From Rhodocyclaceae bacterium (GTDB lineage: Bacteria > Pseudomonadota > Gammaproteobacteria > Burkholderiales > Rhodocyclaceae), in NCBI GenBank assembly GCA_019455325.1, contig JACFMQ010000013.1, positions 1 to 64,000 on the forward strand: a stretch of DNA of 64,000 nucleotides, written 5' to 3'. Under the pieces are notes generated by a model. The model was not told where the DNA came from and ran no database searches. It saw nothing but the letters and a program-made list of their open reading frames with translations. This document shows positions 1 through 64,000 of this stretch, in pieces. A program made the position numbers and the translations under genes. Position 1 is the first letter of the stretch; the number at the start of each line of letters is the position of its first letter.

Positions 1-55
1 AAACGCCCGCACAGCAGTTTTATCAAGCTGTTGCATCGACCGGTTGAATCCGCAA

Positions 56-2557
56 TCAATAGCTGGCGCGCAGCGTCAGCATGAGGTTGCGTGGTTCGCC
101 GTACCAGTTGCCATAGTCGGTCGTGCCGACCACCTGGTAATAACGCTTGTCGAACAGGTTGTTGATGTTGAGCGCGGCGGACCAGTGCTGGTCGAAACGG
201 TATTCGGCGAAGAGGTTCACCAGTGCCCGTCCGGATTCGGTGAATTTGTAGGGCGTGGACGGCCCGTCGTACAAACCGGAAGCCGGATTGAAGGTGCGGG
301 TGGTGCCGCTGACGAAAGTCTTGCTCTGCGCGGTCAGGCCGCCGCCGACCTTCAGGCTCGCAAGCGCGCCGCTCAGTCGGTAGCTGGTCCACAGCTTGAA
401 CAGGTGCTTCGGCGTGGTGGTGCTGAAGACAATCCTGCTGTTCTCGTCTTCGTTGTCGTTGTAGGTGTAGCCGGCGGCAAGCTGCCAGCCGGGCAGGATC
501 TCGCCGCTCAGTTCAGTTTCGATGCCCTGGCTGGTTTGATGGCCCGAATCCAGGTAGCAGCAACTGCTTCCCAGATCGCCCGGCGTATTTGGATAAGTCG
601 GGTCGCGCATCGCCGTTCCCTTGCGGTTGATCTTGTACAGAGCCAGCGCGGTGTTCAACCTGCCGCCGAAGAGTTCTCCCTTGAGGCCGATCTCGCGGGT
701 TTGTCCCGTGATCGGATCGAGCGGAGTGCCGGGCAGCGGCGCCTTGAGGCTGCTTGCCTGGGACTGATAGGTTTCCGCGATGCTGGCGTAGATCGACCAT
801 TGATCGTTCAGATCGTAGATCGAGCCGACATAGGGCGTGAAGGCACGGTCTTCCTTGAAATAGGTTCTTGAGGAAGACAGGGGATTGCGCAAATCGCTTT
901 CGTACCAGCTCAGCCGGCCGCCGAGAATGATCGTGAGCGGCTCCGCGACCTGGGCCGCTAGCGACCCGTACAACCCCTTCTGCTTTATTGTCCGATTCCG
1001 GTCCATCAGCCGCACCGTGTAGGGGTCGGCGGAGCCGTAGCGTTCCGGATCGAAGGCAAAGATGTCCGGCACGGTGATGCGGCTGTTGCGCCGGTTGGCA
1101 TCGAAGGCGACGTCGAAGTGGCTGACATTCGCACCCGCCGTCAGACGGTGTTCGCCGCCGAGCATGTTGAACCTGCCTTTCAGCACGACATCCAGCGCTT
1201 TCTGAGTCTCTTCGTAATGGTATGAGGCTCCGCCCCAGCCGCTGGCAAAACCGGCGCCCGTGATCGGATCGATTGCCCCGGAAAAAAGATGGTCCAGGCG
1301 ATAGCTGTCGGTATGGGTACGCGATACCTCGACGCCCAAGGACCAATCCTTGCCAATCGCCTGATCGACACGGGCGAAGATCGAATTGCGCTTCCTCAGC
1401 GTATTGTCATCGACGGAGTTGCCAAAGAAGCTGCGCGGCAGGCGCAGATCGTCGCCATTGCTGTAGCGTGGAATGCCGAAACTCCAGTATGTCGCGTCAT
1501 GGCGATTGTGGTGGGCGCCGAAGGTCAGCATGGTGCTGTCGCTTACGTCGGCCTCGACGATGCCGTAGAACACCTGCTTGTCGCTCTTGGCGTGGTCGTA
1601 GAAGAATTCGCGGTCTTCATAAGCGCCGACGAAGCGTCCCCGCACCCGGCCATCCGACGCCAACGGGCCGCTCACATCGACCTCGGTACGGTAGTTGTTC
1701 CAGCGCCCCGCCGAGAGCAGGCCCTTGACCTGGAATTCATGGGTAGGTTTCTTGCGTACCAGGTTGATGGCCCCACCGGGGTTGCCCGAGTTGCCGTACA
1801 GCGCATCCGAGCCGCGCAATACTTCGACGCTGTCGTACAGTGCCATGTCGATCTGTTCGGTTACCCACCCTTCCGAGAGCGAACTATTGCCGTCGATCTG
1901 GAAGCTGCCGATTTGGAAACCACGCGAATAGAAGTAGGAGCGCGAGGTATCGTAAAGCTGATGTACGACGCCAGGCGTCTGCTCCATGACGGATTCAAGC
2001 GTGTTCAGCCCCTGATCCTGTATCCGTTGAGCAGTCATCACCGTGATGGACTGAGGCGTTTCGCGCAGGCGCTGACCCTTGCCGTAGGTGGAACTGCTGG
2101 TGGCGTAAGAGCCGCTTCCTTCGGTAACGCCGATCCGCTCGGCCGCTGCCGTCACCGTCACCGGCGCGAGCGCCGCTTCCCCGGAAATCGTCCCCGGCTT
2201 CAGGGTAAACACCCCGGGCCGTGATACCTGTGCCACCACGCCGGTCCCCGTCAGCAGACGCGCCAGCGCTTCGCGTGGGGTATAGCTGCCATTGACCGCC
2301 GGTGCCCGCAACCCGGCGACCGTCGCCTCGTCGAACAGCACCTGGGTCTTCGATTGCTGCGTGAAAATTCGTAAGGCGCTGTCCAGCGGCTGCGCTGGAA
2401 TGCTGAATTCGACCCGTGCTTCCTGCGCTCCTGCTGGCGCTGCCATCACCACAAGCGCCGATGCCACCATCAGTGAAACCGCCGTCGGCTGAAAGACCGC
2501 CGCACAACCGCGAAAATGCGCGGCCAACAGCCGCCCCCTGAGTTCGTTTGTTCGCAT
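56..2557 (-). CDS. TonB-dependent siderophore receptor with N-terminal signalling (STN) domain
   Basis: 833 residues, full length for a transducing outer-membrane receptor of the FpvA/FecA/FoxA type. A signal peptide ends near AGAQ (about residue 45). Residues about 50-118 form the STN domain that contacts a periplasmic FecR-type anti-sigma factor. A plug domain follows (RETPQSITVMTAQRI, then EVLRGSDALYGNSGNPGGAINLV) and a beta-barrel that ends in an aromatic residue (RASY). The ATG at 2557 has GGAG about ten bases upstream. It would import a ferric siderophore using TonB energy and report ligand binding inward. The FecI- and FecR-type genes at 4197-5800 on the same strand are its likely signalling partners, although an unrelated gene and a MITE now lie between. 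The siderophore cannot be told from the sequence. Confidence 0.93.
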   Translation of the reverse strand: MRTNELRGRLLAAHFRGCAAVFQPTAVSLMVASALVVMAAPAGAQEARVEFSIPAQPLDSALRIFTQQSKTQVLFDEATVAGLRAPAVNGSYTPREALARLLTGTGVVAQVSRPGVFTLKPGTISGEAALAPVTVTAAAERIGVTEGSGSYATSSSTYGKGQRLRETPQSITVMTAQRIQDQGLNTLESVMEQTPGVVHQLYDTSRSYFYSRGFQIGSFQIDGNSSLSEGWVTEQIDMALYDSVEVLRGSDALYGNSGNPGGAINLVRKKPTHEFQVKGLLSAGRWNNYRTEVDVSGPLASDGRVRGRFVGAYEDREFFYDHAKSDKQVFYGIVEADVSDSTMLTFGAHHNRHDATYWSFGIPRYSNGDDLRLPRSFFGNSVDDNTLRKRNSIFARVDQAIGKDWSLGVEVSRTHTDSYRLDHLFSGAIDPITGAGFASGWGGASYHYEETQKALDVVLKGRFNMLGGEHRLTAGANVSHFDVAFDANRRNSRITVPDIFAFDPERYGSADPYTVRLMDRNRTIKQKGLYGSLAAQVAEPLTIILGGRLSWYESDLRNPLSSSRTYFKEDRAFTPYVGSIYDLNDQWSIYASIAETYQSQASSLKAPLPGTPLDPITGQTREIGLKGELFGGRLNTALALYKINRKGTAMRDPTYPNTPGDLGSSCCYLDSGHQTSQGIETELSGEILPGWQLAAGYTYNDNEDENSRIVFSTTTPKHLFKLWTSYRLSGALASLKVGGGLTAQSKTFVSGTTRTFNPASGLYDGPSTPYKFTESGRALVNLFAEYRFDQHWSAALNINNLFDKRYYQVVGTTDYGNWYGEPRNLMLTLRASY

Positions 2558-2923
2558 TGCCAGCCACTCCGTTCGACACCAAGATAAAGCGCGATCCCCG
2601 TCGCGCCCCGAATGCGCGCCATGCAGACATGGCGCACCGCGTAAGCGGCCGGTGGCTAGGCCGGGATTGCCCCGGCACGTGGCTGGCAGCCGTCAGGCCC
2701 GGGAAATCCGGGCACTGATAGCTAGAACGGGATTTTTAGGGAAGTGGGAACCTTGGCGGCGGAGAATTGTTGGATGGGGTAAGTGGGTTGTCAAGATAGG
2801 TTCGTCTCGGGAGGGGCTATTGACTCAGTCAAGCGCTACTTGTGCATCAAACGCAAGCGTGTTACCTGAGGTGGCGATTCGCGAATGAATCTGCTGGGAA
2901 TAAAGTATTTATAATAGCCGAGT
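2558..2923. other. Intergenic region with two GC hairpins grading into AT-rich DNA
   Basis: A 366-base gap with no gene I can support. The half next to the receptor gene is GC-rich and contains two short hairpins, GCCGGG/CCCGGC at 2660-2676 and GCCCGG/CCGGGC at 2697-2713, which would lie in the receptor promoter or leader. From about 2730 the composition becomes AT-rich and matches the foreign gene that follows. A TATAAT hexamer is present at 2910-2915. No clear Fur box was found. Confidence 0.5.
2910..2915 (+). promoter_or_regulatory. Candidate -10 box of the foreign membrane-protein gene
   Basis: TATAAT, ending eight bases before the GTG at 2924. No convincing -35 hexamer and no Shine-Dalgarno sequence are seen, so the transcript could be leaderless. 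Confidence 0.4.
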
Positions 2924-3952
2924 GTGAAGTCTTGGCTCATTGAGATTGCTGGGTTAATAATATGGGTTGGTTTTTTTGGGCCGATATGCAGGAGCGGTCT
3001 TGCCTTATCGGTCGCCTGGGAGGGGGGTCAATTGCTTATCAAGAGTAATATATTAATTGAGAATATTGTAAAGGCTTCTTATCCATCCTCTTTGGGCATC
3101 GGATTTGGGCTTATATTTTATTATTGCTGGAGTGTTGGCTATATGCCGGCGGGGGTGTCGCTTGGGGATTCGTTGGTGGCTTTTTTTGTTGTGGCAATCG
3201 CTTATTTTTTTTATTTTACGTTGGCGATGCTTGTGTTCTACTTGTCGCTGCCGACAATTTGGCTGTCTAAGGTTGTATCGGGCTTTATTGCTAAAATACT
3301 TAGGCGCCTGCCGTTAAGTAAGCGGAAAACCATTCGCCGAAGAAGCGTAGGTACTATAGCCCAAAGCCCATCGCGCCTTCTGTGTATTGCTGTTTATCTC
3401 GTTGTGTTGTTGTTTTTGCTAATGAGTAAAGATAATATAACCAGAATATCTCATGAGCTTTGGTTTGATGTGCTGATTTTGTGCATCTCAATCCCTTGTA
3501 TTAGATTGTGCTGGAAAGGTATTTTGAGAGCGAATTTCGTTTCATACATGATTCATGGCCACATGCACATACTTATTATGCTCTCCGCATTTTTTCTAAT
3601 GTTCTTTCTGACCTCTAGGTATTATTTGACAGAGGGGATTATGAGGATGGCCGGAATAAGAAAAGACAACGTATCAATTATGTTTGATGATGCGCGCTAT
3701 AAGTTTGTTAGGCGCTCAATTTTGGGCTATGAAGGGGAGGAAAATGTCGGCGCTTATGTGATCAGAGGTCCACATGATTGCGGGCGAGAAAAATATGGCT
3801 ATCTGATTCCGCAAAAAAATTCCCCGCTGGCGGCAAATATAATATTTTCCGGCATGGGCTCAAATTACCTGATTGAAATAAGTGATTGTAGATTTCTCAT
3901 TCCAATAGGTGAGGTGATGATTGCCTATGCGGCCAAAACCAAAAAATTTTAA
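2924..3952 (+). CDS. AT-rich multi-pass membrane protein, unknown function
   Basis: 342 residues, GTG start. I do not recognise the family. About six hydrophobic segments are visible in the first 230 residues (around 5-30, 48-68, 75-105, 150-168, 180-198 and 211-235), followed by a soluble tail of about 105 residues. The tail contains DNVSIMFDDARYKF and a glycine-rich stretch near the end. A short basic patch (SKRKTIRRRS) lies near residue 130. Base composition and codon use (many TTT, ATA and AAT codons) differ sharply from every neighbour, which points to horizontal acquisition. It runs opposite to the fec-type genes on both sides and is followed by a MITE. It may be a cargo gene or an exclusion/immunity-type membrane protein, but nothing in the sequence fixes a role. 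Confidence 0.75.
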   Translation: MKSWLIEIAGLIIWVGFFGPICRSGLALSVAWEGGQLLIKSNILIENIVKASYPSSLGIGFGLIFYYCWSVGYMPAGVSLGDSLVAFFVVAIAYFFYFTLAMLVFYLSLPTIWLSKVVSGFIAKILRRLPLSKRKTIRRRSVGTIAQSPSRLLCIAVYLVVLLFLLMSKDNITRISHELWFDVLILCISIPCIRLCWKGILRANFVSYMIHGHMHILIMLSAFFLMFFLTSRYYLTEGIMRMAGIRKDNVSIMFDDARYKFVRRSILGYEGEENVGAYVIRGPHDCGREKYGYLIPQKNSPLAANIIFSGMGSNYLIEISDCRFLIPIGEVMIAYAAKTKKF

Positions 3953-4033
3953 ATGGGGTTTCTTGCTGGAATGGCGCCTTTGAAATAGTCGCCTTGGATA
4001 TTCAGTGTGGCGAGATTTGACCGCGCAATTCTC

Positions 4034-4140
4034 CTAGGGAACCTCTGCATAATGCGAATTTCTCGACACGCAGACTCCGCAAGCCACTGAATTAAAATGG
4101 GCTGCTTTCGAGGCTTTTGATTTATGCAGAGGATCCCTAG
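4034..4140. mobile_element. MITE-like element flanked by CTAG target duplication
   Basis: A 99-base element (4038-4136) with terminal inverted repeats GGAACCTCTGCATAA (4038-4052) and TTATGCAGAGGATCC (4122-4136), matching at 14 of 15 positions. It is flanked on both sides by CTAG (4034-4037 and 4137-4140). A four-base CTAG duplication fits the YTAR target preference known for IS5-group elements. No reading frame is inside, so it would need a transposase supplied in trans. It lies directly downstream of the AT-rich foreign gene. Confidence 0.75.
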
Positions 4141-4196
4141 CAGAAGCCCATTGACCGGATTGGGTAGAGCTGCAATCTGGAAGGCTGGATAGGTGT

Positions 4197-5222
4197 TTAG
4201 CGCCCGGCTACCAAGTACCCGCCATCTTCCCGCCGCAGCACCCGTACCGGCAACAAATCGGGCAGCGATTCCAGAAACGATTCCGGCGCCTGGGTAGCGG
4301 CGTAGCCGGAGACGCGCAGGTCGGCGATGCCGCTGCCTTGCAGGGTGACAGAACGGCCGAGGTAGCGGCCGAGTTCTTCGGCCACTTCGGCGAGCCGGGC
4401 GCGGCGGAAGACCAATTGCCCGCCGCGCCAGTCGCCGATGGTGTCGGCGGCGGCTTCGATGGTCTGGTAGCGGCGGCTGTCCGGATCGAGGATGAGCCCC
4501 TGCCGGGCGGTCAGCAGCACCGGGTTCTGGCGGGCGGCCTTGTCGGCGCGCACCTCGACCTTGCCTTCGAGCACCTTGACGACCAGCCTGGGCGGCGCGG
4601 CGCGGACGTTGAAGGCGGTGCCGACGACACGCACTTCGCTGTTGCCCGCGAGCACGGTGAACGGCCGCTCCGGCCCCGGCTCGACGTGGAAGAAGGCTTC
4701 GCCCTGCGTCAGCAGCACTTCGCGGCGGCGCGGGTAGTAGCGCACCTGCAGGCGGCTGTCCATGTTGAGGACGATGCTGGAGCCGTCGGGCAGTTCGAGT
4801 CGTTCGGTCTGGCCGTGGGCGGTGGCGAGTTCGGCGCTGTAGCGGGGAACGTTGTCCCAGGCGAACCAGCCGCCGACGATCAGCACGACGCAGGCGGCAA
4901 CCACGGCCGGCGCGGGGAGGGCGCCGAACAGTCGGGCGAGCGGGCCGGGGCGGCGGTGTCCAGTACGGGGTAGCGGAGCGTCGACCGGTGCGCGTGGCGG
5001 CCGCGCGGGCGCGGCATCGGCGGCCAGCGCCGGGCGCGGCACGTGGGCGAAGTCGTCCCAGGTGCGGGCGAGGCCGGCATAGGTTTCGCGGTGCGCCGGA
5101 TCAGCGGCCAGCCAGCGCTCGAAGTCGGCCTCGTCGGCCGGCGTCCAGCGTTCGTCGCGGCGGCGGAGGAACCAGTCGGCGGCCGTTTCGTGGAGTTCGA
5201 CGGTCGAGGGAGGCTGCGTCAT
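4197..5222 (-). CDS. FecR-type anti-sigma factor / sigma regulator
   Basis: 341 residues. The N-terminal cytoplasmic domain (ADWFLRRRDERWTPADEADFERWL) is the sigma-binding FecR/DUF4880 segment. One transmembrane helix lies around residues 105-127 (APAVVAACVVLIVGGWFAW). The periplasmic FecR domain follows (LELPDGSSIVLNMDSRLQVRYYP, GEAFFHV), and the tail resembles an STN-like fold (FRRARLAEVAEELGRYLG). In this family the protein holds the partner sigma factor until the receptor's signalling domain binds its periplasmic part. Its ATG overlaps the sigma-factor TGA in an ATGA, so the two are translationally coupled. The natural receptor partner is at 56-2557. Confidence 0.92.
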   Translation of the reverse strand: MTQPPSTVELHETAADWFLRRRDERWTPADEADFERWLAADPAHRETYAGLARTWDDFAHVPRPALAADAAPARPPRAPVDAPLPRTGHRRPGPLARLFGALPAPAVVAACVVLIVGGWFAWDNVPRYSAELATAHGQTERLELPDGSSIVLNMDSRLQVRYYPRRREVLLTQGEAFFHVEPGPERPFTVLAGNSEVRVVGTAFNVRAAPPRLVVKVLEGKVEVRADKAARQNPVLLTARQGLILDPDSRRYQTIEAAADTIGDWRGGQLVFRRARLAEVAEELGRYLGRSVTLQGSGIADLRVSGYAATQAPESFLESLPDLLPVRVLRREDGGYLVAGR

Positions 5223-5800
5223 GAGTCGTCGGCCGCGGCGCGGGGGCGCAGGCGCTGCATCTGTTCGAGGCTGGCATATTGAACGCGAATCTCACAATAG
5301 GCAAAGGCGCGCGCCAGGTGCTTGACCACCATGCGCCGGGAGATGTCCATGCGTTCGGCCACCTCGTCCTGGGTCAGTCCGTCGAAGCGGTGCAGCACGA
5401 AGGCTTCGCGTTGGCGCTCGGGCAGTTCGTCGAGCGCCTGCCGCAGGCGTTCCAGGCGCTGGCGCTGTTCGGTGCGCGCACAGGGGCAGTCGGCGTCGCT
5501 GCCGACGTCGGCCGCCTGCGTTTCGCAGTCGTCGAAGGGAACGAGCTCGACCTGCTGGCGCGCCGGCCCGTTCCGCCAGAGGTCGTGCGACAGGTTGCGG
5601 GCGATGCGTTGCAGGTAGGGGCCCTGTTCGTCCAGCGGCAGTGTCTTGCCGGCGGCGGCGAGGCGGACGAAGGATTCCTGCGCCAGATCCTCGGCATCAT
5701 CGCGGTTGCCCAGCCGCCGGAACAGCGCGCGCAGCAGCTTCGGCCGCCAGTGGGCGAAGGCGGCGGCGAGGTCGCCCGGCGAATCGGCGCGGTCGCTCAT
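5219..5800 (-). CDS. FecI-type ECF sigma factor
   Basis: 193 residues from the ATG at 5800. Sigma region 2 (RPKLLRALFRRLGNRDDAEDLAQESFVRL) occupies about residues 17-45, and region 4 with its helix-turn-helix (LPERQREAFVLHRFDGLTQ, then EVAERMDISRRMVVKHL) about 125-170. The frame is open far upstream, but the sigma domain starts here and earlier codons do not resemble the family. Coupled to the FecR-type gene by an ATGA overlap. It should direct transcription of the siderophore receptor at 56-2557. A Fur-box-like palindrome 158 bases upstream suggests iron repression. Confidence 0.93.
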   Translation of the reverse strand: MSDRADSPGDLAAAFAHWRPKLLRALFRRLGNRDDAEDLAQESFVRLAAAGKTLPLDEQGPYLQRIARNLSHDLWRNGPARQQVELVPFDDCETQAADVGSDADCPCARTEQRQRLERLRQALDELPERQREAFVLHRFDGLTQDEVAERMDISRRMVVKHLARAFAYCEIRVQYASLEQMQRLRPRAAADDS

Positions 5801-5957
5801 CCGCCGCTCCTGCCGACGGCGAACGTTCGCCGCGCGCCGAGGGGGCGGCGGAGATGCGGCAGGGTCGGTACGAAAGAGACGGGGCGCAAGGCGATATCGG
5901 GCGGCAGGGAGACAAGTCGCAAGCGGGCACGATCCCGATACGCTTGTGCTGATCATC

Positions 5958-5978
5958 AAATGCGAATGACTCGCATTT
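5958..5978. promoter_or_regulatory. Fur-box-like palindrome upstream of the ECF sigma gene
   Basis: AAATGCGA and TCGCATTT form a perfect inverted repeat around ATGAC. The layout resembles the known Fur site TGAGAAT-N-ATTCTCA, with one symmetric A-to-C change. It lies in the promoter region of an iron-signalling operon, as expected for ferric-iron control. Confidence 0.6.
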
Positions 5979-6038
5979 TTCCATAAGCAGCCCCGCCGGC
6001 CAAGGCCCGGCGCAGCAGGCCGGCCGGCGACGGACGTG

Positions 6039-6062
6039 AAAAACGGGGCCGTGGCCCCGTTT
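6039..6062 (-). terminator. Intrinsic terminator downstream of the MaoC hydratase
   Basis: Perfect ten-base stem AAACGGGGCC / GGCCCCGTTT with a two-base loop. Read on the minus strand the stem ends in a run of T, 35 bases after the hydratase stop codon. Confidence 0.75.
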
Positions 6063-6096
6063 CCTGCGTTGCCGCGCAACGGCGGCGGCGCGCTGC

Positions 6097-6528
6097 TCAG
6101 CCCTTGGCCGACGTGCAGTACATCGTCGATTCGCCCTCGATCACCGGTTTGCCGTTCACCGTGCACACCGCGTCGAGAATGCAGCGCTTCTTCTCGGGGA
6201 TCACCTCGCGCACGGTCACCGTCGCCGTCACCGTGTCGCCGATGCGCACCGGCGCCTTGAACTTCAGCGTCTGCCCGAGGTAGATGGTGCCCGGCCCCGG
6301 CAGCTTGTTCGCCAGCACCGCCGAGATGAAGCTCGCCGACAGCATGCCGTGCGCGATGCGGCCGCCGAACTGCGTGTCCTTGGCGTATTCCTCGTTGAGG
6401 TGCGCCGGGTTTATGTCCGTCGACACGCCGGCAAACATCAGGATGTCCGCCTCGGTCACGGTCTTGCTCACGCTTGCCGTCATGCCCGGCTGCAGTTCCT
6501 CGACGTCGTAGCCACCTGCCTTGTTCAT
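6097..6528 (-). CDS. MaoC-family (R)-specific enoyl-CoA hydratase, PhaJ-like
   Basis: 143 residues, hot-dog fold. The hydratase-2 signature D-x-N-P-x-H is present (STDINPAHLNEEYAKDTQFG, then GRIAHGML), giving the catalytic Asp and His. Members add water to trans-2-enoyl-CoA to give (R)-3-hydroxyacyl-CoA, feeding polyhydroxyalkanoate synthesis or other CoA pathways. The ATG at 6528 is chosen because AAGGAGA lies about eight bases upstream; the open frame extends a further 23 codons with no better signal. Divergent from the dienelactone hydrolase gene, and followed by a terminator, so it is probably monocistronic. Confidence 0.88.
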   Translation of the reverse strand: MNKAGGYDVEELQPGMTASVSKTVTEADILMFAGVSTDINPAHLNEEYAKDTQFGGRIAHGMLSASFISAVLANKLPGPGTIYLGQTLKFKAPVRIGDTVTATVTVREVIPEKKRCILDAVCTVNGKPVIEGESTMYCTSAKG

Positions 6529-6608
6529 GAACCGATCTCCTTCGTTCTTGTCCGAACTGCGTAGCATACCCGCAGTTCGACCCGGACGACTCGACAAGGA
6601 GACCCGCG

Positions 6609-7511
6609 ATGAACCAGGAAAACGCCCGGCAAGCCGCCCTCGAAGTGGACAGCCTTTCCCCCGCCCTCGCCGTCGACCGCCGCGGCTTTCTCGTCGCCAG
6701 CCTCGGCGCCGGCTTCGCGCTTGCCGTGCAGCCGGTGATGGCGCAGACGGCGATCACGACGCCGGCCGACGGGCTCACCGCCGGCGAGGTGGCGATCCCG
6801 GCGCCCGGCGGCCAGATGCCTGCCTATCGCGCGCAGCCGGCCGGCGCCGGCGGGCTACCGACGATTCTCGTCGTGCAGGAGATCTTCGGCGTACACGAAT
6901 ACATCAAGGACATCTGCCGGCGGCTGGCTCGCCTCGGCTACCTCGCCATTGCCCCCGAGCTGTTCGCCCGCCAGGGCGACCCGCGCCAGTATTCGGCGAT
7001 CCCCGATCTCGTCGCCAACGTCGTCAGCAAGGTGCCGGACGCGCAGGTCATGGCCGACCTCGACGCCTGTGCCGCCTGGGCTGCCAAGAACGGCGGCGAC
7101 GCCTCGCGCCTGGGCATCACCGGCTTCTGCTGGGGTGGCCGCGTCACCTGGCTGTACGCCGCGCACAACCCGCGCCTCGCCGCCGGCGTCGCCTGGTACG
7201 GACGCCTGAGCTCGCCGATCACGGAAAACAACCCGAAGCACCCGCTCGACGTCGTCGAGATGCTGAAGGCGCCGGTGCTCGGCCTCTACGGCGGCGCCGA
7301 CCAGGGCATTCCGCTCGACACGGTGGAGAAGATGCGGGCCGGGCTCGGGCAGTCCGGCAGCGCCGCTGCCCGCGGTTCGGAAATCCACGTCTACGACGGC
7401 GCGCCGCACGCCTTCCACGCCGACTACCGGCCGAGCTACCGCAAGCCGGAGGCCGAGGACGGCTGGCGGCGCATGCTGGACTGGTTCAGGCAGCGGGGCC
7501 TCGGCGCCTGA
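6609..7511 (+). CDS. Dienelactone hydrolase family protein, exported
   Basis: 300 residues. A twin-arginine-like signal is present ([16 protein letters not shown], cleavage likely after VMA near residue 45). The alpha/beta-hydrolase core has the family nucleophile in GFCWGG, an Asp in YGGADQGIP and a His in [10 protein letters not shown], the Cys-Asp-His triad of carboxymethylenebutenolidases. Residues before the nucleophile include the family motif VQEIFG. It hydrolyses dienelactone-like or related ester/lactone substrates, here probably in the periplasm. ATG at 6609 with AAGGAGA upstream. The true substrate is unknown; no catechol-cleavage genes are nearby. Confidence 0.9.
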
Positions 7512-7570
7512 GCGCCGCCGCTTCTGCTCTGGCGGCCGGGTAGCCCCCGCCGTAACCGGTCGGAAGTTAA

Positions 7571-7610
7571 GCGCGTAAATTTACACGCCGTGGCGTGTAA
7601 ATTACCGCTT
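7571..7610. repeat. Long palindrome over the end of the AlbA_2 gene
   Basis: AATTTACACGCC (7578-7589) and GGCGTGTAAATT (7592-7603) form a perfect 12-base inverted repeat with a GT centre. A further outer pair CGGAAG (7561-7566) / CTTCCG (7608-7613) encloses it. It overlaps the stop codon of the minus-strand gene and separates two convergent genes, so it may be a terminator, but there is no T-tract. Confidence 0.6.
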
Positions 7611-9248
7611 CCGATAGCTCGAATCCTTTCTAAATCCATGTTTCTCAAGGATTCCTTTGTCGCAGAGTTGTTTCGTCAATTTATACGCCTGACTCTCCGT
7701 CACACGGCAAAGACGCATCACATCCTTCCGGGTGATGCTGCCATTCTGGGCGACGAAGCCCAGAATCAACTGCTCCTGCTGCAATCGGTCAAAACCCGCC
7801 TGCTGGATGTACTCGGTTTCCTCCCCGAGCAACCGATACAGGTTGGGAGAGAGGGTATAGGTTCGCCCCCTGCCGACGCCATGCGCCTGCAGTAATCCGG
7901 CTTCCACTAGGGCTTCGACGCTTCCGTTCACGCGGGATGCCTCTTTCTGGACATGCGCAGCCAACTGCTCGCTGCTCGCCCGCCGCTGCTCGCGCAGAGC
8001 TGAGAGAATGATCAGGCTGTCGACCGGCAACTCTCTGTGGCGTCGTGCCTCTTCTTCCAGGATGGCCTTCAGGAATGGCTCGTCGGCCGCGGCCAGGCTC
8101 AGCGACAGCACTACCGAATGGCTGTCGGAGGTGGAAAAATCCGGCACATGCCGACCGTAGCGCAGCAGGCCGCGATAAATCAGATCGACGCCGCGCCCTG
8201 TCCGCTCCACCAGTCCGATGCGCTTCAACGCATCGGCCAATGCCGGATTGCGCGGCCGCGGTTCGGTCACCAGCAGGTTGTTCAGCGTGACTCCTTCGAC
8301 GAAACCGCCGGGATTGCTGATCGTCAGCGTATCGCCGGCAAGCCGGACATGCACCGCGCCGCGCAACGCATAGTCGCGGTGCGTGATCGCGTTGGCGATG
8401 GCTTCGCGGAAGGCGCGATGATCGAGACGCGGTACCGGCACGCGGAACAGGCCGGACTGGAACTCCCGCTCCGTATTGAGCGGCTTGAACAAGGTTTCCA
8501 CCCACTCGAAGGCGCGCAGCAGCGGAGCCCGGCTGAACTCGTTGAAGCGCACCTCCTCGCCATCGAGAATCTGGAAGGCGATTTCATGCGTCGGCACCAG
8601 CGCCCGCAACGAAGCCTCATGCCCGATCAGCAGCAGACCGGTCAGCGACGGCAGGTGGCCGGCCGGCGTGCGTACCGTCAGGCCGAGTGCTGCATCCAGT
8701 TGCGCATCGTCGAGTTCCAGCAGTGCGCGGTCACCGTTGAAGCGTTCGATGAACTGGCGCAGGCGTGCCCGCTCGATGGGGTCGAGGTCGTTTGCCAGCG
8801 CCCCGGCCACTGCCTGTGCACTGACATCCAGCAGCCCGAAGCTGGCCTGACGGCTGGCGAACTCATGCGGCAGAAAGGGCACGCATTCCGGCTGGCCGTT
8901 CGCCTGCAGGCGGCGACGTATCGACAGGCCATTGCTCGTCGCCACCGGTTGGCCGCTCTTCGGCACCGCGATACGCGCCACCGGCAGCCCCTCGACCGTC
9001 AGCACATCGATCTGCACGCGCAATTGAGGTCGCGTGCGATTGGCGATCAGCGCCGCCAGCCCGTCGGGGAAACAATGCTGCGCGTGCAGTCCGGTTACCT
9101 GTCCGTCGTCCTCGACGCCGAGATAGATTTCGCCGCCCTCGCCGTTTGCCATGCATACCACGGCCTCGGCCAGATCGCGGTCCGGCAGGCATTGGCGGTC
9201 GCTCTTGAATTCGCAGCTCAGGGATTCGCTATCGGGAATCGGGCGCAC
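7602..9248 (-). CDS. AlbA_2/Schlafen-type DNA-binding protein with ATPase-like domain and C-terminal HTHs
   Basis: 548 residues, GTG start at 9248 with GAGGA about eight bases upstream. The N-terminal AlbA_2 (AAA_4) domain is marked by LSCEFKSD and GGEIYLGVEDDGQVTGL. The middle resembles the HATPase_c_4 segment often annotated 'ATP-dependent DNA helicase RecG-related' (AITHRDYAL, ISNPGGFVEGV, ERTGRGVDLI). Two winged helix-turn-helix regions follow (about residues 405-460 and 490-540). Such proteins are considered transcriptional regulators or stress/defence factors; the targets are unknown. A stand-alone gene, convergent with the hydrolase; a striking palindrome overlaps its stop codon. Confidence 0.82.
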   Translation of the reverse strand: MRPIPDSESLSCEFKSDRQCLPDRDLAEAVVCMANGEGGEIYLGVEDDGQVTGLHAQHCFPDGLAALIANRTRPQLRVQIDVLTVEGLPVARIAVPKSGQPVATSNGLSIRRRLQANGQPECVPFLPHEFASRQASFGLLDVSAQAVAGALANDLDPIERARLRQFIERFNGDRALLELDDAQLDAALGLTVRTPAGHLPSLTGLLLIGHEASLRALVPTHEIAFQILDGEEVRFNEFSRAPLLRAFEWVETLFKPLNTEREFQSGLFRVPVPRLDHRAFREAIANAITHRDYALRGAVHVRLAGDTLTISNPGGFVEGVTLNNLLVTEPRPRNPALADALKRIGLVERTGRGVDLIYRGLLRYGRHVPDFSTSDSHSVVLSLSLAAADEPFLKAILEEEARRHRELPVDSLIILSALREQRRASSEQLAAHVQKEASRVNGSVEALVEAGLLQAHGVGRGRTYTLSPNLYRLLGEETEYIQQAGFDRLQQEQLILGFVAQNGSITRKDVMRLCRVTESQAYKLTKQLCDKGILEKHGFRKDSSYRKR

Positions 9249-9292
9249 GGTGGAATCCTCAACAATTCGTCAGCGGCTTACCGACCATTGCC

Positions 9293-10741
9293 TCACACGG
9301 CCAGGCAGAGGTACTTGATCTCCAGGTACTCGTCGAGCCCGTGCTTCGAGCCCTCGCGGCCGATGCCCGACTGCTTGATGCCGCCGAAGGGCGCCACCTC
9401 GTTCGAGATGAGGCCGGTGTTCACACCGACCATGCCGTACTCCAGCGCCTCGCCGACGCGAAAGGCGCGGCCCACGTCGCGCGAGTAGAAGTAGGCGGCC
9501 AGCCCGAATTCGGTGGCGTTGGCCATCTCGACCGCCTGCGCCTCGGTGTCGAAGGCAAAGAGCGGCGCCACCGGGCCGAAGGTCTCCTCGCGCGCAACAA
9601 GCATCTCGTGCGTGACGCCGGCGAGCACGGTCGGTTCGAAGAAGGTGCCGCCGCGCGCGTGGCGCTTGCCGCCGGTGAGCACGCGCGCGCCCCTGGCGAC
9701 GGCGTCGGCGATGTGCGCCTCGACCTTCGCCAGGCCGGCGGCGTCGATCAGCGGCCCTTGGGCAACGTCCGGCTCGTCGCCGGGGCCGACCGCGAGCGCC
9801 GCCACCTTCGCCGCCAGCTTCCCGGCGAATTCATCGTAGACGCCGGACTGGACGAGGATGCGGTTGGCGCAGACGCAGGTCTGGCCGGTGTTGCGGTACT
9901 TGGCGACGATCAGCCCGTCGACCGCGGCGTCGAGGTCGGCGTCGTCGAAGACGATGAACGGCGCGTTGCCGCCGAGTTCGAGCGCGAGCTTCTTGATCGT
10001 CGGCGCGCACTGCGCCATCAGCAGGCGTCCCACTTCGGTCGAGCCGGTGAACGAGAGGTGGCGGACGATCGGGCTGGCGGTGAGCGCGCCGCCGATCGCC
10101 GCCGGCTCGCCGGTGACGACGTTCACCACGCCCGGCGGCAGGCCGGCGTCGTGCGCGAGTTTCGCCAGCGCCAGCGCCGTGAGCGGCGTCTGCTCGGCCG
10201 GCTTGATCACCACCGTGCAGCCGGTGGCGATGGCCGGCGCCACCTTGCGGGTGATCATCGCCAGCGGGAAGTTCCACGGCGTGATCGCGGCGCAGACGCC
10301 GATCGGCTGCCTGATCGTGATCAGCCGCTTGTCGCCGGCCACCGGCGGGATGGTCTCGCCGTAGGCGCGCTTCGCCTCCTCGGCGAACCACTCGATGAAG
10401 GAGGCACCGTAGCTCACCTCGCCCTTGGCCTCGGCGAGCGGCTTGCCGCATTCGGCGGTGATCAGCGCCGCCAGATCGTCGCCGTGCGCGAGGATCAGCT
10501 CGAACCAGCGGCGCAGCAGCGCCGCGCGCTCCTTTGCCGTCTTCGCGCGCCAGCCGGGCAGCGCCGCCTCGGCGGCGAGGATCGCGCGTTCGGTCTCGCG
10601 CGCGCCCATGCGCGGCACCTCGCCGAGCGTCGCGCCGCTGGCCGGGTCGACGACGGCGAAGACGGCGCCGTCGTCGGCGGCTTCCCAGCGGCCGTCGACG
10701 TAGGCGTTGGAACGGAGGAGAAGGGGATCGGCGAGTCGCAT
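9293..10741 (-). CDS. gabD: NAD(P)-dependent succinate-semialdehyde dehydrogenase
   Basis: 482 residues, the usual GabD length. Oxidises succinate semialdehyde to succinate in the GABA pathway. Family marks are TPWNFPLAMI (cofactor site), LSFTGSTEVG, the catalytic Glu in LALELGGNAPFIV and the catalytic Cys in NTGQTCVCANR, then GPVAPLF and FGGIKQSGIGREGSKHGL near the C-terminus. The ATG at 10741 gives the expected N-terminus (LLRSNAYVDGRW); longer starts add unrelated residues. The neighbours are divergent or unrelated, and no GABA transaminase is nearby, so closely related semialdehyde substrates remain possible. Confidence 0.92.
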   Translation of the reverse strand: MRLADPLLLRSNAYVDGRWEAADDGAVFAVVDPASGATLGEVPRMGARETERAILAAEAALPGWRAKTAKERAALLRRWFELILAHGDDLAALITAECGKPLAEAKGEVSYGASFIEWFAEEAKRAYGETIPPVAGDKRLITIRQPIGVCAAITPWNFPLAMITRKVAPAIATGCTVVIKPAEQTPLTALALAKLAHDAGLPPGVVNVVTGEPAAIGGALTASPIVRHLSFTGSTEVGRLLMAQCAPTIKKLALELGGNAPFIVFDDADLDAAVDGLIVAKYRNTGQTCVCANRILVQSGVYDEFAGKLAAKVAALAVGPGDEPDVAQGPLIDAAGLAKVEAHIADAVARGARVLTGGKRHARGGTFFEPTVLAGVTHEMLVAREETFGPVAPLFAFDTEAQAVEMANATEFGLAAYFYSRDVGRAFRVGEALEYGMVGVNTGLISNEVAPFGGIKQSGIGREGSKHGLDEYLEIKYLCLAV

Positions 10742-10786
10742 GGCGGCACCTCTGAGCATGATGGAATGGATGCGAAGCGGGCAGTT

Positions 10787-10792
10787 TATACT
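10787..10792 (+). promoter_or_regulatory. Candidate -10 box seven bases before the NlpC lipoprotein start
   Basis: TATACT followed by CCGCGCC and the ATG at 10800. No Shine-Dalgarno sequence is present, which fits a leaderless or nearly leaderless message. No clear -35 element. Confidence 0.45.
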
Positions 10793-10799
10793 CCGCGCC

Positions 10800-11282
10800 A
10801 TGCAGCGCAGAAGCCTTCTCCTCGCCTTCGCCGGCGCGCTCCTCGCGGCCTGCGGCAGCGTGCCGCCCGCGCCGGCGCCGCGCTCCGAACGTGCGCACCC
10901 GGCGCACGGCCGCGAGGCGGCGATGTTCGCGCTGTCGCTGCTCGACACCGGCTACCGCTTCGGCGGCAAGAACCCGGAGGCCGGGCTCGACTGCAGCGGC
11001 ATGGTTTCGTACATCTTCGACCGCGCCGCCGGCCTGCGCGTCACCGGCAGCGCCGCCGACATCGCCCGCCAGGGCCGGCCGGTGGCCAAGCACGAGCTGG
11101 CGCCCGGCGACCTCGTCTTCTTCAACACGCAGCGCCGGCCGTTCTCGCACGTCGGCCTCTACATCGGCGACGACCGCTTCGTGCACGCGCCGTCCACGGC
11201 CAGCGGCGGCGTGCGCGTCGACCGGCTGTCCAGCGGCTACTTCGCGTCGCGCTTCGAGGGCGGCCGCAGCTATTTCGACTGA
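10800..11282 (+). CDS. NlpC/P60 family lipoprotein (peptidoglycan endopeptidase)
   Basis: 160 residues. Lipoprotein signal with lipobox LLAAC, the Cys at about residue 17. The NlpC/P60 domain carries the catalytic Cys in LDCSGMVSYIF, the His in FSHVGLYIG, and the third polar site near DDRFVHAPS. These enzymes cut D-Glu-meso-DAP bonds in cell-wall peptides, and this one would act at a periplasmic membrane face. ATG 10800 is chosen because it gives the complete signal peptide. It is followed seven bases later by the Gcr-family gene, so the two may be co-transcribed. Confidence 0.9.
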   Translation: MQRRSLLLAFAGALLAACGSVPPAPAPRSERAHPAHGREAAMFALSLLDTGYRFGGKNPEAGLDCSGMVSYIFDRAAGLRVTGSAADIARQGRPVAKHELAPGDLVFFNTQRRPFSHVGLYIGDDRFVHAPSTASGGVRVDRLSSGYFASRFEGGRSYFD

Positions 11283-11289
11283 GCACACC

Positions 11290-13311
11290 ATGCCCGACGA
11301 CACTCTGACGCGCCTCTGCGCGGCCATCGACCGGCACGCCGCCTGCGACGATCCGCTGCCACTGTTCACCGCGCTGTTCGCCGCCATCCGGCCGCCGCGC
11401 GCCGACGACGCGGCGGCCGCCGTCGCCGGCTACGACGCGATGCTCGATCTGTTCGCCGCGGACGAGGCGCGGCGCGCCGCTGTCCAGCGCCAACTGGCAC
11501 GGCTGCTCGCCTCGCGCCGGCTGGTCGGCTTTCTCGCCGACAGCGGCATCCTGCCGCCGACCGGCTTCTTCTCCGAGCTGACGCGCATCGCCAGCCACCG
11601 CGTGCTGCCCGAGCTGCCGGAGGCGGGCGAGATGCGCGACGCGCTGCACGTCGTCTTCCACCGCCGCGACGACTGGCGCTGGCTGGCGGAGATTCCCGCC
11701 GACCGCTCGCTGCGCTTCTGGCGCCTGCTCGCGCCGCACGAGGCGATGACGCCGCAGGAGCGCGCCTGGATCGCCGAGCAGATCGCCGAGGCCATGCTGG
11801 TGCTCGCCTACCGCATCAGCGCCTTCGAGGTCGAGCGCGAGTTCCGCCGCCTCGACGAGCAGTTCGCCGGCTACACGCAGGCTTTCCGCGCCGTCGCCGG
11901 CGAGGCGCAGCGCTTCGTCGACGCGTGGCGGGCGGCGCTCGCCGAAGGCGTGCCGCCGGCCGAGGACGAGCGCCACCTGCTGGTGCTCATCGACCAGTGC
12001 GAAGCCATGCTCGACCGCGCGCACCGCGCGGCGACGCGCTTCGGCACCAGCCTGTCGCTGACCTTCTCGCTCACCCGCACGGCGCAGAGCCTGCGCCGGC
12101 TGGCCGTGCTCGCGCACCTGATGGGCAGCCACGCCCACGAAGACAGCGGCGAAAGCGTGGAAAGAGCGGCGCTGGCGCGCTGGAACGAGCTGACGCGCAC
12201 GGCGCTGCGCGCCGAGAACCAGCGCAACAGCCTGCGCCAGCACCTGTCGCGCGGCATGAGCCTGCTCGCGCTGCGCGTCACCGACAACGCGGCCAAGTCC
12301 GGCGAGCACTACGTCACCGAGACGCGGCCGGCCTACTGGCGCATGTGGCGCTCGGCGATGGGCGCCGGCGCCATCATCGCCGTGCTCGCGCTGCTGAAGA
12401 TCTTCGCTTCCAAGCTGGAAATCGCGCTGTTCGGCCACGCCTTCATCTACAGCATGATCTACGGGCTCGGCTTCGCGCTGATCTACATGCTGCATCTGAC
12501 CATCGCCACCAAGCAGCCGGCGATGACCGCGCAGACCATCGCCGGCTACCTCGGCGAGGCGCGGCCGGGCAGGGCGCAGGACCTGGAACGCATCGTCGAC
12601 CTGATCGCCGCCGTCAGCCGCAGCCAGATCGCCGCCATCGCCGGCAACGTCGCCGTCGCGCTGCCGGTGGCGATCGGCCTGTCGCTCCTCTGGCAGCAGC
12701 ATTTCGGCGAGCCGATGGTGGACGTCGGCAAGGGCGCGCACCTCCTCGACGATCTCGACCCGCTCGGCTGGGCGCTGCCGCACGCGGCCATCGCCGGCGT
12801 CTTCCTGTTCTTCTCCGGCATCATCTCCGGCTACTTCGACAACCTCGCCGCGCACTCGCGCATCGGCGAGCGCGTCGGCCGCCTGCGCTGGCTGCGCCGC
12901 CTCGTGGGCGAAGGCCGCGCGGCGCGCGTCGGCGCCTACGTCGACGATCACCTCGGCGGCCTTTCCGGCAACTTTTTGTTCGGCTGCATGCTCGGTTCGG
13001 CCGGCACGCTCGGCGTCATCTTCGGCCTGCCCATCGATATCCGCCACATCGCCTTCTCGTCGGCCAACTTCGGCTACGCGCTGGCCGCCTTCGAGTTCGC
13101 GCTGCCGGCGACCGCGGTGCTCTGGGCGGCACTCGGCGTCGCCCTGATCGGCGTCGTCAATCTCTCCGTCAGCTTCAGCCTGGCGCTGTGGATGGCGCTG
13201 CGCGCGCGCGGCGTCGAGTTCCGCCAGACGCGCGAACTGCTCGGCCTGCTCGGGCGGCGCTTGCGCGCTTCGCCGCGCAGCTTCGTCGCGGCGCCGGCGG
13301 CGGCCGGCTGA
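11290..13311 (+). CDS. Gcr-type 'site-specific recombinase' family membrane protein
   Basis: 673 residues from ATG 11290. Resembles the family named after gonococcal Gcr (SpecificRecomb, Pfam PF10136). The N-terminal 340 residues are helical and soluble. From about residue 355 there are several membrane segments (GAIIAVLALLKIF, FIYSMIYGLGFALIYMLHL, NVAVALPVAIGLSLL, AIAGVFLFFSGIISGYF, and two near the C-terminus). The conserved TIATKQPAMTAQTIA follows the second segment. No tyrosine- or serine-recombinase catalytic motif is visible, so the family name should not be taken as a function. Follows the NlpC lipoprotein by seven bases, perhaps as one envelope-related transcript. Confidence 0.8.
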   Translation: MPDDTLTRLCAAIDRHAACDDPLPLFTALFAAIRPPRADDAAAAVAGYDAMLDLFAADEARRAAVQRQLARLLASRRLVGFLADSGILPPTGFFSELTRIASHRVLPELPEAGEMRDALHVVFHRRDDWRWLAEIPADRSLRFWRLLAPHEAMTPQERAWIAEQIAEAMLVLAYRISAFEVEREFRRLDEQFAGYTQAFRAVAGEAQRFVDAWRAALAEGVPPAEDERHLLVLIDQCEAMLDRAHRAATRFGTSLSLTFSLTRTAQSLRRLAVLAHLMGSHAHEDSGESVERAALARWNELTRTALRAENQRNSLRQHLSRGMSLLALRVTDNAAKSGEHYVTETRPAYWRMWRSAMGAGAIIAVLALLKIFASKLEIALFGHAFIYSMIYGLGFALIYMLHLTIATKQPAMTAQTIAGYLGEARPGRAQDLERIVDLIAAVSRSQIAAIAGNVAVALPVAIGLSLLWQQHFGEPMVDVGKGAHLLDDLDPLGWALPHAAIAGVFLFFSGIISGYFDNLAAHSRIGERVGRLRWLRRLVGEGRAARVGAYVDDHLGGLSGNFLFGCMLGSAGTLGVIFGLPIDIRHIAFSSANFGYALAAFEFALPATAVLWAALGVALIGVVNLSVSFSLALWMALRARGVEFRQTRELLGLLGRRLRASPRSFVAAPAAAG

Positions 13312-13314
13312 GGA

Positions 13315-14247
13315 TCAGCGCAGGGCCGCCGCCAGCCAGTAGTAGGCCGGGATGCCGAGCAGCAGGTTGAACGGGAAGGTGACGCCGAGCGCGGCGCCGA
13401 TCGACAGCGCCGGGTTCGCCTCCGGCACGGCGATGCGCATCGCCGCCGGCGCCGCGATGTACGAGGCGCTGGCGTAGAGCGTGGCGAGCAGCGCGGCGCC
13501 GCCGACCGAGAGGCCGACGAAGGTCGCCGTGGCCGCGCCGAGCAGGCCGGCGGCGAGCGGCACGAGGACGGCGAAGCCGAACAGGAAGGCGCCGGCGCGG
13601 CGCAGGTCGCCGAGGCGGCTGGCGGCGATCAGGCCCATTTCGAGCAGGAAGAAGGCGAGCGCGCCCTTGAACAGGTCGAAGAACAGCCGGTCGAGCGGCG
13701 CGATGCCGTCCGGGCCGGCGGCCCAGCCGATGAGCAGGCCGCCGACCAGCGGCAGGACGCTCCGGCCGGCCAGCGCCTCGTGCAGCAGGCGGCCCCAGGG
13801 CGCACCGCGGCCGGCGCCGCGGGCGAGCAGCACGCCGATGAGCAGCGCCGGGAATTCGAGCAGCACGAGGAAGACGACGAGATGGCCCTCGGCCGCCTCG
13901 CCGCGGCTCGCCAGGTAGCTGGCGGCGACGGCGAAGGTGACGACGCTGACCGAGCCGTAGTGGGCGGCGATCGAGGCCGCGTCGCTGCGCGCGAAGCGGC
14001 CGAGGCGGCGGAGCAGCGCGAAGGCGACGAGCGGGATCAGCGCGGCGACGGCGACGACGACCGCGGCCTGGCCGGCGAGGTCGGCGAGCGCGTGCCGGGC
14101 CAGCTCGACGCCGCCCTTCAGGCCGATGGCGAGCAGCAGGAACAGGCTGAGCGACTCGTAGAGCGCGCCCGGCAATTTCAGGTCGGAACGCAGGACACCG
14201 GCGACGAGGCCGAGCAGGAAGAAGAGGACGACGGGTTCGAAGGGCAT
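13315..14247 (-). CDS. SbtA-type sodium-dependent bicarbonate permease
   Basis: 310 residues, about ten membrane segments in two inverted halves. N-terminus PFEPVVLFFLLGLVAGVLRSD and the following KLPGALYESLSLFLLLAIGLKGGVEL match the SbtA/DUF897 family, which imports bicarbonate with sodium. The start at 14247 gives the family's normal N-terminus; in-frame ATG 14313 or TTG 14322 would add an untypical leader and overlap the inverted repeat at 14312-14343. Divergent from a CbbR/CmpR-like LysR gene, a layout common for inorganic-carbon genes. No RuBisCO or carbonic anhydrase gene is in the window, so it may serve carboxylases of central metabolism. Confidence 0.85.
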   Translation of the reverse strand: MPFEPVVLFFLLGLVAGVLRSDLKLPGALYESLSLFLLLAIGLKGGVELARHALADLAGQAAVVVAVAALIPLVAFALLRRLGRFARSDAASIAAHYGSVSVVTFAVAASYLASRGEAAEGHLVVFLVLLEFPALLIGVLLARGAGRGAPWGRLLHEALAGRSVLPLVGGLLIGWAAGPDGIAPLDRLFFDLFKGALAFFLLEMGLIAASRLGDLRRAGAFLFGFAVLVPLAAGLLGAATATFVGLSVGGAALLATLYASASYIAAPAAMRIAVPEANPALSIGAALGVTFPFNLLLGIPAYYWLAAALR

Positions 14248-14311
14248 GGGCGTTTCGTTCGCAGGGATCGCCCCGGGATCGCGGGCGGGGCCACTATCGC
14301 TGTTCGCCTGC

Positions 14312-14343
14312 ATTAAATCCAATTAAACTAAATTCGGATTAAT
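14312..14343. promoter_or_regulatory. Candidate LysR-type operator between the bicarbonate permease and LysR genes
   Basis: ATTAAATCC (14312-14320) and GGATTAAT (14336-14343) form an imperfect inverted repeat in an AT-rich patch, with inner TTA/TAA elements. It lies 16 bases before the LysR GTG and about 65 bases before the permease ATG, as expected for an autoregulated divergent LysR promoter. Confidence 0.5.
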
Positions 14344-14359
14344 ATTTGCCGAGGCTTAT

Positions 14360-15301
14360 GTGCCGCGCCGCCGCATCACCTTCCGCCAGCTCGAAACCTT
14401 CGCCGCCGTCGCCCGCCTGAAAAGCTTCTCGCGCGCCGCCGAGGCGCTGCACCTGACGCAGCCGGCGGTGTCGATCCAGATCCGCCAGATCGTCGACGCG
14501 CTCGGCCTGCCGGTGTTCGAGCAGCGCGGCCGGGAGATCGTGCCGACGCCGGCCGGCGAGGAGCTGCTCGCCGCCGCGCGCGGCCTCGACGACGTGTGGA
14601 ACCGCCTCGAATCGGCGATCGCCGGCCTCAAGGGCCTGCGCCGCGGCAAGCTGCGCGTGGCGCTGGTGACCACCGCCAAGTACTTCCTGCCGCGCATGCT
14701 CGGCGACTTCTGCCGGCGTTACCCGGACATCGACATCGAGCTGGAGATCGCCAACCGCGAGCGCATCGTCGAGCGCCTGCGCGGCAACCAGGACGACCTC
14801 TACGTCATGTCCTATCCGCCGGCCGACCTCGACGTGGTCAGCCGGCCCTTCCTCGACAACGAGCTGGTCGTTGTCGCGCCGCCCGGCCATGCCGGCGCCG
14901 GCCGCCGGCTGACGCTCGCCGACCTCGCCGGCGAGCGCTTCCTGCTGCGCGAGCCCGGCTCCGGCTCGCGCCACGCCGTCGACGAGCACCTGCACGCGGC
15001 CGGCGTCCGCCTCGACGTGCGTCTGTCGCTGGCCAGCAACGAGGCGATCCGCGACCTCGTGGCCGGCGGCCTCGGCCTCGCCGTGCTCTCCCGGCACGCC
15101 CTCGGCGACGCGCTGGCGCGCGGCGAACTGGCCGTGCTCGACGTCGCCGGCTTTCCGCTGTGCCGCCCGTGGAGCGTCGTGCACCTGCGCGGCAAGGTGC
15201 TGCCGCTGCCGGCGCAGGCCTTCCTCGACGAGCTGCTGCGCGCCGGCGGCCAGGAGTCGGCGAAACCATCCGCCGCGCTGCCGGTCAACGAAGCACCATG
15301 A
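14360..15301 (+). CDS. LysR-family transcriptional regulator, CbbR/CmpR-like
   Basis: 313 residues, GTG start with GAGG about eight bases upstream. The N-terminal winged helix-turn-helix is clear (FRQLETFAAVARLKSFSRAAEAL, then LTQPAVSIQIRQI). The effector domain (RGKLRVALVTTAKYFLPRML, SNEAIRDLVAGGLGLAVL) resembles CbbR/CmpR regulators of carbon fixation and bicarbonate uptake. The divergent SbtA-type gene is the obvious target, through the inverted repeat between them. The gene's last codon overlaps the selO start (ATGA), so selO is co-translated with the regulator. Confidence 0.88.
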   Translation: MPRRRITFRQLETFAAVARLKSFSRAAEALHLTQPAVSIQIRQIVDALGLPVFEQRGREIVPTPAGEELLAAARGLDDVWNRLESAIAGLKGLRRGKLRVALVTTAKYFLPRMLGDFCRRYPDIDIELEIANRERIVERLRGNQDDLYVMSYPPADLDVVSRPFLDNELVVVAPPGHAGAGRRLTLADLAGERFLLREPGSGSRHAVDEHLHAAGVRLDVRLSLASNEAIRDLVAGGLGLAVLSRHALGDALARGELAVLDVAGFPLCRPWSVVHLRGKVLPLPAQAFLDELLRAGGQESAKPSAALPVNEAP

Positions 15302-16902
15302 CGCCCCTCGCCCCGCCCCGCATCCCCTTCCTCGCCGCCGCCTTCGACCACCGCTTCGCCCGCCGCCTGCCCGGCGAATCCGGGCCGCCCCGCCAGCCGC
15401 GCCAGGTGTACGGCGCCTGCTGGTCGGACGTGCCGCCGACGCCGGTGGCCGAACCGCGCCTGCTCGCCTGGTCCGACGACCTGGCGGCGACGCTCGGGCT
15501 GGCGCCGCCGGACGAAGCGCCGGACATCGCCGAGGTGCTCGCCGGCAACCGCCTGCTGCCCGGCATGCGGCCGATCGCCGCCTGCTACGGCGGCCACCAG
15601 TTCGGCCAGTGGGCCGGCCAGCTCGGCGACGGCCGCGCCATCGTCCTCGGCGACCTCGCCGCGCCCGACGGCGCGCGCTGGGAGCTGCAGTTGAAGGGCG
15701 CCGGCCTGACGCCCTACTCGCGCCGCGCCGACGGCCGCGCCGTGCTGCGCTCGTCGCTGCGCGAGTTCGTCTGCAGCGAGGCCATGCACCACCTCGGCGT
15801 GCCGACGACGCGCGCGCTGGCGCTCGTTGCCACCGGCGAGCCGGTGGTCCGCGACATGTTCTACGACGGCCGTCCGGAGCGGGAGCCGGGCGCCGTGGTG
15901 ACGCGCGTGGCGCCGTCCTTCGTGCGCTTCGGCAACTTCGAGATCTTCGCCGCGCGCGGCGACCATGAGCGCCTGCGCCTGCTCGCCGACTACGTCATCG
16001 AACAGCATTTCCCGGAGATCGACGCCGCCGATCCGGCGCGCTACGCCGCATGGTTCGCCGAGGTCGCCCGGCGCACGGCGGCGCTGATGGCGCACTGGCT
16101 GCGCGTCGGCTTCGTGCACGGGGTGATGAATACCGACAACCTTTCCATCCTCGGCCAGACCATCGACTACGGCCCGTTCGGCTGGCTCGACGTCTTCGAC
16201 CCCGACTTCACGCCGAACACCACCGACCGCGGCGGCCGCTACGCCTACGCGCAGCAGCCGGGGGTGGCGCTGTGGAATCTGCAGCGGCTGGCCGAGGCGC
16301 TGGCACCGCTGCTCGACCGGCCGGCGGCGACGGCGGTCGCCGGCGCGCTCGACGGTTTTGCCGGCGTCTTCGCCGCCGAGTGGAAGCGGCAGGCGCTGGC
16401 CAAGATCGGGCTGATTGCGGCCGACGACGGCGAGGACGAACTGACCGCGCGCCTGCTCGGCATCCTGACGCTGACCGAGGTGGACACGACGCGCTTCTTC
16501 CGCGCATTGATGGCGGTCGACCCGGCGCATCTGCCGGCGGCCGGCCTGCCGGCGCCGCTGCTCGCCGCCTGCTACGCGCCGGACGCGCTGCCGGCGGCCT
16601 TCGTCTTCCGCCTGCGCGACTGGCTCGCCGCCTACGCTGCCCGGATCAATGCCGACGGCGTCAGCGACGCCGAGCGGCGCGCACGCATGGCCACGGCGAA
16701 TCCGCGCATCATCCCGCGCAACTACCTGCTGCAGCTCGCCATCGATGCCGCCGCCGAAGGGGATGTGGCGCCGCTCTCCCGGCTGCTCGACGCGATCCGC
16801 GACCCTTACGGCGACGGGCCGGACGACGATCCGATGACCGCTCTGCGCCCGGAGTGGGCGCGGCACGCGCCGGGCTGCTCGGCGCTGTCGTGCAGTTCGT
16901 GA
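15298..16902 (+). CDS. selO: Protein adenylyltransferase SelO (YdiU/UPF0061)
   Basis: 534 residues. A pseudokinase-fold enzyme that moves AMP from ATP to protein Ser, Thr or Tyr and is linked to redox homeostasis. Seen here: YGGHQFGQWAGQLGDGRA near residue 100, the active-site Lys in LQLKGAGLTPYSR, then LRSSLREF, HGVMNTDN and DYGPFGWLDVFDP. It ends in LSCSS, with cysteine where animal SelO has selenocysteine. It overlaps the LysR gene by ATGA. Convergent with the OB-fold gene. Confidence 0.95.
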   Translation: MTPLAPPRIPFLAAAFDHRFARRLPGESGPPRQPRQVYGACWSDVPPTPVAEPRLLAWSDDLAATLGLAPPDEAPDIAEVLAGNRLLPGMRPIAACYGGHQFGQWAGQLGDGRAIVLGDLAAPDGARWELQLKGAGLTPYSRRADGRAVLRSSLREFVCSEAMHHLGVPTTRALALVATGEPVVRDMFYDGRPEREPGAVVTRVAPSFVRFGNFEIFAARGDHERLRLLADYVIEQHFPEIDAADPARYAAWFAEVARRTAALMAHWLRVGFVHGVMNTDNLSILGQTIDYGPFGWLDVFDPDFTPNTTDRGGRYAYAQQPGVALWNLQRLAEALAPLLDRPAATAVAGALDGFAGVFAAEWKRQALAKIGLIAADDGEDELTARLLGILTLTEVDTTRFFRALMAVDPAHLPAAGLPAPLLAACYAPDALPAAFVFRLRDWLAAYAARINADGVSDAERRARMATANPRIIPRNYLLQLAIDAAAEGDVAPLSRLLDAIRDPYGDGPDDDPMTALRPEWARHAPGCSALSCSS

Positions 16903-16930
16903 GTCGGGCGGCGGCGGGCGCCGCCGCGGC

Positions 16931-17305
16931 TTACTTGACGGCGATGCTCGCTTCTTCGAGCAGCAGCGGGTAGGTGTAGCCGGAGCCGAAGTCGCGGTTC
17001 AGCGTGACCTTGCCGCTGACGGCGACCTGCTGGCCGACCTGTGCGGTGTCCTGACTGGTGACGATCAGGTTGTTGTTGCCGGCGCCAGCCTCGCCGCTGC
17101 CGTCCTGCACGTGCACGAAGTTGCGGCCCATGATGCCGTTGTTCGCCTTGACCACCTTGCCTTGGACGCTGACCATCCGACCGGAGAGCGCGGCCTGTTC
17201 CTGGTACAGGGCGGCGACGGTCTTCTGCGGCGCGTCGGCGGCGAAGGCGGGAAGCGCGGTCAGCGCGACGAAACCGAGGGCAGCGGTGGCGAGGAGGTTG
17301 CGCAT
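16931..17305 (-). CDS. Exported small OB-fold protein
   Basis: 124 residues with a signal peptide (MRNLLATAALGFVALTALPAFA). The mature part reads as a nucleic-acid-binding-type OB fold: LSGRMVSVQGKVVKANNGIMG, FVHVQDGSG, then VGQQVAVSGKVTLNRDFGSGY. Similar periplasmic OB-fold proteins are common in proteobacteria, and some sit beside c-type cytochrome genes. ATG 17305 gives an intact signal peptide and has GGAG upstream. No functional partner is adjacent; ligand unknown. Confidence 0.78.
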   Translation of the reverse strand: MRNLLATAALGFVALTALPAFAADAPQKTVAALYQEQAALSGRMVSVQGKVVKANNGIMGRNFVHVQDGSGEAGAGNNNLIVTSQDTAQVGQQVAVSGKVTLNRDFGSGYTYPLLLEEASIAVK

Positions 17306-17345
17306 GGGGATGCTCCGGGTGGAAGTCGTGATCGGGCCGGCCATT

Positions 17346-18983
17346 CTACTCCCCCGCCACCGCGCGCAGGCGCTCGGCGGCGCGTTCGGAGATCACCAGC
17401 ACCAGTTTCATCATCGCCCGCGTCGCGCCGACGAAGAGCTTCCGCACGGCCTTGTCGTCGAGCGTCTCGAAGTCGATCTCGGCGAAGACCACGGCCGGCG
17501 CCGACTGCCCCTTGAAGCGGTAGACCGACTCGATCAGCACGTCGCCCTCGGAGAACACCGGCGCGCCGAGCAGGTCGTAGGCGCCGGTGAAGCGGCGCAT
17601 GGTATGCGGGCCGATACGGTCGTAGGCCAGCAGCCGCGAGTTGTTGCGGCCGCCGTAGGTGACGACGGCCACGTCCTCCTTGCGAAAGCCGGCCGAGTAG
17701 CAGAGGCGGATGCCCTCCTTCAGCGCCTGCAAGAGCGACGCGTCGTCCGTGTAGGTGAGGATTTCCACTTCGCCGGCGTCGAGCGGCGACGCGGCCTCGA
17801 CCGGCATGTCGGCCGGCAGCAGCGGCTGCAGCAGCCGCACCACCGAGCGCGGGCAGCGGAAGTTGGCGAACGAGCGCAGGCCGACCCAGCCCGGCAGCGG
17901 CACCGGCTCGCGCGCGTAGAGGTTCTGCAGCGGGTCTTCGAGCCAGAGCAGGCGGGCGTCGTCGGCCGCGTGGCGGAAGATCTGGTCGCACCATTCGGCC
18001 GGGAAGTCCTGGCCCTCGTCGACGATCAGCGTATCGAAGCGCCAGGCATCGTCGACCGGCAGCTTCGCCGCGTCCTCGACCAGCCGCTCGAAGGCATCGG
18101 GCCGGCTGAAATCCGGCGGCTGGCCGGCGGCGCGCAGGCGCTGCTGGCAGAAGGCGTGGAAAGTGCACGCGAGCCCGCCTTCCGGCGCGATGGCGCGGAA
18201 GTGGTCGGCCAGCGGCCGGTTGTAGCAGAGGTAGAGCGGCCGGCCGCCGCGTTCCAGCGTCGCCCGGTATTCGGCGAGCGCGAGCTGCGTCTTGCCCGAA
18301 CCGGCGGTGCCGGTGACGCGCAGGCGGAAGGGCGCGAATTCCAGTTGCCGCGCCCAGTGCGCGAGGCCGCCGGCAATGCGGCCGACGAGCGCGCGGGCGC
18401 GGCCGATCAGCGCGCTGACGTCGGTTTCCAGCGAGATCACGTCGCACAGGAAGCGGTGCACCTTTGCTGCCTCGGGCGACGGCTCGCCCGCCGGCAGCAC
18501 GGCGCGGATCAGCGCCGGCAGCGCGTCGCGGCGCGCCGCGTCGACGATGCGCTCGGGCGCCAGGCCGGCGCTGTGCGGCTGGCGCACGTGGTAGTCCGGG
18601 CAGTAGAAGAGATAGTCGATGCGCACCGCCGGCGCGTCCGGGCGCGCGTTGAGCTTGCCGCGCAGGGCGTCTACGTTGCGCGCGAGCTGCGCCACCACCG
18701 ACTTGGTCCGCCCCGGATAGCGCTTCACCAACCCTTCCGGCGTCTCGTCGAGGAAGCCGGCCTTCTGCTCGATGACCAGCAACTGGCCGGCGCGGTTCAT
18801 GACGATGAAGTCTATCTCGCCGAACACCGAGTAGCCGCGTTCGAGGTTGGTCCAGTGCACCGCGTGGTAGACGCTGTAGTCGTCGGGCAGCGCGTCGGCC
18901 AGCCGGGCGAGCGTCTCGATCTCGCGCTGCGCGGCGCCGGTGGCGGCCAGCTCGCGCCAGCCGTCGGGGAGGATGTGGGCCAT
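17346..18983 (-). CDS. NERD-domain superfamily 1 helicase-like ATPase
   Basis: 545 residues. The N-terminal NERD-like nuclease region has SVFGEIDFIVMN and LLVIEQKA, the D-(x)n-E-x-K pattern of the PD-(D/E)XK fold. A UvrD-type motor follows: Walker A GTAGSGKT near residue 227, Walker B DTLIVDEGQDFPAEW, an SF1 motif around LWLEDPLQNLYAREP, and motif VI LFVGATRAMMKLVLV near the end. Such nuclease-helicase fusions are found in DNA repair and in several defence islands. Here it is solitary, between an OB-fold gene and an MFS gene. ATG 18983 is preceded by a plausible GA-rich site. Confidence 0.85.
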   Translation of the reverse strand: MAHILPDGWRELAATGAAQREIETLARLADALPDDYSVYHAVHWTNLERGYSVFGEIDFIVMNRAGQLLVIEQKAGFLDETPEGLVKRYPGRTKSVVAQLARNVDALRGKLNARPDAPAVRIDYLFYCPDYHVRQPHSAGLAPERIVDAARRDALPALIRAVLPAGEPSPEAAKVHRFLCDVISLETDVSALIGRARALVGRIAGGLAHWARQLEFAPFRLRVTGTAGSGKTQLALAEYRATLERGGRPLYLCYNRPLADHFRAIAPEGGLACTFHAFCQQRLRAAGQPPDFSRPDAFERLVEDAAKLPVDDAWRFDTLIVDEGQDFPAEWCDQIFRHAADDARLLWLEDPLQNLYAREPVPLPGWVGLRSFANFRCPRSVVRLLQPLLPADMPVEAASPLDAGEVEILTYTDDASLLQALKEGIRLCYSAGFRKEDVAVVTYGGRNNSRLLAYDRIGPHTMRRFTGAYDLLGAPVFSEGDVLIESVYRFKGQSAPAVVFAEIDFETLDDKAVRKLFVGATRAMMKLVLVISERAAERLRAVAGE

Positions 18984-19078
18984 GTCGGTGGGAACGGAGT
19001 CGGGTGCGGGTCAGGCACCATCGTAGGCCAATTCCGGTCGGCGGAGAATGCCGGAAATGCGTGCCGGCCGTCGGCGCC

Positions 19079-20299
19079 TCAGTCGCCGCGGCCGACGCGC
19101 AGCGCGGTGAGGATGGCGGCGCCCTGCAAGAGCGCGACGCCGGCCAGCACGGCGGCGTGGCGGCCGCCGTCCATGAGGCCGCCGAAGACCAGCGGCGCCG
19201 TCGCCAGCCCGGCGTCGAGCCCGGAGTAGACGAAGCCGTAGATGCGCCCGTAGGCCGCCTGGCCGAAGCGCGCGGTGGCGGCGCGGCGCACCAGCAGGTC
19301 GCGCGACGGGCCGGCGATGCCGGTGAGGAAGCCGATGCCGGCCATCAGCGGCAGCACCGCCCACGACGGCAGCCACTGCAGCGCGAGCAGCACCGCCAGC
19401 AGCGCGGCGACGCCGAGCGCGACGGCGATGATGCGGTCGTCGGCCTGGCGCTGTGCGACGAAGCCGCCGATCAGGATGCCGCCGGCGCCGGCCAGCAGGT
19501 AGGTGGACAGCGCGCCGGCGGCGACGCCGAGCGGCAGCCCGTAGAGCGTTTGCAGCACCGGCGTCGCGTAGTTCTGCAGGGCGCCGAAGGCGGCGGTGAT
19601 CAGGAAGAAGAAGAGGAAGCACAGCCAGACCGGGCCGACGCGCAGGAAATCCAGCGCGCCGTGCGCGGCGTGCTGTGCCGCCGGCGCCGGGCGGCCGGCG
19701 TCGAGCAGCGCGCGGTGGCGCCAGAGCAGCAGCAGCGCCGGCAGCGCCACGCAGCCGGCGGCGGCCGCGGCGACGCGCCAGCCGGCGACGCTCGCCAGCC
19801 CGGTGAGGAACAGCGGCGCCGCCGCCCAGCCGAGGTTGCCGGCCAACCCGTGGATCGAGAAGGCGTGGCCGAGCCGCGCCGGCGACACGCGGCGGTTGAG
19901 CACGGTGAAGTCGGCCGGATGGAACACCGAATTGCCGAGACCGGCCAGCGCGGCGGCGGCGAACAGCGCGCCGCTGCTCGTGGCGAAGGCCAGCCCGAGG
20001 CCGGCGGCGAGGAAGCAGCCGATGCCGGCAAGCAGCACGCGCAGCGCGCCGAAGCGGTCGACGGCAAAGCCGGCGAGCGCCTGGCCGACGCCGGAGACGA
20101 CGAAGAACGTGGTCATCGTCGCGCCGACCTCGACGAAGGACAGCCCGAATTCCGGCATCAGCCACGGGAACAGCGGCGGCAGCAGCAGGTGGAAGAAGTG
20201 CGAGACGCCGTGCGCGAAGCCGATCAGCGCGATGATGCGCGCGTCGGCGGCCGGAGCGTCGGGGGATTCGGGGATTTCGGTCAGGACATGGGCGGACAT
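19079..20299 (-). CDS. Major facilitator superfamily transporter
   Basis: 406 residues with about 12 membrane segments. Family features include FAVDRFGALRVLLAG between helices 2 and 3 and SIHGLAGNLGWAAAPLFL in the middle. An efflux or solute carrier of the inner membrane; substrate unknown. ATG 20299 (MSAHVLTEIPES) starts just before the first helix; the open frame continues upstream without a start signal. Divergent from the flavin-reductase gene with 122 bases between them. Confidence 0.85.
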   Translation of the reverse strand: MSAHVLTEIPESPDAPAADARIIALIGFAHGVSHFFHLLLPPLFPWLMPEFGLSFVEVGATMTTFFVVSGVGQALAGFAVDRFGALRVLLAGIGCFLAAGLGLAFATSSGALFAAAALAGLGNSVFHPADFTVLNRRVSPARLGHAFSIHGLAGNLGWAAAPLFLTGLASVAGWRVAAAAAGCVALPALLLLWRHRALLDAGRPAPAAQHAAHGALDFLRVGPVWLCFLFFFLITAAFGALQNYATPVLQTLYGLPLGVAAGALSTYLLAGAGGILIGGFVAQRQADDRIIAVALGVAALLAVLLALQWLPSWAVLPLMAGIGFLTGIAGPSRDLLVRRAATARFGQAAYGRIYGFVYSGLDAGLATAPLVFGGLMDGGRHAAVLAGVALLQGAAILTALRVGRGD

Positions 20300-20421
20300 C
20301 GGATACTCGCGGGGCGCACGCCGCGACGGGCGGCGAGGTCGCGATTCTACCCGCACCGGCGGTCGTGCGGCGGGCGCATCGGGCACAATGGCGCCCATCC
20401 GCCGCCGCCCCCGGAGCCGCC

Positions 20422-21021
20422 ATGACCCCCGTCGCCGTCGATCTGCCCCGCGCCTACCGCCTGCTCAACCACGGCCCGGTGACGCTCGTTTCCAGCGCCT
20501 ACGCCGGCCGCCGCAACGTCATGGCCGCGGCGTGGACGATGCCGCTCGACTTCGATCCGCCGAAGGTCGCCGTGGTCGTCGACAGGCGCACGCTGACGCG
20601 CGAGCTGATAGAGGCGTCCGGCGTCTTCGCGCTCAACCTGCCGTGCCGGGCGCAGGCCGAGGCCGTGCTCGCCGTCGGCTCGTGCAGTGGCCGCGATCCT
20701 GAATGGGAATGCGGCGGCGACAAGTTCGCCCGCTTCGGGCTGGCGACGCTGCCGGCCGCGCGCATCGAGGCGCCGCTGCTCGCCGGCTGCGTCGGCTGGC
20801 TGGAGTGCCGCGTCATCCCCGAGGCGCGCAACGAGGAACGCTACGACCTGTTCCTCGGCGAAGTGGTCGCCGCCTGGGCCGACCCGGCGGTCTTCGCCGA
20901 CGGCCGCTGGCATTTCGACGCGGCGCCGGCGGAAAAGCGCACGCTGCACTACGTTGCCGGCGGCGCCTTCTACGCCACCGGCGAGGGTTTCGAGGTGGCG
21001 GCGCCCGGCGCCGGCGCGTAG
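20422..21021 (+). CDS. Flavin reductase / flavoredoxin-family protein
   Basis: 199 residues. The FMN-binding split-barrel fold is suggested by YRLLNHGPVTLVSSAYAGRR, then NVMAAAWTMPLDFDPPKVAV. Members reduce FMN or carry electrons with bound flavin (flavoredoxin, flavin:NAD(P)H reductase). GGAG precedes the ATG. The next gene (TerB-like) follows 62 bases later, and MFS is divergent. Partner oxygenase or acceptor not visible here. Confidence 0.82.
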   Translation: MTPVAVDLPRAYRLLNHGPVTLVSSAYAGRRNVMAAAWTMPLDFDPPKVAVVVDRRTLTRELIEASGVFALNLPCRAQAEAVLAVGSCSGRDPEWECGGDKFARFGLATLPAARIEAPLLAGCVGWLECRVIPEARNEERYDLFLGEVVAAWADPAVFADGRWHFDAAPAEKRTLHYVAGGAFYATGEGFEVAAPGAGA

Positions 21022-21083
21022 CGCCGCGGCTACAATCGGCACTGTCGCCGGCGCGGCCGGCGGCGCCTCACGGAGAAAACGCA

Positions 21084-21554
21084 ATGATCGCCGGCATCAA
21101 GGAATTCTTCAGCCAGTTCATCGCCCCCGCCGAGCGCGGCGACGACCCCGGCGGCGAGCGGGCGCTGCAGGTCGCCACCGCCGCCCTGCTGGTCGAGATG
21201 ATGCGCATGGACCGCCGCATCGACGAGGCCGAGCGCGCATCGGTCGTCGCCACGCTGCGCCGCGAGTTCGGCCTCGACGAGGCGCAACTGGCGGCACTGC
21301 TCGTCCTCGCCGAGGAAGAAGCGCGCCAGGCCAGCGGTTACCACCAGTTCACGACGCTGATCAACAAGTCCTGCGACGCCGCGCAGAAGGTGCGCATCGT
21401 CGAGAACCTGTGGCGCGTGGCCATGGCCGACGGCCACCTCGACGCGCACGAAACGCACTTGATGCGCCGCATCGCCGGCCTGCTGCACGTCGGCCACGCC
21501 GACTACGTCGCGGCCAAGCAACGGGCGCGCGAGGCGACGGGGCTGGCGGAATGA
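21084..21554 (+). CDS. TerB / DjlA-N-like helical protein
   Basis: 156 residues from ATG 21084, with CGGAG 10 bases upstream. Two repeats of acidic helical hairpins (AALLVEMMRMDRRIDEAE and NLWRVAMADGHLDAHETHLMRRIAGLL) are typical of the tellurite-resistance TerB-like metal-binding fold. Biochemical role unknown for stand-alone members. Convergent with the HerA-like ATPase gene; no ter genes nearby. Confidence 0.82.
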   Translation: MIAGIKEFFSQFIAPAERGDDPGGERALQVATAALLVEMMRMDRRIDEAERASVVATLRREFGLDEAQLAALLVLAEEEARQASGYHQFTTLINKSCDAAQKVRIVENLWRVAMADGHLDAHETHLMRRIAGLLHVGHADYVAAKQRAREATGLAE

Positions 21555-21564
21555 AGGCGCGCGC

Positions 21565-23067
21565 CTAGCGCCGGCCGCCGAGGATCGAACCGAGCACGCC
21601 GCGCACGATCTCGCGGCCGACCTGGGAGCTGATGGTGCGCGCCACCGTCTTCGCCATGGTCTGCACGAGGCCGTCGGTCTTGCCGCCGCGCGGGCCGGTG
21701 CGGCCGAAGAGCAGTTCGTCGATCCCGCCGCCGGATGGCGCGGGCTTGTCGGCCGCCGCGCCGCCACCCGCCGGCGCCGCCGCACTGCTCGCCTCGGTGC
21801 GCGCCTTCAGTTTCTCGTAGGCCGACTCGCGGTCCTCGGCCTGCTCGTAGACACCGTAGACCAGCGAAGCGCGGATCGTCGCCCGCCGTTCCTCGGCGCT
21901 GAGCGGGCCGATGCGCGAGGCCGGCGGCAGCACGAAGGCGCGTTCGACGACGTTCGGCCGCCCCTTCTCGTCGAGGAAGGAGACCAGCGCTTCACCGACG
22001 CCCAGTTCGGTGATCGCCGCCGCCGCGTCGAAGGCCGGGTTGGCGCGCAGCGTCTCGGCGGCGGTCTTCACCGCCTTCTGGTCGCGCGGCGTGAACGCGC
22101 GCAGCGCGTGCTGCACGCGGTTGCCGAGCTGGCCGAGCACCCTGTCCGGCACGTCGAGCGGGTTCTGCGAGACGAAATAGACGCCGACGCCCTTGGAGCG
22201 GATCAGGCGCACCACCTGCTCGATCTTTTCGAGCAGCGCCGGCGGCGCCTCGGTGAACAGCAGGTGCGCCTCGTCGAAGAAGAAGACGAGCTTCGGCTTC
22301 TCCACGTCGCCGACCTCCGGCAGGTGCTCGAACAGTTCGGCCAGGAGCCAGAGCAGGAAGGTCGAATAGAGGCGCGGCGCCGCCATCAGTTTGTCGGCGG
22401 CGAGGATGTTGACGACGCCCTTGCCGTCGACGGTCTGCATCAGGTCGTCGATGGCCAGCATCGGCTCGCCGAAGAAGGTGTCGCCGCCCTGCTCGCCGAG
22501 CGCCAGCAGCGCGCGCTGGATGGCGCCGATGGAGGCCGCCGAGACGTTGCCGTATTCGGTGGTGAAGGACTTCGCGTTGTCGCCGACGTGCTGGACCATC
22601 GCGCGCAGGTCCTTGAGGTCGAGCAGCAGCAGGCCCTGGTCGTCGGCGATCTTGAACACCAGTTGCAGCACGCCGGCCTGCGTGTCGTTGAGGTTGAGCA
22701 GCCGGGCGAGCAGGATCGGCCCCATGTCGGAGATCGTCGCGCGCACCGGGTGGCCGGCCTCGCCGAACACGTCCCAGAAGGCGGCCGGGAATTTCGCCGG
22801 CGCCCAGTCCTCGACGCCGAGCGCCCGCAGCCGCTCGGCGAGCTTCGGCGTCTCGACGCCGGCGGCGGCGATGCCGGAGAGGTCGCCCTTGACGTCGGCC
22901 ATGAACACCGGCACGCCGATGGACGAAAAGCGCTCGGCGAGCACCTGCAGCGTGATCGTCTTGCCGGTGCCGGTGGCGCCGGTGATCAGGCCGTGGCGGT
23001 TGGCGAGCGCGGGCAGCAGCGCGAGATCCGTGCCGGCATGGCGGGCGACGACGAGCGGGGCGGGCAT
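21565..23067 (-). CDS. HerA-like ATPase of the DUF853/YjgR family
   Basis: 500 residues. Walker A GATGTGKT at about residues 29-36, Walker B-like [12 protein letters not shown] near residue 260, and the family signature [30 protein letters not shown]. The C-terminal 60 residues are low-complexity (Ala/Gly-rich) ending in a short conserved tail. Related to HerA/FtsK translocases, but the cellular role of YjgR-type members is not established. GGAGG precedes the ATG at 23067. Divergent from yebC. Confidence 0.88.
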
Positions 23068-23171
23068 GGGAACCTCCGGAAACCTGGAACGTTGGCGAAG
23101 GGCCTATTATCACAAGGATTCTGGCGCTCATGCCGTCCGCAGCGGTGCAAGCGCGTTGCCGCGCGGCGGAG

Positions 23172-23177
23172 TAAAAT
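23172..23177 (+). promoter_or_regulatory. Candidate -10 box of yebC
   Basis: TAAAAT within GTAAAATCCGCG, 35 bases before the yebC ATG. Here a normal leader with GAGGAAGAA is present. Confidence 0.4.
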
Positions 23178-23212
23178 CCGCGTTTTTCGTTTTCAGCGTT
23201 CGAGGAAGAATC

Positions 23213-23938
23213 ATGGCCGGTCACTCCAAATGGGCCAACATCCAGCACCGCAAGGGCCGTCAGGACGAGAAGCGCGGCGCCGCCTTCTCCAAGCTCGCCA
23301 AGGAAATCACCGTCTCCGCCAAGGCGGGCGGCGGCGACCCGGCCTTCAACCCGCGCCTGCGTCTGGCCGTCGACAAGGCCAAGGGCGTGAACATGCCCAA
23401 GGACAAGATCGATAACGCGATCAAGAAGGGTACCGGCGAACTCGAAGGCGTCGATTACGTCGAGATCCGCTACGAGGGCTACGGCATCGGCGGCGCGGCG
23501 GTGATCGTCGACTGCCTGACCGACAACCGGACGCGCACCGTCGCCGACGTGCGCCACGCCTTCAACAAGCACGGCGGCAACATGGGCACGGACGGCTGCG
23601 TCGCCTTCCAGTTCAAGCACTGCGGCCAGATGCTGTTCGCCCCGGGCACCGACGAGGCGAAGCTGATGGACGCGGCGATCGAGGCCGGCGCCGAGGACGT
23701 GGTGAGCAACGACGACGGTTCGATCGAGGTGATCACCGCGCCCGGCGATTTCCTCGCGGTCAAGGAGGCGCTGGCAGCGGCCGGCTTCACGCCGGAATTC
23801 GGCCAGGTGACGATGAAGGCCGAGAACGAGACCGAACTCTCCGGCGAGGAAGGCGCGAAGATGCAGAAGCTGCTCGACGCGCTGGAAGCCATTGACGACG
23901 TGCAGGAGGTCTATACCAGCGTCGTCATCGAGGAATGA
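23213..23938 (+). CDS. yebC: YebC/PmpR (TACO1) family protein
   Basis: 241 residues. Conserved N-terminus [17 protein letters not shown] and the family centre [17 protein letters not shown]. These proteins bind DNA as regulators in some species, and family members help ribosomes translate difficult proline stretches. ATG 23213 is preceded by GAGGAAGAA. A hairpin with a T-rich tail follows the stop, so yebC is probably transcribed alone here, upstream of the ruv region. Confidence 0.95.
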
Positions 23939-23961
23939 GGGCGCGCCGTCCGCTTCCCGGC

Positions 23962-23990
23962 AAGGCGGCGCTGCGGCGCCGCTTTTCCTT
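23962..23990 (+). terminator. Intrinsic terminator after yebC
   Basis: Stem GCGGCGC / GCGCCGC with a four-base loop, followed by TTTTCCTTT, 24 bases after the yebC stop. Confidence 0.75.
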
Positions 23991-24002
23991 TGCCGGCCCG
24001 CC

Positions 24003-24860
24003 ATGCCGTTGAAGCTCGCGCCCTTTCTCTTCGTCTTCCTCTGGAGCACCGGCTTCATCGGCGCCAAGTACGGGCTGCCGCACGCCGATCCGCTCTCCTT
24101 CCTGCTCGTCCGCTACCTGCTGGTGATCGCGCTGATGACGGCGCTCGCGCTGGCGACGCGGGCGCCGTGGCCGGGCGATGCGCGGCGCTGGTTCCACATC
24201 GGCGTCTCCGGCGTGCTGGTGCATGCCCTCTACCTCGGCGGCGTCTTCGTCGCCATCGGCCACGGCCTGCCGGCCGGCGTCACCGCGCTGGTCGTCGGCA
24301 TGCAGCCGCTGCTCACTGCCTGCGGCGCCGGCGCCCTGCTCGGCGAGAAGGTGACGGCGCGGCAATGGGCCGGCCTGGCGCTCGGCTTCGTCGGCGTCTT
24401 CCTGGTGGTCTCGGGCGGCTTCGGCGGGGCCGGGGCGCCGCTCGGCGCGATGCTGATCCCGGCCGTCGTCGCGCTGCTGGCGATCACCGCCGGCACGCTC
24501 TATCAGAAGAAGTTCTGTCCGAGCTTCGACCTGCGCACCGGCTCGGTCGTCCAGTTCCTGCCGACGGCGGCGCTGACCGCGCTGGCCATCGCGCTGTTCG
24601 GCGAGTTCCGCGTCGACTGGACGCCGCCCTTCGTCTTCGCGCTCGGCTGGCTGGTGCTGGTGCTCTCGCTCGGCGCGATCAGTCTCTTGAATCTGCTGAT
24701 CCGCTCGGGCAGCGCGGTGAACGTCGCCAGCCTGTTCTACCTGACGCCGCCGACGACGGCGGCCATCGCCTGGCTGCTGTTCGGCGAGACGCTGGCCGGC
24801 GCCGCGCTCGCCGGCATGGTCCTGGCGGTCGCCGGCGTCTGGCTGGCGCGCCGGGCGTGA
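24003..24860 (+). CDS. DMT-superfamily EamA-type transporter
   Basis: 285 residues, ten membrane segments in two EamA repeats. N-terminus [28 protein letters not shown] is typical of the RhaT/EamA group, and the second repeat ends [28 protein letters not shown]. Probably an exporter of amino acids or other small metabolites. The start at 24003 follows the yebC terminator. Convergent with the hemerythrin gene (two bases apart). Confidence 0.88.
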
Positions 24861-24862
24861 GG

Positions 24863-25396
24863 CTAGCCGGCGTAGAGCGGGTAGAGGGTTTCTTCCTCGC
24901 GGCGGATGCGCTCGACCAGCACCTTGCCGATGCCGGCCAGGTCCTCGGCGAACTCGGCGGCCCGCTCCGGGTGCGCGGCGAGGTCGCGGTACTTGTCGAG
25001 GAAGCCGACGACCGCCCGGCCGATGCCGTCCATCTCGTGGCGGAAGCCGTGGATCAGCGCGTGGCTCTGCGCATCGGCGGCCAGCGTGTGTTCGAGATAG
25101 ACGTAGAGGCGGATATTCTCGGTCAGCAGATGATCCTGGAGCGCGGCGCGGAATTCCTCGAGCCGCGCCGCGGCGAGGGCGACGTCGCCGGCGAGGGCGG
25201 CCGCCTGGGTGTCGCCGAAGAGCCGGAGCAGGGTGCGGTGATCGCCGGTCAGCTTGTCGATCAGGCCGGCGTGGTAGTGGATGCTGGTCCCCGGCGCGGC
25301 CGTCGCCTGTCGCGGCGGGGCGGCCGGCGCAGGCGGCCCGGCGGCGGTGGCGGGCGCCGCTTCCCGTTTTCCGAACAGCCGATCGAACAGGAACAT
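24863..25396 (-). CDS. Hemerythrin-like cation-binding protein
   Basis: 177 residues. A proline/alanine-rich N-terminal linker (about residues 10-38) precedes a hemerythrin HHE four-helix bundle. Candidate diiron ligands are in [28 protein letters not shown] and the final [13 protein letters not shown]. The role may be oxygen, nitric oxide or iron sensing or storage; it is soluble and cytoplasmic. Divergent from ruvC. Confidence 0.85.
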
Positions 25397-25514
25397 GGAC
25401 TTTCCCTTTTGCGATGCCGGTCGATACGGGCCGGCTGGTGCACCGCACCTTAATCCCTACTCTTTCTACGGACTTTAACCCGGATCAAATCCGCCCCGCC
25501 TGCGGCGGCCCCGC

Positions 25515-25520
25515 TAGAAT
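25515..25520 (+). promoter_or_regulatory. Candidate -10 box of ruvC
   Basis: TAGAAT ends seven bases before ATG 25528 and overlaps the alternative ATG at 25519. No Shine-Dalgarno sequence is seen, so a leaderless message starting near 25528 is plausible. Confidence 0.4.
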
Positions 25521-25527
25521 GTCGCCC

Positions 25528-26103
25528 ATGCCCGCTTCCGCCCCGTCTTCGCCCCCGCTGCGCCTGCTCGGCATCGACCCCGGCCTGCGCGTCACCGGCT
25601 TCGGCGTCGTCGACAAGAGCGGCAGCCGGCTGGCCTACGTCGCCAGCGGCTGCATCCGCACCGACGAGAAGCTGCCGCTGCCGGAGCGCCTGGGCATGAT
25701 CAACCGCGGCGTCGCCGAGATCGTCGCCGCCTACGCGCCGGCGCAGGCGGCGATCGAGGAGGTCTTCCTGAACAAGAATCCGTGGTCCACGCTGCTGCTC
25801 GGCCAGGCGCGCGGCGCCGCCATCGGCGCGCTGGTCGGCGCCGGCCTGCCGGTCGCCGAGTACGGCACCATGCAGATCAAGCAGGCGGTGGTCGGCCACG
25901 GCCGCGCCACCAAGGCGCAGGTGCAGCACATGGTGCGCCGCCTGCTGGCGCTGCCCGGCGACCCGTCCGCCGACGCCGCCGACGCGCTCGCCTGCGCCAT
26001 CGCCCACGCCCATGGCGGACAGGGCCTGGGCGCGCTATCCTCTGCCGGGCGCCGCAAGAGCGGCCGCCTGACCTCGACCGAATCCCTGAGCAAAGCGAAA
26101 TGA
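25528..26103 (+). CDS. ruvC: Crossover junction endodeoxyribonuclease RuvC
   Basis: 191 residues. Resolves Holliday junctions by paired nicking. Visible acidic active-site residues are the Asp in [16 protein letters not shown], the Glu in [12 protein letters not shown], and Asp residues in [17 protein letters not shown]. The C-terminal 25 residues extend beyond the E. coli protein. An in-frame ATG at 25519 is possible, but it overlaps the apparent -10 box, so 25528 is preferred. The stop overlaps the ruvA ATG (ATGA). Confidence 0.95.
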
Positions 26104-26678
26104 TCGGACGCCTCGCCGGCACCCTGGCCGCCAAGAACCCGCCGCAGATCCTGGTCGACGTAAACGGCGTCGGCTACGAACTCGACGTGCCGATGAGCAC
26201 CTTCTACAACCTGCCGGCGGCCGGCGAGAAGGTGACGCTGCTGACGCACTTCGCGGTGCGCGAGGACGGCCATTTCCTCTATGGCTTCGGCAGCGAGGCC
26301 GAGCGCTTCGCCTTCCGCCAGTTGCTGAAGATCTCCGGCGTCGGCGCGCGCATCGCGCTCGCCGTGCTCTCCGGCCTGTCGGTCGCCGACCTGGCGCAGG
26401 CGGTGGCGGCGCAGGAAAGCGGCCGGCTGACGAAGGTACCGGGCATCGGCAAGAAGACCGCCGAGCGCCTGCTGCTCGAACTCAGGGGTAAGCTCGCCGA
26501 GGCCGTGCCGGCGGCCGCCGCGGCCGCCGCCGGCGATGCCCGCCACGACGTGCTGAACGCGCTGCTCGCGCTCGGCTACAACGAGCGCGAGGCGCAGGCG
26601 GCGATGAAGTCGCTGCCGGCCGAGGTCGGCACGTCCGATGGCATCCGTCTGGCGCTGAAGTCGCTCTCGAAAGCCTGA
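26100..26678 (+). CDS. ruvA: Holliday junction branch migration protein RuvA
   Basis: 192 residues. Tetrameric junction-binding subunit of the RuvAB motor. The N-terminal OB fold is [19 protein letters not shown]; two helix-hairpin-helix motifs are [19 protein letters not shown] and [18 protein letters not shown]; an alanine-rich linker leads to the C-terminal RuvB-binding domain ([16 protein letters not shown]). Its ATG overlaps the ruvC stop. Confidence 0.96.
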
Positions 26679-26681
26679 GAA

Positions 26682-26764
26682 ATGAAACGACCCCCACGCT
26701 CACTGCGTTCGCTGCCCCCGAGGGGGGCGCAGGCCTCCCTTGGGACGGCCCGGCGGGAGGCCTG
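26682..26764 (+). repeat. Dispersed intergenic repeat, copy 1
   Basis: Begins ATGAA...CCCCCACGCTCAC four bases after the ruvA stop and ends GGGAGGCCTG just before the next ATG. Closely similar to the DNA at 32546-32628. Contains inverted C-rich/G-rich blocks (CCCCCGAGGGGGG). The last GGGAGG serves as the ribosome-binding site of the permease gene. Confidence 0.8.
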
Positions 26765-27831
26765 ATGCAACAACGCCACACGCAGATCGTCCAGTTCGCC
26801 ATCGTCGCCGCCCTCATCGTCGGCTGCATCGCCGTGCTGCTGCCCTTCGTCGGCACGCTGCTCTTCGCCGTCGTCCTCTGCGTCTCCTCCTGGCCGCTCT
26901 ACGCGCGCCTGTTGAAGGCGATGCGCTACCGGCACACGCTGGCGGCGCTGCTCATGTCGCTGCTCATGGTGGTGCTGCTGGCGGTGCCGATGGGCCTGCT
27001 CGCCGGCAACCTGGCGAGCGGCGTCGAGGCGGTCGCCCGCTACGTCAGGCCGCTGATCGAGAACGGCCTGCCGAGCGAGCCGCCGGCCTGGCTCATCGGC
27101 CTGCCGTGGATCGGCGTCGAGATCGCCGACTACTGGCACCGCCTCACCGAAAGCCGCGAGGAGCTGAACCACATGCTGCGCCAGCTCTTCGACCCGCTGC
27201 GCAAGGTGGCGCTCACCGCCGTCACCATCTTCGGCCAGGGCCTGCTGCAGCTCCTGCTGGTCATCTTCTTCGTCTTCTTCATCTTCCGCGACGCGCACCA
27301 TTACGGCGAGGCGCTGCTCACCGCCGCCCGCAAGCTCGGCGGCCGGCTCGGCGAGCGCATGCTCGGGCTGGCGCGCGGCACGATCATGGGCGTCATGGTC
27401 GGCATCGTCGGCACGGCCGCGGCGCAGGCCGCGGTCGGCATGGCCGGCTACCTGATCGCCGGCGTGCCGGCGGTGCTGATGCTGACCTTCGCCACCTTCA
27501 TCTTCGCCATGGTGCCGGTGATCGGGCCGACGCTGATCTGGGGCGGCGCCGCCTTCTGGCTCTACGAGCAGGGGCAGACCGGCTGGGCGATCTTCATGCT
27601 GCTCTGGGGCGTGCTCGGCATCTCCAGCGTGGACAACTTCATCAAGCCCGTGCTCATCTCGCGCACCGCCGCGCAGCCGCTGCTGCTGATCGTCGTCGGC
27701 GTCTTCGGCGGCGTGCTCGTCTTCGGCTTCATCGGCATCTTCCTCGGCCCGACGCTGCTGGCGCTGGGGCAGACGCTGATCCGCGAGTGGATCGCCGACA
27801 AGGACGCCGACCTCAATCACAGCATCGCCCC

Positions 27832-27835
<4 letters not shown>
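26765..27835 (+). CDS. AI-2E family transporter (PerM-like permease)
   Basis: 356 residues with about eight membrane segments ([63 protein letters not shown], and a C-terminal cluster). The family signature [20 protein letters not shown] and [10 protein letters not shown] are present. Members move small molecules or ions; the AI-2 link is established only for a few. It lies between ruvA and ruvB and overlaps the ruvB ATG by ATGA, so it is co-translated with the recombination genes. The ribosome-binding site comes from the repeat just upstream. Confidence 0.9.
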
Positions 27836-28884
<1,049 letters not shown>

Positions 28885-28929
28885 ACGCCGCCGCAACGCG
28901 GCGAAACATTCTCGGCAAACTTGTGGCGA

Positions 28930-28949
28930 CATTGTGGATTACCACAATG
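28930..28949. promoter_or_regulatory. Perfect palindrome upstream of the chemoreceptor gene
   Basis: CATTGTGG and CCACAATG around ATTA, 94 bases before the chemoreceptor GTG. A further TTGTGG lies at 28921-28926. There is no T-tract, so an operator is more likely than a terminator. Confidence 0.5.
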
Positions 28950-29042
28950 CCGCCCGTCGCATTCCGTCGCTAGACTGCCCGTCATCCAGCGAGGGCGCCG
29001 GCCGCGTGCCAGGCGCCGCTTACCGAATACGGAGACGAGCCC

Positions 29043-31058
29043 GTGATATTCCTGTTCGCCCCGGCCGTGCGCATGATGAACCGCATGCGCTTCGCCGGCC
29101 GCTTCATCGTCATCGGCGCCGCCGGCGGCGTCCTCGTCGCCGGCCTGATGTTCCAGTTCCTGCAGGCGCTCAACGCCCGGCTGGCGGCGACGCAGGCCGA
29201 ACTCGCCGGCGTCCGCCACGTCGTCGCGCTGCGCGAGATCGGCCACCTGCTCGACCGCCACCTGCTCTCGGCCTCGCTCCATTCCCTCGGCGAGTCGGCG
29301 ATGGAGAAGGAGGCAGCCGAGGAGCGCACGCGCATCGCCGCCGCGCTGGCGGCGGCGCGCCAGGCCGGCGCCGACGACGCGGCGCTCGACACGGAGTGGC
29401 AGGGCCTCGACAAGGAATGGCAACTGTTCAATTCGGTGATCGGCTCGTCGTCGACGCCGGAGATCCGCGAACTGCACCAGCGCCTCGGCGACCGCGTCGC
29501 GGCGCAGGCGCGCGTCGTCGCCGACCACGCCGGTTTGACGCTGGACCCGGAGGTGGACACCAACTACCTCTACGACACGCTGGTCAACCGCCTGCCGCCG
29601 CTGTTCGACGCGATCGCCCAGATCCGCCTGCGCGCCGGCAGCATTGCCGCCATCCAGATGATCGACGCCGCCGACATCGGCCGCCTGGAGCGGCTGACCG
29701 CCGACGCCGTCCAGCATCTCGCGCGCATCCGCGAGAACCTGGACAAGGTCGGCCGCGCTGCGCCGGAGCTGAAGCCCGCCTTCGACCAGGGCATCGAGGC
29801 GACGCAGAAGGGCATCGACCAGACCCGGCGGTTGATCGACGGCCGTCTGGTCGGCACCGGCGACATCGACATTCCGGTCGCCGAACTGCTGGAAAAGACC
29901 GACGCGCCGCGGGCGGCGGCGGCAACGCTGGAGCGGGCGGCGATCGAGGCGCTCGGCGGCCGCCTCGAACGGCGCGCCGACGAGTTCAGCAACCGGCTGC
30001 TCGGCAACCTGGCGCTGGTCGGGTTCGGCCTGGCGCTCGCCGGCTACCTGTCGATGGGCTCCTACCTCAGCCTGCAGCAGGGCACGGCGCGGCTCATGGA
30101 AGGCGGCCGGCGCCTCGCCGACGGCGAGCTGCGGCACCGCATCGACGTCGGCACGCGCGACGAGTTCGCCGACATCGCCGGCAGCTTCAACCGCATGGCG
30201 GCCTCCTTCGCCGAGGTCATCGACACCCTGGCGAGCAGCTCGAACGCGCTGCGCGACGCCGCGCACGCGATGAACGAGGCGACGCACCAGGTCGCCGACG
30301 GCTCCGCCGAGCAGAACCGGCTGACGCAGGAGACCGCCGCCTCGGCGGGCAGCATGTCGGAGAGCATCGGACAGGTCGCCGCCAACGCCGGCGAGGTCGA
30401 CCAGGTGGCGCGCGAAGGCCGCCGCCAGACCGACGACGGCTACCAGGGCCTGATGCGCATGCAGGACGAGATCCGCATCGTGCGCGCGGCGGTCGAGCAG
30501 ATCGCGACGACGGTCGCCGAGTTCATGCAGGCGACGCTGGAAATCCACGGCATGACCGGCCAGGTGCGCGACATCGCCGAGCAGACCAACCTGCTGGCCT
30601 TGAACGCGGCCATCGAGGCGGCGCGCGCCGGCGAGGCCGGCCGCGGCTTCGCCGTGGTCGCCGACGAGGTGCGCAAGCTGGCCGAGAAATCGGCCGGCTC
30701 GGCGAGCGAGATCGACCGCCTGACGCAGGAGATCAACGTCCGCTCGGACGGCGTGAACGGCGCCATCGCGCGCGGCCAGGAGTCGCTGTCGGCGAGCGAG
30801 TCCTTCCTGCAGGACGTCTCCGGCCGGCTGTCGGCGGCCAGCGGTTCGGTGGCGCGCACCTCGGAAGGCGTGGACCTGATCACCGCCGCGATGCGCTCGC
30901 AGGCCGAGTCGGTGCACCGCATCCGCGACTTCGTCGCGCGCATCGCCGACATGGCCGGCCGCAACGACGACGCCGTCGCCCGCGCCGCGGAAGAGGCGGA
31001 GCGCCTGGAACGGCTGTCCGAGGAACTGCGCGGGCTGATCGGGCGCTTCCGCCTCTGA
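29043..31058 (+). CDS. Methyl-accepting chemotaxis protein
   Basis: 671 residues, GTG start with GGAGA upstream. Transmembrane helix 1 lies around residues 20-40, then a periplasmic region of about 275 residues that looks helical, helix 2 around 318-345, a HAMP domain ([22 protein letters not shown]) and the signalling domain with the conserved tip [19 protein letters not shown] near residue 513, then [18 protein letters not shown]. Controls CheA activity in response to an unknown ligand. No che genes are in the window. The next gene is a sensor kinase, separated by a large palindrome. Confidence 0.93.
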
Positions 31059-31080
31059 GCACGGCGGCGCGCTGTTTCGT

Positions 31081-31113
31081 CACGCATGTGTTGCAATACG
31101 CAACGAATGCGTG
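31081..31113. promoter_or_regulatory. 33-base palindrome before the sensor kinase gene
   Basis: Arms CACGCAT-nn-GTTGC and GCAAC-nn-ATGCGTG around AATAC, 24 of 28 arm positions paired. It lies 14 bases before the kinase ATG at 31128. The size and symmetry fit a dimeric regulator, plausibly the response regulator encoded downstream. Confidence 0.65.
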
Positions 31114-31127
31114 AAGAATAGCGCGCC

Positions 31128-32549
31128 ATGCCCAAGCTCCAGTCCCTGCACGCGAAGATCCTCTTCGGCTACGTCCTCGTCGGCCTGCTCTTCGTCACCC
31201 TCGTCGTCAGCGCGCTGATCGACTTCCGCCGGCTGGAAACCAAGATCAACGAGCAGCAGCACGTCGCCGACCTGCACGACGAGATGCGCTACTCGCGGCG
31301 GATGGAGAAGAATTACCTGCTCTACCGCAAGAACCGCGACCTCGCCGAGGCCATCGAGCGCGCCGACAACGCGCTGGCGCTGATCAAGCAGTTGCCGCCG
31401 CTGGTGCTGGACGCGGAGATCCGGGAGACCACCGAAGAGACGCTGGTGCACTACCGCGAGCTGCTCATCGAGATGGCCAACGCCGACCGCCACGGCCGCG
31501 CCTCCGTCGAAGTCATCGACGACCTGATGATTGCCGGCTCGCGCATGCTGGCGCTCGGCGAGCGGCTCGACGCCGGCGCCTGGGAACTGCTCGAGAACGC
31601 CGTCGCCACGCACCACCGCAACCTGCAATGGACGATCGTCGCCGCCATCGCGCTCGCCGTCGCCGCCGGCGTGCTCGTCACGCGCAGCGTGGTGCGGCCG
31701 CTGCGCACCATCGAGACCAGCCTGAAGCGCGTCGCCACCGGCGAGACCGGCCGCCTCGACCACGCTTCGGAGGACCGCGAGGTCGGCTCGCTGACCGACG
31801 CCATCAACCGCACGCTGAACGAGCTCGACGAGCGGCAGAAGGCGATCGCCCGCTCCTCGCGGCTGGTCGCGCTCGGCACCATGCTCTCGGGCGTGGCGCA
31901 CGAGCTGAACAACCCGCTCTCCAACGTCTCCACCTCGTGCCAGATCCTGCTCGAGGAGATCGACGACCTGCCCGCGGACATCCGCCGCGACCTGCTCTCG
32001 CAGATCGACGGCGAGGTGCTGCGCGCGCAGCACATCGTCGGCACGCTGCTCGACTTCGCCCGCGAGCACCGCTACGAGCGCGCCGAGACGCCGGTGCGCG
32101 CGCTCGTCGACGAGGCGCTGCAACTGACGCGCAACCAGACGCCGGCCGACGCGCGCATCGCCGTCGACGTGCCCGCCGGCCTGACCATCGACGTGGACCG
32201 GCAGCGCTTCCAGCAGGTGCTGATCAACCTCCTGCAGAACGCCGCCGGCGTCGTCGGCCCGGGCGGCGCGATCCGCATCCGCGCGCGCCGCGTGGAAGAC
32301 GCCGAGAGCGCCGGCACGCGCATCACCGTCGAGGACGACGGCCCCGGCATCGCGCCGGAGAACCTGCCGCGCATCTTCGATCCCTTCTTCTCGACCAAGC
32401 CGGTGGGCAAGGGTACCGGCCTCGGCCTGTTCATCGTGCACGAGATCGTCGGCCAGCACGGCGGCACGGTTTCCGTCGATTCGGAACCGGGCCGCGGCTG
32501 CCGCTTCGACGTGCGCATCCCCGACCGCAAGACAACGGAGCAACAATGA
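31128..32549 (+). CDS. Sensor histidine kinase
   Basis: 473 residues. Transmembrane helix 1 about 10-30, a helical periplasmic sensor of about 135 residues (RMEKNYLLYRKNRDLAEAIERAD), helix 2 about 166-188, HAMP, then a HisKA domain with phosphorylated His near residue 257 (SGVAHELNNPLSNV) and a HATPase domain: N box QQVLINLLQNA, G boxes DDGPGIAP and KGTGLGLFI. No Shine-Dalgarno sequence precedes ATG 31128. Paired with the response regulator 80 bases downstream, with the dispersed repeat between. The periplasmic part resembles chemoreceptor-like sensors; stimulus unknown. Confidence 0.93.
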   Translation: MPKLQSLHAKILFGYVLVGLLFVTLVVSALIDFRRLETKINEQQHVADLHDEMRYSRRMEKNYLLYRKNRDLAEAIERADNALALIKQLPPLVLDAEIRETTEETLVHYRELLIEMANADRHGRASVEVIDDLMIAGSRMLALGERLDAGAWELLENAVATHHRNLQWTIVAAIALAVAAGVLVTRSVVRPLRTIETSLKRVATGETGRLDHASEDREVGSLTDAINRTLNELDERQKAIARSSRLVALGTMLSGVAHELNNPLSNVSTSCQILLEEIDDLPADIRRDLLSQIDGEVLRAQHIVGTLLDFAREHRYERAETPVRALVDEALQLTRNQTPADARIAVDVPAGLTIDVDRQRFQQVLINLLQNAAGVVGPGGAIRIRARRVEDAESAGTRITVEDDGPGIAPENLPRIFDPFFSTKPVGKGTGLGLFIVHEIVGQHGGTVSVDSEPGRGCRFDVRIPDRKTTEQQ

Positions 32550-32628
32550 ACCCCCACGCTCACATTCGTTCGCTGCCCCCCGGGGGGGCGCATGCCTCCT
32601 TCGGGGCGGCCCTTCAGGAGGCATGGCC
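32546..32628 (+). repeat. Dispersed intergenic repeat, copy 2
   Basis: ATGAACCCCCACGCTCAC starts on the kinase stop codon and the repeat ends in AGGAGGCATGGCC before the response-regulator ATG. Same order of blocks as copy 1 (26682-26764), including the G/C hairpin centre and the terminal Shine-Dalgarno sequence. Confidence 0.8.
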
Positions 32629-33951
32629 ATGAAACAAGGACGCATCCTGGTCGTCGACGACGAGGAAATCGCCCGCCGCAACCTGTCGCACGTGCTCGAA
32701 CGCGAAGGCTACCGGGTGGACTGCGCGCAGGACGGCGCCGCGGCGCTGGCGCTGCTCGCCGAGGGCGAATACCAGTTGGTGCTCACCGACCTGCGCATGC
32801 CCGGCATCGACGGCCTCGAACTGCTGCGGCAGACGAAGCGCCGCTGGCCGGGCACCGAGGTGGTGATGATCACCGCGCACGCCAACGCCAGCTCGGCGGT
32901 CGAGGCGATGACCGCCGGCGCCTTCTACTACGTCGAGAAGCCGTTCCGCCTGCCCGACGTCAGGAAGATCGTCGGCGAGGCCATCCAGAAGGCCATGCTG
33001 CGGCGCGAGAACGCTTCGCTGAAGGCGGCGCTCGACCAGGCGACGGCGGCGCCGCGCATCATCTCCGGCAACCCGGACATGCTCGCCGTGCTCGGCACCG
33101 CCGACGGCGTCGCCGCCACCGACTGCGGCGTGCTCATCGCCGGCGAATCGGGCACCGGCCGCGAGGCGCTGGCCCGCCACATCCACGAGAAGAGCGGCCG
33201 CAGCGGCGTCTTCGTCGTCGTCAACTGCGGCGCGCCGTCCGAGGAGGCGCTCGCCGCCGAGCTGTTCGGCCACGACGGCGCGCCCGGCGCCATCGAGGCG
33301 GCGGCCGGTGGCACCCTCTTCCTCGACGAGGCGGCGGCGCTGCCGGCGACGCTGCAGCCGCGCCTGCTGCGCCTGGTGCAGGACGGCGAATTCGTCCACC
33401 AGGGCGGCGGCCCGACGCAGAAGGCGGACGTGCGCATCGTCTCGGCGAGCGCGCAGGATCTCGCTGCGCTGGCCGAACAGGGCGTCTTCCGCCAGGATCT
33501 CTACTTCCGCCTGGCGGTGGTCACGCTCACCCTGCCGCCGCTCAGGAAGCGCCGCGGCGACATCCCGCTGCTCGCCATGCACTTCCTGACGCGCGCCGCG
33601 CAGCGCATGGGCAAGCCCGTTTCCGAGATCGCCCCGGAAGCCTTCGACCGCCTGCTCGCCTACGGCTTTCCCGGCAACCTGCGCGAGCTGGAGAGCATCA
33701 TCGAACGCGGCGTCGCGCTCGCCGGCGGCCACGCGCTGACCGCCGACCTGCTGCCGGCGACGCTCGGCGCCCCGGCCGATGCGGCCGCCGGCGAGGCGCC
33801 GGCGATCAAGACGCTGGAGGATCTGGAGCGCGAGCACATCCTCAAGGCGCTCGAACACACCGGCGGCAACCGCGCGCTCGCCGCGCAACTGCTCGGCATC
33901 GACCGCGTCTCGCTGTGGCGCAAGCTGCGGCGCTACAGCGAGGAAATCTGA
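32629..33951 (+). CDS. NtrC-type response regulator with degenerate AAA+ domain
   Basis: 440 residues. Receiver domain with phospho-acceptor Asp54 (LTDLRMPGIDGLE) and Lys in YVEKPF. The central domain resembles sigma-54 activators, but Walker A reads GESGTGR (residues 172-178) with Arg for the usual Lys, and after ELFGH (211-215) the GAFTGA loop that touches sigma-54 is missing, the sequence passing directly to the GGTLFLDE segment. The C-terminus has a Fis-type helix-turn-helix (GGNRALAAQLLGIDRVSLWRKL). ATG 32629 is chosen because AGGAGG is seven bases upstream; the in-frame ATG 32623 is too close. Probably works with sigma-70 promoters, perhaps at the palindrome before its kinase. Confidence 0.88.
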   Translation: MKQGRILVVDDEEIARRNLSHVLEREGYRVDCAQDGAAALALLAEGEYQLVLTDLRMPGIDGLELLRQTKRRWPGTEVVMITAHANASSAVEAMTAGAFYYVEKPFRLPDVRKIVGEAIQKAMLRRENASLKAALDQATAAPRIISGNPDMLAVLGTADGVAATDCGVLIAGESGTGREALARHIHEKSGRSGVFVVVNCGAPSEEALAAELFGHDGAPGAIEAAAGGTLFLDEAAALPATLQPRLLRLVQDGEFVHQGGGPTQKADVRIVSASAQDLAALAEQGVFRQDLYFRLAVVTLTLPPLRKRRGDIPLLAMHFLTRAAQRMGKPVSEIAPEAFDRLLAYGFPGNLRELESIIERGVALAGGHALTADLLPATLGAPADAAAGEAPAIKTLEDLEREHILKALEHTGGNRALAAQLLGIDRVSLWRKLRRYSEEI

Positions 33952-34015
33952 GCAGGCTGGCAGCGACAAATCCTTAAACAACAAATTGTTACAAAACAAC
34001 GCTCAGGCAGCAGGT

Positions 34016-34021
34016 TAAAAT
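34016..34021 (+). promoter_or_regulatory. Candidate -10 box of the ybgC-tol operon
   Basis: TAAAAT ends six bases before the ybgC ATG. No Shine-Dalgarno sequence intervenes, so the operon message may be leaderless. Upstream DNA is AT-rich. Confidence 0.45.
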
Positions 34022-34027
34022 CCGCCG

Positions 34028-34465
34028 ATGAAACACGAACAGAAGCCGAACGCCTTCACCATCCCGGTGCGCATCTACTATGCCGAGACCGATGCCGGCG
34101 GCGTCGTCTACCACTCGAAATACCTCGATCTCTTCGAACGCTGCCGCACCGAATGGCTGCGCCAGCTCGGCCATAACCAGCAGAACCTGATCGACGAGCA
34201 CAACATCGTCTTCGTCGTGCGATCCATCAACATCGACTACCTGCGCCCGGGGCGCCTCGACGACCTGCTGCAGATCGGGCTGGAGGTCGACCGGCTCGGC
34301 CGCAGCCAGATCGTCTTCCGCCAGCACGCGCGCCGGCAGGAGGCCGACGGCACCTGGACCGAACTGGCCGCGGCCACGGTCCAGATCGTCTGCATCGATT
34401 TCGCCAAATTCAAGTCCGCCCCGATTCCCGACTGGCTGCGTGCGCGGCTGGAGACCCTGCAATGA
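34028..34465 (+). CDS. ybgC: Tol-Pal system-associated acyl-CoA thioesterase
   Basis: 145 residues, hot-dog fold thioesterase. The active-site segment [29 protein letters not shown] contains the catalytic Asp of the 4-hydroxybenzoyl-CoA thioesterase group. First gene of the Tol-Pal operon, as in most proteobacteria; thought to act on acyl-CoA or acyl carrier protein linked to phospholipid synthesis. The stop overlaps the tolQ ATG (ATGA). Confidence 0.95.
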
Positions 34466-35139
34466 ACGTCACGCAAGACCTGTCGATCCTGCATCTGATT
34501 CTCAACGCCAGCGCCGTGGTGCAGGCGGTGATGCTGCTCCTGGCCGGCGTTTCCTTCATGAGCTGGTACTACATCTTCCGCAAGTACTTCGCGGTGAAGG
34601 TGCAGCGCGCGAAGACCGAGCGCTTCGAGCGCGACTTCTGGTCCGGCGGCGACCTCAACGCGCTGTACAACAGCGCGGTGAACGACCGCCACCGCGCCGG
34701 CAGCATGGAGCGCATCTTCGAGGCCGGCTTCCGCGAGTTCGCCAAGCTGCGCGGGCAGAAGAACCTGGAGGCGAAGGACGTCGTCGACGGCTCGCGCCGC
34801 GCCATGCGCGCCACCTATCAGCGCGAGCTGGACGAACTCGAATCGCACCTCGCCTTCCTCGCCTCGGTCGGCTCGGTGTCGCCGTACATCGGGCTGTTCG
34901 GCACGGTGTGGGGCATCATGCACGCCTTCCGCGCGCTCGCCGACGTCGGCCAGGCGACGCTCGCCTCGGTCGCCCCGGGCATCGCCGAGGCGCTGGTGGC
35001 CACCGCCATCGGCCTCTTCGCGGCGATTCCGGCGGTGCTCGCCTACAACCGCTTCGCGCACGAGATCGACCGGCTGGCGACGCGCTTCGAGTCCTTCCAG
35101 GAAGAGTTCTCGAACATCCTGCAGCGACAAATGAGATGA
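34462..35139 (+). CDS. tolQ: Tol-Pal system proton channel subunit TolQ
   Basis: 225 residues with three membrane helices ([79 protein letters not shown]). With TolR it forms the inner-membrane motor that energises TolA during outer-membrane constriction. ATG overlaps the ybgC stop. A hairpin-bearing gap of 91 bases follows before tolR. Confidence 0.96.
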
Positions 35140-35163
35140 ACGAACCAGAGATGAGCAAGGAGA

Positions 35164-35207
35164 GAGGAGTGAGGAGCAAAACCCCACCCGTCAACTCCTC
35201 ACTCCTC
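35164..35207 (+). repeat. Hairpin repeat between tolQ and tolR
   Basis: GAGGAGTGAGGAG (35164-35176) and CTCCTCACTCCTC (35195-35207), a perfect 13-base stem with an 18-base loop. Further ACTCCTCACT units follow to 35224. No T-tract. Confidence 0.75.
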
Positions 35208-35230
35208 ACTCATGACTCCTCACTGAACCT

Positions 35231-35635
35231 ATGCGTCCTCGCCGCCTGAAGAACGAAATCAACGTCGTGCCGTACATCGACGTCATGCTCGTGCTGCTCG
35301 TCATCTTCATGGTGGCGGCGCCGATGATGACCACCGGCTCGGTCGACCTGCCGACCACGGGCAAGAGCGCGCAGGTGCCGGCCAACCCGACGCGCGTACT
35401 GGTCCGGGCCGACGGCTCGGTGGCGGTGAAGGACGCGAAGGGCGGCGACGTCGGCGTCGACCGCGCCGGGCTGGCCGGCTACCTGCGCGCCGAGCAGGCG
35501 AAGAACCCGGACCTGGCCGTGCTCGTCGCCGGCGACAGGAACGCCAGGTACGAGGCCGTGCTCGACGTGCTCGACGGCATCAAGGCGCTCGACATCAAGC
35601 GCGTCGGCCTGGAAACCGCCGTCCGCAGGCAATGA
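35231..35635 (+). CDS. tolR: Tol-Pal system protein TolR
   Basis: 134 residues. ExbD/TolR family: short cytoplasmic start [25 protein letters not shown], with the Asp in the helix that carries protons, then a periplasmic domain. Partner of TolQ. The stop overlaps the tolA ATG (ATGA). It lies 91 bases after tolQ because of an inserted hairpin repeat. Confidence 0.95.
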
Positions 35636-36441
35636 TCCAGCCGCCGCCACGGAACGAACGGGAACGCTGGAAGTCGCTGGCGCTCGCCGCCGGCGTCCAT
35701 CTCGCGCTCGTCGCCGCGCTCTTCGTCGGCGTGCAGTGGAAGAGCAATCCGCCCGCCGCCGTCGAGGTCGAGCTGTGGGACCGCGTGCCGGTCCAGCCGG
35801 CGCCGCCGCCCCCGCCGCCGCCCGAACCGAAGCCGGAACCCAAGCCCGAGCCTGAACCGCCGCCCCCGCCGCCGCCGAAGGTCGAGCCGAAGCCGGAGCC
35901 GAAGCCCGACATCGCGATCAAGGAAGAGAAGAAAAAGAAGCCCGAGCCGCCGAAAAAGCCCGAGCCGCCGAAGAAGGAAGAGGTGAAAAAGCCCGAGCCG
36001 AAGAAGCCGGCGCCGCCGCGCCCGTCCTTCGACGAGGAACTGCGGCGCGATCAGCAGCAGCTCGACCAGCAGCGGCAGATTCAGCAGCAGCAGGCGCGCG
36101 CCGACGCCGAAGCGCGCGCGTTGGCCGAGGCGCGCGCCGAGCAGGCCGCCGCCGCGCGCAGCCGCGGTCTGGCCGACTACGCGGCGAAGATTCGCGGCAA
36201 GATCCGCGGCAACATCGTGCTGCCGCCGGCGATCCAGGGGAACCCGGAGGCCGTGTTCGCGGTCACGCAACTGCCGTCGGGCGAGGTCATCGCCGTGCGC
36301 ATGCGGCGCTCCAGCGGCAACGCCAATCTCGATGCGGCGATCGAGCGCGCGATCCTCAAGTCGTCGCCGCTGCCCAAGCCCGACCAGCCGGAGCTTTTCC
36401 AGCGCGAGCTGGAGATCAAGTACCGGCCGTTCGACGAGTAA
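35632..36441 (+). CDS. tolA: Cell-envelope integrity protein TolA
   Basis: 269 residues. One transmembrane helix ([21 protein letters not shown], about 16-36), a long Pro/Lys/Glu-rich section (about 55-125) then a Gln/Ala/Arg-rich helical section, and a C-terminal domain (residues about 180-269: [40 protein letters not shown]). Transmits force from TolQR to Pal/TolB across the periplasm. Shorter than E. coli TolA (421 residues), mainly in the spacer. Confidence 0.93.
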
Positions 36442-36478
36442 GTATCGATATAATCACGCTTTTCCGGAGAACCTCCCG

Positions 36479-37753
36479 ATGAACCGCCATTTCCGCCAGC
36501 TCGCCGTCGCCTGCGCGGCGGCCTTCAGCCTCGCGGCGCATGCGCAGCTCTCGATCGAAGTGACCGGCGCCGGCGCCAACCGCATTCCGGTGACCATCGC
36601 CGACTTCGGCGGCGAGCCGGGCGTCGCGCGCGCGCTGACCTCGGTCGTGCGCGGCGACCTGGAGCGCTCCGGCATGTTCAGCCTGGTCGAGCAGTCGCAG
36701 TCGCCGCTGACCGAGGCCAGCACCATCGACTTTGCCGCCGCCCGCGGCCGCGGCGCCGACGCCGTCGCCGCCGGCAGCATCGGCGGCGGTGGCGACGGCC
36801 GCTACGAATCGCGCTTCCGCCTGTTCGACGTGAACAAGCAGGAGCAGATCGCCGGCGCCGCCTTCGTCACCGGCGTGCCGCAGCTCCGCGCCGCCGGCCA
36901 CCGTATCGCCGACGTCATCTACGAGAAGCTGACCGGCGAGCCCGGCGTCTTCTCGACGCGCATCGCCTACGTCGTCAAGGCCGGCCCGGGGCGCTACGAA
37001 CTGCAGATCGCCGACGCCGACGGGCAGAACGCCCAGGCCGCGCTGATCTCGCGCGAGCCGATCATCTCGCCGGCCTGGTCGCCGGACGGCGGGCGGCTCG
37101 CCTACGTCTCGTTCGAGAACAAGAAGCCGGTGATCTACGTGCATTCGCTGGCCTCCGGCAAGCGCGTCGTCGTCGCCAACTTCAAGGGCTCGAACTCGGC
37201 GCCGGCCTGGTCGCCGGACGGCCGCCGGCTGGCCGTGGTGCTGACCAAGGACGGCGGCTCGCAGATCTTCACGATCAATGCCGACGGCTCCGGCGTGCAG
37301 CGCCTCGCCTCGTCCGGCGCCATCGACACCGAACCGCAGTTCTCGCACGACGGGCAGCACATCTACTTCACCTCGGACCGCGGCGGCAGCCCGCAGATCT
37401 ACCGCATCGGCGTCAGCGGCGGCGAAGTGCAGCGCGTCACCTTCGAGGGCAGCTACAACGTTACCCCGCGCCTCTCCCCGGACGGCCGGACGATGGCCTT
37501 CATCAGCCGGCGCGAGGGCGCCTTCCGCCTCGCCGTGATGGACCTCGCCAGCCGCCAGGTACAGGTGCTGACCAACTCGTTCAAGGACGAGTCGCCCAGT
37601 TTCGCCCCCAACGGCCGCATGGTCCTGATCGCCACCGAGGTCGGCGGCCGCGGCGTGCTCTCCGCCGTTTCCGTCGACGGCCGCATCAGGCAGCGCCTGT
37701 CGGTCGCCGCCGGCGACGTGCGCGAGCCGGCCTGGGGGCCGTTCCAGAAGTAA
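36479..37753 (+). CDS. tolB: Tol-Pal system periplasmic protein TolB
   Basis: 424 residues. Signal peptide to about residue 22 (SLAAHA). The N-terminal domain ([22 protein letters not shown]) is followed by a six-bladed propeller with repeated W/F-SPDG motifs ([44 protein letters not shown]). Binds Pal and TolA. GGAG lies ten bases before ATG 36479; a TATAAT-like stretch at 36449-36454 may add an internal promoter. Confidence 0.96.
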
Positions 37754-37807
37754 GTGTCAAGTGTTTCATCCCTCCCTACCCCTACCCTTCTCCAGGAGAA
37801 CGTTTCC

Positions 37808-38335
37808 ATGAAAAAACTGATCGTCCCCGTGCTGCTCGCCGTCCTGCTCGGTGCCTGCAGCTCCTCCCCCGACACCGGCGCCGAACAGACCGGCGCCCCG
37901 GTCGAGAGCCGCAGCAGCGACGGCGTCAAGACCGTCACCGCCGGCGACGTCGGCGGCACGAAGCTGCCGGCGATCCTCACCGATCCGAAGAGCATTCTCT
38001 CCAAGCGCAGCGTCTACTTCGACTACGACCGCTTCGACATCAAGCCGGAGTTCAAGGATCTCGTCGCCGCGCACGCCAAGTTCCTGGTCGACAACCGCCA
38101 GTTCAAGATGCTGATCCAGGGCCACACCGACGAGCGCGGCAGCCGCGAGTACAACCTCGCGCTCGGCCAGAAGCGCGCCGACGCGATCAAGAAGGCGATG
38201 CTCCTGCTCGGCGTCCGCGAAGACCAGATCGAGTCCGTCAGCCTCGGCGAAGAGAAGCCGTCCTGCATCGAGCAGAGCGAGTCCTGCTGGTCGAAGAACC
38301 GTCGCGGCGACATGCTCTACGCCGGCGAGTTCTGA
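37808..38335 (+). CDS. pal: Peptidoglycan-associated lipoprotein Pal
   Basis: 175 residues. Lipobox LLGACSS with acylated Cys at about residue 17. The OmpA-like domain binds peptidoglycan (VYFDYDRFDIKPEF, QGHTDERGSREYNLALGQKRADAI), then SLGEEKP. Anchors the outer membrane to the wall. AGGAG lies upstream of ATG 37808. cpoB begins two bases after the stop. Confidence 0.97.
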   Translation: MKKLIVPVLLAVLLGACSSSPDTGAEQTGAPVESRSSDGVKTVTAGDVGGTKLPAILTDPKSILSKRSVYFDYDRFDIKPEFKDLVAAHAKFLVDNRQFKMLIQGHTDERGSREYNLALGQKRADAIKKAMLLLGVREDQIESVSLGEEKPSCIEQSESCWSKNRRGDMLYAGEF

Positions 38336-38337
38336 TC

Positions 38338-39105
38338 GTGAGCCGGGCCGGAGTGCGCCGCGCCGCCTTCGTCCTCGCCGCCGCCGGCGCCTTCGCCGGC
38401 GCGGCGCCGGCCTGGGCGCTGTTCGACGACGACGAGGCGCGGCGGCAGATCGCCGAGCTGCGCGCGCGCAGCAACGAACGCTTCGACACGCAGGGCCGGG
38501 CGCAGATCGAGCTCGCCAACCAGATCGAACAGTTGAAGGGCGAGGTCGCGCGCCTGCGCGGCCAGGTGGAAACCCTGAGCTACGAGCTGGAAACGACGAA
38601 GAAGCGGCAGCAGGACTTCTACATCGACCTCGACGGCCGCCTGCGCAAGGTGGAGACCGCGCCGCAGGCAGCGGCGCCGGCCGCGCCCGACGCGGCGGCC
38701 GAGGCGCCGGCGCCGGCGAGGAAGACCGACCCGGCCGAGGATGCGCGCGTCTACGAGGCCGCGCTGAACCAGTTCAAGGCCGGCAAGTACAAGGATTCGG
38801 CGGCCGCCTTCGAGACCTTCGTCCGCGAGCGCCCGGACAGCGATCTGGCGCCGTCGGCGCAGTACTGGCTCGGCAATTCCTACTACGGCCAGCGCGAGTG
38901 CAAGAAGGCGATCGACGCGCAGAAGGTCGTCCTCACCCGCTGGGGCACGCACCCGAAGGCCGCCGACGCGCTGCTCAACATCGCCTCCTGCCAGCAGGAG
39001 CTGGGCGAGGCGAAAACCGCCCGGCAGACGCTGGAGCAGGTGGTCGCCAAGTATCCCGGCTCGCCGGCCGCGGAAACCGCCGCCAAGCGCCTGCAGCGGA
39101 AGTGA
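38338..39105 (+). CDS. cpoB: Tol-Pal system coordinator CpoB (YbgF)
   Basis: 255 residues, GTG start two bases after the pal stop. Signal peptide (AAFVLAAAGAFAGAAPAWA), coiled coil (about residues 35-105, ANQIEQLKGEVARLRGQVETLSYELE), Ala/Pro linker, and three TPR-like repeats (FKAGKYKDSAAAFETFV, LGNSYYGQRECKKAI, ASCQQELGEAKTARQTLEQV). Links wall synthesis with Tol motion. Overlaps the queE start. Confidence 0.93.
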   Translation: MSRAGVRRAAFVLAAAGAFAGAAPAWALFDDDEARRQIAELRARSNERFDTQGRAQIELANQIEQLKGEVARLRGQVETLSYELETTKKRQQDFYIDLDGRLRKVETAPQAAAPAAPDAAAEAPAPARKTDPAEDARVYEAALNQFKAGKYKDSAAAFETFVRERPDSDLAPSAQYWLGNSYYGQRECKKAIDAQKVVLTRWGTHPKAADALLNIASCQQELGEAKTARQTLEQVVAKYPGSPAAETAAKRLQRK

Positions 39106-39770
39106 GCCGGACCGCCGTCTCGCCGACGCCGCCGACGGTGCGCGTCAGCGAGATCTTCTTTTCGCTGCAGGGGGAAAGCTCGCGCGTCGGGCTACCCACC
39201 GTCTTCGTCCGCCTCACCGGCTGCCCGCTGCGCTGCGTCTGGTGCGACACCGAGCACGCCTTCACCGGCGGCGCGCCGATGACGATCGCCGAGATCGTCG
39301 CCGAGGTCGGCCGCCACGGCGCGCGCACGGTCTGCGTCACCGGCGGCGAGCCGCTGGCGCAGAAGCACTGCCTGCCGCTGCTTTCCGCGCTGTGCGACGC
39401 CGGCTTCGACGTCTCGCTGGAAACCTCCGGCGCGCTCGACGTCGGCGGCGTCGACGCGCGCGTCTCGCGCATCGTGGACCTGAAGGCGCCGGGCTCCGGC
39501 GAGGCGGACAGGAACCGCTGGCAGAACCTGCCGCTGCTCACCGCGCGCGACGAAGTGAAGATCGTGCTGGCCGACCGCGCCGACTACGAATGGGCGCGCG
39601 CCGCCATCGCCGGGCACCGCCTGGCCGAGCGCTGTCCGGTGCTGCTCTCGCCGGTGCAGGACCGGCTGGCGCCGGCCGAGCTGGCCGAGTGGATCCTCGC
39701 CGACCGCCTGCCGGTGCGCTTCCAGCTGCAACTGCACAAGGTGCTTTGGGGTAACATGCGGGGCAAATAG
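39102..39770 (+). CDS. queE: 7-carboxy-7-deazaguanine synthase
   Basis: 222 residues. Radical SAM enzyme of queuosine synthesis that converts 6-carboxytetrahydropterin to 7-carboxy-7-deazaguanine. The FeS cluster cysteines are in CPLRCVWC (C-x3-C-x2-C); glycine-rich TGGEPLAQ and the N-terminal SEIFFSLQGES are typical. The GTG start at 39102 overlaps the cpoB TGA. The downstream pathway gene queC is 6.7 kb away at 46436. Confidence 0.94.
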   Translation: MSRTAVSPTPPTVRVSEIFFSLQGESSRVGLPTVFVRLTGCPLRCVWCDTEHAFTGGAPMTIAEIVAEVGRHGARTVCVTGGEPLAQKHCLPLLSALCDAGFDVSLETSGALDVGGVDARVSRIVDLKAPGSGEADRNRWQNLPLLTARDEVKIVLADRADYEWARAAIAGHRLAERCPVLLSPVQDRLAPAELAEWILADRLPVRFQLQLHKVLWGNMRGK

Positions 39771-39791
39771 CCTGCCGCCAGGAGCGCCGCC

Positions 39792-40175
39792 ATGTCCACC
39801 GCCAACGCCGCCGCCAACCGCCGCCACTTCTCCCGCGTCGCCTTCCACGCCCCGGGGCAGCTCGTTTGCGCCGGCGGCACCGACGACATCATCGTCCTCG
39901 ACCTGTCGCTGAAGGGTGCGCTGCTGCGCCGCAAGCCGCCGGCGCCGGCGCTGCCGGTCGGCGGCAACTGCACGCTGCGCGTGCGCCTCGGCGAGCTCGA
40001 CGCGGTGATCCGCATGCAGGGCACCGTCGCCCACGTCGACGGCCCCTTCCTCGGGCTGGCCTGCAACAACATCGACCTCGACAGCGCCACGCACCTGCGC
40101 CGGCTGGTCGAACTCAACCTCGGCAAGCCGCAACTGCTTGAACGCGAACTCGCCGCGCTGATCGGCGAGGAATAG
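39792..40175 (+). CDS. PilZ-domain protein
   Basis: 127 residues. The c-di-GMP-binding signature appears as NRRHFSRVAFHAPGQL near the N-terminus (R-x3-R) and VLDLSLKGALLR (D/N-x-S-x2-G). A small single-domain effector. GGAG precedes the ATG, 21 bases after queE. The window encodes two GGDEF proteins further right, one also with EAL; no direct link is shown. Confidence 0.9.
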   Translation: MSTANAAANRRHFSRVAFHAPGQLVCAGGTDDIIVLDLSLKGALLRRKPPAPALPVGGNCTLRVRLGELDAVIRMQGTVAHVDGPFLGLACNNIDLDSATHLRRLVELNLGKPQLLERELAALIGEE

Positions 40176-40181
40176 GCGGCG

Positions 40182-40901
40182 CTAGACGCCGAGGTAGCGG
40201 TGCCAGACGCCGTGATCGGCGTCGAGTTCCGTCGACGTGCCCCGCCAGACGACGCGGCCGCGCTCAATGAGCGTGTGCCGGTCGGCGAGCCGGATCAGCC
40301 GCTCCACGTACTTGTCCACCACCAGCGTCGTCTGCCCGGCGGCGCGCAGTTGCGCCAGGCATTGCCAGATCTCCTCGCGCACCAGCGGCGCCAGCCCTTC
40401 GGTTGCCTCGTCGAGGATCAGGAGGCGCGGGTTGGTCATCAATGCGCGGCCGATCGCCAGCATCTGCTGCTCGCCGCCGGAAAGCTGGTTGCCCATGTTC
40501 CGTTGGCGCTCGGCGAGCCGCGGGAAGAGGGCGAAGACGCGTTCCAGCGTCCACGGTTCGGCGACGTCCCGCCGATTCGCCGCGAAGGCGACGAGGTGCT
40601 CGCGCACCGTCAGGTTGGGGAAGATCTGCCGGCCTTCCGGCACCAGCGCGACGCCGGCGCGGCCGATGCGGTCCGGCGCGCGGCCGGCGACATCCTCGCC
40701 GGCGAAGCGGATCGAGCCGGCGAGAATGCCGGCCGGCGCCGGCGACAGGCCGCACAGCGTGCGCAGCGTCGTCGACTTGCCCATGCCGTTGCGCCCGAGC
40801 AGCGTCGCCACCTCGCCCTCGGCGAGCGTCAGGTCGATGCCGAAGAGCACCTGGCTGGGGCCGTAGGCGACTTCGAGGCCGGCGATTTCGAGGAGGTTCA
40901 T
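40182..40901 (-). CDS. livF: Liv-type ABC transporter ATP-binding protein (LivF-like)
   Basis: 239 residues. Walker A GRNGMGKST, signature LSGGEQQMLAIGRAL, Walker B RLLILDEATEGLAP. One of two ATPases of a hydrophobic/branched-chain amino acid-type importer. Start ATG 40901 is preceded by no clear Shine-Dalgarno sequence; a large hairpin lies between it and livG. Last gene of the operon, convergent with the PilZ gene. Confidence 0.93.
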   Translation of the reverse strand: MNLLEIAGLEVAYGPSQVLFGIDLTLAEGEVATLLGRNGMGKSTTLRTLCGLSPAPAGILAGSIRFAGEDVAGRAPDRIGRAGVALVPEGRQIFPNLTVREHLVAFAANRRDVAEPWTLERVFALFPRLAERQRNMGNQLSGGEQQMLAIGRALMTNPRLLILDEATEGLAPLVREEIWQCLAQLRAAGQTTLVVDKYVERLIRLADRHTLIERGRVVWRGTSTELDADHGVWHRYLGV

Positions 40902-40919
40902 GGGGAGGACCAACACCTA

Positions 40920-41001
40920 CCGCAGAGGCGCAGAGGCGCAGAGAAAACGCAGAGAAATTGGGGTTTTCTCTGCGAACCTCTGCGTCTCTGCGCCTCTGCG
41001 G
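40920..41001 (-). repeat. 82-base hairpin repeat between livG and livF
   Basis: Two 38-base arms built from GCAGAG units (left arm 40920-40957, right arm 40964-41001), nearly complementary, with a six-base loop. The DNA lies between the livG stop and livF start on the transcribed strand. Resembles the GCAGAGGCGCAGAG-type intergenic repeats known from several bacteria. Confidence 0.85.
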
Positions 41002-41020
41002 TGGACTTTCTTCACGTTGT

Positions 41021-41782
41021 TCAAACCAGCTCCTCCCCGAGATAGGCTTTCTTCACCTCGGGATGCGCGCGCACCTCGTCCGGCAGGCCGGTGAAGATCA
41101 GCCGCCCGCCGACCAGCACGGAGACGCGGTCGGCCAGCCGGAAGACCGCGTCCATGTCGTGCTCGACCAGCAGCAGCGTCACCTTGCGGCCGAGGTGTTC
41201 GATCAGCCCGACGACGCGCTCCGACTCCTCCGGCCCCATGCCGGCCATCGGCTCGTCGAGCAGCAGCAGGCGCGGCTTCGTCGCCAGCGCCAGCGCCAGT
41301 TCCAGCTGTCGCTGCTCGCCGTGCGCCAGACTGCCGGCGATCGCCGCCTCGCGGCCGGCCAGGCCGACCTCGGCGAGCCAGGCCGCGGCTTCGTCGACGA
41401 TCGCCCGCTCGGCGTCGGCCGGCACCCAGAAGCGGAAGCTGCCGCCCCAGTCGCGTCGCCGCCCCTGCACGGCCAGCGCCACGTTGTCGAGCGCCGAGAA
41501 GCGGGCGAAGACGTTCGTCACCTGCCAGGAACGGGCGATGCCGCGCGTGACGCGGGTGTGCATCGACAGGCGCGTGACGTCCTCGCCGGCGAAGCGGATG
41601 GTGCCGGCATCCGGCGTCTGCGCGCCGGAGATCTGGTGGATCAGCGTCGTCTTGCCGGCGCCGTTCGGGCCGATCAGCGCGTGCACCTCGCCTTCGGTGA
41701 CGCGCAGCGAAACGTCGCTCAACGCGTGCACACCGCCGAAATGGCGGCCGACGCCGGCGACGTCGAGCAGGCCGCCGCTCAT
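41021..41782 (-). CDS. livG: Liv-type ABC transporter ATP-binding protein (LivG-like)
   Basis: 253 residues. Walker A GPNGAGKTTL, signature in SLAHGEQRQLELALAL (LSGGQ is replaced by LAHGE, common in LivG), Walker B RLLLLDEPMAGMGPEE, H-loop VEHDMDAV. ATG overlaps the livM stop (ATGA). The second ATPase of the importer. Confidence 0.94.
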   Translation of the reverse strand: MSGGLLDVAGVGRHFGGVHALSDVSLRVTEGEVHALIGPNGAGKTTLIHQISGAQTPDAGTIRFAGEDVTRLSMHTRVTRGIARSWQVTNVFARFSALDNVALAVQGRRRDWGGSFRFWVPADAERAIVDEAAAWLAEVGLAGREAAIAGSLAHGEQRQLELALALATKPRLLLLDEPMAGMGPEESERVVGLIEHLGRKVTLLLVEHDMDAVFRLADRVSVLVGGRLIFTGLPDEVRAHPEVKKAYLGEELV

Positions 41783-42759
41783 TTCGCGCCTCTGCGCGAG
41801 AACAGCCCGTGCAGCCAGGCGGCGACGCCGCGCGGCGCGCGGAAGACGACGACGAGCAGCAGCAGGCCGAGCGCCATGTGCCAGTGCACGGTGAAGCCGG
41901 CCAGGATCTCTTCGAGCAGCAGCAGCGTCAGCGCGCCGGCGAAGCCGCCGTAGAGCGCGCCGACGCCGCCGACGATGACCATCACCAGCAGCGTGCCGGA
42001 CTGCGTCCAGTGCAGCAGGTTCGGGCTGGCCAGCAGACCGTGGTTGGCGATCAGCGCGCCGGCGAGACCGGCCAGCGTGCCGCCGATGACGAAGCAGGCC
42101 AGCTTGTAGGCGGCTACGGGATAGCCGAGCGCCTCCATGCGCGACTCGTTCTCGCGGATGGCCTGCAGCACGCGGCCGAAGCGTGCGTGCGCGACGCGGT
42201 CGAGCAGGAACAGCGCGCCGGCGAGGCAGGCGAGCGCCACCCAGTAGAAGGCCGCGTCGTCGCCCAGATCGAGCGGACCGAACGAAGAGCGCGCCATCAG
42301 CGGCAGCCCGTCGTCGCCGCCCCAGGCCTGCAGCGAGACGAACAGGTAGTAGATCATCTGCGCGAAGGCGAGCGTGATCATGATGAAGTAGACGCCGCGC
42401 GTGCGCAGGCTGACGGCGCCGACGGCGAGCGAGAGCAGCCCGGCGAGCGCGGCCGCCGCCGGCCAGGCGACGAAGGCCGAGACGACGCCGCGCTCGGCGA
42501 GGATGGCCACGGCGTAGGCGCCGGCGCCGAAGAACGCGGCGTGGCCGAAGGCGACCATGCCGCCGAAGCCGACGATGAAGTTGAGGCTGGTCGCGGCCAG
42601 CGCGAAGATCAGGATGCGCGCCGCGAAGCTGACGTAGAAATCCTGGCCGAGCGCCTGCAGCAGCGGCGGCAGCGCCGCCAGCACGAGCAGCGCGACGACA
42701 GCCAGCGCGCGGCGGCGGGCGCTCTGCCGGTAGAGGGCGCTTTTCTCGCTCGCCGCCAT
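41779..42759 (-). CDS. livM: Liv-type ABC transporter permease (LivM-like)
   Basis: 326 residues, about nine to ten membrane segments. Family motifs GFGGMVAFGHAAFFGAGAYA and LRTRGVYFIMITLAFAQM, with AIRENESRMEALGY in the cytoplasmic loop. Overlaps livG at its end and livH at its start by one base (TGATG). Confidence 0.94.
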   Translation of the reverse strand: MAASEKSALYRQSARRRALAVVALLVLAALPPLLQALGQDFYVSFAARILIFALAATSLNFIVGFGGMVAFGHAAFFGAGAYAVAILAERGVVSAFVAWPAAAALAGLLSLAVGAVSLRTRGVYFIMITLAFAQMIYYLFVSLQAWGGDDGLPLMARSSFGPLDLGDDAAFYWVALACLAGALFLLDRVAHARFGRVLQAIRENESRMEALGYPVAAYKLACFVIGGTLAGLAGALIANHGLLASPNLLHWTQSGTLLVMVIVGGVGALYGGFAGALTLLLLEEILAGFTVHWHMALGLLLLVVVFRAPRGVAAWLHGLFSRRGAK

Positions 42760-43673
42760 CAGCCGCGCGCCGGAAAGAGGCCGGCCGGTTTCCAGAAGAG
42801 GATCGCCGCCATCAGGAGGTAGATGAGGATCGCCGCCAGCGCCGGTCCGAGGTTGGAGGCGACTTCCGCCGGCAGGAATTCACGCAGCAGCCAGGGCAGC
42901 AGCGCACGGCCGAGTGTATCGACGACGCCGACCAGCAGGCTGCCGACCAGCGCGCCGCGGATCGAGCCGATGCCGCCGATGACGATGACGACGAAGGCGA
43001 GGATCAGGATGCTCTCGCCCATGCCCACCTGCACCGCCAGCAGCGGCCCGAGCATGGCGCCGGCGAGCGCGCAGAGGCCGGCGCCGAAGGCGAAGACGAG
43101 GGTGAACAGGCGCTTCACGTTCACGCCGAGGGCCTCGGTCATCTCGCGGTTCGACGCGCCGGCGCGCACCCACATGCCGACGCGCGTCTTCGTCACGACG
43201 ACGTAGAGGGCGAGCGCGACGACGGCGCCGACGGCGATGATCAGCAGCCGGTAGGCGGGGTAGGCGAAGCCGCCGATCTCCACCGGCCCGGCGAGCGCCT
43301 CGGGCGCATTGAGTTGCATCGGCTGGTCGCCCCAGAGCATGCGCACCGCCTCGTTGGCGACCAGGATCAGCGCGAAGGTGGCGAGCACCTGCGCCAGGTG
43401 GTCGCGCGCGTAGAGCCGGCGCAGCACGGCGACTTCGAGCAGCGCGCCGACGAGCGCCGTGCCGGCCACCGCCGCCAGCGCGCCGACGACGAACGAGCCG
43501 GACGCCGCCGCCGCGGCCGCCGCCAGGTAGGCGCCGACCATGTACAGCGAGCCGTGCGCCAGGTTGATCATGTCCATGATGCCGAAGACGAGCGTCAGCC
43601 CGGCCGCCAGCAGGAAGAGCATGAGGCCGAACTGAAGGCCGTTCATGGCCTGTTCGAGGATCAGTTGCGTCAT
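42759..43673 (-). CDS. livH: Liv-type ABC transporter permease (LivH-like)
   Basis: 304 residues, about eight to nine membrane segments. Family motif GLTLVFGIMDMINLAHGSLYMVGAY near the N-terminus and GGIGSIRGALVGSLLVG near the C-terminus. The ATG overlaps the fic TGA (ATGA), so its translation is coupled to the Fic protein rather than to the binding protein. Confidence 0.94.
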   Translation of the reverse strand: MTQLILEQAMNGLQFGLMLFLLAAGLTLVFGIMDMINLAHGSLYMVGAYLAAAAAAASGSFVVGALAAVAGTALVGALLEVAVLRRLYARDHLAQVLATFALILVANEAVRMLWGDQPMQLNAPEALAGPVEIGGFAYPAYRLLIIAVGAVVALALYVVVTKTRVGMWVRAGASNREMTEALGVNVKRLFTLVFAFGAGLCALAGAMLGPLLAVQVGMGESILILAFVVIVIGGIGSIRGALVGSLLVGVVDTLGRALLPWLLREFLPAEVASNLGPALAAILIYLLMAAILFWKPAGLFPARG

Positions 43674-45022
43674 GCCGGCACGCTCGCCAAGCCGGCCAGG
43701 CGCTCGCGCAGGTCGGCCGGTGCGAAGAAGAGGAAGGCGTTGCCCTGCCGCGTCTTTTCGAGCAGGCCCACGGCTTCCAGTTCCAGCAGGTCGCGTCGGG
43801 CGGTCTGGTAGACGACGCCGTGCGAGCGCTGGTGCGCATCGACCCGATAGGCCTCGCCGGCGTTGCGCAGCGCGTGGTTGAGCAGGGCGACCTGGCGGTG
43901 GTTGAAGCGCCCGCGCAGATTCGGCGAGGCCGCCAGCAGGCGCTCGGTCTCCTTCTGCTCGCGCGATTTCCGCGCCACGTAGGCGTGCAGCGCGGCGATC
44001 GCCTGGCGAATGGTCTGCAACTGGTGCAGCAGGAAGTAGGTCGCGTCGTTCTTGTCGGTTTCGCTATGCAGGTAGGCGCGCATGTAGCGGGCCGGCGCCT
44101 TGCGCAGAATGTGGCTGATCGACGTGTATTCCATCAGCCAGTAGCCGCTTTTCGCCATCGACCAATAGAAGAGGGCGCGCGCCGTGCGGCCGTTGCCGTC
44201 GGCGAAGGGATGGTCGTAGCCGATCATGAAATGCAGCAGGATGGCGCGCAGCACCGGATGGACGAAGGGCTCCGAGGTCTCGCCGGCATTGGCGAAGTCG
44301 CACAGGCGCTGCATGCGTTCCGGCAGTTCGGCATGGACGGGCGGCACGTGCAGCGGCGTATTGTCGCGCGCGTCGACCACCTGCACGTCGTCGTCGCGCC
44401 GGTAGCGGCCGGCGTCCTCCGGGTTGGCCAGCGTGTCCTCGGTCAGGATGCGATGCAGTTCGAGCACGTGTCCGGGCGTCAGCTTCACGTCGCGCAGCGC
44501 GCGCAGGTGTTCCATCGCCTGATGGTTGTTGAAGATCATCCGCTCGCTCAGGTCCTTTGGCCGGCGGCCGCTTCTGAGCATGGCCGCGGCCACCTTGCGC
44601 GTCGTCGACGCGCCTTCCAGCTGGCTGGAGGTGATCGCCTCCTCGATCAGGGAACTGATCAGATAGCGTTGTGAATCCTCGTGCAGCGGCGCCTCGGCCG
44701 CCGCGCGGATGTAGCCGGCGGCATCCCGGTCGATGTGGTGCAGGTCGATCGCCACCGGGCTGGGCGTGGCGAACACGAAAGCTTCGCCGCGCTTGTCGAG
44801 CAGCGGCAGGGCCTGAAACAGCGACGCCCGCGACAGCGTCACCGCCGCCCACCATTCCTCGTGCGTCAGCCCTGCCGGCGCCGGACGCCGGCGCAGTTCG
44901 TCCCAGTGCAGGTACTTCCCCGCCGGCAGCGGGCCGGCGTGCTCCATCAACAGGCCGGGCCGCGCCGATGCGAGCCTGGCCAGCGCTGTTTGCAGCGCGG
45001 GCGCGTTTTCCGGAAGACGCAT
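43670..45022 (-). CDS. Fic-family protein AMP transferase with C-terminal winged helix
   Basis: 450 residues. N-terminal Fic_N region, then the catalytic motif HPFADGNGRTAR at residues 271-282 (His, Asp and both Gly/Arg present), so AMPylation activity is expected. An inhibitory-helix motif S132-x3-E136-G137 lies N-terminal to the Fic core, as in self-inhibited class II enzymes. The last 80 residues contain a winged-helix-like segment (NHRQVALLNHAL, YQTARRDLLELEAVGLLEK). The gene sits between the binding-protein and permease genes of a Liv operon, and its TGA overlaps the livH ATG. The ATG follows two TCTACTAA/TTAGTAGA palindromes and has no Shine-Dalgarno sequence. Targets unknown. Confidence 0.92.
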   Translation of the reverse strand: MRLPENAPALQTALARLASARPGLLMEHAGPLPAGKYLHWDELRRRPAPAGLTHEEWWAAVTLSRASLFQALPLLDKRGEAFVFATPSPVAIDLHHIDRDAAGYIRAAAEAPLHEDSQRYLISSLIEEAITSSQLEGASTTRKVAAAMLRSGRRPKDLSERMIFNNHQAMEHLRALRDVKLTPGHVLELHRILTEDTLANPEDAGRYRRDDDVQVVDARDNTPLHVPPVHAELPERMQRLCDFANAGETSEPFVHPVLRAILLHFMIGYDHPFADGNGRTARALFYWSMAKSGYWLMEYTSISHILRKAPARYMRAYLHSETDKNDATYFLLHQLQTIRQAIAALHAYVARKSREQKETERLLAASPNLRGRFNHRQVALLNHALRNAGEAYRVDAHQRSHGVVYQTARRDLLELEAVGLLEKTRQGNAFLFFAPADLRERLAGLASVPA

Positions 45023-45024
45023 TG

Positions 45025-45052
45025 TCTACTAATTAACCAGTGGATTAGTAGA
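45025..45052. promoter_or_regulatory. Operator-like palindrome 1 at the fic start
   Basis: TCTACTAAT and ATTAGTAGA separated by ten bases, two bases upstream of the fic ATG. It occupies the place of a ribosome-binding site. An extra ATTAGTA lies at 45054-45060. Confidence 0.7.
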
Positions 45053-45081
45053 GATTAGTATAGGTAAGACGGCCTCTCAGT

Positions 45082-45111
45082 GTCTACTAAATCAACGTCA
45101 GTTTAGTAGAC
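45082..45111. promoter_or_regulatory. Operator-like palindrome 2 upstream of fic
   Basis: GTCTACTAAA and TTTAGTAGAC separated by ten bases, the same half-site and spacing as palindrome 1, centred 58 bases further upstream. Two matching sites suggest cooperative repression. Confidence 0.7.
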
Positions 45112-45140
45112 ATTGGTAGAGGCTGGCGCCGACCGCGGCA

Positions 45141-46319
45141 TCACTTCATCTTGCAGGCGCCGGCGTAGGCATCCGCGTGGTTGGCGAAGATCGTCCCCAT
45201 CGTCTTGTTCGTGACGCGGCCCTGCGCGTCCTTGCCGATCACGCGCAGCACGTAGTTCTGCACCGGATAGTGGTTGCCGTTGAACTTGAACTCGCCGCGC
45301 ACCGACTTGAAGCGCTTGGCTTCCAGCGCCTTCTGCAGCGCCGCCTTGTCGCCGAGATTGCCCTTGACGTCGCGCACCGCGGCATCGATCAGGAGCGCCG
45401 CGTCGTAGCCCTGCGACGCGTAGAGCGAGGGCAGCCGCCCGTATTCCTTCTCGAAGGCGGCGACGAAGCGCTTGTTCTCGGCGTTGTCGAAGTCGTGCGC
45501 CCAGTGCGAGGAATTGAACATGCCGAGCATCGGCGCGCCGACGGCCTTGATCACGTCCTCGTCGGCCGAGAAGCCGGGAGCGAAGAGTTGGATGTCCTTC
45601 GAGAGACCGGCGCCGACGAACTGCTTGACGAAGTTGATGCCCATGCCGCCCGGCAGGAAGAAGAACAGCGCGTCCGGCTTCATGGCGCGGATCTGCGCCA
45701 GCTCCGCGGCGTAGTCGAGCTGGCCCATCTTGGTGTAGACCTCCTCCGCCTTGCCCTGGTAGAAGCGCTTGAAGCCGGAAACCGCGTCTTTGCCGCCGGG
45801 ATAGTTCGGCGCGACGATGACGACGTTGCGGAAGCCCTTGTCCTGCACGTGCTTGCCGATCGCCTCGTGCAGGTTGTCGTTCTGCCAGGCGACGTTGAAG
45901 AAGAACGGGCTGCACTGCTCGCCGGCGAGCTGCGACGGGCCGGCGTTGGCCGAGATGAAGAAGGTCTTGTTGGCGAAGACCTGCGGGCCGACCGCCAGCA
46001 TCAGGTTGGAGAAGACGATGCCGGTCATGAAGTCGACCTTTTCGCGCTTCAGGAATTTCTCGGTCTCGGCCTTGGCCACGTCCGGCTTCTGCTGGTCGTC
46101 GGCGACCAGCACCTCGGCCGGCAGGCCGCCGAGCTTGCCGTCGAGCTGCTTCACCGCCAGGCTGAAGCCGTCGCGGATGTCCACGCCGAGGCCGGCGCCG
46201 GGGCCGGACAGCGTCGACAGGAAGCCGACCTTGACCCGGTCGTTGGCCGGGGCGGCGTGGGCGGAAGCGGCGAGCAGCAGGGCGGCGGCGAGCATGCTCA
46301 GGGCGGCGGTCGGACGCAT
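45141..46319 (-). CDS. Liv-type ABC transporter substrate-binding protein
   Basis: 392 residues. Signal peptide to about residue 22 (AASAHA). Periplasmic binding protein of the type 1 fold (VKVGFLSTLSGPGAGLGVDIRDGF, VFSNLMLAVGPQVF, SQGYDAALLIDAAVRD). By resemblance it could bind branched-chain amino acids or an aromatic acid; several Liv-type systems of this group serve aromatic compounds. First gene of the operon; fic and the permeases follow. Confidence 0.92.
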   Translation of the reverse strand: MRPTAALSMLAAALLLAASAHAAPANDRVKVGFLSTLSGPGAGLGVDIRDGFSLAVKQLDGKLGGLPAEVLVADDQQKPDVAKAETEKFLKREKVDFMTGIVFSNLMLAVGPQVFANKTFFISANAGPSQLAGEQCSPFFFNVAWQNDNLHEAIGKHVQDKGFRNVVIVAPNYPGGKDAVSGFKRFYQGKAEEVYTKMGQLDYAAELAQIRAMKPDALFFFLPGGMGINFVKQFVGAGLSKDIQLFAPGFSADEDVIKAVGAPMLGMFNSSHWAHDFDNAENKRFVAAFEKEYGRLPSLYASQGYDAALLIDAAVRDVKGNLGDKAALQKALEAKRFKSVRGEFKFNGNHYPVQNYVLRVIGKDAQGRVTNKTMGTIFANHADAYAGACKMK

Positions 46320-46420
46320 CGGGAATCTCCTCCGGGTGTCGTTGTGTTCGGTCTCGACGAAAGGCCGGATTGTAGCGCAGGAACAAGCAGATACCGCCGC
46401 ACGCCAAGGGGAATTCGAGG

Positions 46421-46426
46421 TATATT
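46421..46426 (+). promoter_or_regulatory. Candidate -10 box of queC
   Basis: TATATT nine bases before the queC ATG, without a Shine-Dalgarno sequence between. The message would have almost no leader. Confidence 0.4.
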
Positions 46427-46435
46427 CGCCGACCC

Positions 46436-47110
46436 ATGACGCAGAAAGCCATCGTTCTCCTCTCCGGCGGACTCGATTCGGCGACGACGCTGGCCATCGC
46501 CGGCGCCGCCGGCTTCGCCTGCCACTGCCTGTCCGTCGACTACGGCCAGCGCCACCGCGCCGAACTCGCGGCCGCCGCGCGCGTCGCCGCCGCGCAGCGC
46601 GCCGCCGGGCACCGCGTGCTCAAGCTCGACCTCGCCCAGTTCGGCGGCTCGGCGCTCACCGACACGGCCATCGACGTACCGGTCGCCGGCGTGCAGCCGG
46701 GCATCCCGGTCACCTACGTGCCGGCGCGCAACACCATCATGCTGTCGCTGGCGCTGGCCTGGGCCGAGGTGCTCGACGCGCGCGACATCTTCGTCGGCGT
46801 GAACGCCGTCGACTACTCCGGCTATCCCGACTGCCGGCCGGCGTTCGTCGCCGCCTTCGAGACGCTGGCCAACCTCGCCACCAAGGCCGGCGTCGAGGGC
46901 AGAAAGCTCTGCGTGCACGCGCCGCTGATCGACCTCTCCAAGGCCGACATCGTCCGCCGCGGCGCCGACCTCGGCGTCGACTACGGCCTCACCGTCTCCT
47001 GCTACCAGGCCGACGACGACGGCCGCGCCTGCGGCGCCTGCGACTCCTGCCGACTGCGCCGCGAGGGCTTCGCCGCCGCCGGCCTCGCCGATCCGACCCG
47101 CTACCGATGA
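46436..47110 (+). CDS. queC: 7-cyano-7-deazaguanine (preQ0) synthase
   Basis: 224 residues. ATP-dependent enzyme of queuosine synthesis acting after QueE. N-terminal PP-loop [55 protein letters not shown], and the zinc cysteines near the C-terminus (SCYQ...CGACDSC). The stop overlaps the YeeE start. Confidence 0.96.
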
Positions 47111-48198
47111 GCGCCACGACCATCCTCCTCCTCGCCTTCGCCCTCGGGCTGGCCTTCGGCGCCCTCAGCCAGAAGACGCATTTCTGCACCATGGGCGCCG
47201 TCGCCGACGTCATCAACATGGAGGACTGGAGCCGCGCGCGCATGTGGCTGCTGGCCGTCGCCGTCGCCGTCCTCGGCAGCGCCGCGCTGCACGGTGCCGG
47301 GCTGATCGACCTGAACAAGTCGATCTACCGCGGGCAGAACCTGCCCTGGCTGTCGCACCTGGTCGGAGGCCTGCTCTTCGGCGTCGGCATGGTGCTGGCG
47401 TCGGGCTGCGGCGCGCGTACGCTGACGCGCATCGGCGCCGGCAACCTGAAGTCGCTGGTCGTCTTCCTGGTTCTCGGCCTCACCGCCTACATGACGCTGC
47501 GCGGCGTGCTCGGCGTGCTGCGCGTCAATACGCTCGACCGCATCGCCGTCCAGTTCCCCGGCGGCCAGGATCTGCCGGCGCTGCTCGCCGCCGCCGGCGT
47601 CGCGCCGGGCACGGCGCTCGCCGTCTGCGCGCTGGCCCTCGGCGGCGGCCTGCTCGCCTTCTGCTGCCTGCGCCGCGATTTCCTCACCGTCGACAACGTG
47701 CTCGGCGGCCTCGCCGTCGGCGCCATCGTCGTCGCCGGCTGGTACGTCAGCGGCCACCTCGGCTACCTCGCCGAGGATCCGGAGACGCTGCAGGAAGCCT
47801 TCCTCGCCACCGACAGCGGGCGCATGGAATCGCTCTCCTTCGTCGCGCCGCAGGCGTATACGCTCGACCTGCTGCTGCTCTGGTCGGACAGCAGCCGCCG
47901 GCTCAGCTTCGGCGTGGCGCTGGCGCTCGGCGTCGTCGCCGGCTCGACGGCCTGGGCGCTCCTCACGCGCAACTTCCGCTGGGAAGGCTTCCGCGACGTC
48001 GCCGACCTCGTCCGCCATCTGGTCGGCGGCGCGCTGATGGGCTTCGGCGGCGTCACCGCCATGGGCTGCACGATCGGCCAGGGCGTCACCGGCGTATCCA
48101 CGCTGGCGCTCGGCTCGCTGCTCACCGCCGCGGCCATCGTCGTCGGCGCCGCGGCGACGCTGAAATACGAGTACTGGAAGCTGATGCGGGAGGGTTGA
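47107..48198 (+). CDS. YeeE/YedE family sulfur-compound transporter
   Basis: 363 residues, about ten membrane segments. Conserved cysteines known to matter in TsuA (thiosulfate uptake) are present: THFCTMGAV near residue 25, [14 protein letters not shown] near 105, [17 protein letters not shown] near 320. Probably imports thiosulfate or a related sulfur species. Its ATG overlaps the queC TGA; sulfur import and queuosine are not obviously linked. Confidence 0.9.
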
Positions 48199-48232
48199 GC
48201 CGGACCGGCCCGCGAAAAATGGCACGGCGCGT

Positions 48233-48262
48233 TTGACAGCGAAACGACGCCCCGCCTATAAT
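48233..48262 (+). promoter_or_regulatory. tRNA-Lys operon promoter
   Basis: TTGACA (48233-48238), 18-base spacer, TATAAT (48257-48262), followed by the GC-rich discriminator CCGCGC, a pattern typical of growth-rate-controlled stable RNA promoters. Confidence 0.9.
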
Positions 48263-48287
48263 CCGCGCTCGCGTTTTCCAGAGCGAC

Positions 48288-48363
48288 GGGTCGTTAGCTC
48301 AGTTGGTAGAGCAGCGGACTTTTAATCCGTTGGTCGCAGGTTCGAATCCTGCACGGCCTACCA
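48288..48363 (+). tRNA. tRNA-Lys (anticodon UUU)
   Basis: 76 nucleotides with encoded CCA. Cloverleaf is complete: anticodon stem GCGGA/TCCGT with loop CTTTTAA, T stem GCAGG/CCTGC. The acceptor stem has G1 opposite U72 and U4 opposite G69, while neighbouring pairs are normal. Confidence 0.95.
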
Positions 48364-48393
48364 GCCACGGAAAGGCACGAAATCGCAGCACAC

Positions 48394-48469
48394 GGGTTGT
48401 TAGCTCAGTTGGTAGAGCAGCGGACTCTTAATCCGTAGGTCGTAGGTTCGATCCCTACACAACCCACCA
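48394..48469 (+). tRNA. tRNA-Lys (anticodon CUU)
   Basis: 76 nucleotides with encoded CCA. Acceptor stem GGGTTGT/ACAACCC is fully paired, anticodon loop CTCTTAA (anticodon CTT), T stem GTAGG/CCTAC. Lies 30 bases after the first lysine tRNA and shares its promoter. Confidence 0.95.
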
Positions 48470-48476
48470 GATTCCC

Positions 48477-48513
48477 CGGCGACGGCCTCCAGTGATGGAG
48501 GCCGTCGCCGTTT
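48477..48513 (+). terminator. Intrinsic terminator of the tRNA-Lys operon
   Basis: Perfect 15-base stem (48477-48491 with 48496-48510), GTGA loop, followed by TTT. Lies eight bases after the second tRNA. Confidence 0.9.
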
Positions 48514-48638
48514 ACGCGCGCTCCCGCCGTATGCCGCGATGCTGCGAAATCCCGCAAGAAGGGAGTAGTATCGCTGACGTCGTCATGAAAATCCGAACCG
48601 CGCCTGCACCGTCAACGCCATCCGGGGGAATCCGACCG

Positions 48639-50435
48639 ATGACCGCATCCGAGCCCGCCCGTGCCGGCCCGCCTGCCTCCGCTTCGCCTCAGGTCGCCGA
48701 CCTGATCGTCGCTTATCTCGAACAACTGGGCATCGACTACGTCTTCGGCGTTCCCGGCGGCGCCATCGAACCGCTCTACAACGCGCTGGCGCGCAGCCAG
48801 CGGCGCGGCGGACCGCGGCCGGTGCTCGCCCGGCACGAATCCGGCGCGGCCTTCATGGCCGACGGCTACGCCCGCGAGACCGGGAAGATCGGCGTCTGCT
48901 GCGCCACCTCCGGGCCGGGCGCGACCAACCTGCTTACCGGCGTCGCCTGCGCCTACGACAACGGCGTGCCGATGCTCGCCATCACCGGCCAGCCGGCGCT
49001 GCCTTCCTTCGGCCGGCGGGCGCTGCAGGAGTCGGCGTGCACCGGCGTGAACACTCTCGGCATGTTCCTCCACTGCACGCGCTACGACACGCTCGTCTCC
49101 CATCCGGAACAGGCCGAGCACAAGCTGGCGACCGCGCTGCTGCGCGCCGCCAACGTGCCGCACGGGCCGGCGCACCTGTCGTTCCCGGTGGACGTCCTGC
49201 GCGCGCCGCTGGCCAGCGCCGTCCCCGCCTACGACGTGGCTGCGCTGCTGCGGCAGCGGCCGTCGCTGGTCGACGAGACGCAACTGGCGGCGTTGCTCGC
49301 CGTCATCCGGCAGGCGCAGCGCCGGGTCATCCTCGTCGGCGGCAGCCACGCCTGCGGCGAGGCGGCCGACGCCATCGTGCGCCTCGCCGAAGCCACCGAC
49401 ACGCCCTTCGTCACCTCGCCCGACGGCAAGGGCCTGGTCGACCCGCGGCACCGCCTGTACCGCGGCGTCTTCGGCTTCGCCGGCCACGCCACGGCCGACG
49501 CGCTGCTGCGGACCGAACCGGACCTGATCCTGGCGATCGGCGTCAACCTCGGCGAATGGACCAGCGGCGCCTGGTCGGCGACGCTGCTCAACCGGCGGCT
49601 GGTGCACATCGACGCCTCGGAGGAACACCTGCTGCGCTCGCCGATGGCGCGCCTGCACGTGCGCGGCGATATCCGGGCGGTGTGCGAGCGGCTGCTCGGT
49701 GCGCTCGCCGGGCCGCGGCCGCCGGCGGAGATGCGGAACGGCCAGGGCGAGCCGCAATACGCGCTGCGCGATCCGGCCGGCTTCGTTTCCGAGGCGGCGC
49801 CGATCAAGCCGCAGCGGCTGATGCACGAGCTTTCCCGCCGTTTCCCGCCGGGCACCCGCTTCCTCGCCGACGCCGGCAACAGCACTGCCTGGGCGATCCA
49901 TTACCTGCAGCCGAACGACCGGCGGACCGTGCGGCGGAACGATTTCGACGGCGACCGCCGGCAGCGCCGGGGCGACGCGAGCTGGCTGCGCGTGCTCATG
50001 GATTTCGCGCCGATGGGCTGGGCCATCGGCGCCGCCGTCGGCGTCGCCCGCGGCAACCCGACGGTGCCGGTGGTGTGCGTCACCGGCGACGGCAGCTATC
50101 TGATGAACGGGCAGGAAATCTCGGCGGCCGCCGCCGAGGGGCTGTGCGTCGTCTTCGTCGTCCTCAACGACGGCGCGTACGGCATGGTCAAGCACGGCCA
50201 GCGCATGGCCGGCGCCGAGCCGATCGCCTTCGCGCTGCCGGCGGTGGACTTCCGCCGGCAGGCCGAGGCCATGGGCATTCCCGGCTTCGTCGTGCGCTCG
50301 CCGGAGGACATGGCCGCCCTCGACATCGAGGCCATCCTTGCCCGCCGCGGGCCGACGCTGCTCGACGTGCGCATCGACGGCGAGGCGGTGCCGCCGATCG
50401 GACTGCGCCTGCAGGTACTCGGAGGAGCGACATGA
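48639..50435 (+). CDS. Thiamine-diphosphate enzyme, acetolactate-synthase-like
   Basis: 598 residues. N-terminal Pyr domain with catalytic Glu67 (LARHESGAAFMADGYARE), ATSGPGATNLLTG, central domain, and PP domain with GDG at 483-485 and the metal-binding Asn near 510 (GDGSYLMNGQ ... NDGAYGMV). The family decarboxylates a 2-oxoacid and may join the fragment to another carbonyl. ATG 48639 is preceded by GGGGGA; earlier in-frame codons run into the tRNA terminator. The stop overlaps the next gene (ATGA). No small regulatory ilvN-type subunit is adjacent, and the partner genes are citrate-synthase-like, so ordinary acetolactate synthesis is doubtful. Confidence 0.88.
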   Translation: MTASEPARAGPPASASPQVADLIVAYLEQLGIDYVFGVPGGAIEPLYNALARSQRRGGPRPVLARHESGAAFMADGYARETGKIGVCCATSGPGATNLLTGVACAYDNGVPMLAITGQPALPSFGRRALQESACTGVNTLGMFLHCTRYDTLVSHPEQAEHKLATALLRAANVPHGPAHLSFPVDVLRAPLASAVPAYDVAALLRQRPSLVDETQLAALLAVIRQAQRRVILVGGSHACGEAADAIVRLAEATDTPFVTSPDGKGLVDPRHRLYRGVFGFAGHATADALLRTEPDLILAIGVNLGEWTSGAWSATLLNRRLVHIDASEEHLLRSPMARLHVRGDIRAVCERLLGALAGPRPPAEMRNGQGEPQYALRDPAGFVSEAAPIKPQRLMHELSRRFPPGTRFLADAGNSTAWAIHYLQPNDRRTVRRNDFDGDRRQRRGDASWLRVLMDFAPMGWAIGAAVGVARGNPTVPVVCVTGDGSYLMNGQEISAAAAEGLCVVFVVLNDGAYGMVKHGQRMAGAEPIAFALPAVDFRRQAEAMGIPGFVVRSPEDMAALDIEAILARRGPTLLDVRIDGEAVPPIGLRLQVLGGAT

Positions 50436-51235
50436 GCGACGACCGGAAACAGGCGATCCGCACCCGCATCTGGCAGGAATCGCCGGAGGCCGACGACCCC
50501 TTTGCCGTGCGCGCTGCCCGCTGCCGCGGCTACGACGTCTACGGCGAAATGCTCGGCCGCGCACGCTGGGTGGAGATGCTCTACCTGCTCTTCCGCGGCG
50601 AGGCGCCGTCGCCGGCGGCGGCCGACCTCCTCGAGGCGCTGGCCGTGGCGCTGGCCAACCCCGGCCCGCGCGACGCTTCGGTGCATGCCGCCATGTGCGG
50701 CGGCGTCGGCGGCTCGACTGCCGCCGCCTGCCTGATGGCCGCGCTCGCCGCCGGCGCCGGCAGCCTCGCCGGCGGCCGCGAGGTGTTCCTGACGATGCGC
50801 GCCTGGGCCGACTGCGGCACCGACCTCGACGCCTGGCAGCGGCGCCTGGCATCGCCGCCGGCCGAGGTCGCCTCGGTCTGGCCGGCGGCGCAGCATCCGC
50901 CCGGCTTCGACCCGAACGGCGTGCGCACGGCGACGACGGTGCGGCAGACCCTCGCCTGCCTCGCCGACAACCCGGCGGCGCAGCGCCTGCGCTGGCTGGC
51001 CGAGACGCGCACGGCGCTGGAGGCGGCCGCCGGCCGGCCGCTGGCGCTCGCCGGCGTCGCCGCCGCCGCCTTCGCCGACCTGGGTTTCGCCGCCGAGGAG
51101 GGCGAGATGCTGCACCTCCTGCTGCGCCTGCCCGGTGCCGCGGCGCACGCGCTGGAACAGCGCGCCTACGGGTACAAGCGCTTTCCCTTTTACGAGATCG
51201 AACTGACCGACCCGGTGACGAAGGAGACACCATGA
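50432..51235 (+). CDS. Citryl-CoA-lyase/citrate-synthase-like protein A, catalytic residues altered
   Basis: 267 residues, shorter than citrate synthase (about 400). Family resemblance: RGYDVYGEMLGRARWVEMLYLLFRGEAP (residues 32-59) and a C-terminus ADLGF ... HALEQRAYGYKRFPF. By eye the three catalytic positions are changed: the HGG motif reads AGG (113-115), GxGH reads GFDP (158-161), and the late Asp is Ala/Gly near 207-208. It therefore may be an inactive or differently active partner subunit. ATGA overlaps join it to both the thiamine-diphosphate enzyme and protein B. Confidence 0.75.
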   Translation: MSDDRKQAIRTRIWQESPEADDPFAVRAARCRGYDVYGEMLGRARWVEMLYLLFRGEAPSPAAADLLEALAVALANPGPRDASVHAAMCGGVGGSTAAACLMAALAAGAGSLAGGREVFLTMRAWADCGTDLDAWQRRLASPPAEVASVWPAAQHPPGFDPNGVRTATTVRQTLACLADNPAAQRLRWLAETRTALEAAAGRPLALAGVAAAAFADLGFAAEEGEMLHLLLRLPGAAAHALEQRAYGYKRFPFYEIELTDPVTKETP

Positions 51236-52035
51236 GCGGACCCGATTCGCTGCGCGAACGCGTGGGCCGGCTGCGTACGCGGATGGGCGCGTTCTTTCCC
51301 GGCAGTCACGTCGTCTTCCGCGGGCATGATCTGCACGCCGAGCTGAAGGACATGGATTTTCTCCGGCTCTACGTCTTCGGCGTCACCGGTCGCAGCTTCT
51401 CCCCGCCGCAACTGGACCTGATGCGCGCGCTGTGGACCTACACCAGCTATCCCGACGCGCGCATCTGGAACAACCGCGTGGCGGCGCTCGCCGGCAGCGC
51501 GCGCAGCACCGGCAGCCTCGGCATGGCGGCGGCGCTGGCGGTTTCCGAGGCGCACATCTACGGGCGCGGCAGCGAAATTCAGGCACTCCGCTTCTTCATC
51601 GCCGCGCGCCGCGCCCTCGATGCCGGCGATACGCTCGACGCCTGCCTGCGCCGCGAGATGGAAACGCACGGCCGGATCGCCGGCTACGGCCGGCCGCTGA
51701 TCAACGCCGACGAGCGCATCGCACCGATCATGGCGCACGCCGAGTCGCTCGGCCTCGCCGACGGCCCGCACATCACGCTCGCCTTCGCCGTCGAGCGCCA
51801 TCTCCTCGACAACGGTCGCAACCTGCGCATGAACTACGGCGCCGTCGTCTCCGCCTTCGGCGCCGACCTCGGCCTGTCGCCGCGCGAGTTCTATTTGTTC
51901 ATGTTCCCCTCTCTCCTCGCCGGCATGCCGCCGTGCTTCATCGACGCCGCCGACGGACCGGAAGGCGGCCTCTTCCCCGTTCCCTGCGACGGCGTGGACT
52001 ACGAGGGACCGGCGCAACGGCCGTGGATTCGCTGA
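51232..52035 (+). CDS. Citrate-synthase-like protein B, catalytic residues altered
   Basis: 267 residues. Resembles citrate/2-methylcitrate synthase around YPDARIWNNRVAALAGSARS (73-92) and TGSLGMAAALAVSEAHIYGRG. By eye the usual HGG is replaced by YGR (110-112), GxGH by GYGR (151-154), and the Asp of NVD by Gly203 (MNYGAVVSAFGADLGL). Coupled by ATGA to protein A, and the two genes have the same length but differ in sequence, so a heteromer is likely. A TonB-dependent receptor follows after 74 bases. Function unknown. Confidence 0.75.
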   Translation: MSGPDSLRERVGRLRTRMGAFFPGSHVVFRGHDLHAELKDMDFLRLYVFGVTGRSFSPPQLDLMRALWTYTSYPDARIWNNRVAALAGSARSTGSLGMAAALAVSEAHIYGRGSEIQALRFFIAARRALDAGDTLDACLRREMETHGRIAGYGRPLINADERIAPIMAHAESLGLADGPHITLAFAVERHLLDNGRNLRMNYGAVVSAFGADLGLSPREFYLFMFPSLLAGMPPCFIDAADGPEGGLFPVPCDGVDYEGPAQRPWIR

Positions 52036-52109
52036 ACCGCCGATTCGGCAAGGGCGTATTTTTCGATTACCCTTCACGAAAACGTCGCCGTACTCGGGGG
52101 GAGGAAACC

Positions 52110-54188
52110 GTGAATCGTTATCATGCCCTGGCAGCATCCGTGCTGCTGCTGCAGGCCGCCGCGGTCGCGGCGCAGGGCGCCGAGGAAGAGGAAGACCTGG
52201 CGATGACCTACGGCGACAAGTCGTTCGTCACCATCGCCACCGGTGCTCCCGTACCGCTGCACCGCGCGCCGTCCATGGCGACGGTGATCACCGCCGAGGA
52301 CATCGCCGCCATCGGCGCCACCGACCTCGACGAGGTGCTGGAAACGGTGCCGGGCCTGCACGTCGCCCGCTCGTCGCAGGCCAACGCTCCGGTCTACGTG
52401 ATCCGCGGTATCCACCGCGACGCCAACCCGCAGGTATTGATGCTGGAGAACGGCATCCCGGTTTCCGGCGTCTTCGCCGGCAACCGCGGCAGCATCTGGG
52501 GCGGCATGCCGCTCGAAAGCATCGCCCGCATCGAGGTGATCCGTGGCCCCGGCTCCGCCGCCTACGGTGCCGACGCCTTTGCCGGCGTCATCAACATCAT
52601 CACGAAGACTGCGGCCGAGATCGACGGCACCGAGGTCGGCGTGCGCGCCGGCTCCTTCCGCACTGGCGACGCCTGGGTGCTGCACGGCGGCAAGGTGGGC
52701 TCGCTCGACGTCGCCGCCTATTTCCGCGCCGGCACCACCGACGGCCACGAGCGCAAGGTGCGCGCCGATGCGCAGACCAGCCTGGACCGTCTGTTCGGCA
52801 CCGCCGCCTCGCTCGCCCCCGGCCCGATCAGCACCGGCCGCAGGGCAGTCGATGGGCGGCTGGACCTCGGCTACGACAAGTGGCGCCTGCGCCTCGGCTA
52901 CAAGGAGCGCGACGACGTCGGCACCGGGACCGGTACTGCCTCGGCGCTCGATCCGGTCGGCAGCAACTACAGCCAGCGCATCACCGGCGACCTCACCTAC
53001 CTGGACAAGGATTTCGCCCGCAACTGGGAAGTTACGGCGCAGGCGAGCTTCATGCACTACAAGGAGTTCTCCGACCTCGTGCTCTATCCCGCCGGCACCA
53101 ATCTCGGCGGCGGCGCCTTCGCCGACGGCATGATCGGCAATCCCTACAAGTGGGAGCGACACGGGCGCTTCAATGCCTCGGCCTTCTATACCGGCTTCGC
53201 CAACCACCGCATTCGCCTCGGTGCCGGTATGGAAAAGGCGGAGATTTACCGGACGCGGGAAAGCAAGAACTTCAATCCGGACTTCTCGCCGATCGGCACC
53301 GGCTCCTACGCCGACGTCACGGATGTTTCCGACACCGCGCCCTTCCTCAGGCCGCACAGCCGCATCGTCCGCTACGCCTATCTGCAGGACGAATGGAACC
53401 TCGCCCGGGACTGGACGCTGACTGCCGGCATCCGCCACGACCGCTACAACGACTTCGGCAGCACCACCAACCCGCGCCTGGCGCTGGCTTGGGAGGCGGC
53501 CTACAACCTGACGGCGAAGGTGCTCTACGGCACCGCGTTCCGGGCGCCGTCGTTTACCGAGCAGTTCGCGATCAACAACCCGGTCGCGGTCGGCAACGCC
53601 AACCTCAAGCCGGAGCGGATGAGGACGCTGGAAGCGGCGGTTTCCTGGCAGCCGGCGAACACCCTGCATCTGAGCATGAACGTCTTCCGCTACGAGATGA
53701 AGGACGCCATCCAGTTGGTCAATGCCGTCTACAGCAACGCCGGCGAGCAGACCGGCAGGGGCCTGGAGTTCGAGGCTGCCTGGGATGCGACGCGGAACCT
53801 GCGCCTGGCCGGCAGCTACAGCCGCCAGCGCTCGCTCGACGAGACCACGAACAAGGATGCCGGCATGGCGCCGCGCAATCGCATCTACCTGCGCGCCGAC
53901 TGGCGCTTCGTTCCCGGCTGGCTGGCCAACGCGCAGGTCAACTGGGTCGCCGACCGCAAACGCGCCGCCGGCGACACGCGACCGGACATCGACGACTACG
54001 CGACGGTCGACCTGACCGTGCGCACGCAGCGCGGGAAGGACAAGTGGAACCTGGCCTTCTCGGTGCGCAACCTGTTCAATGCCGACGCACGCGAGCCCAG
54101 CCTGTTCGGCAGTCCCTTCGTTCCGCTTCCCTATGACATCCCCCTGGCGGGTCGCGCGTTTTTCGCGCAGGCCAGCTACCGCATGTAA
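52110..54188 (+). CDS. TonB-dependent receptor, CirA/BtuB-like
   Basis: 692 residues from a GTG with GGGGGGAGGA just upstream. Signal peptide ends near AAQG. Plug domain: ITAEDIAAIGATDLDEVLETVPGLHV, IRGIHRDANPQVLMLENGIPV, IEVIRGPGSAAYGADAFAGVINIIT; then a barrel ending in Arg-Met (SYRM), slightly atypical for a terminal aromatic. No STN domain. Imports an unidentified ligand. It follows the citrate-synthase-like pair by 74 bases and precedes an SDR gene by 11, so it may belong to that operon. Confidence 0.9.
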   Translation: MNRYHALAASVLLLQAAAVAAQGAEEEEDLAMTYGDKSFVTIATGAPVPLHRAPSMATVITAEDIAAIGATDLDEVLETVPGLHVARSSQANAPVYVIRGIHRDANPQVLMLENGIPVSGVFAGNRGSIWGGMPLESIARIEVIRGPGSAAYGADAFAGVINIITKTAAEIDGTEVGVRAGSFRTGDAWVLHGGKVGSLDVAAYFRAGTTDGHERKVRADAQTSLDRLFGTAASLAPGPISTGRRAVDGRLDLGYDKWRLRLGYKERDDVGTGTGTASALDPVGSNYSQRITGDLTYLDKDFARNWEVTAQASFMHYKEFSDLVLYPAGTNLGGGAFADGMIGNPYKWERHGRFNASAFYTGFANHRIRLGAGMEKAEIYRTRESKNFNPDFSPIGTGSYADVTDVSDTAPFLRPHSRIVRYAYLQDEWNLARDWTLTAGIRHDRYNDFGSTTNPRLALAWEAAYNLTAKVLYGTAFRAPSFTEQFAINNPVAVGNANLKPERMRTLEAAVSWQPANTLHLSMNVFRYEMKDAIQLVNAVYSNAGEQTGRGLEFEAAWDATRNLRLAGSYSRQRSLDETTNKDAGMAPRNRIYLRADWRFVPGWLANAQVNWVADRKRAAGDTRPDIDDYATVDLTVRTQRGKDKWNLAFSVRNLFNADAREPSLFGSPFVPLPYDIPLAGRAFFAQASYRM

Positions 54189-54199
54189 GGAAAAAAAAC

Positions 54200-54952
54200 G
54201 TGCAGAAACTCACAGGCAAGACCGCCCTCGTCACCGGCGGCAACAGCGGCATCGGCCTGGCGACGGCCCGGCTGTTCATCGAGCACGGCGCGCGCGTCGC
54301 GATCACCGGCCGCGACCCGGAGACGCTGCGCCAGGCGCAGGAACTGCTCGGCGGCGATGCGCTGGCGCTGCAAAGCGACGCCGGCAGCATCGAGGACATC
54401 GAACGGGCGCTGGCCGCCGTACGCGAACGCTTCGGCCGGCTCGACGTGCTCGTCGCCAATGCCGCCGTCGCGCAGCCGACGCCGTTCGAGCAGGTCAGCG
54501 AACAGCAGTTCGACGAGATCAACGCGATCAATTACAAAGGCGTCTTCTTCACCATCCAGAAGGCGCTGCCGCTGCTCGAACCGGGGGCTTCGGTGATCGT
54601 CACGACGTCGATCTCGAACGCCGCCGGCGCCCCGCACTTCAGCGTGTACGCCGCCGGCAAGGCGGCGCTGCGCTCGCTGGTGCGGTCGCTCGCGCTGGAA
54701 CTGATCGGCCGCGGCATCCGGGTCAATGCCGTCAGCCCCGGCCCGATCGATACCCCGGGCTTCGGCCGTTGGGGGCTGCCGGCGGAAGCCGTGCAGGCGA
54801 TCCGCGACGAATTCGTGCGCAAGTCGCCGGCCGGGCGCTTCGGCCATGCCGACGAAGTCGCTCAGGTCGCGCTGTTCCTCGCTTCGGCCGACGCGTCCTA
54901 CGTCGTCGGCGCCGAAATCGTTGTCGATGGAGGATTCAGTCTGCCGCTCTGA
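54200..54952 (+). CDS. Short-chain dehydrogenase/reductase
   Basis: 250 residues, GTG start with AAGGA upstream. Classical SDR: cofactor motif TGGNSGIG (12-19), NAA (87-89), catalytic Ser137, Tyr150 and Lys154 (VYAAGKAAL), then SPGPIDTPG. Arg38 after the second strand favours NADP(H). Substrate unknown; it could reduce or oxidise the product of the upstream thiamine-diphosphate/citrate-synthase-like genes. Confidence 0.92.
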   Translation: MQKLTGKTALVTGGNSGIGLATARLFIEHGARVAITGRDPETLRQAQELLGGDALALQSDAGSIEDIERALAAVRERFGRLDVLVANAAVAQPTPFEQVSEQQFDEINAINYKGVFFTIQKALPLLEPGASVIVTTSISNAAGAPHFSVYAAGKAALRSLVRSLALELIGRGIRVNAVSPGPIDTPGFGRWGLPAEAVQAIRDEFVRKSPAGRFGHADEVAQVALFLASADASYVVGAEIVVDGGFSLPL

Positions 54953-54999
54953 GGTGCCGACGTCCGCGCCGCGTCAATGCCGGCGGCAAGCATACGGCC

Positions 55000-55005
55000 T
55001 ATAAT
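55000..55005 (+). promoter_or_regulatory. Candidate -10 box of the binding-protein gene
   Basis: TATAAT six bases before ATG 55012 with CCGCCA between and no Shine-Dalgarno sequence. Confidence 0.5.
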
Positions 55006-55011
55006 CCGCCA

Positions 55012-56130
55012 ATGACAAAGTCCTTGCGCCGACTTCTGCTGCCGCTGTTCCTGGCCGCCGCCTGCGTTGCCGGCGCCGCACAGGTACGTGCCGCGGACGC
55101 CGTCGCGGCGGGCGGGGAGGCCGCTGCCGGCGGGATGCGGCGACCGGCGGCCGAGACGCTTCGCGTCGCGCTGGACGATGGCCGGGAGCGCCCCGCGGCG
55201 CAGCAGGCATCGTCCGCGAACCGCGCCGGCGCGGCGGCGACCCGTTCGGCGACGATCGCCGGCAGCAAATCGATCGCAGTCCTCTACCCGGACATCGGCG
55301 AACCCTATCGCAGCGTCTTTGCCAGGATCATCGAAGGCATCGAGGAGCGAGCGAAGAGCCCTATCACCAGCTACGCCGTCGGCGGCAGCTTCAACGCGCA
55401 GGAACTCGCCGGCGAGCTGAGGCGGAACGAGATACAGGTGGTGATCGCGCTCGGCCGCAACGGCCTGAAGGCTGCCGGCAGCCTCGACAAGGGCGTCGGC
55501 GTCGTGGTCGGCGGCATCATCTCGGCATCGGAGGCGGACGTGCGTGGCAGCGCGGTGCTCAGTCTGGCGCCCGACCCGGGGCTGCTTTTCACCCGGCTGA
55601 AGAGCATCGCGCCGCGCATCCAGCGCGTCTACGTGGTCTACAACCCGCACCAGAACGGCTGGCTGGCCCGTCTGGCGCACGAGGCGGCGCACAGCCACGG
55701 CATCGAACTGGTCGCGCAGGAGGCCGGCGACCTGAAGACGGCGCTCGGCCTCTACCAGAAGATCCTCGCCGGCAGCGACCCGCGCCGCGATGCGCTCTGG
55801 CTGCCGCAGGACGGCGCCACCGTCGACGATTCCACGGTGCTGCCGCTGGTCCTGCAGGAATCGTGGACGAGGAGCCTCGTCGTCTTCTCCAGCAACGTCT
55901 CGCACGTGCGCCGCGGCGCGCTCTTCGCCCTCTACCCGGACAACGTCGGCCTCGGCCGCAGCCTCGCCGAGGCCGCGCTCGGCGTCATCGCCGGCGAGCC
56001 GGCCGGCCGCGCGCCGCAGCCGCTGCGCGAGGTGCTGACCGCGTTCAACACGCGCACCGCCAGCCACCTCGGCCTCAACCTGTCGCCGGTGCAGTTGCGC
56101 ACCTTCGACCTGCTCTTCCCGGAACAATGA
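55012..56130 (+). CDS. ABC-type substrate-binding protein (PF04392-like)
   Basis: 372 residues. Signal peptide (LLLPLFLAAACVAGAAQVRA), a low-complexity Ala/Arg-rich segment to about residue 80, then a binding-protein fold (SIAVLYPDIGEPYRSVFARIIEGIEE, QVVIALGRNGLKAAG, RVYVVYNPHQNGWLARLAHEAA). No ABC permease or ATPase follows; instead the next gene, five bases on, is a membrane sensor kinase, so it may present a ligand to that sensor. Confidence 0.85.
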   Translation: MTKSLRRLLLPLFLAAACVAGAAQVRAADAVAAGGEAAAGGMRRPAAETLRVALDDGRERPAAQQASSANRAGAAATRSATIAGSKSIAVLYPDIGEPYRSVFARIIEGIEERAKSPITSYAVGGSFNAQELAGELRRNEIQVVIALGRNGLKAAGSLDKGVGVVVGGIISASEADVRGSAVLSLAPDPGLLFTRLKSIAPRIQRVYVVYNPHQNGWLARLAHEAAHSHGIELVAQEAGDLKTALGLYQKILAGSDPRRDALWLPQDGATVDDSTVLPLVLQESWTRSLVVFSSNVSHVRRGALFALYPDNVGLGRSLAEAALGVIAGEPAGRAPQPLREVLTAFNTRTASHLGLNLSPVQLRTFDLLFPEQ

Positions 56131-56134
56131 CGCC

Positions 56135-59100
56135 ATGACCTGGATGAGCCGCCTGCGCCGGGCCGACTTCCGCAGCCAACTGACCCTGCTCGCCGCCTCC
56201 GGCGTGCTCTGCGTGTCGCTGCTCTCGGCGCTGGCCACGTCCTGGCAGGGCGGCCGGCAACTGCATGCCGACAAGCTGCTGGAAGGCACGCGCATCGCCC
56301 AGAGCCTGGCCGCGCAGAGCCGGCTGGCGCTGATCTTCGGTTCGACCGAGAACGCTGCCGAAGCGGTGACCGCGGCCTACACCTTCCCCGACGTCGTCCG
56401 CGTCGAGATCCGCTACGCCGACGGCCGCCTGCTGCTCGAACAGGGCGCGCCGGCGACCAGCGGCGGCAACCGCGACGCGCCGGCGCGCGATACCCGCGAA
56501 GCCTACCTGGAGGACGAGGACGCCGGCGGCTGGCGCTTCGTCGCGCCGGTGTGGGCGAGTTCCGGCCCGGATTCGCCGTTCGAGGCCACCGAGCGTCGGG
56601 AGGTTCTCCTCGGCTTCGTCCGCATCGATCAGAGCAAGGCGACGCTGACGCGGCTGGTGCGCGAGGTGTTCGCGGTGAACTTCACCGCCGGGCTGGCCTT
56701 CGCGCTGCTCTTCCTGCTTGCGCTGCGCCTGCTGACGCGGCGCCTGACGCGGCCGCTGGCCGCGCTGTCGGAGACCATGGCGCGCGCCGAGAAGGGCGAG
56801 AGCGGGCTGCGCGCCGACCTCTCCGGCCCGCGCGACCTGGCCGAGATGGCGCACGCCTTCAACAGCATGATGGAGGCGCTCGAACAGCGCGAGCGCGAGC
56901 TGCGCACGGCGCGCGACAGCGCGCTGCACTTCGCCAAGCTGAAGGCCGACTTCGCGGCCACGGTCAGCCACGAGATCCGCACGCCGCTGAACGGCGTCAT
57001 CGGCACGCTCGACATGCTGAAGACCGGCAAGCTCGGCCGCGAGCAGCGCGAATTGCTCGATCTCGCCTGGGATTCGTCGCAGTACCTGCTCGAACTGATC
57101 AACAACATCCTCGACTTCTCCCGCCTGGAAGCCGGGCGCATGCACGCCGACGCGCGCGACTTCGAGCTGCGGCCGCTGATCGACGCGATCGCCGCGATGT
57201 TCCAGCCGCAGGCCGCCGCCAAGAAGGTCGAGCTGAACGTGCTCATCGCCGCCGACGTGCCGCCGGTGCTGAGCGGCGATCCGACGCGCATCCGCCAGGT
57301 GCTGGTCAACCTCGTCGGCAACGCCGTCAAGTTCACCGAGCGCGGTTCGGTGACGCTGACCGTCGAGCGCGCCGACCACGGCCACAGCCTGCGCTTCGGC
57401 GTGCGCGACACCGGCATCGGCATCGCTGCCGAGCACCAGGTGTCGATCTTCGACTCCTTCACCCAGGCCGATACCTCGACCACCCGCCGCTACGCCGGCA
57501 GCGGCCTCGGCCTGGCGATCAGCAAGCAGATCGTCGGGCTGCTCGGCGGCGAGATCGGCGTCGTCAGCGCCGAGGGCCGGGGCAGCCACTTCTGGTTCAC
57601 GCTGCCGTGCACGGAAGGGCGGACGCCGCCGGCCGCGGTGCCGGCGCGTCCGACGGGGCAGCCGCGCACCAGCCACATCCTGATCGCCGAGGACAACCGC
57701 ACCAACCAGCGCGTCGCCATCGGCATGCTCAACATGCTCGGCTGCTGGACCGGCATCGCCGGCAACGGCGCCGAGGCCGTCGCCGCGTGGCAGGCCAGCG
57801 ACTGGGACATGATCCTGATGGACTGCTCGATGCCGGAGATGGACGGCTTCGAAGCCTGCGCCCGCATCCGCGAGCTGGAGGCGGACAGCGGCCGGCGCAT
57901 CCCGATCATCGCCATGACCGCCAACACGCAGCAGGTCGACGTCGAGCGCTGCCTGGCCGCCGGCATGGACGGCCACCTGCCGAAGCCGCTGACGCTGGAG
58001 GCGCTGGCCGCGCAGCTCGAACGCTGGCTGCACTGGCGGCCGTCGCCGGAATCCGCCGACGGCGGCGAGGCCGGCCGCCCGGTCGACCCGGCGGCGATCG
58101 GCCGGCTGCGGGACATCCTCGGCGACGCGGTCGACGAAGCCATCCTTCCCTTCCTCGAAGACATGCCGCGCTACCTCGCGCAGCTCGACGCCGCCGCCGG
58201 CAGTGGCGACGCGACGACGCTGCGGCAGGTGGCGCACGTCGTCAAGGGCGCTGCCGCCAACCTCGGCGCGACGGCGATGGCCGAGCTGGCCCGCGAGCTG
58301 GAGCTGTGCGCCGAGGCTGATCCGCCCGCCGATGCCGGCGAGCTGGTCCGGCGCCTGCGCACCGAGTTCGCCGTCGTCGAACCGATGCTGGCGGCCGAGC
58401 TGGGCGGCAGCCGCCACGATGCGTCGCCGGAACCGCAGATCGACGCGCCCGTCGTCCTCGTCGTCGACGACGACCGCAGCACGCGCTCCGCGCTGCGTCA
58501 TGCGCTGCGCCTCTCCGGCTTTCGCGTCGAGGAGGCGGGCGACGGCGCCAGCGCGCTTGCCTGGCTGGAAAAGGCCGGCGCCGACGTCGTCCTGATGGAC
58601 GCGATGATGCCGGTGCTGGACGGCTTCGCCGCCTGCCGCAGGCTCAAGCAGCACCCGCGGCTGAAGGACGTGCCGGTGCTGATGATCACCGCCCTCGACG
58701 ACCGGCAGTCGATCGAGCGCGCCTTCGACGCCGGCGCCAGCGACTTCATTCCGAAGCCGATCCACCTTTCCGTCGTCAACCAGCGCGTGCGCCGCGTCAT
58801 CGACGCCACCCGCGCCGAGCGCCACGTCCGCCACCTCGCCTACAACGACGCGCTGACCGGCCTGCCCAACCGCATGCTGTTCCTCGACCACCTGACGCAG
58901 TCGATCGAGCTGGCCGCCGGCGCCGGCGGCCAGCTCGCCATCCTCTTCCTCGACCTCGACCGCTTCAAGTACGTGAACGACACGCTCGGCCACGAGGCCG
59001 GCGATCAACTGCTGGCGACCATGGCGCAGCGCCTGAAGGGCTGCGTGCGCGCCGACGACTGCGTCGCCCGCTTCGGCGGCGACGAATTCGCCGTCCTCCT

Positions 59101-60139
59101 CGACGCGCTGCCGAACGTCGGCGTCGCCGCCAGCGTCGCCCAGAACATCTGCCGCACCATCTCCGCGCCGCTGATCATCAACGGCAACGAGATCGTCGTC
59201 ACCGCCAGCGTCGGCATCTCCATCTATCCGGCCGACGGCCGCGACGTCAGCACCCTGCTGCGCCACGCCGACACCGCGATGTACCGGGCCAAGCAGAGCG
59301 GCGCCGGTGTCTGCTACTACGAGGCGGCGATGGAGGCGGCGCTGGCCGACCGCCTGAAGACCGAGAACGCGCTGCGCCGGGCGCTCGAACGCGGCGAGAT
59401 CGCCGTCTTCTACCAGCCGGTGATCGACGCCGGCAGCGGCCGCGTCGCCGGCGTCGAGGCGCTGGCGCGCTGGCGACATCCGGAGCGCGGCCTGGTGGCG
59501 CCGGCCGAGTTCATCCCCCTGGCCGAGGAAACCGGGCTCATCCTGCCGCTCGGCGAACTCGTCCTGCGCAGCGCCTGCGCCCAGGCCAAGGCCTGGCTGG
59601 ACGCCGGCCAGCCCGATTTCCACGTCGCCGTGAACCTCTCGGCGAAGCAGATGGAACAACCGAACCTGCGCGACATCGTTCTCGACGCCCTCGAGGAAAG
59701 CGGCCTGCCGCCGGCGTCGCTGGTCCTCGAGATCACCGAGAGCGTGCTCATGGAACGCACCTGCGAACCGATCGGCATCCTCGACGAACTGCGCGCGCTC
59801 GGCGTGCGCGTGTCGATCGACGACTTCGGCACCGGCTATTCCTCGCTCGCCTACCTCAAGCACCTGCCGGCGGACAACCTGAAGATCGACCGTTCCTTCA
59901 TCCAGGATCTGCCCGACGACGACGCCGTCTCCATCGTCACCGGCATCATCGCGCTCGCCCACAGCCTGCGCATGAAGGTCGTCGCCGAAGGCGTCGAAAC
60001 GCCGGCGCAGCGCGACGTGCTGCTCGGCCTCGGCTGCGACGTGCTGCAGGGCTTCCTGTTCTCCAAGCCGGAGCCGGGCGAGATCATCGAGGCGCAACTG
60101 ATCGCCTCCGGCCGCAACGGGCCGACGCCGCCGCCGTGA
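56135..60139 (+). CDS. Hybrid sensor kinase with Hpt, GGDEF and EAL domains
   Basis: 1334 residues. Two membrane helices (about 15-36 and 182-205) enclose a periplasmic sensor. Then HAMP, HisKA (SHEIRTPLNG, His near 278), HATPase (NLVGNAVKF, DTGIGIAAE), receiver 1 (LMDCSMPEMDGF, Asp near 562), Hpt (AHVVKGAAANLG, His near 702), receiver 2 (LMDAMMPVLDGF, Asp near 821), GGDEF (RFGGDEF near 980, with RADD inhibitory site), and EAL (VEALARWRHP near 1108, DDFGTGYSSL, VVAEGVET). Both c-di-GMP synthesis and breakdown motifs look intact. Follows the binding protein by five bases. Confidence 0.95.
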   Translation: MTWMSRLRRADFRSQLTLLAASGVLCVSLLSALATSWQGGRQLHADKLLEGTRIAQSLAAQSRLALIFGSTENAAEAVTAAYTFPDVVRVEIRYADGRLLLEQGAPATSGGNRDAPARDTREAYLEDEDAGGWRFVAPVWASSGPDSPFEATERREVLLGFVRIDQSKATLTRLVREVFAVNFTAGLAFALLFLLALRLLTRRLTRPLAALSETMARAEKGESGLRADLSGPRDLAEMAHAFNSMMEALEQRERELRTARDSALHFAKLKADFAATVSHEIRTPLNGVIGTLDMLKTGKLGREQRELLDLAWDSSQYLLELINNILDFSRLEAGRMHADARDFELRPLIDAIAAMFQPQAAAKKVELNVLIAADVPPVLSGDPTRIRQVLVNLVGNAVKFTERGSVTLTVERADHGHSLRFGVRDTGIGIAAEHQVSIFDSFTQADTSTTRRYAGSGLGLAISKQIVGLLGGEIGVVSAEGRGSHFWFTLPCTEGRTPPAAVPARPTGQPRTSHILIAEDNRTNQRVAIGMLNMLGCWTGIAGNGAEAVAAWQASDWDMILMDCSMPEMDGFEACARIRELEADSGRRIPIIAMTANTQQVDVERCLAAGMDGHLPKPLTLEALAAQLERWLHWRPSPESADGGEAGRPVDPAAIGRLRDILGDAVDEAILPFLEDMPRYLAQLDAAAGSGDATTLRQVAHVVKGAAANLGATAMAELARELELCAEADPPADAGELVRRLRTEFAVVEPMLAAELGGSRHDASPEPQIDAPVVLVVDDDRSTRSALRHALRLSGFRVEEAGDGASALAWLEKAGADVVLMDAMMPVLDGFAACRRLKQHPRLKDVPVLMITALDDRQSIERAFDAGASDFIPKPIHLSVVNQRVRRVIDATRAERHVRHLAYNDALTGLPNRMLFLDHLTQSIELAAGAGGQLAILFLDLDRFKYVNDTLGHEAGDQLLATMAQRLKGCVRADDCVARFGGDEFAVLLDALPNVGVAASVAQNICRTISAPLIINGNEIVVTASVGISIYPADGRDVSTLLRHADTAMYRAKQSGAGVCYYEAAMEAALADRLKTENALRRALERGEIAVFYQPVIDAGSGRVAGVEALARWRHPERGLVAPAEFIPLAEETGLILPLGELVLRSACAQAKAWLDAGQPDFHVAVNLSAKQMEQPNLRDIVLDALEESGLPPASLVLEITESVLMERTCEPIGILDELRALGVRVSIDDFGTGYSSLAYLKHLPADNLKIDRSFIQDLPDDDAVSIVTGIIALAHSLRMKVVAEGVETPAQRDVLLGLGCDVLQGFLFSKPEPGEIIEAQLIASGRNGPTPPP

Positions 60140-60233
60140 GCGGCCTCGCCCCCGGTGCCCGGGCCTGCCGGCCGGGCTCTGCTAGAATGGCCCGTTCGTT
60201 AAACACCTTGGCCATGCGCGGTCGCCGCGTCGG

Positions 60234-61571
60234 ATGGCCAACACCATGGACATAGTCTTACTGCTCCTGCTCATTCTCATCAACGCCGCCTTCGCCATGT
60301 CGGAGATGGCGGTCGTCTCCTCCCGCAAGTCCCGCCTGCAAAGCCTGGCCGAGGACGGCAGCATCGGCGCCGAAGCGGCGCTCAAGCTGCACCAGGAACC
60401 CTCGAATTTCCTGTCGACCATCCAGGTCGGCATCACCAGCGTCGGCATCCTCAGCGGCGCCATCGGCGAGGCCGTGCTCGCCGACCCGCTGTCCGCCTGG
60501 CTCGGCGCCGTCCCGCTGCTCGAACCGTACGCGCGCGGCATCGCGCTGACCATCACCGTCGTCGGCCTGACCTACTTCTCGGTGGTCATCGGCGAACTGG
60601 TGCCGAAGCAGCTCGCGCTGCTCGCGCCGGAAGGCATCGCCTCGCTGATCGCGCGGCCGATGCAGCTCCTCGCCGGCGTCACGCACCCGCTGGTGGTCGT
60701 GCTGTCCACCTCCTCGTCGGTCGTCCTGCGCCTCTTCGGCGCCCGCCGCAAGGAAGAGCCGCCGGTCACCGACGACGAGATCAAGGTGCTCATGGAGCAG
60801 GGCGCCGAGGCCGGCGTCTTCCACGAGAGCGAGCAGGCCATCGTCTCCAACGTGCTGCGCCTCGACGAGCAGCGCATCGCGGCGATCATGACGCCGCGCC
60901 GCGAGATGTGCGTGGTCGACCTCGACGACGGCGAGGAGGCGGTGCGCCAGCAGATCATGGACAGCGAGTTCTCGCGCCTGGTCATCTGCCGCGACGGGCT
61001 GGACCACATCCTCGGCGTGCTGCAGAAGGGCGACCTGCTGAAGAAGGCGCTGCCCGGCCATCCGATCGGCATCGCCGACGTCGAGACCGTGCTGCACCCG
61101 CCGCTCTACGTGCCGGAGTCGGTGTCGACGACGCAGCTCCTGGAGAACTTCCGCCGCGCCCGCCTGCAGTTCGCGCTGATCGTCGACGAGTACGGCGAGG
61201 TGCAGGGCCTGGTGACGCTGACCGACGTGCTGTCGTCGATCGTCGGCGAGCTGATCGAGCCGGAGGCGCCGGAGGACCGCGACATCATCCAGCGCGAGAA
61301 CGGTTCCTGGCTGGTCGACGGCGACGTCGGCATCGAGCGCCTGAAGAGCGAGCTGGACATCGCCGACGAGCTGCCCGGCGAGGAGGAGAACAACTTCCAC
61401 ACGCTCGGCGGCTTCGTCATGCACATGCTCGGCCGCATCCCGGCGCCGGCCGACAGCTTCCTCGCCGCCGGCCTGCGCTTCGAGGTCATGGACATGGACC
61501 GCAACCGCGTGGACAAGGTGCTGATCAGCGTCGCGCTGCCGCCGGCCGAGGAGGCGGTCGCCGCCGACTGA
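60234..61571 (+). CDS. CorC/HlyC-type CNNM-CBS membrane protein
   Basis: 445 residues. N-terminal CNNM domain with about four hydrophobic segments (VLLLLLILINAAFAMSEMAVV, SNFLSTIQVGITSVGILSGA, VVIGELVPKQLAL), two CBS domains (AAIMTPRREMCVVDLDD; LIVDEYGEVQGLVTLTDVLS), and a C-terminal CorC_HlyC domain. Family members are tied to magnesium efflux or cation balance. TAGAAT at 60182-60187 may be its -10 box. In-frame ATGs at 60234 and 60246 are both possible starts. Confidence 0.92.
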   Translation: MANTMDIVLLLLLILINAAFAMSEMAVVSSRKSRLQSLAEDGSIGAEAALKLHQEPSNFLSTIQVGITSVGILSGAIGEAVLADPLSAWLGAVPLLEPYARGIALTITVVGLTYFSVVIGELVPKQLALLAPEGIASLIARPMQLLAGVTHPLVVVLSTSSSVVLRLFGARRKEEPPVTDDEIKVLMEQGAEAGVFHESEQAIVSNVLRLDEQRIAAIMTPRREMCVVDLDDGEEAVRQQIMDSEFSRLVICRDGLDHILGVLQKGDLLKKALPGHPIGIADVETVLHPPLYVPESVSTTQLLENFRRARLQFALIVDEYGEVQGLVTLTDVLSSIVGELIEPEAPEDRDIIQRENGSWLVDGDVGIERLKSELDIADELPGEEENNFHTLGGFVMHMLGRIPAPADSFLAAGLRFEVMDMDRNRVDKVLISVALPPAEEAVAAD

Positions 61572-61758
61572 GGCCGGCGCCGCGGCGGCCTCGCCGCTCG
61601 CCCGACCGCCCCCGCCGGGCGGCATCCGCATCCGCCGAAGACGGCGCCACGGCGCGCCGCACGGGGCATCCGGGGCCATAAGCATATGCGTAAACCTTGT
61701 TTGTGGGCCGCCGCGGACGGGGCATATGATGCAGGAAATTCCTGCTGGGTCGACGGGT

Positions 61759-61986
61759 ATGCTGAAAGCCATTCTTGACGTCAAGGGCCTGAATTGCCCG
61801 CTGCCGATCATTCGCGCCCGCAAGGCGATGCAGGGGCTCGAAATCGGCGCCGTGCTGGAGATCCACACCACCGACCCGGCCTCGATCCGGGATTTCGGCG
61901 CCCTGTGCCGCTCCTCCGGCCACGAGGTCATCGATCAGAGCGAGGAAGAAGGCGTGTACACCTTCCTCATCCGGAAGGGGACGTGA
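61759..61986 (+). CDS. TusA/SirA-like sulfurtransferase-family protein
   Basis: 75 residues from ATG 61759, the usual TusA length; ATG 61726 would add 11 residues. Signature DVKGLNCPLPIIRARKAM has the catalytic Cys-Pro-x-Pro. Such proteins pass sulfane sulfur in tRNA thiolation, molybdenum cofactor or sulfur oxidation. The GGDEF gene follows 46 bases later. Confidence 0.88.
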   Translation: MLKAILDVKGLNCPLPIIRARKAMQGLEIGAVLEIHTTDPASIRDFGALCRSSGHEVIDQSEEEGVYTFLIRKGT

Positions 61987-62032
61987 ACGCGACCCGCCGG
62001 CGTCCTGTCCGGCGCGAACCGGAGCGCACGGC

Positions 62033-62935
62033 ATGAAGCTGAGCCTCGCCACGCTGGAACACATGTTTTCGCAGGACCACCGCCTGCGTGTGTTCAACGA
62101 CACGGTGCCGGCCGGCATCCTGGTCATCTCGATCGACGATGGCCGCATGGTGTTCTCCAACCGTTTCTTCAACGAGGTGCTGGAGGTGGATACGGCGTCC
62201 ATCCTCGGCCACGGCTGGCAGGAGCTGTTCGTCGACCACGAGGAGCGCAACCGCATCCTGGAGGTTTTCGCCGAACAGGGCGAAGTGCGCAATTTCGAGC
62301 TGCGCCTGCGGCGGCGCGACGGGCGGCAGATCTGGGGGCTGGCCTCGATGTCGGAAATCCCGATCGAGGAGGAGGGGCTGCTGCTCTTCGCCTTCGTCGA
62401 CATCACCGCGCTCAAGGAGGCCGAGGCGGAGCTGCGCGCCCTGGCCGACCACGACGCCCTCACCGGCCTGCTCAGCCTGCGCCGCTTCCGCCAGGAGATC
62501 GAAAGGGCCAAGGCCAGGGCCGAGCGCCACGCCTCGCGTTTCGCCGTGATGTTCATCGACCTCGACCGCTTCAAGGCGATCAACGACACCCTGGGGCACG
62601 AGGCCGGCGACCTGGTGCTGAAGGAAGCCGCCCGCCGGCTGCGCGAAAGCATCCGCAGCGCCGACACCGCCGCCCGCATCGGCGGCGACGAGTTCGTCGT
62701 GCTGGCCGAAGGCATCACGCCGGAACTGGCGGAAGCCATCGCCGAACGCATCGTCGCCAGCATCGGCCGGGTCTTTCTTCTGCCCCATGGCACGGCCTGC
62801 ATCGGCGCCAGCGTGGGCATCGCCCTGCATCCGGATCACGGAGCCGACCCGCTCGCCCTGGTCAAGGCGGCCGACCGCGCCATGTACACGGTCAAGCGCG
62901 CGAGCCGCGGAGCCGTGGCTTTCGCCGGGCGCTGA
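62033..62935 (+). CDS. PAS-domain diguanylate cyclase
   Basis: 300 residues. PAS domain about 20-135 (VPAGILVISIDDGRMVFSNRFF) and a GGDEF domain (HDALTGLLSLRRF, FIDLDRFKAINDTLGHEAGD, RIGGDEFVVLAEG). The I-site RSAD lies five residues before GGDEF, so product inhibition is likely. Soluble; the PAS ligand is unknown. The PilZ protein at 39792 is a possible c-di-GMP receiver. Confidence 0.93.
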   Translation: MKLSLATLEHMFSQDHRLRVFNDTVPAGILVISIDDGRMVFSNRFFNEVLEVDTASILGHGWQELFVDHEERNRILEVFAEQGEVRNFELRLRRRDGRQIWGLASMSEIPIEEEGLLLFAFVDITALKEAEAELRALADHDALTGLLSLRRFRQEIERAKARAERHASRFAVMFIDLDRFKAINDTLGHEAGDLVLKEAARRLRESIRSADTAARIGGDEFVVLAEGITPELAEAIAERIVASIGRVFLLPHGTACIGASVGIALHPDHGADPLALVKAADRAMYTVKRASRGAVAFAGR

Positions 62936-63244
62936 AACAGCGAAGAGGAATTCCGTCTGTTGCGGTGACTTGATTCGGGCCGTCCCCGGATGTCCGCGGA
63001 ACGCGATGGTGCGGTGAAGTGGAGCGGGCGATGGGAACATCACGCCGCACTCAAATCTTTGATTGATAACGGATTTCTTCCGTTGGCGCTACGGAATTAG
63101 GCCAGATTATGTACCTGTAGCGAGCCCTCGGCAACTCGGCGTGACCGTTGCTGCCGCATTGGCTCACCCAGAGCCTTCAGACACTGCCCAGTGCCAGATG
63201 CAACAGCCCCAGCCTATCCCAGGCTCATCCAGCCACCTCACGTC
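62936..63244. other. Intergenic region of lower GC, no gene supported
   Basis: 309 bases. GC content falls after the cyclase gene, suggesting a junction between native and acquired DNA. Short competing hairpins built on TCCGTT/AACGGA and TTCCGT/ACGGAA lie at 63069-63096. A short open frame from 63063 has no recognisable content. Confidence 0.4.
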
Positions 63245-64000
63245 TCACACAGGGGCAACGCCGTCCGGCAGGAAGCCGCCATGTTCATCGTCATGCAGGC
63301 TGAGGTACTCAAGTCGCCATTGATCCACACGCCGAAGGTCGGCGAGGGTCATGTGTGTATCCGGGACTGGCTCGCAGGCATCGAGGGCGATTTCCGTTGC
63401 CGCATCAGGAGGGCCGTACGCTTCGATGAAAAGCTCTCGCAATTGTCGCACTACGCTTTCGGCGGACTCACGCGCACCTGGCCCACCTTCGATGGCGTCA
63501 TAGGCCACCGATATGGACAGCGCATAGGGTTCACCATCAGAAGCCTCGATGCCCCGCTGGTCGCCCAGATCGAAGAACAATCCCACCAGATGTCTGGCTT
63601 CGGGAGCGAGGATGCGGGCGATCCGGCTCTTGACATCTCTCTTGCCGACACGCTTCGCTAGCCGGTTCTCGAAGGTATTGGGAAATGCGGGCCGGCCATA
63701 GCGTGCCGCCAGCCATTGCTTCAGGGTGCGCTTCGACTCATCCGAAAGCGACGCTTCAAGAAACCGAGACGCGCCCCGGCCAAACTCGACTCTCGGGATG
63801 AACCTTTTCTCCGCATGCCGCAACTCCAGCACCATCGATCCTCCATCCGCCTTGTCATACGCAAGATGCAGCCGCCGGGGGTTCTTGGCATGAGAGAGTT
63901 GCGGATCCTCACGGGCATCGCCGATCAAGTCCGCCACGATGACCTCAATGCAGGGTTCGTGCGGGTGGGGAATGTCACAGTCGTGGGAGATCACGACAGC
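63245..64000 (-). CDS. Partial protein of unknown function, 5' end beyond the window
   Basis: At least 251 residues, cut by the right edge; the frame continues as AVVISHDCDIPHPHEPCIEVIVA, so the GTG at 63994 is probably internal. I do not recognise the family. The conserved-looking SHDCD motif near the visible start and a charged, soluble body are all that can be said. Base composition is lower in GC than the core genome, consistent with an accessory gene. Confidence 0.6.
   Translation of the reverse strand, partial: AVVISHDCDIPHPHEPCIEVIVADLIGDAREDPQLSHAKNPRRLHLAYDKADGGSMVLELRHAEKRFIPRVEFGRGASRFLEASLSDESKRTLKQWLAARYGRPAFPNTFENRLAKRVGKRDVKSRIARILAPEARHLVGLFFDLGDQRGIEASDGEPYALSISVAYDAIEGGPGARESAESVVRQLRELFIEAYGPPDAATEIALDACEPVPDTHMTLADLRRVDQWRLEYLSLHDDEHGGFLPDGVAPV

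Follow-up and report, generated by a model that had tools for sequence, protein, structure and literature searches.

Described Systems Closest to the Locus

Among proteins of solved structure, the closest relatives of the thiamine enzyme considered here, T, are the alpha-hydroxy-beta-keto acid synthases BbmA, CsmA and CybE of the furanolide pathway (PDB 8x3x, 8x3z), which lie on the same side of the tree as T; we take the name BpmA to mean BbmA. In the furanolide and carbazole pathways, as described in the portions of the sources covered, the partner that uses acyl-CoA or acyl-ACP is KASIII-like or goes by the name of an oxoacyl-ACP synthase (CqsB1, CybF). At the present locus, in contrast, a pair of proteins with the citrate synthase fold, A and B, stands where the CqsB1/CybF-type partner stands in those pathways. 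A and B are similar to citryl-CoA lyase (6hxp) and to PRK06224-type proteins in fold, length and distant sequence homology, but both are devoid of the first catalytic His and the Asp, B is also devoid of the middle His, the two are different and adjacent chains, and their partners are other ones.

A further likeness concerns perception. In LuxP-LuxQ and NspS-MbaA, the gene of a periplasmic binding protein lies next to that of a membrane hybrid kinase or a GGDEF-EAL sensor. The binding protein gene P and the kinase gene H of our locus adjoin in the same manner, a likeness of gene layout. Our locus departs from these systems in that P is PF04392-like, that a TonB receptor is included, and that the putative synthase genes are located in the same block.

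Organization of the Gene Block

The analysed window is a stretch of 64,000 nucleotides from a Rhodocyclaceae bacterium. Seven genes of the same strand, T, A, B, R, S, P and H, occupy positions 48639–60139:

48288..48469, + strand: two tRNA-Lys genes directly upstream of T, which mark the site without T-A-B in the congener G001
48639..50435, + strand: T, ThDP enzyme
50432..51235, + strand: A, citryl-CoA-lyase-fold protein; neither the first His nor the Asp retained, H155 a possible middle His
51232..52035, + strand: B, second citryl-CoA-lyase-fold protein; none of the three catalytic residues retained (GYGRP, NYG), DPR-type Arg still present in DER
52110..54188, + strand: R, TonB-dependent outer-membrane receptor (the GTG start is our choice)
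54200..54952, + strand: S, SDR-family reductase
55012..56130, + strand: P, periplasmic binding protein; match to PF04392 (ABC_sub_bind) just under the cut-off
56135..60139, + strand: H, hybrid sensor kinase, HAMP-HisKA-HATPase-REC-HPt-REC-GGDEF-EAL, with two REC stretches

The overlap of T, A and B by ATGA, recorded in the preliminary description, was borne out at 48639–52035. A perfect promoter at 48233 precedes the tRNA-Lys genes, and the promoter and terminator scans were otherwise uninformative for the block. P scored 25.1 bits against PF04392, the cut-off being 25.9, and is the sole match to this family in the genome. In the PDB, R is related to receptors for siderophores, colicin I and cobalamin.

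Properties of T and of the A/B Pair

T groups with BbmA and CsmA, apart from the two acetolactate synthases encoded in the same genome (support 86/96), in a tree of moderate support with few references and long branches, CsmA being one of them. Its closest solved relatives, BbmA and CsmA, gave 303 and 222 bits, versus 201 bits for acetolactate synthase I. The top NCBIfam model for T is acetolactate synthase, with 300 bits, far under the cut-off of 538 bits. With moderate support, the tree places T on the side of carboligating enzymes and not with acetolactate synthase. Besides T, A and B, the genome encodes two citrate synthases in addition to the acetolactate synthases already mentioned.

That A and B keep the citrate synthase/citryl-CoA lyase fold was confirmed on the predicted folds, for which Foldseek and VIA gave 6hxp or ATP-citrate lyase modules as the top matches. 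The top NCBIfam name for both is citryl-CoA lyase, with scores far under the curated cut-offs. Both proteins had also been described as devoid of the catalytic His/His/Asp set, which holds for the first His and the Asp in A and B and for the middle His in B; in A, H155 may occupy the middle His position, being aligned to it by phmmer and hmmsearch but not by MAFFT. At the catalytic positions, placed by sequence alignment and not by superposed coordinates, the first residue is His in only 2 of 84 A sequences and in none of the 88 B sequences tabulated out of 89. The Asp is replaced by Gly in 80 of 84 A sequences and does not occur among the residues tabulated for B, whereas the middle His position of B is occupied by Arg in 89/89. 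Polar, Trp or Cys positions that are near-invariant (at least 95%) number 20 in A (84 sequences) and 26 in B (89 sequences), and several fall in stretches aligning with active-site loops. A and B are also multiplied jointly, as A-B-A-B-B in the locus L050 and as T-A-B-T-A-B in L121. The kept fold, the occurrence of A and B together, mostly with the ThDP enzyme, their joint multiplication and their own near-invariant residues fit better with a heteromer of changed chemistry than with a bare scaffold.

Distribution and Gene Neighborhood

The set was followed in 150 relatives, in 369 genomes of the class and in 80 named loci picked by a match to B, which make 81 with the window copy. The three-gene block, whose conservation across genomes the preliminary description had proposed to survey, is coupled in the relatives: T (E at most 1e-60) and a strong A were found in the same 15 of 150 genomes, and B in 14 of these, the contig of the 15th stopping inside A. 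One further relative of the 150 had a match to T only (33%). P was present in 18 relatives, 12 of which also carry T-A-B. Among the class genomes, 42 have B, 44 have P and 37 have both (Fisher p 2.7e-38, kinship ignored), and in 29 of these 37 the two genes are at most 20 kb apart. A is present in each of the 80 B-selected loci, T in 72 of them, R in 70 and P in 55; when only loci of 18 kb or more are counted, which number 56, T is present in 55, R in 53 and P in 43. Among the named carriers are Gallionella, Sideroxydans, Dechloromonas (D. hankyongensis, L064), Collimonas, Aquabacterium, Methylomonas (M. koyamae, L086) and Geobacter. Despite divergence, the Geobacter/Pelotalea loci L090 and L095 keep the set, with T at 33%, R at 30–32%, PF04392 proteins and kinases.

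The two halves also occur separately. P is missing from 5 of the 42 class genomes with B. In the genomes G019 and G080, T-A-B is present but R and P are not, and among the 56 long loci (at least 18 kb) 13 showed no P and Hs match. Conversely, six relatives have R-P-H without T-A-B, with P and H kept together; in one of them, the congener G001, these genes follow the tRNA-Lys pair and so occupy the site equivalent to that of the window copy. A scan of viral contigs with A gave no relative, and a plasmid tblastn search with B gave no match.

The link of A and B to T was also considered from the opposite side, as an occurrence apart from T in a normal citrate context. The first part of this was seen: A and B stand without a T match in L126 (20.8 kb), in L066, where the sequence reaches 7.2 kb upstream of A, and also in L164 and L165, two distant loci. 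The second was not seen among the recurrent neighbor families, which include none of citrate metabolism. Six other named loci are without a T match; in five of them the contig begins no more than 0.6 kb before A, and the sixth, L076, carries a fragment of the T family at its edge.

Besides T, A, B and R, the genes that recur in the 81 loci are the binding protein, the sensor kinase and S, the latter being located between T and A in 26 of the 80 named loci. No other gene family exceeds 10 of the 81 loci, no inner-membrane transporter family exceeds 7, and no exporter is recurrent among them. The ABC ATPase family, the most frequent of the transporter families, and the pyrophosphatase and tetrahydrofolate dehydrogenase families were found in seven loci each; the ABC ATPase family member near the window copy belongs to a separate ABC transporter cluster. 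A sulfotransferase family adjoins the set in 10 loci (Pfam assignment on two), L135 has an APS kinase, and in L172 a methyltransferase is placed between T and R, A and B not being found there. These three neighbors look like tailoring-type enzymes. L095 contains a sodium:solute symporter.

A Proposed Function and Its Alternatives

With slightly better than even confidence, we read the seven genes at 48639–60139 as a single unit for both the production and the perception of a small molecule, which is most likely a signal. According to this proposal, A and B would work together, probably in a heteromer whose rebuilt active site they share, to couple a beta-keto acid to an acyl-CoA. The beta-keto acid would lose CO2 and thereby provide the nucleophile, which would make the acid-base Asp and His of citrate synthase dispensable, and the Arg retained in B could hold the carboxylate. 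S may then reduce a carbonyl. The product would exit the cell, enter the periplasm via R and bind P, and P would signal to H, whose phosphorelay and GGDEF-EAL part may change the cell state, much as LuxP-LuxQ and NspS-MbaA do. The T-A-B and R-P-H genes tend to be linked and to co-occur, as the named loci and the class genomes show, and we infer that the former make and the latter perceive one and the same molecule. R-P-H copies standing alone could point to a ligand of outside origin. Features counting against the proposal are the top NCBIfam score of T for acetolactate synthase, though far under the cut-off, the moderate support of the tree, the siderophore-type relatives of R, the lack of a recurrent exporter, the carriers without P, and the loci with A and B but no T match. 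A search for PF00765 (LuxI family) gave no match in the genome itself and was uninformative, as the control was also silent in 14/14 genomes.

The main rival, which we regard as unlikely, is a metallophore: T-A-B-S would make a hydroxy-carboxylate or hydroxy-ketone chelator, R would import the metal complex, and P and H would report the metal-ligand supply. R does resemble siderophore and CirA/BtuB-type receptors, SbnG is a citrate-synthase-like enzyme that serves a carboxylate siderophore, and several carriers, Gallionella and Sideroxydans, are iron oxidisers. However, no family of inner-membrane metal-complex transporters or of exporters exceeds 7 of 81 loci, and P and H stay together with R alone in the six relatives without T-A-B.

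Slightly less probable still is that the locus serves to take up and degrade a compound from outside, imported by R, converted by T-A-B-S and sensed by P-H. The "uptake and conversion" of the preliminary description is of this kind and is weakened by the neighborhood: the recurrence of the binding protein, the sensor kinase and S, together with inner-membrane transporters in at most 7/81 loci, fits production and sensing better. R and S adjoining T-A-B, the R-P-H solos and the symporter of L095 are consistent with catabolism, and citryl-CoA lyases cleave C-C bonds. Nevertheless, neither an inner-membrane importer nor a further catabolic family is common in the 81 loci, the tree places T with carboligating enzymes, and the sulfotransferase, APS kinase and methyltransferase neighbors resemble tailoring.

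It is improbable that A and B are a non-catalytic pair, acting as a scaffold or regulator of T, although their classical catalytic residues are gone. The near-invariant positions of both proteins, several of them in stretches aligning with active-site loops, speak against it, and the methyltransferase that stands in the place of A and B in L172 is as expected of an enzymatic step. That a usual acetolactate synthase and genes of citrate metabolism are neighbors by accident, as the top NCBIfam names might suggest, hardly merits consideration given scores far under the curated cut-offs, the further acetolactate and citrate synthases of the genome and the near-strict co-occurrence of T, A and B in the 150 relatives.

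Biological Significance

No description of the T-A-B block was found in the parts of the open-licence literature covered, including PMC12395478, PMC13307353, PMC7466098, PMC8777810 and PMC13288894. In Azoarcus BH72, density-dependent regulation is exerted by secreted molecules of undefined nature (PMC3262810). In the portion of that source covered, three TonB receptor genes are given as regulated and a GGDEF/EAL protein appears, none of which could be connected to the present set; citrate synthase, citryl, acetolactate and thiamine are not mentioned there.

The gene set may represent a new chemical signalling system. If so, roughly a ninth of the class genomes sampled (42/369 with B) would carry an undescribed set for synthesis and perception, with c-di-GMP and phosphorelay outputs, and the citrate synthase fold would have been put to a new use. 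Strains with only the receptor half would then be listeners and not producers, and the set would offer a candidate system of cell-cell signalling that is open to direct testing.

Gene organization in the window

The ThDP enzyme T and the two citryl-CoA-lyase-like proteins A and B, the presumed production genes, are encoded immediately downstream of two tRNA-Lys genes, and are followed on the same strand by R, S, P and H, with gaps of at most 74 bases:

48639-50435, +, T, ThDP enzyme
50432-51235, +, A, citryl-CoA-lyase-like protein
51232-52035, +, B, citryl-CoA-lyase-like protein
52110-54188, +, R, TonB-dependent receptor
54200-54952, +, S, SDR reductase
55012-56130, +, P, periplasmic binding protein
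56135-60139, +, H, hybrid kinase of 1334 residues (HAMP-HisKA-HATPase-REC-HPt-REC-GGDEF-EAL)

The ATGA overlaps noted in the preliminary description are present at both junctions between T, A and B. A perfect promoter (TTGACA-18-TATAAT, 48233-48262) lies ahead of the tRNA-Lys genes. At 43670-45022 (-), a Fic-like protein with the motif HPFADGNGR is surrounded by an apparent branched-chain amino acid ABC transporter cluster (both read by eye).

T, A and B are not housekeeping copies, since the genome has other proteins of these types: two further proteins pass the citrate synthase cut-off, and two acetolactate synthases and one sulfoacetaldehyde acetyltransferase are encoded besides T. One further ThDP paralogue falls below every listed cut-off, and no paralogue of P was found in the genome at E ≤ 0.001.

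Conservation of the gene set

A scan with the B alignment gave 229 relatives, and the neighbourhoods of the best 80 of them were compared. These loci derive mostly from Betaproteobacteria (by title), also from Methylomonas, Geobacter/Pelotalea and others; part of them belong to genomes also found among the 150 relatives considered below (e.g., L079 and G019). A and B occur in all 80 (B being the selection criterion), T in 72, R in 70, P in 55 and S in 32, with S placed between T and A in 26. Within the 56 of these loci that span at least 18 kb, T is found in 55, R in 53 and P in 43. Eight loci lack a T match: in five, A lies at most 0.6 kb from the contig start, and in L076 a T-family fragment is located at the edge; the remaining two, L066 (A and B at 7211-8790) and L126 (9192-10795), gave no T match despite room on the contig.

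Clustering of chosen ORFs of at least 90 residues from these best 80 of 229 loci and the window copy revealed no family besides the set in more than 10 loci. The most frequent was a sulfotransferase (10 loci); ABC transporter ATPase, pyrophosphatase and tetrahydrofolate dehydrogenase families occurred in seven loci each, identical for the latter two. In L135 (10817-12804) a sulfotransferase and an APS kinase immediately follow A-B.

In Geobacter/Pelotalea loci T (33–34%) and R (30–32%) are divergent, and PF04392 or other solute-binding proteins and kinases still adjoin A-B. Among distant class members, with B at 26–32%, the set is recognisable in L168 and L170 (T and R fragmented in the latter), while L164 and L165 contain A, B and R with no T match. 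L172 (9408-15294) encodes T, a methyltransferase between T and R, then P and a kinase; A and B were not found in this locus, and the methyltransferase perhaps represents an alternative second step.

Co-occurrence of the presumed production and receptor genes

Among 150 relatives, own genome included, T (E ≤ 1e-60) was detected in 16, one of which (G130) gave only a 33% match, P (E ≤ 1e-20) in 18 and R (E ≤ 1e-120) in 19. Strong matches to A were obtained in 15 genomes and weak, lyase-like ones (E ≥ 1e-8) in eight; B accompanied strong A in 14 of the 15, the contig stopping within A in the fifteenth, and gave one weak match elsewhere. T-A-B and P occur together in 12 of these genomes, T-A-B without P in G019, G036 and G080, and P without T-A-B in G001, G023, G031, G043, G071 and G126. 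The congener G001 carries the two tRNA-Lys genes, the same genes beyond (by eye) and R-P-H, with no match to T, A, B or S between the tRNA-Lys genes and R-P-H in this draft of 90% completeness. The congener's receptor genes at this tRNA-Lys site, with T-A-B missing, span 8056-11962 of locus L142.

In a sample of 369 genomes drawn from across the class, B was found in 42, P in 44 and both in 37 (each at E ≤ 1e-25; Fisher p 2.7e-38, uncorrected for kinship). The two genes lie within 20 kb in 29 of the 37 genomes and on separate contigs in eight. Four of the eight were inspected: both genes are near contig ends in G318 and G304, where a broken assembly may account for the separation; they are far from the ends in G454, and G226 is ambiguous.

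Relationship of T to furanolide-type synthases

The solved structures closest to T are the alpha-hydroxy-beta-keto acid synthases BbmA (303 bits) and CsmA (222), followed by acetolactate synthase I (201). A 24-row tree groups T and its orthologues with BbmA and CsmA with moderate support (86/96), CsmA having a long branch, and places acetolactate synthases on the opposite side. Membership of T among the latter fails on the cut-off. Excerpts of the sources describe CybE as linking two alpha-keto acids and name CsmA and BbmA as homologues of CybE (PMC12395478, PMC13307353, PMC8777810, PMC13288894). For the furanolide and carbazole pathways, such excerpts assign the subsequent coupling of that product with acyl-CoA or acyl-ACP to CybF, which carries an oxoacyl-ACP synthase annotation, or to CqsB1, a KASIII-like protein. 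A and B would fill that role in the T-A-B set.

Fold and active site of A and B

A barely exceeds the Pfam citrate synthase cut-off (28.3 bits against 27), B has no Pfam match at E ≤ 1, and the NCBIfam citryl-CoA lyase matches of both are far under the cut-off. Profiles of A and B (59 sequences each) match the citryl-CoA lyase structure 6hxp (6.7e-10 and 2.9e-9, respectively) and one another (probability 95.5), and their AlphaFold2 models (pLDDT 84.2 and 86.4) match the citryl-CoA lyase fold.

The residue comparison used an alignment of nine A, nine B, both citrate synthases of the genome and, from relatives, seven citryl-CoA-lyase-like proteins (L019-L025). The earlier claim that both proteins lack the catalytic triad holds for B at all three positions, with R154 in place of the middle His in 89 of 89 sequences, and for A at the first His and the Asp. 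For A the alignments disagree: H155 (76 of 84) occupies the middle position in two comparisons and lies elsewhere in the alignment with citrate synthases and lyase-like proteins. The lyase-like proteins keep the middle His (7/7); the first His is missing in 7/7 and the Asp in 6/7, so the classical set is incomplete in relatives of A and B too. The usual name of these proteins outside the T-A-B set may be wrong.

Polar, Trp or Cys positions conserved at ≥95% number 26 in B (89 distinct sequences) and 20 in A (84), and conserved stretches of B include TSYPD-R-WNNR, GYGRP and DER. We read this residue pattern as a probably rebuilt active site rather than decay; judged by sequence, membership of A and B among catalytic citrate synthases or citryl-CoA lyases fails on residues. 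Of 87 measured pairs, 76 have the start of B in the ATGA that closes A, and extra copies are arranged A-B-A-B-B (L050) or T-A-B-T-A-B (L121). Such shared starts and joint multiplication argue for a single A+B unit, a putative complex.

Proposed function

The analysis establishes the order of the genes, the folds predicted for their products, the exchange of catalytic residues, conservation and co-occurrence. Beyond this, we propose that A and B would join the T product and an acyl-CoA by decarboxylative coupling, and that S would perform a reduction step. The product would be released from the cell, taken back up through R and sensed by P-H; its release and the identity of the ligand are the weakest steps. 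A metallophore as the product would account for R, P and H as well. Catabolism of an outside compound, as the preliminary description envisaged, is less likely, because none of the common neighbours would move a compound across the inner membrane and enzymes of tailoring type are found close by.

No earlier description of the T-A-B/R-P-H set was found in the open-licence literature, which does not prove its absence. As A and B fail on residues and T on its cut-off, we file the set under small-molecule production plus sensing, outside every named family.
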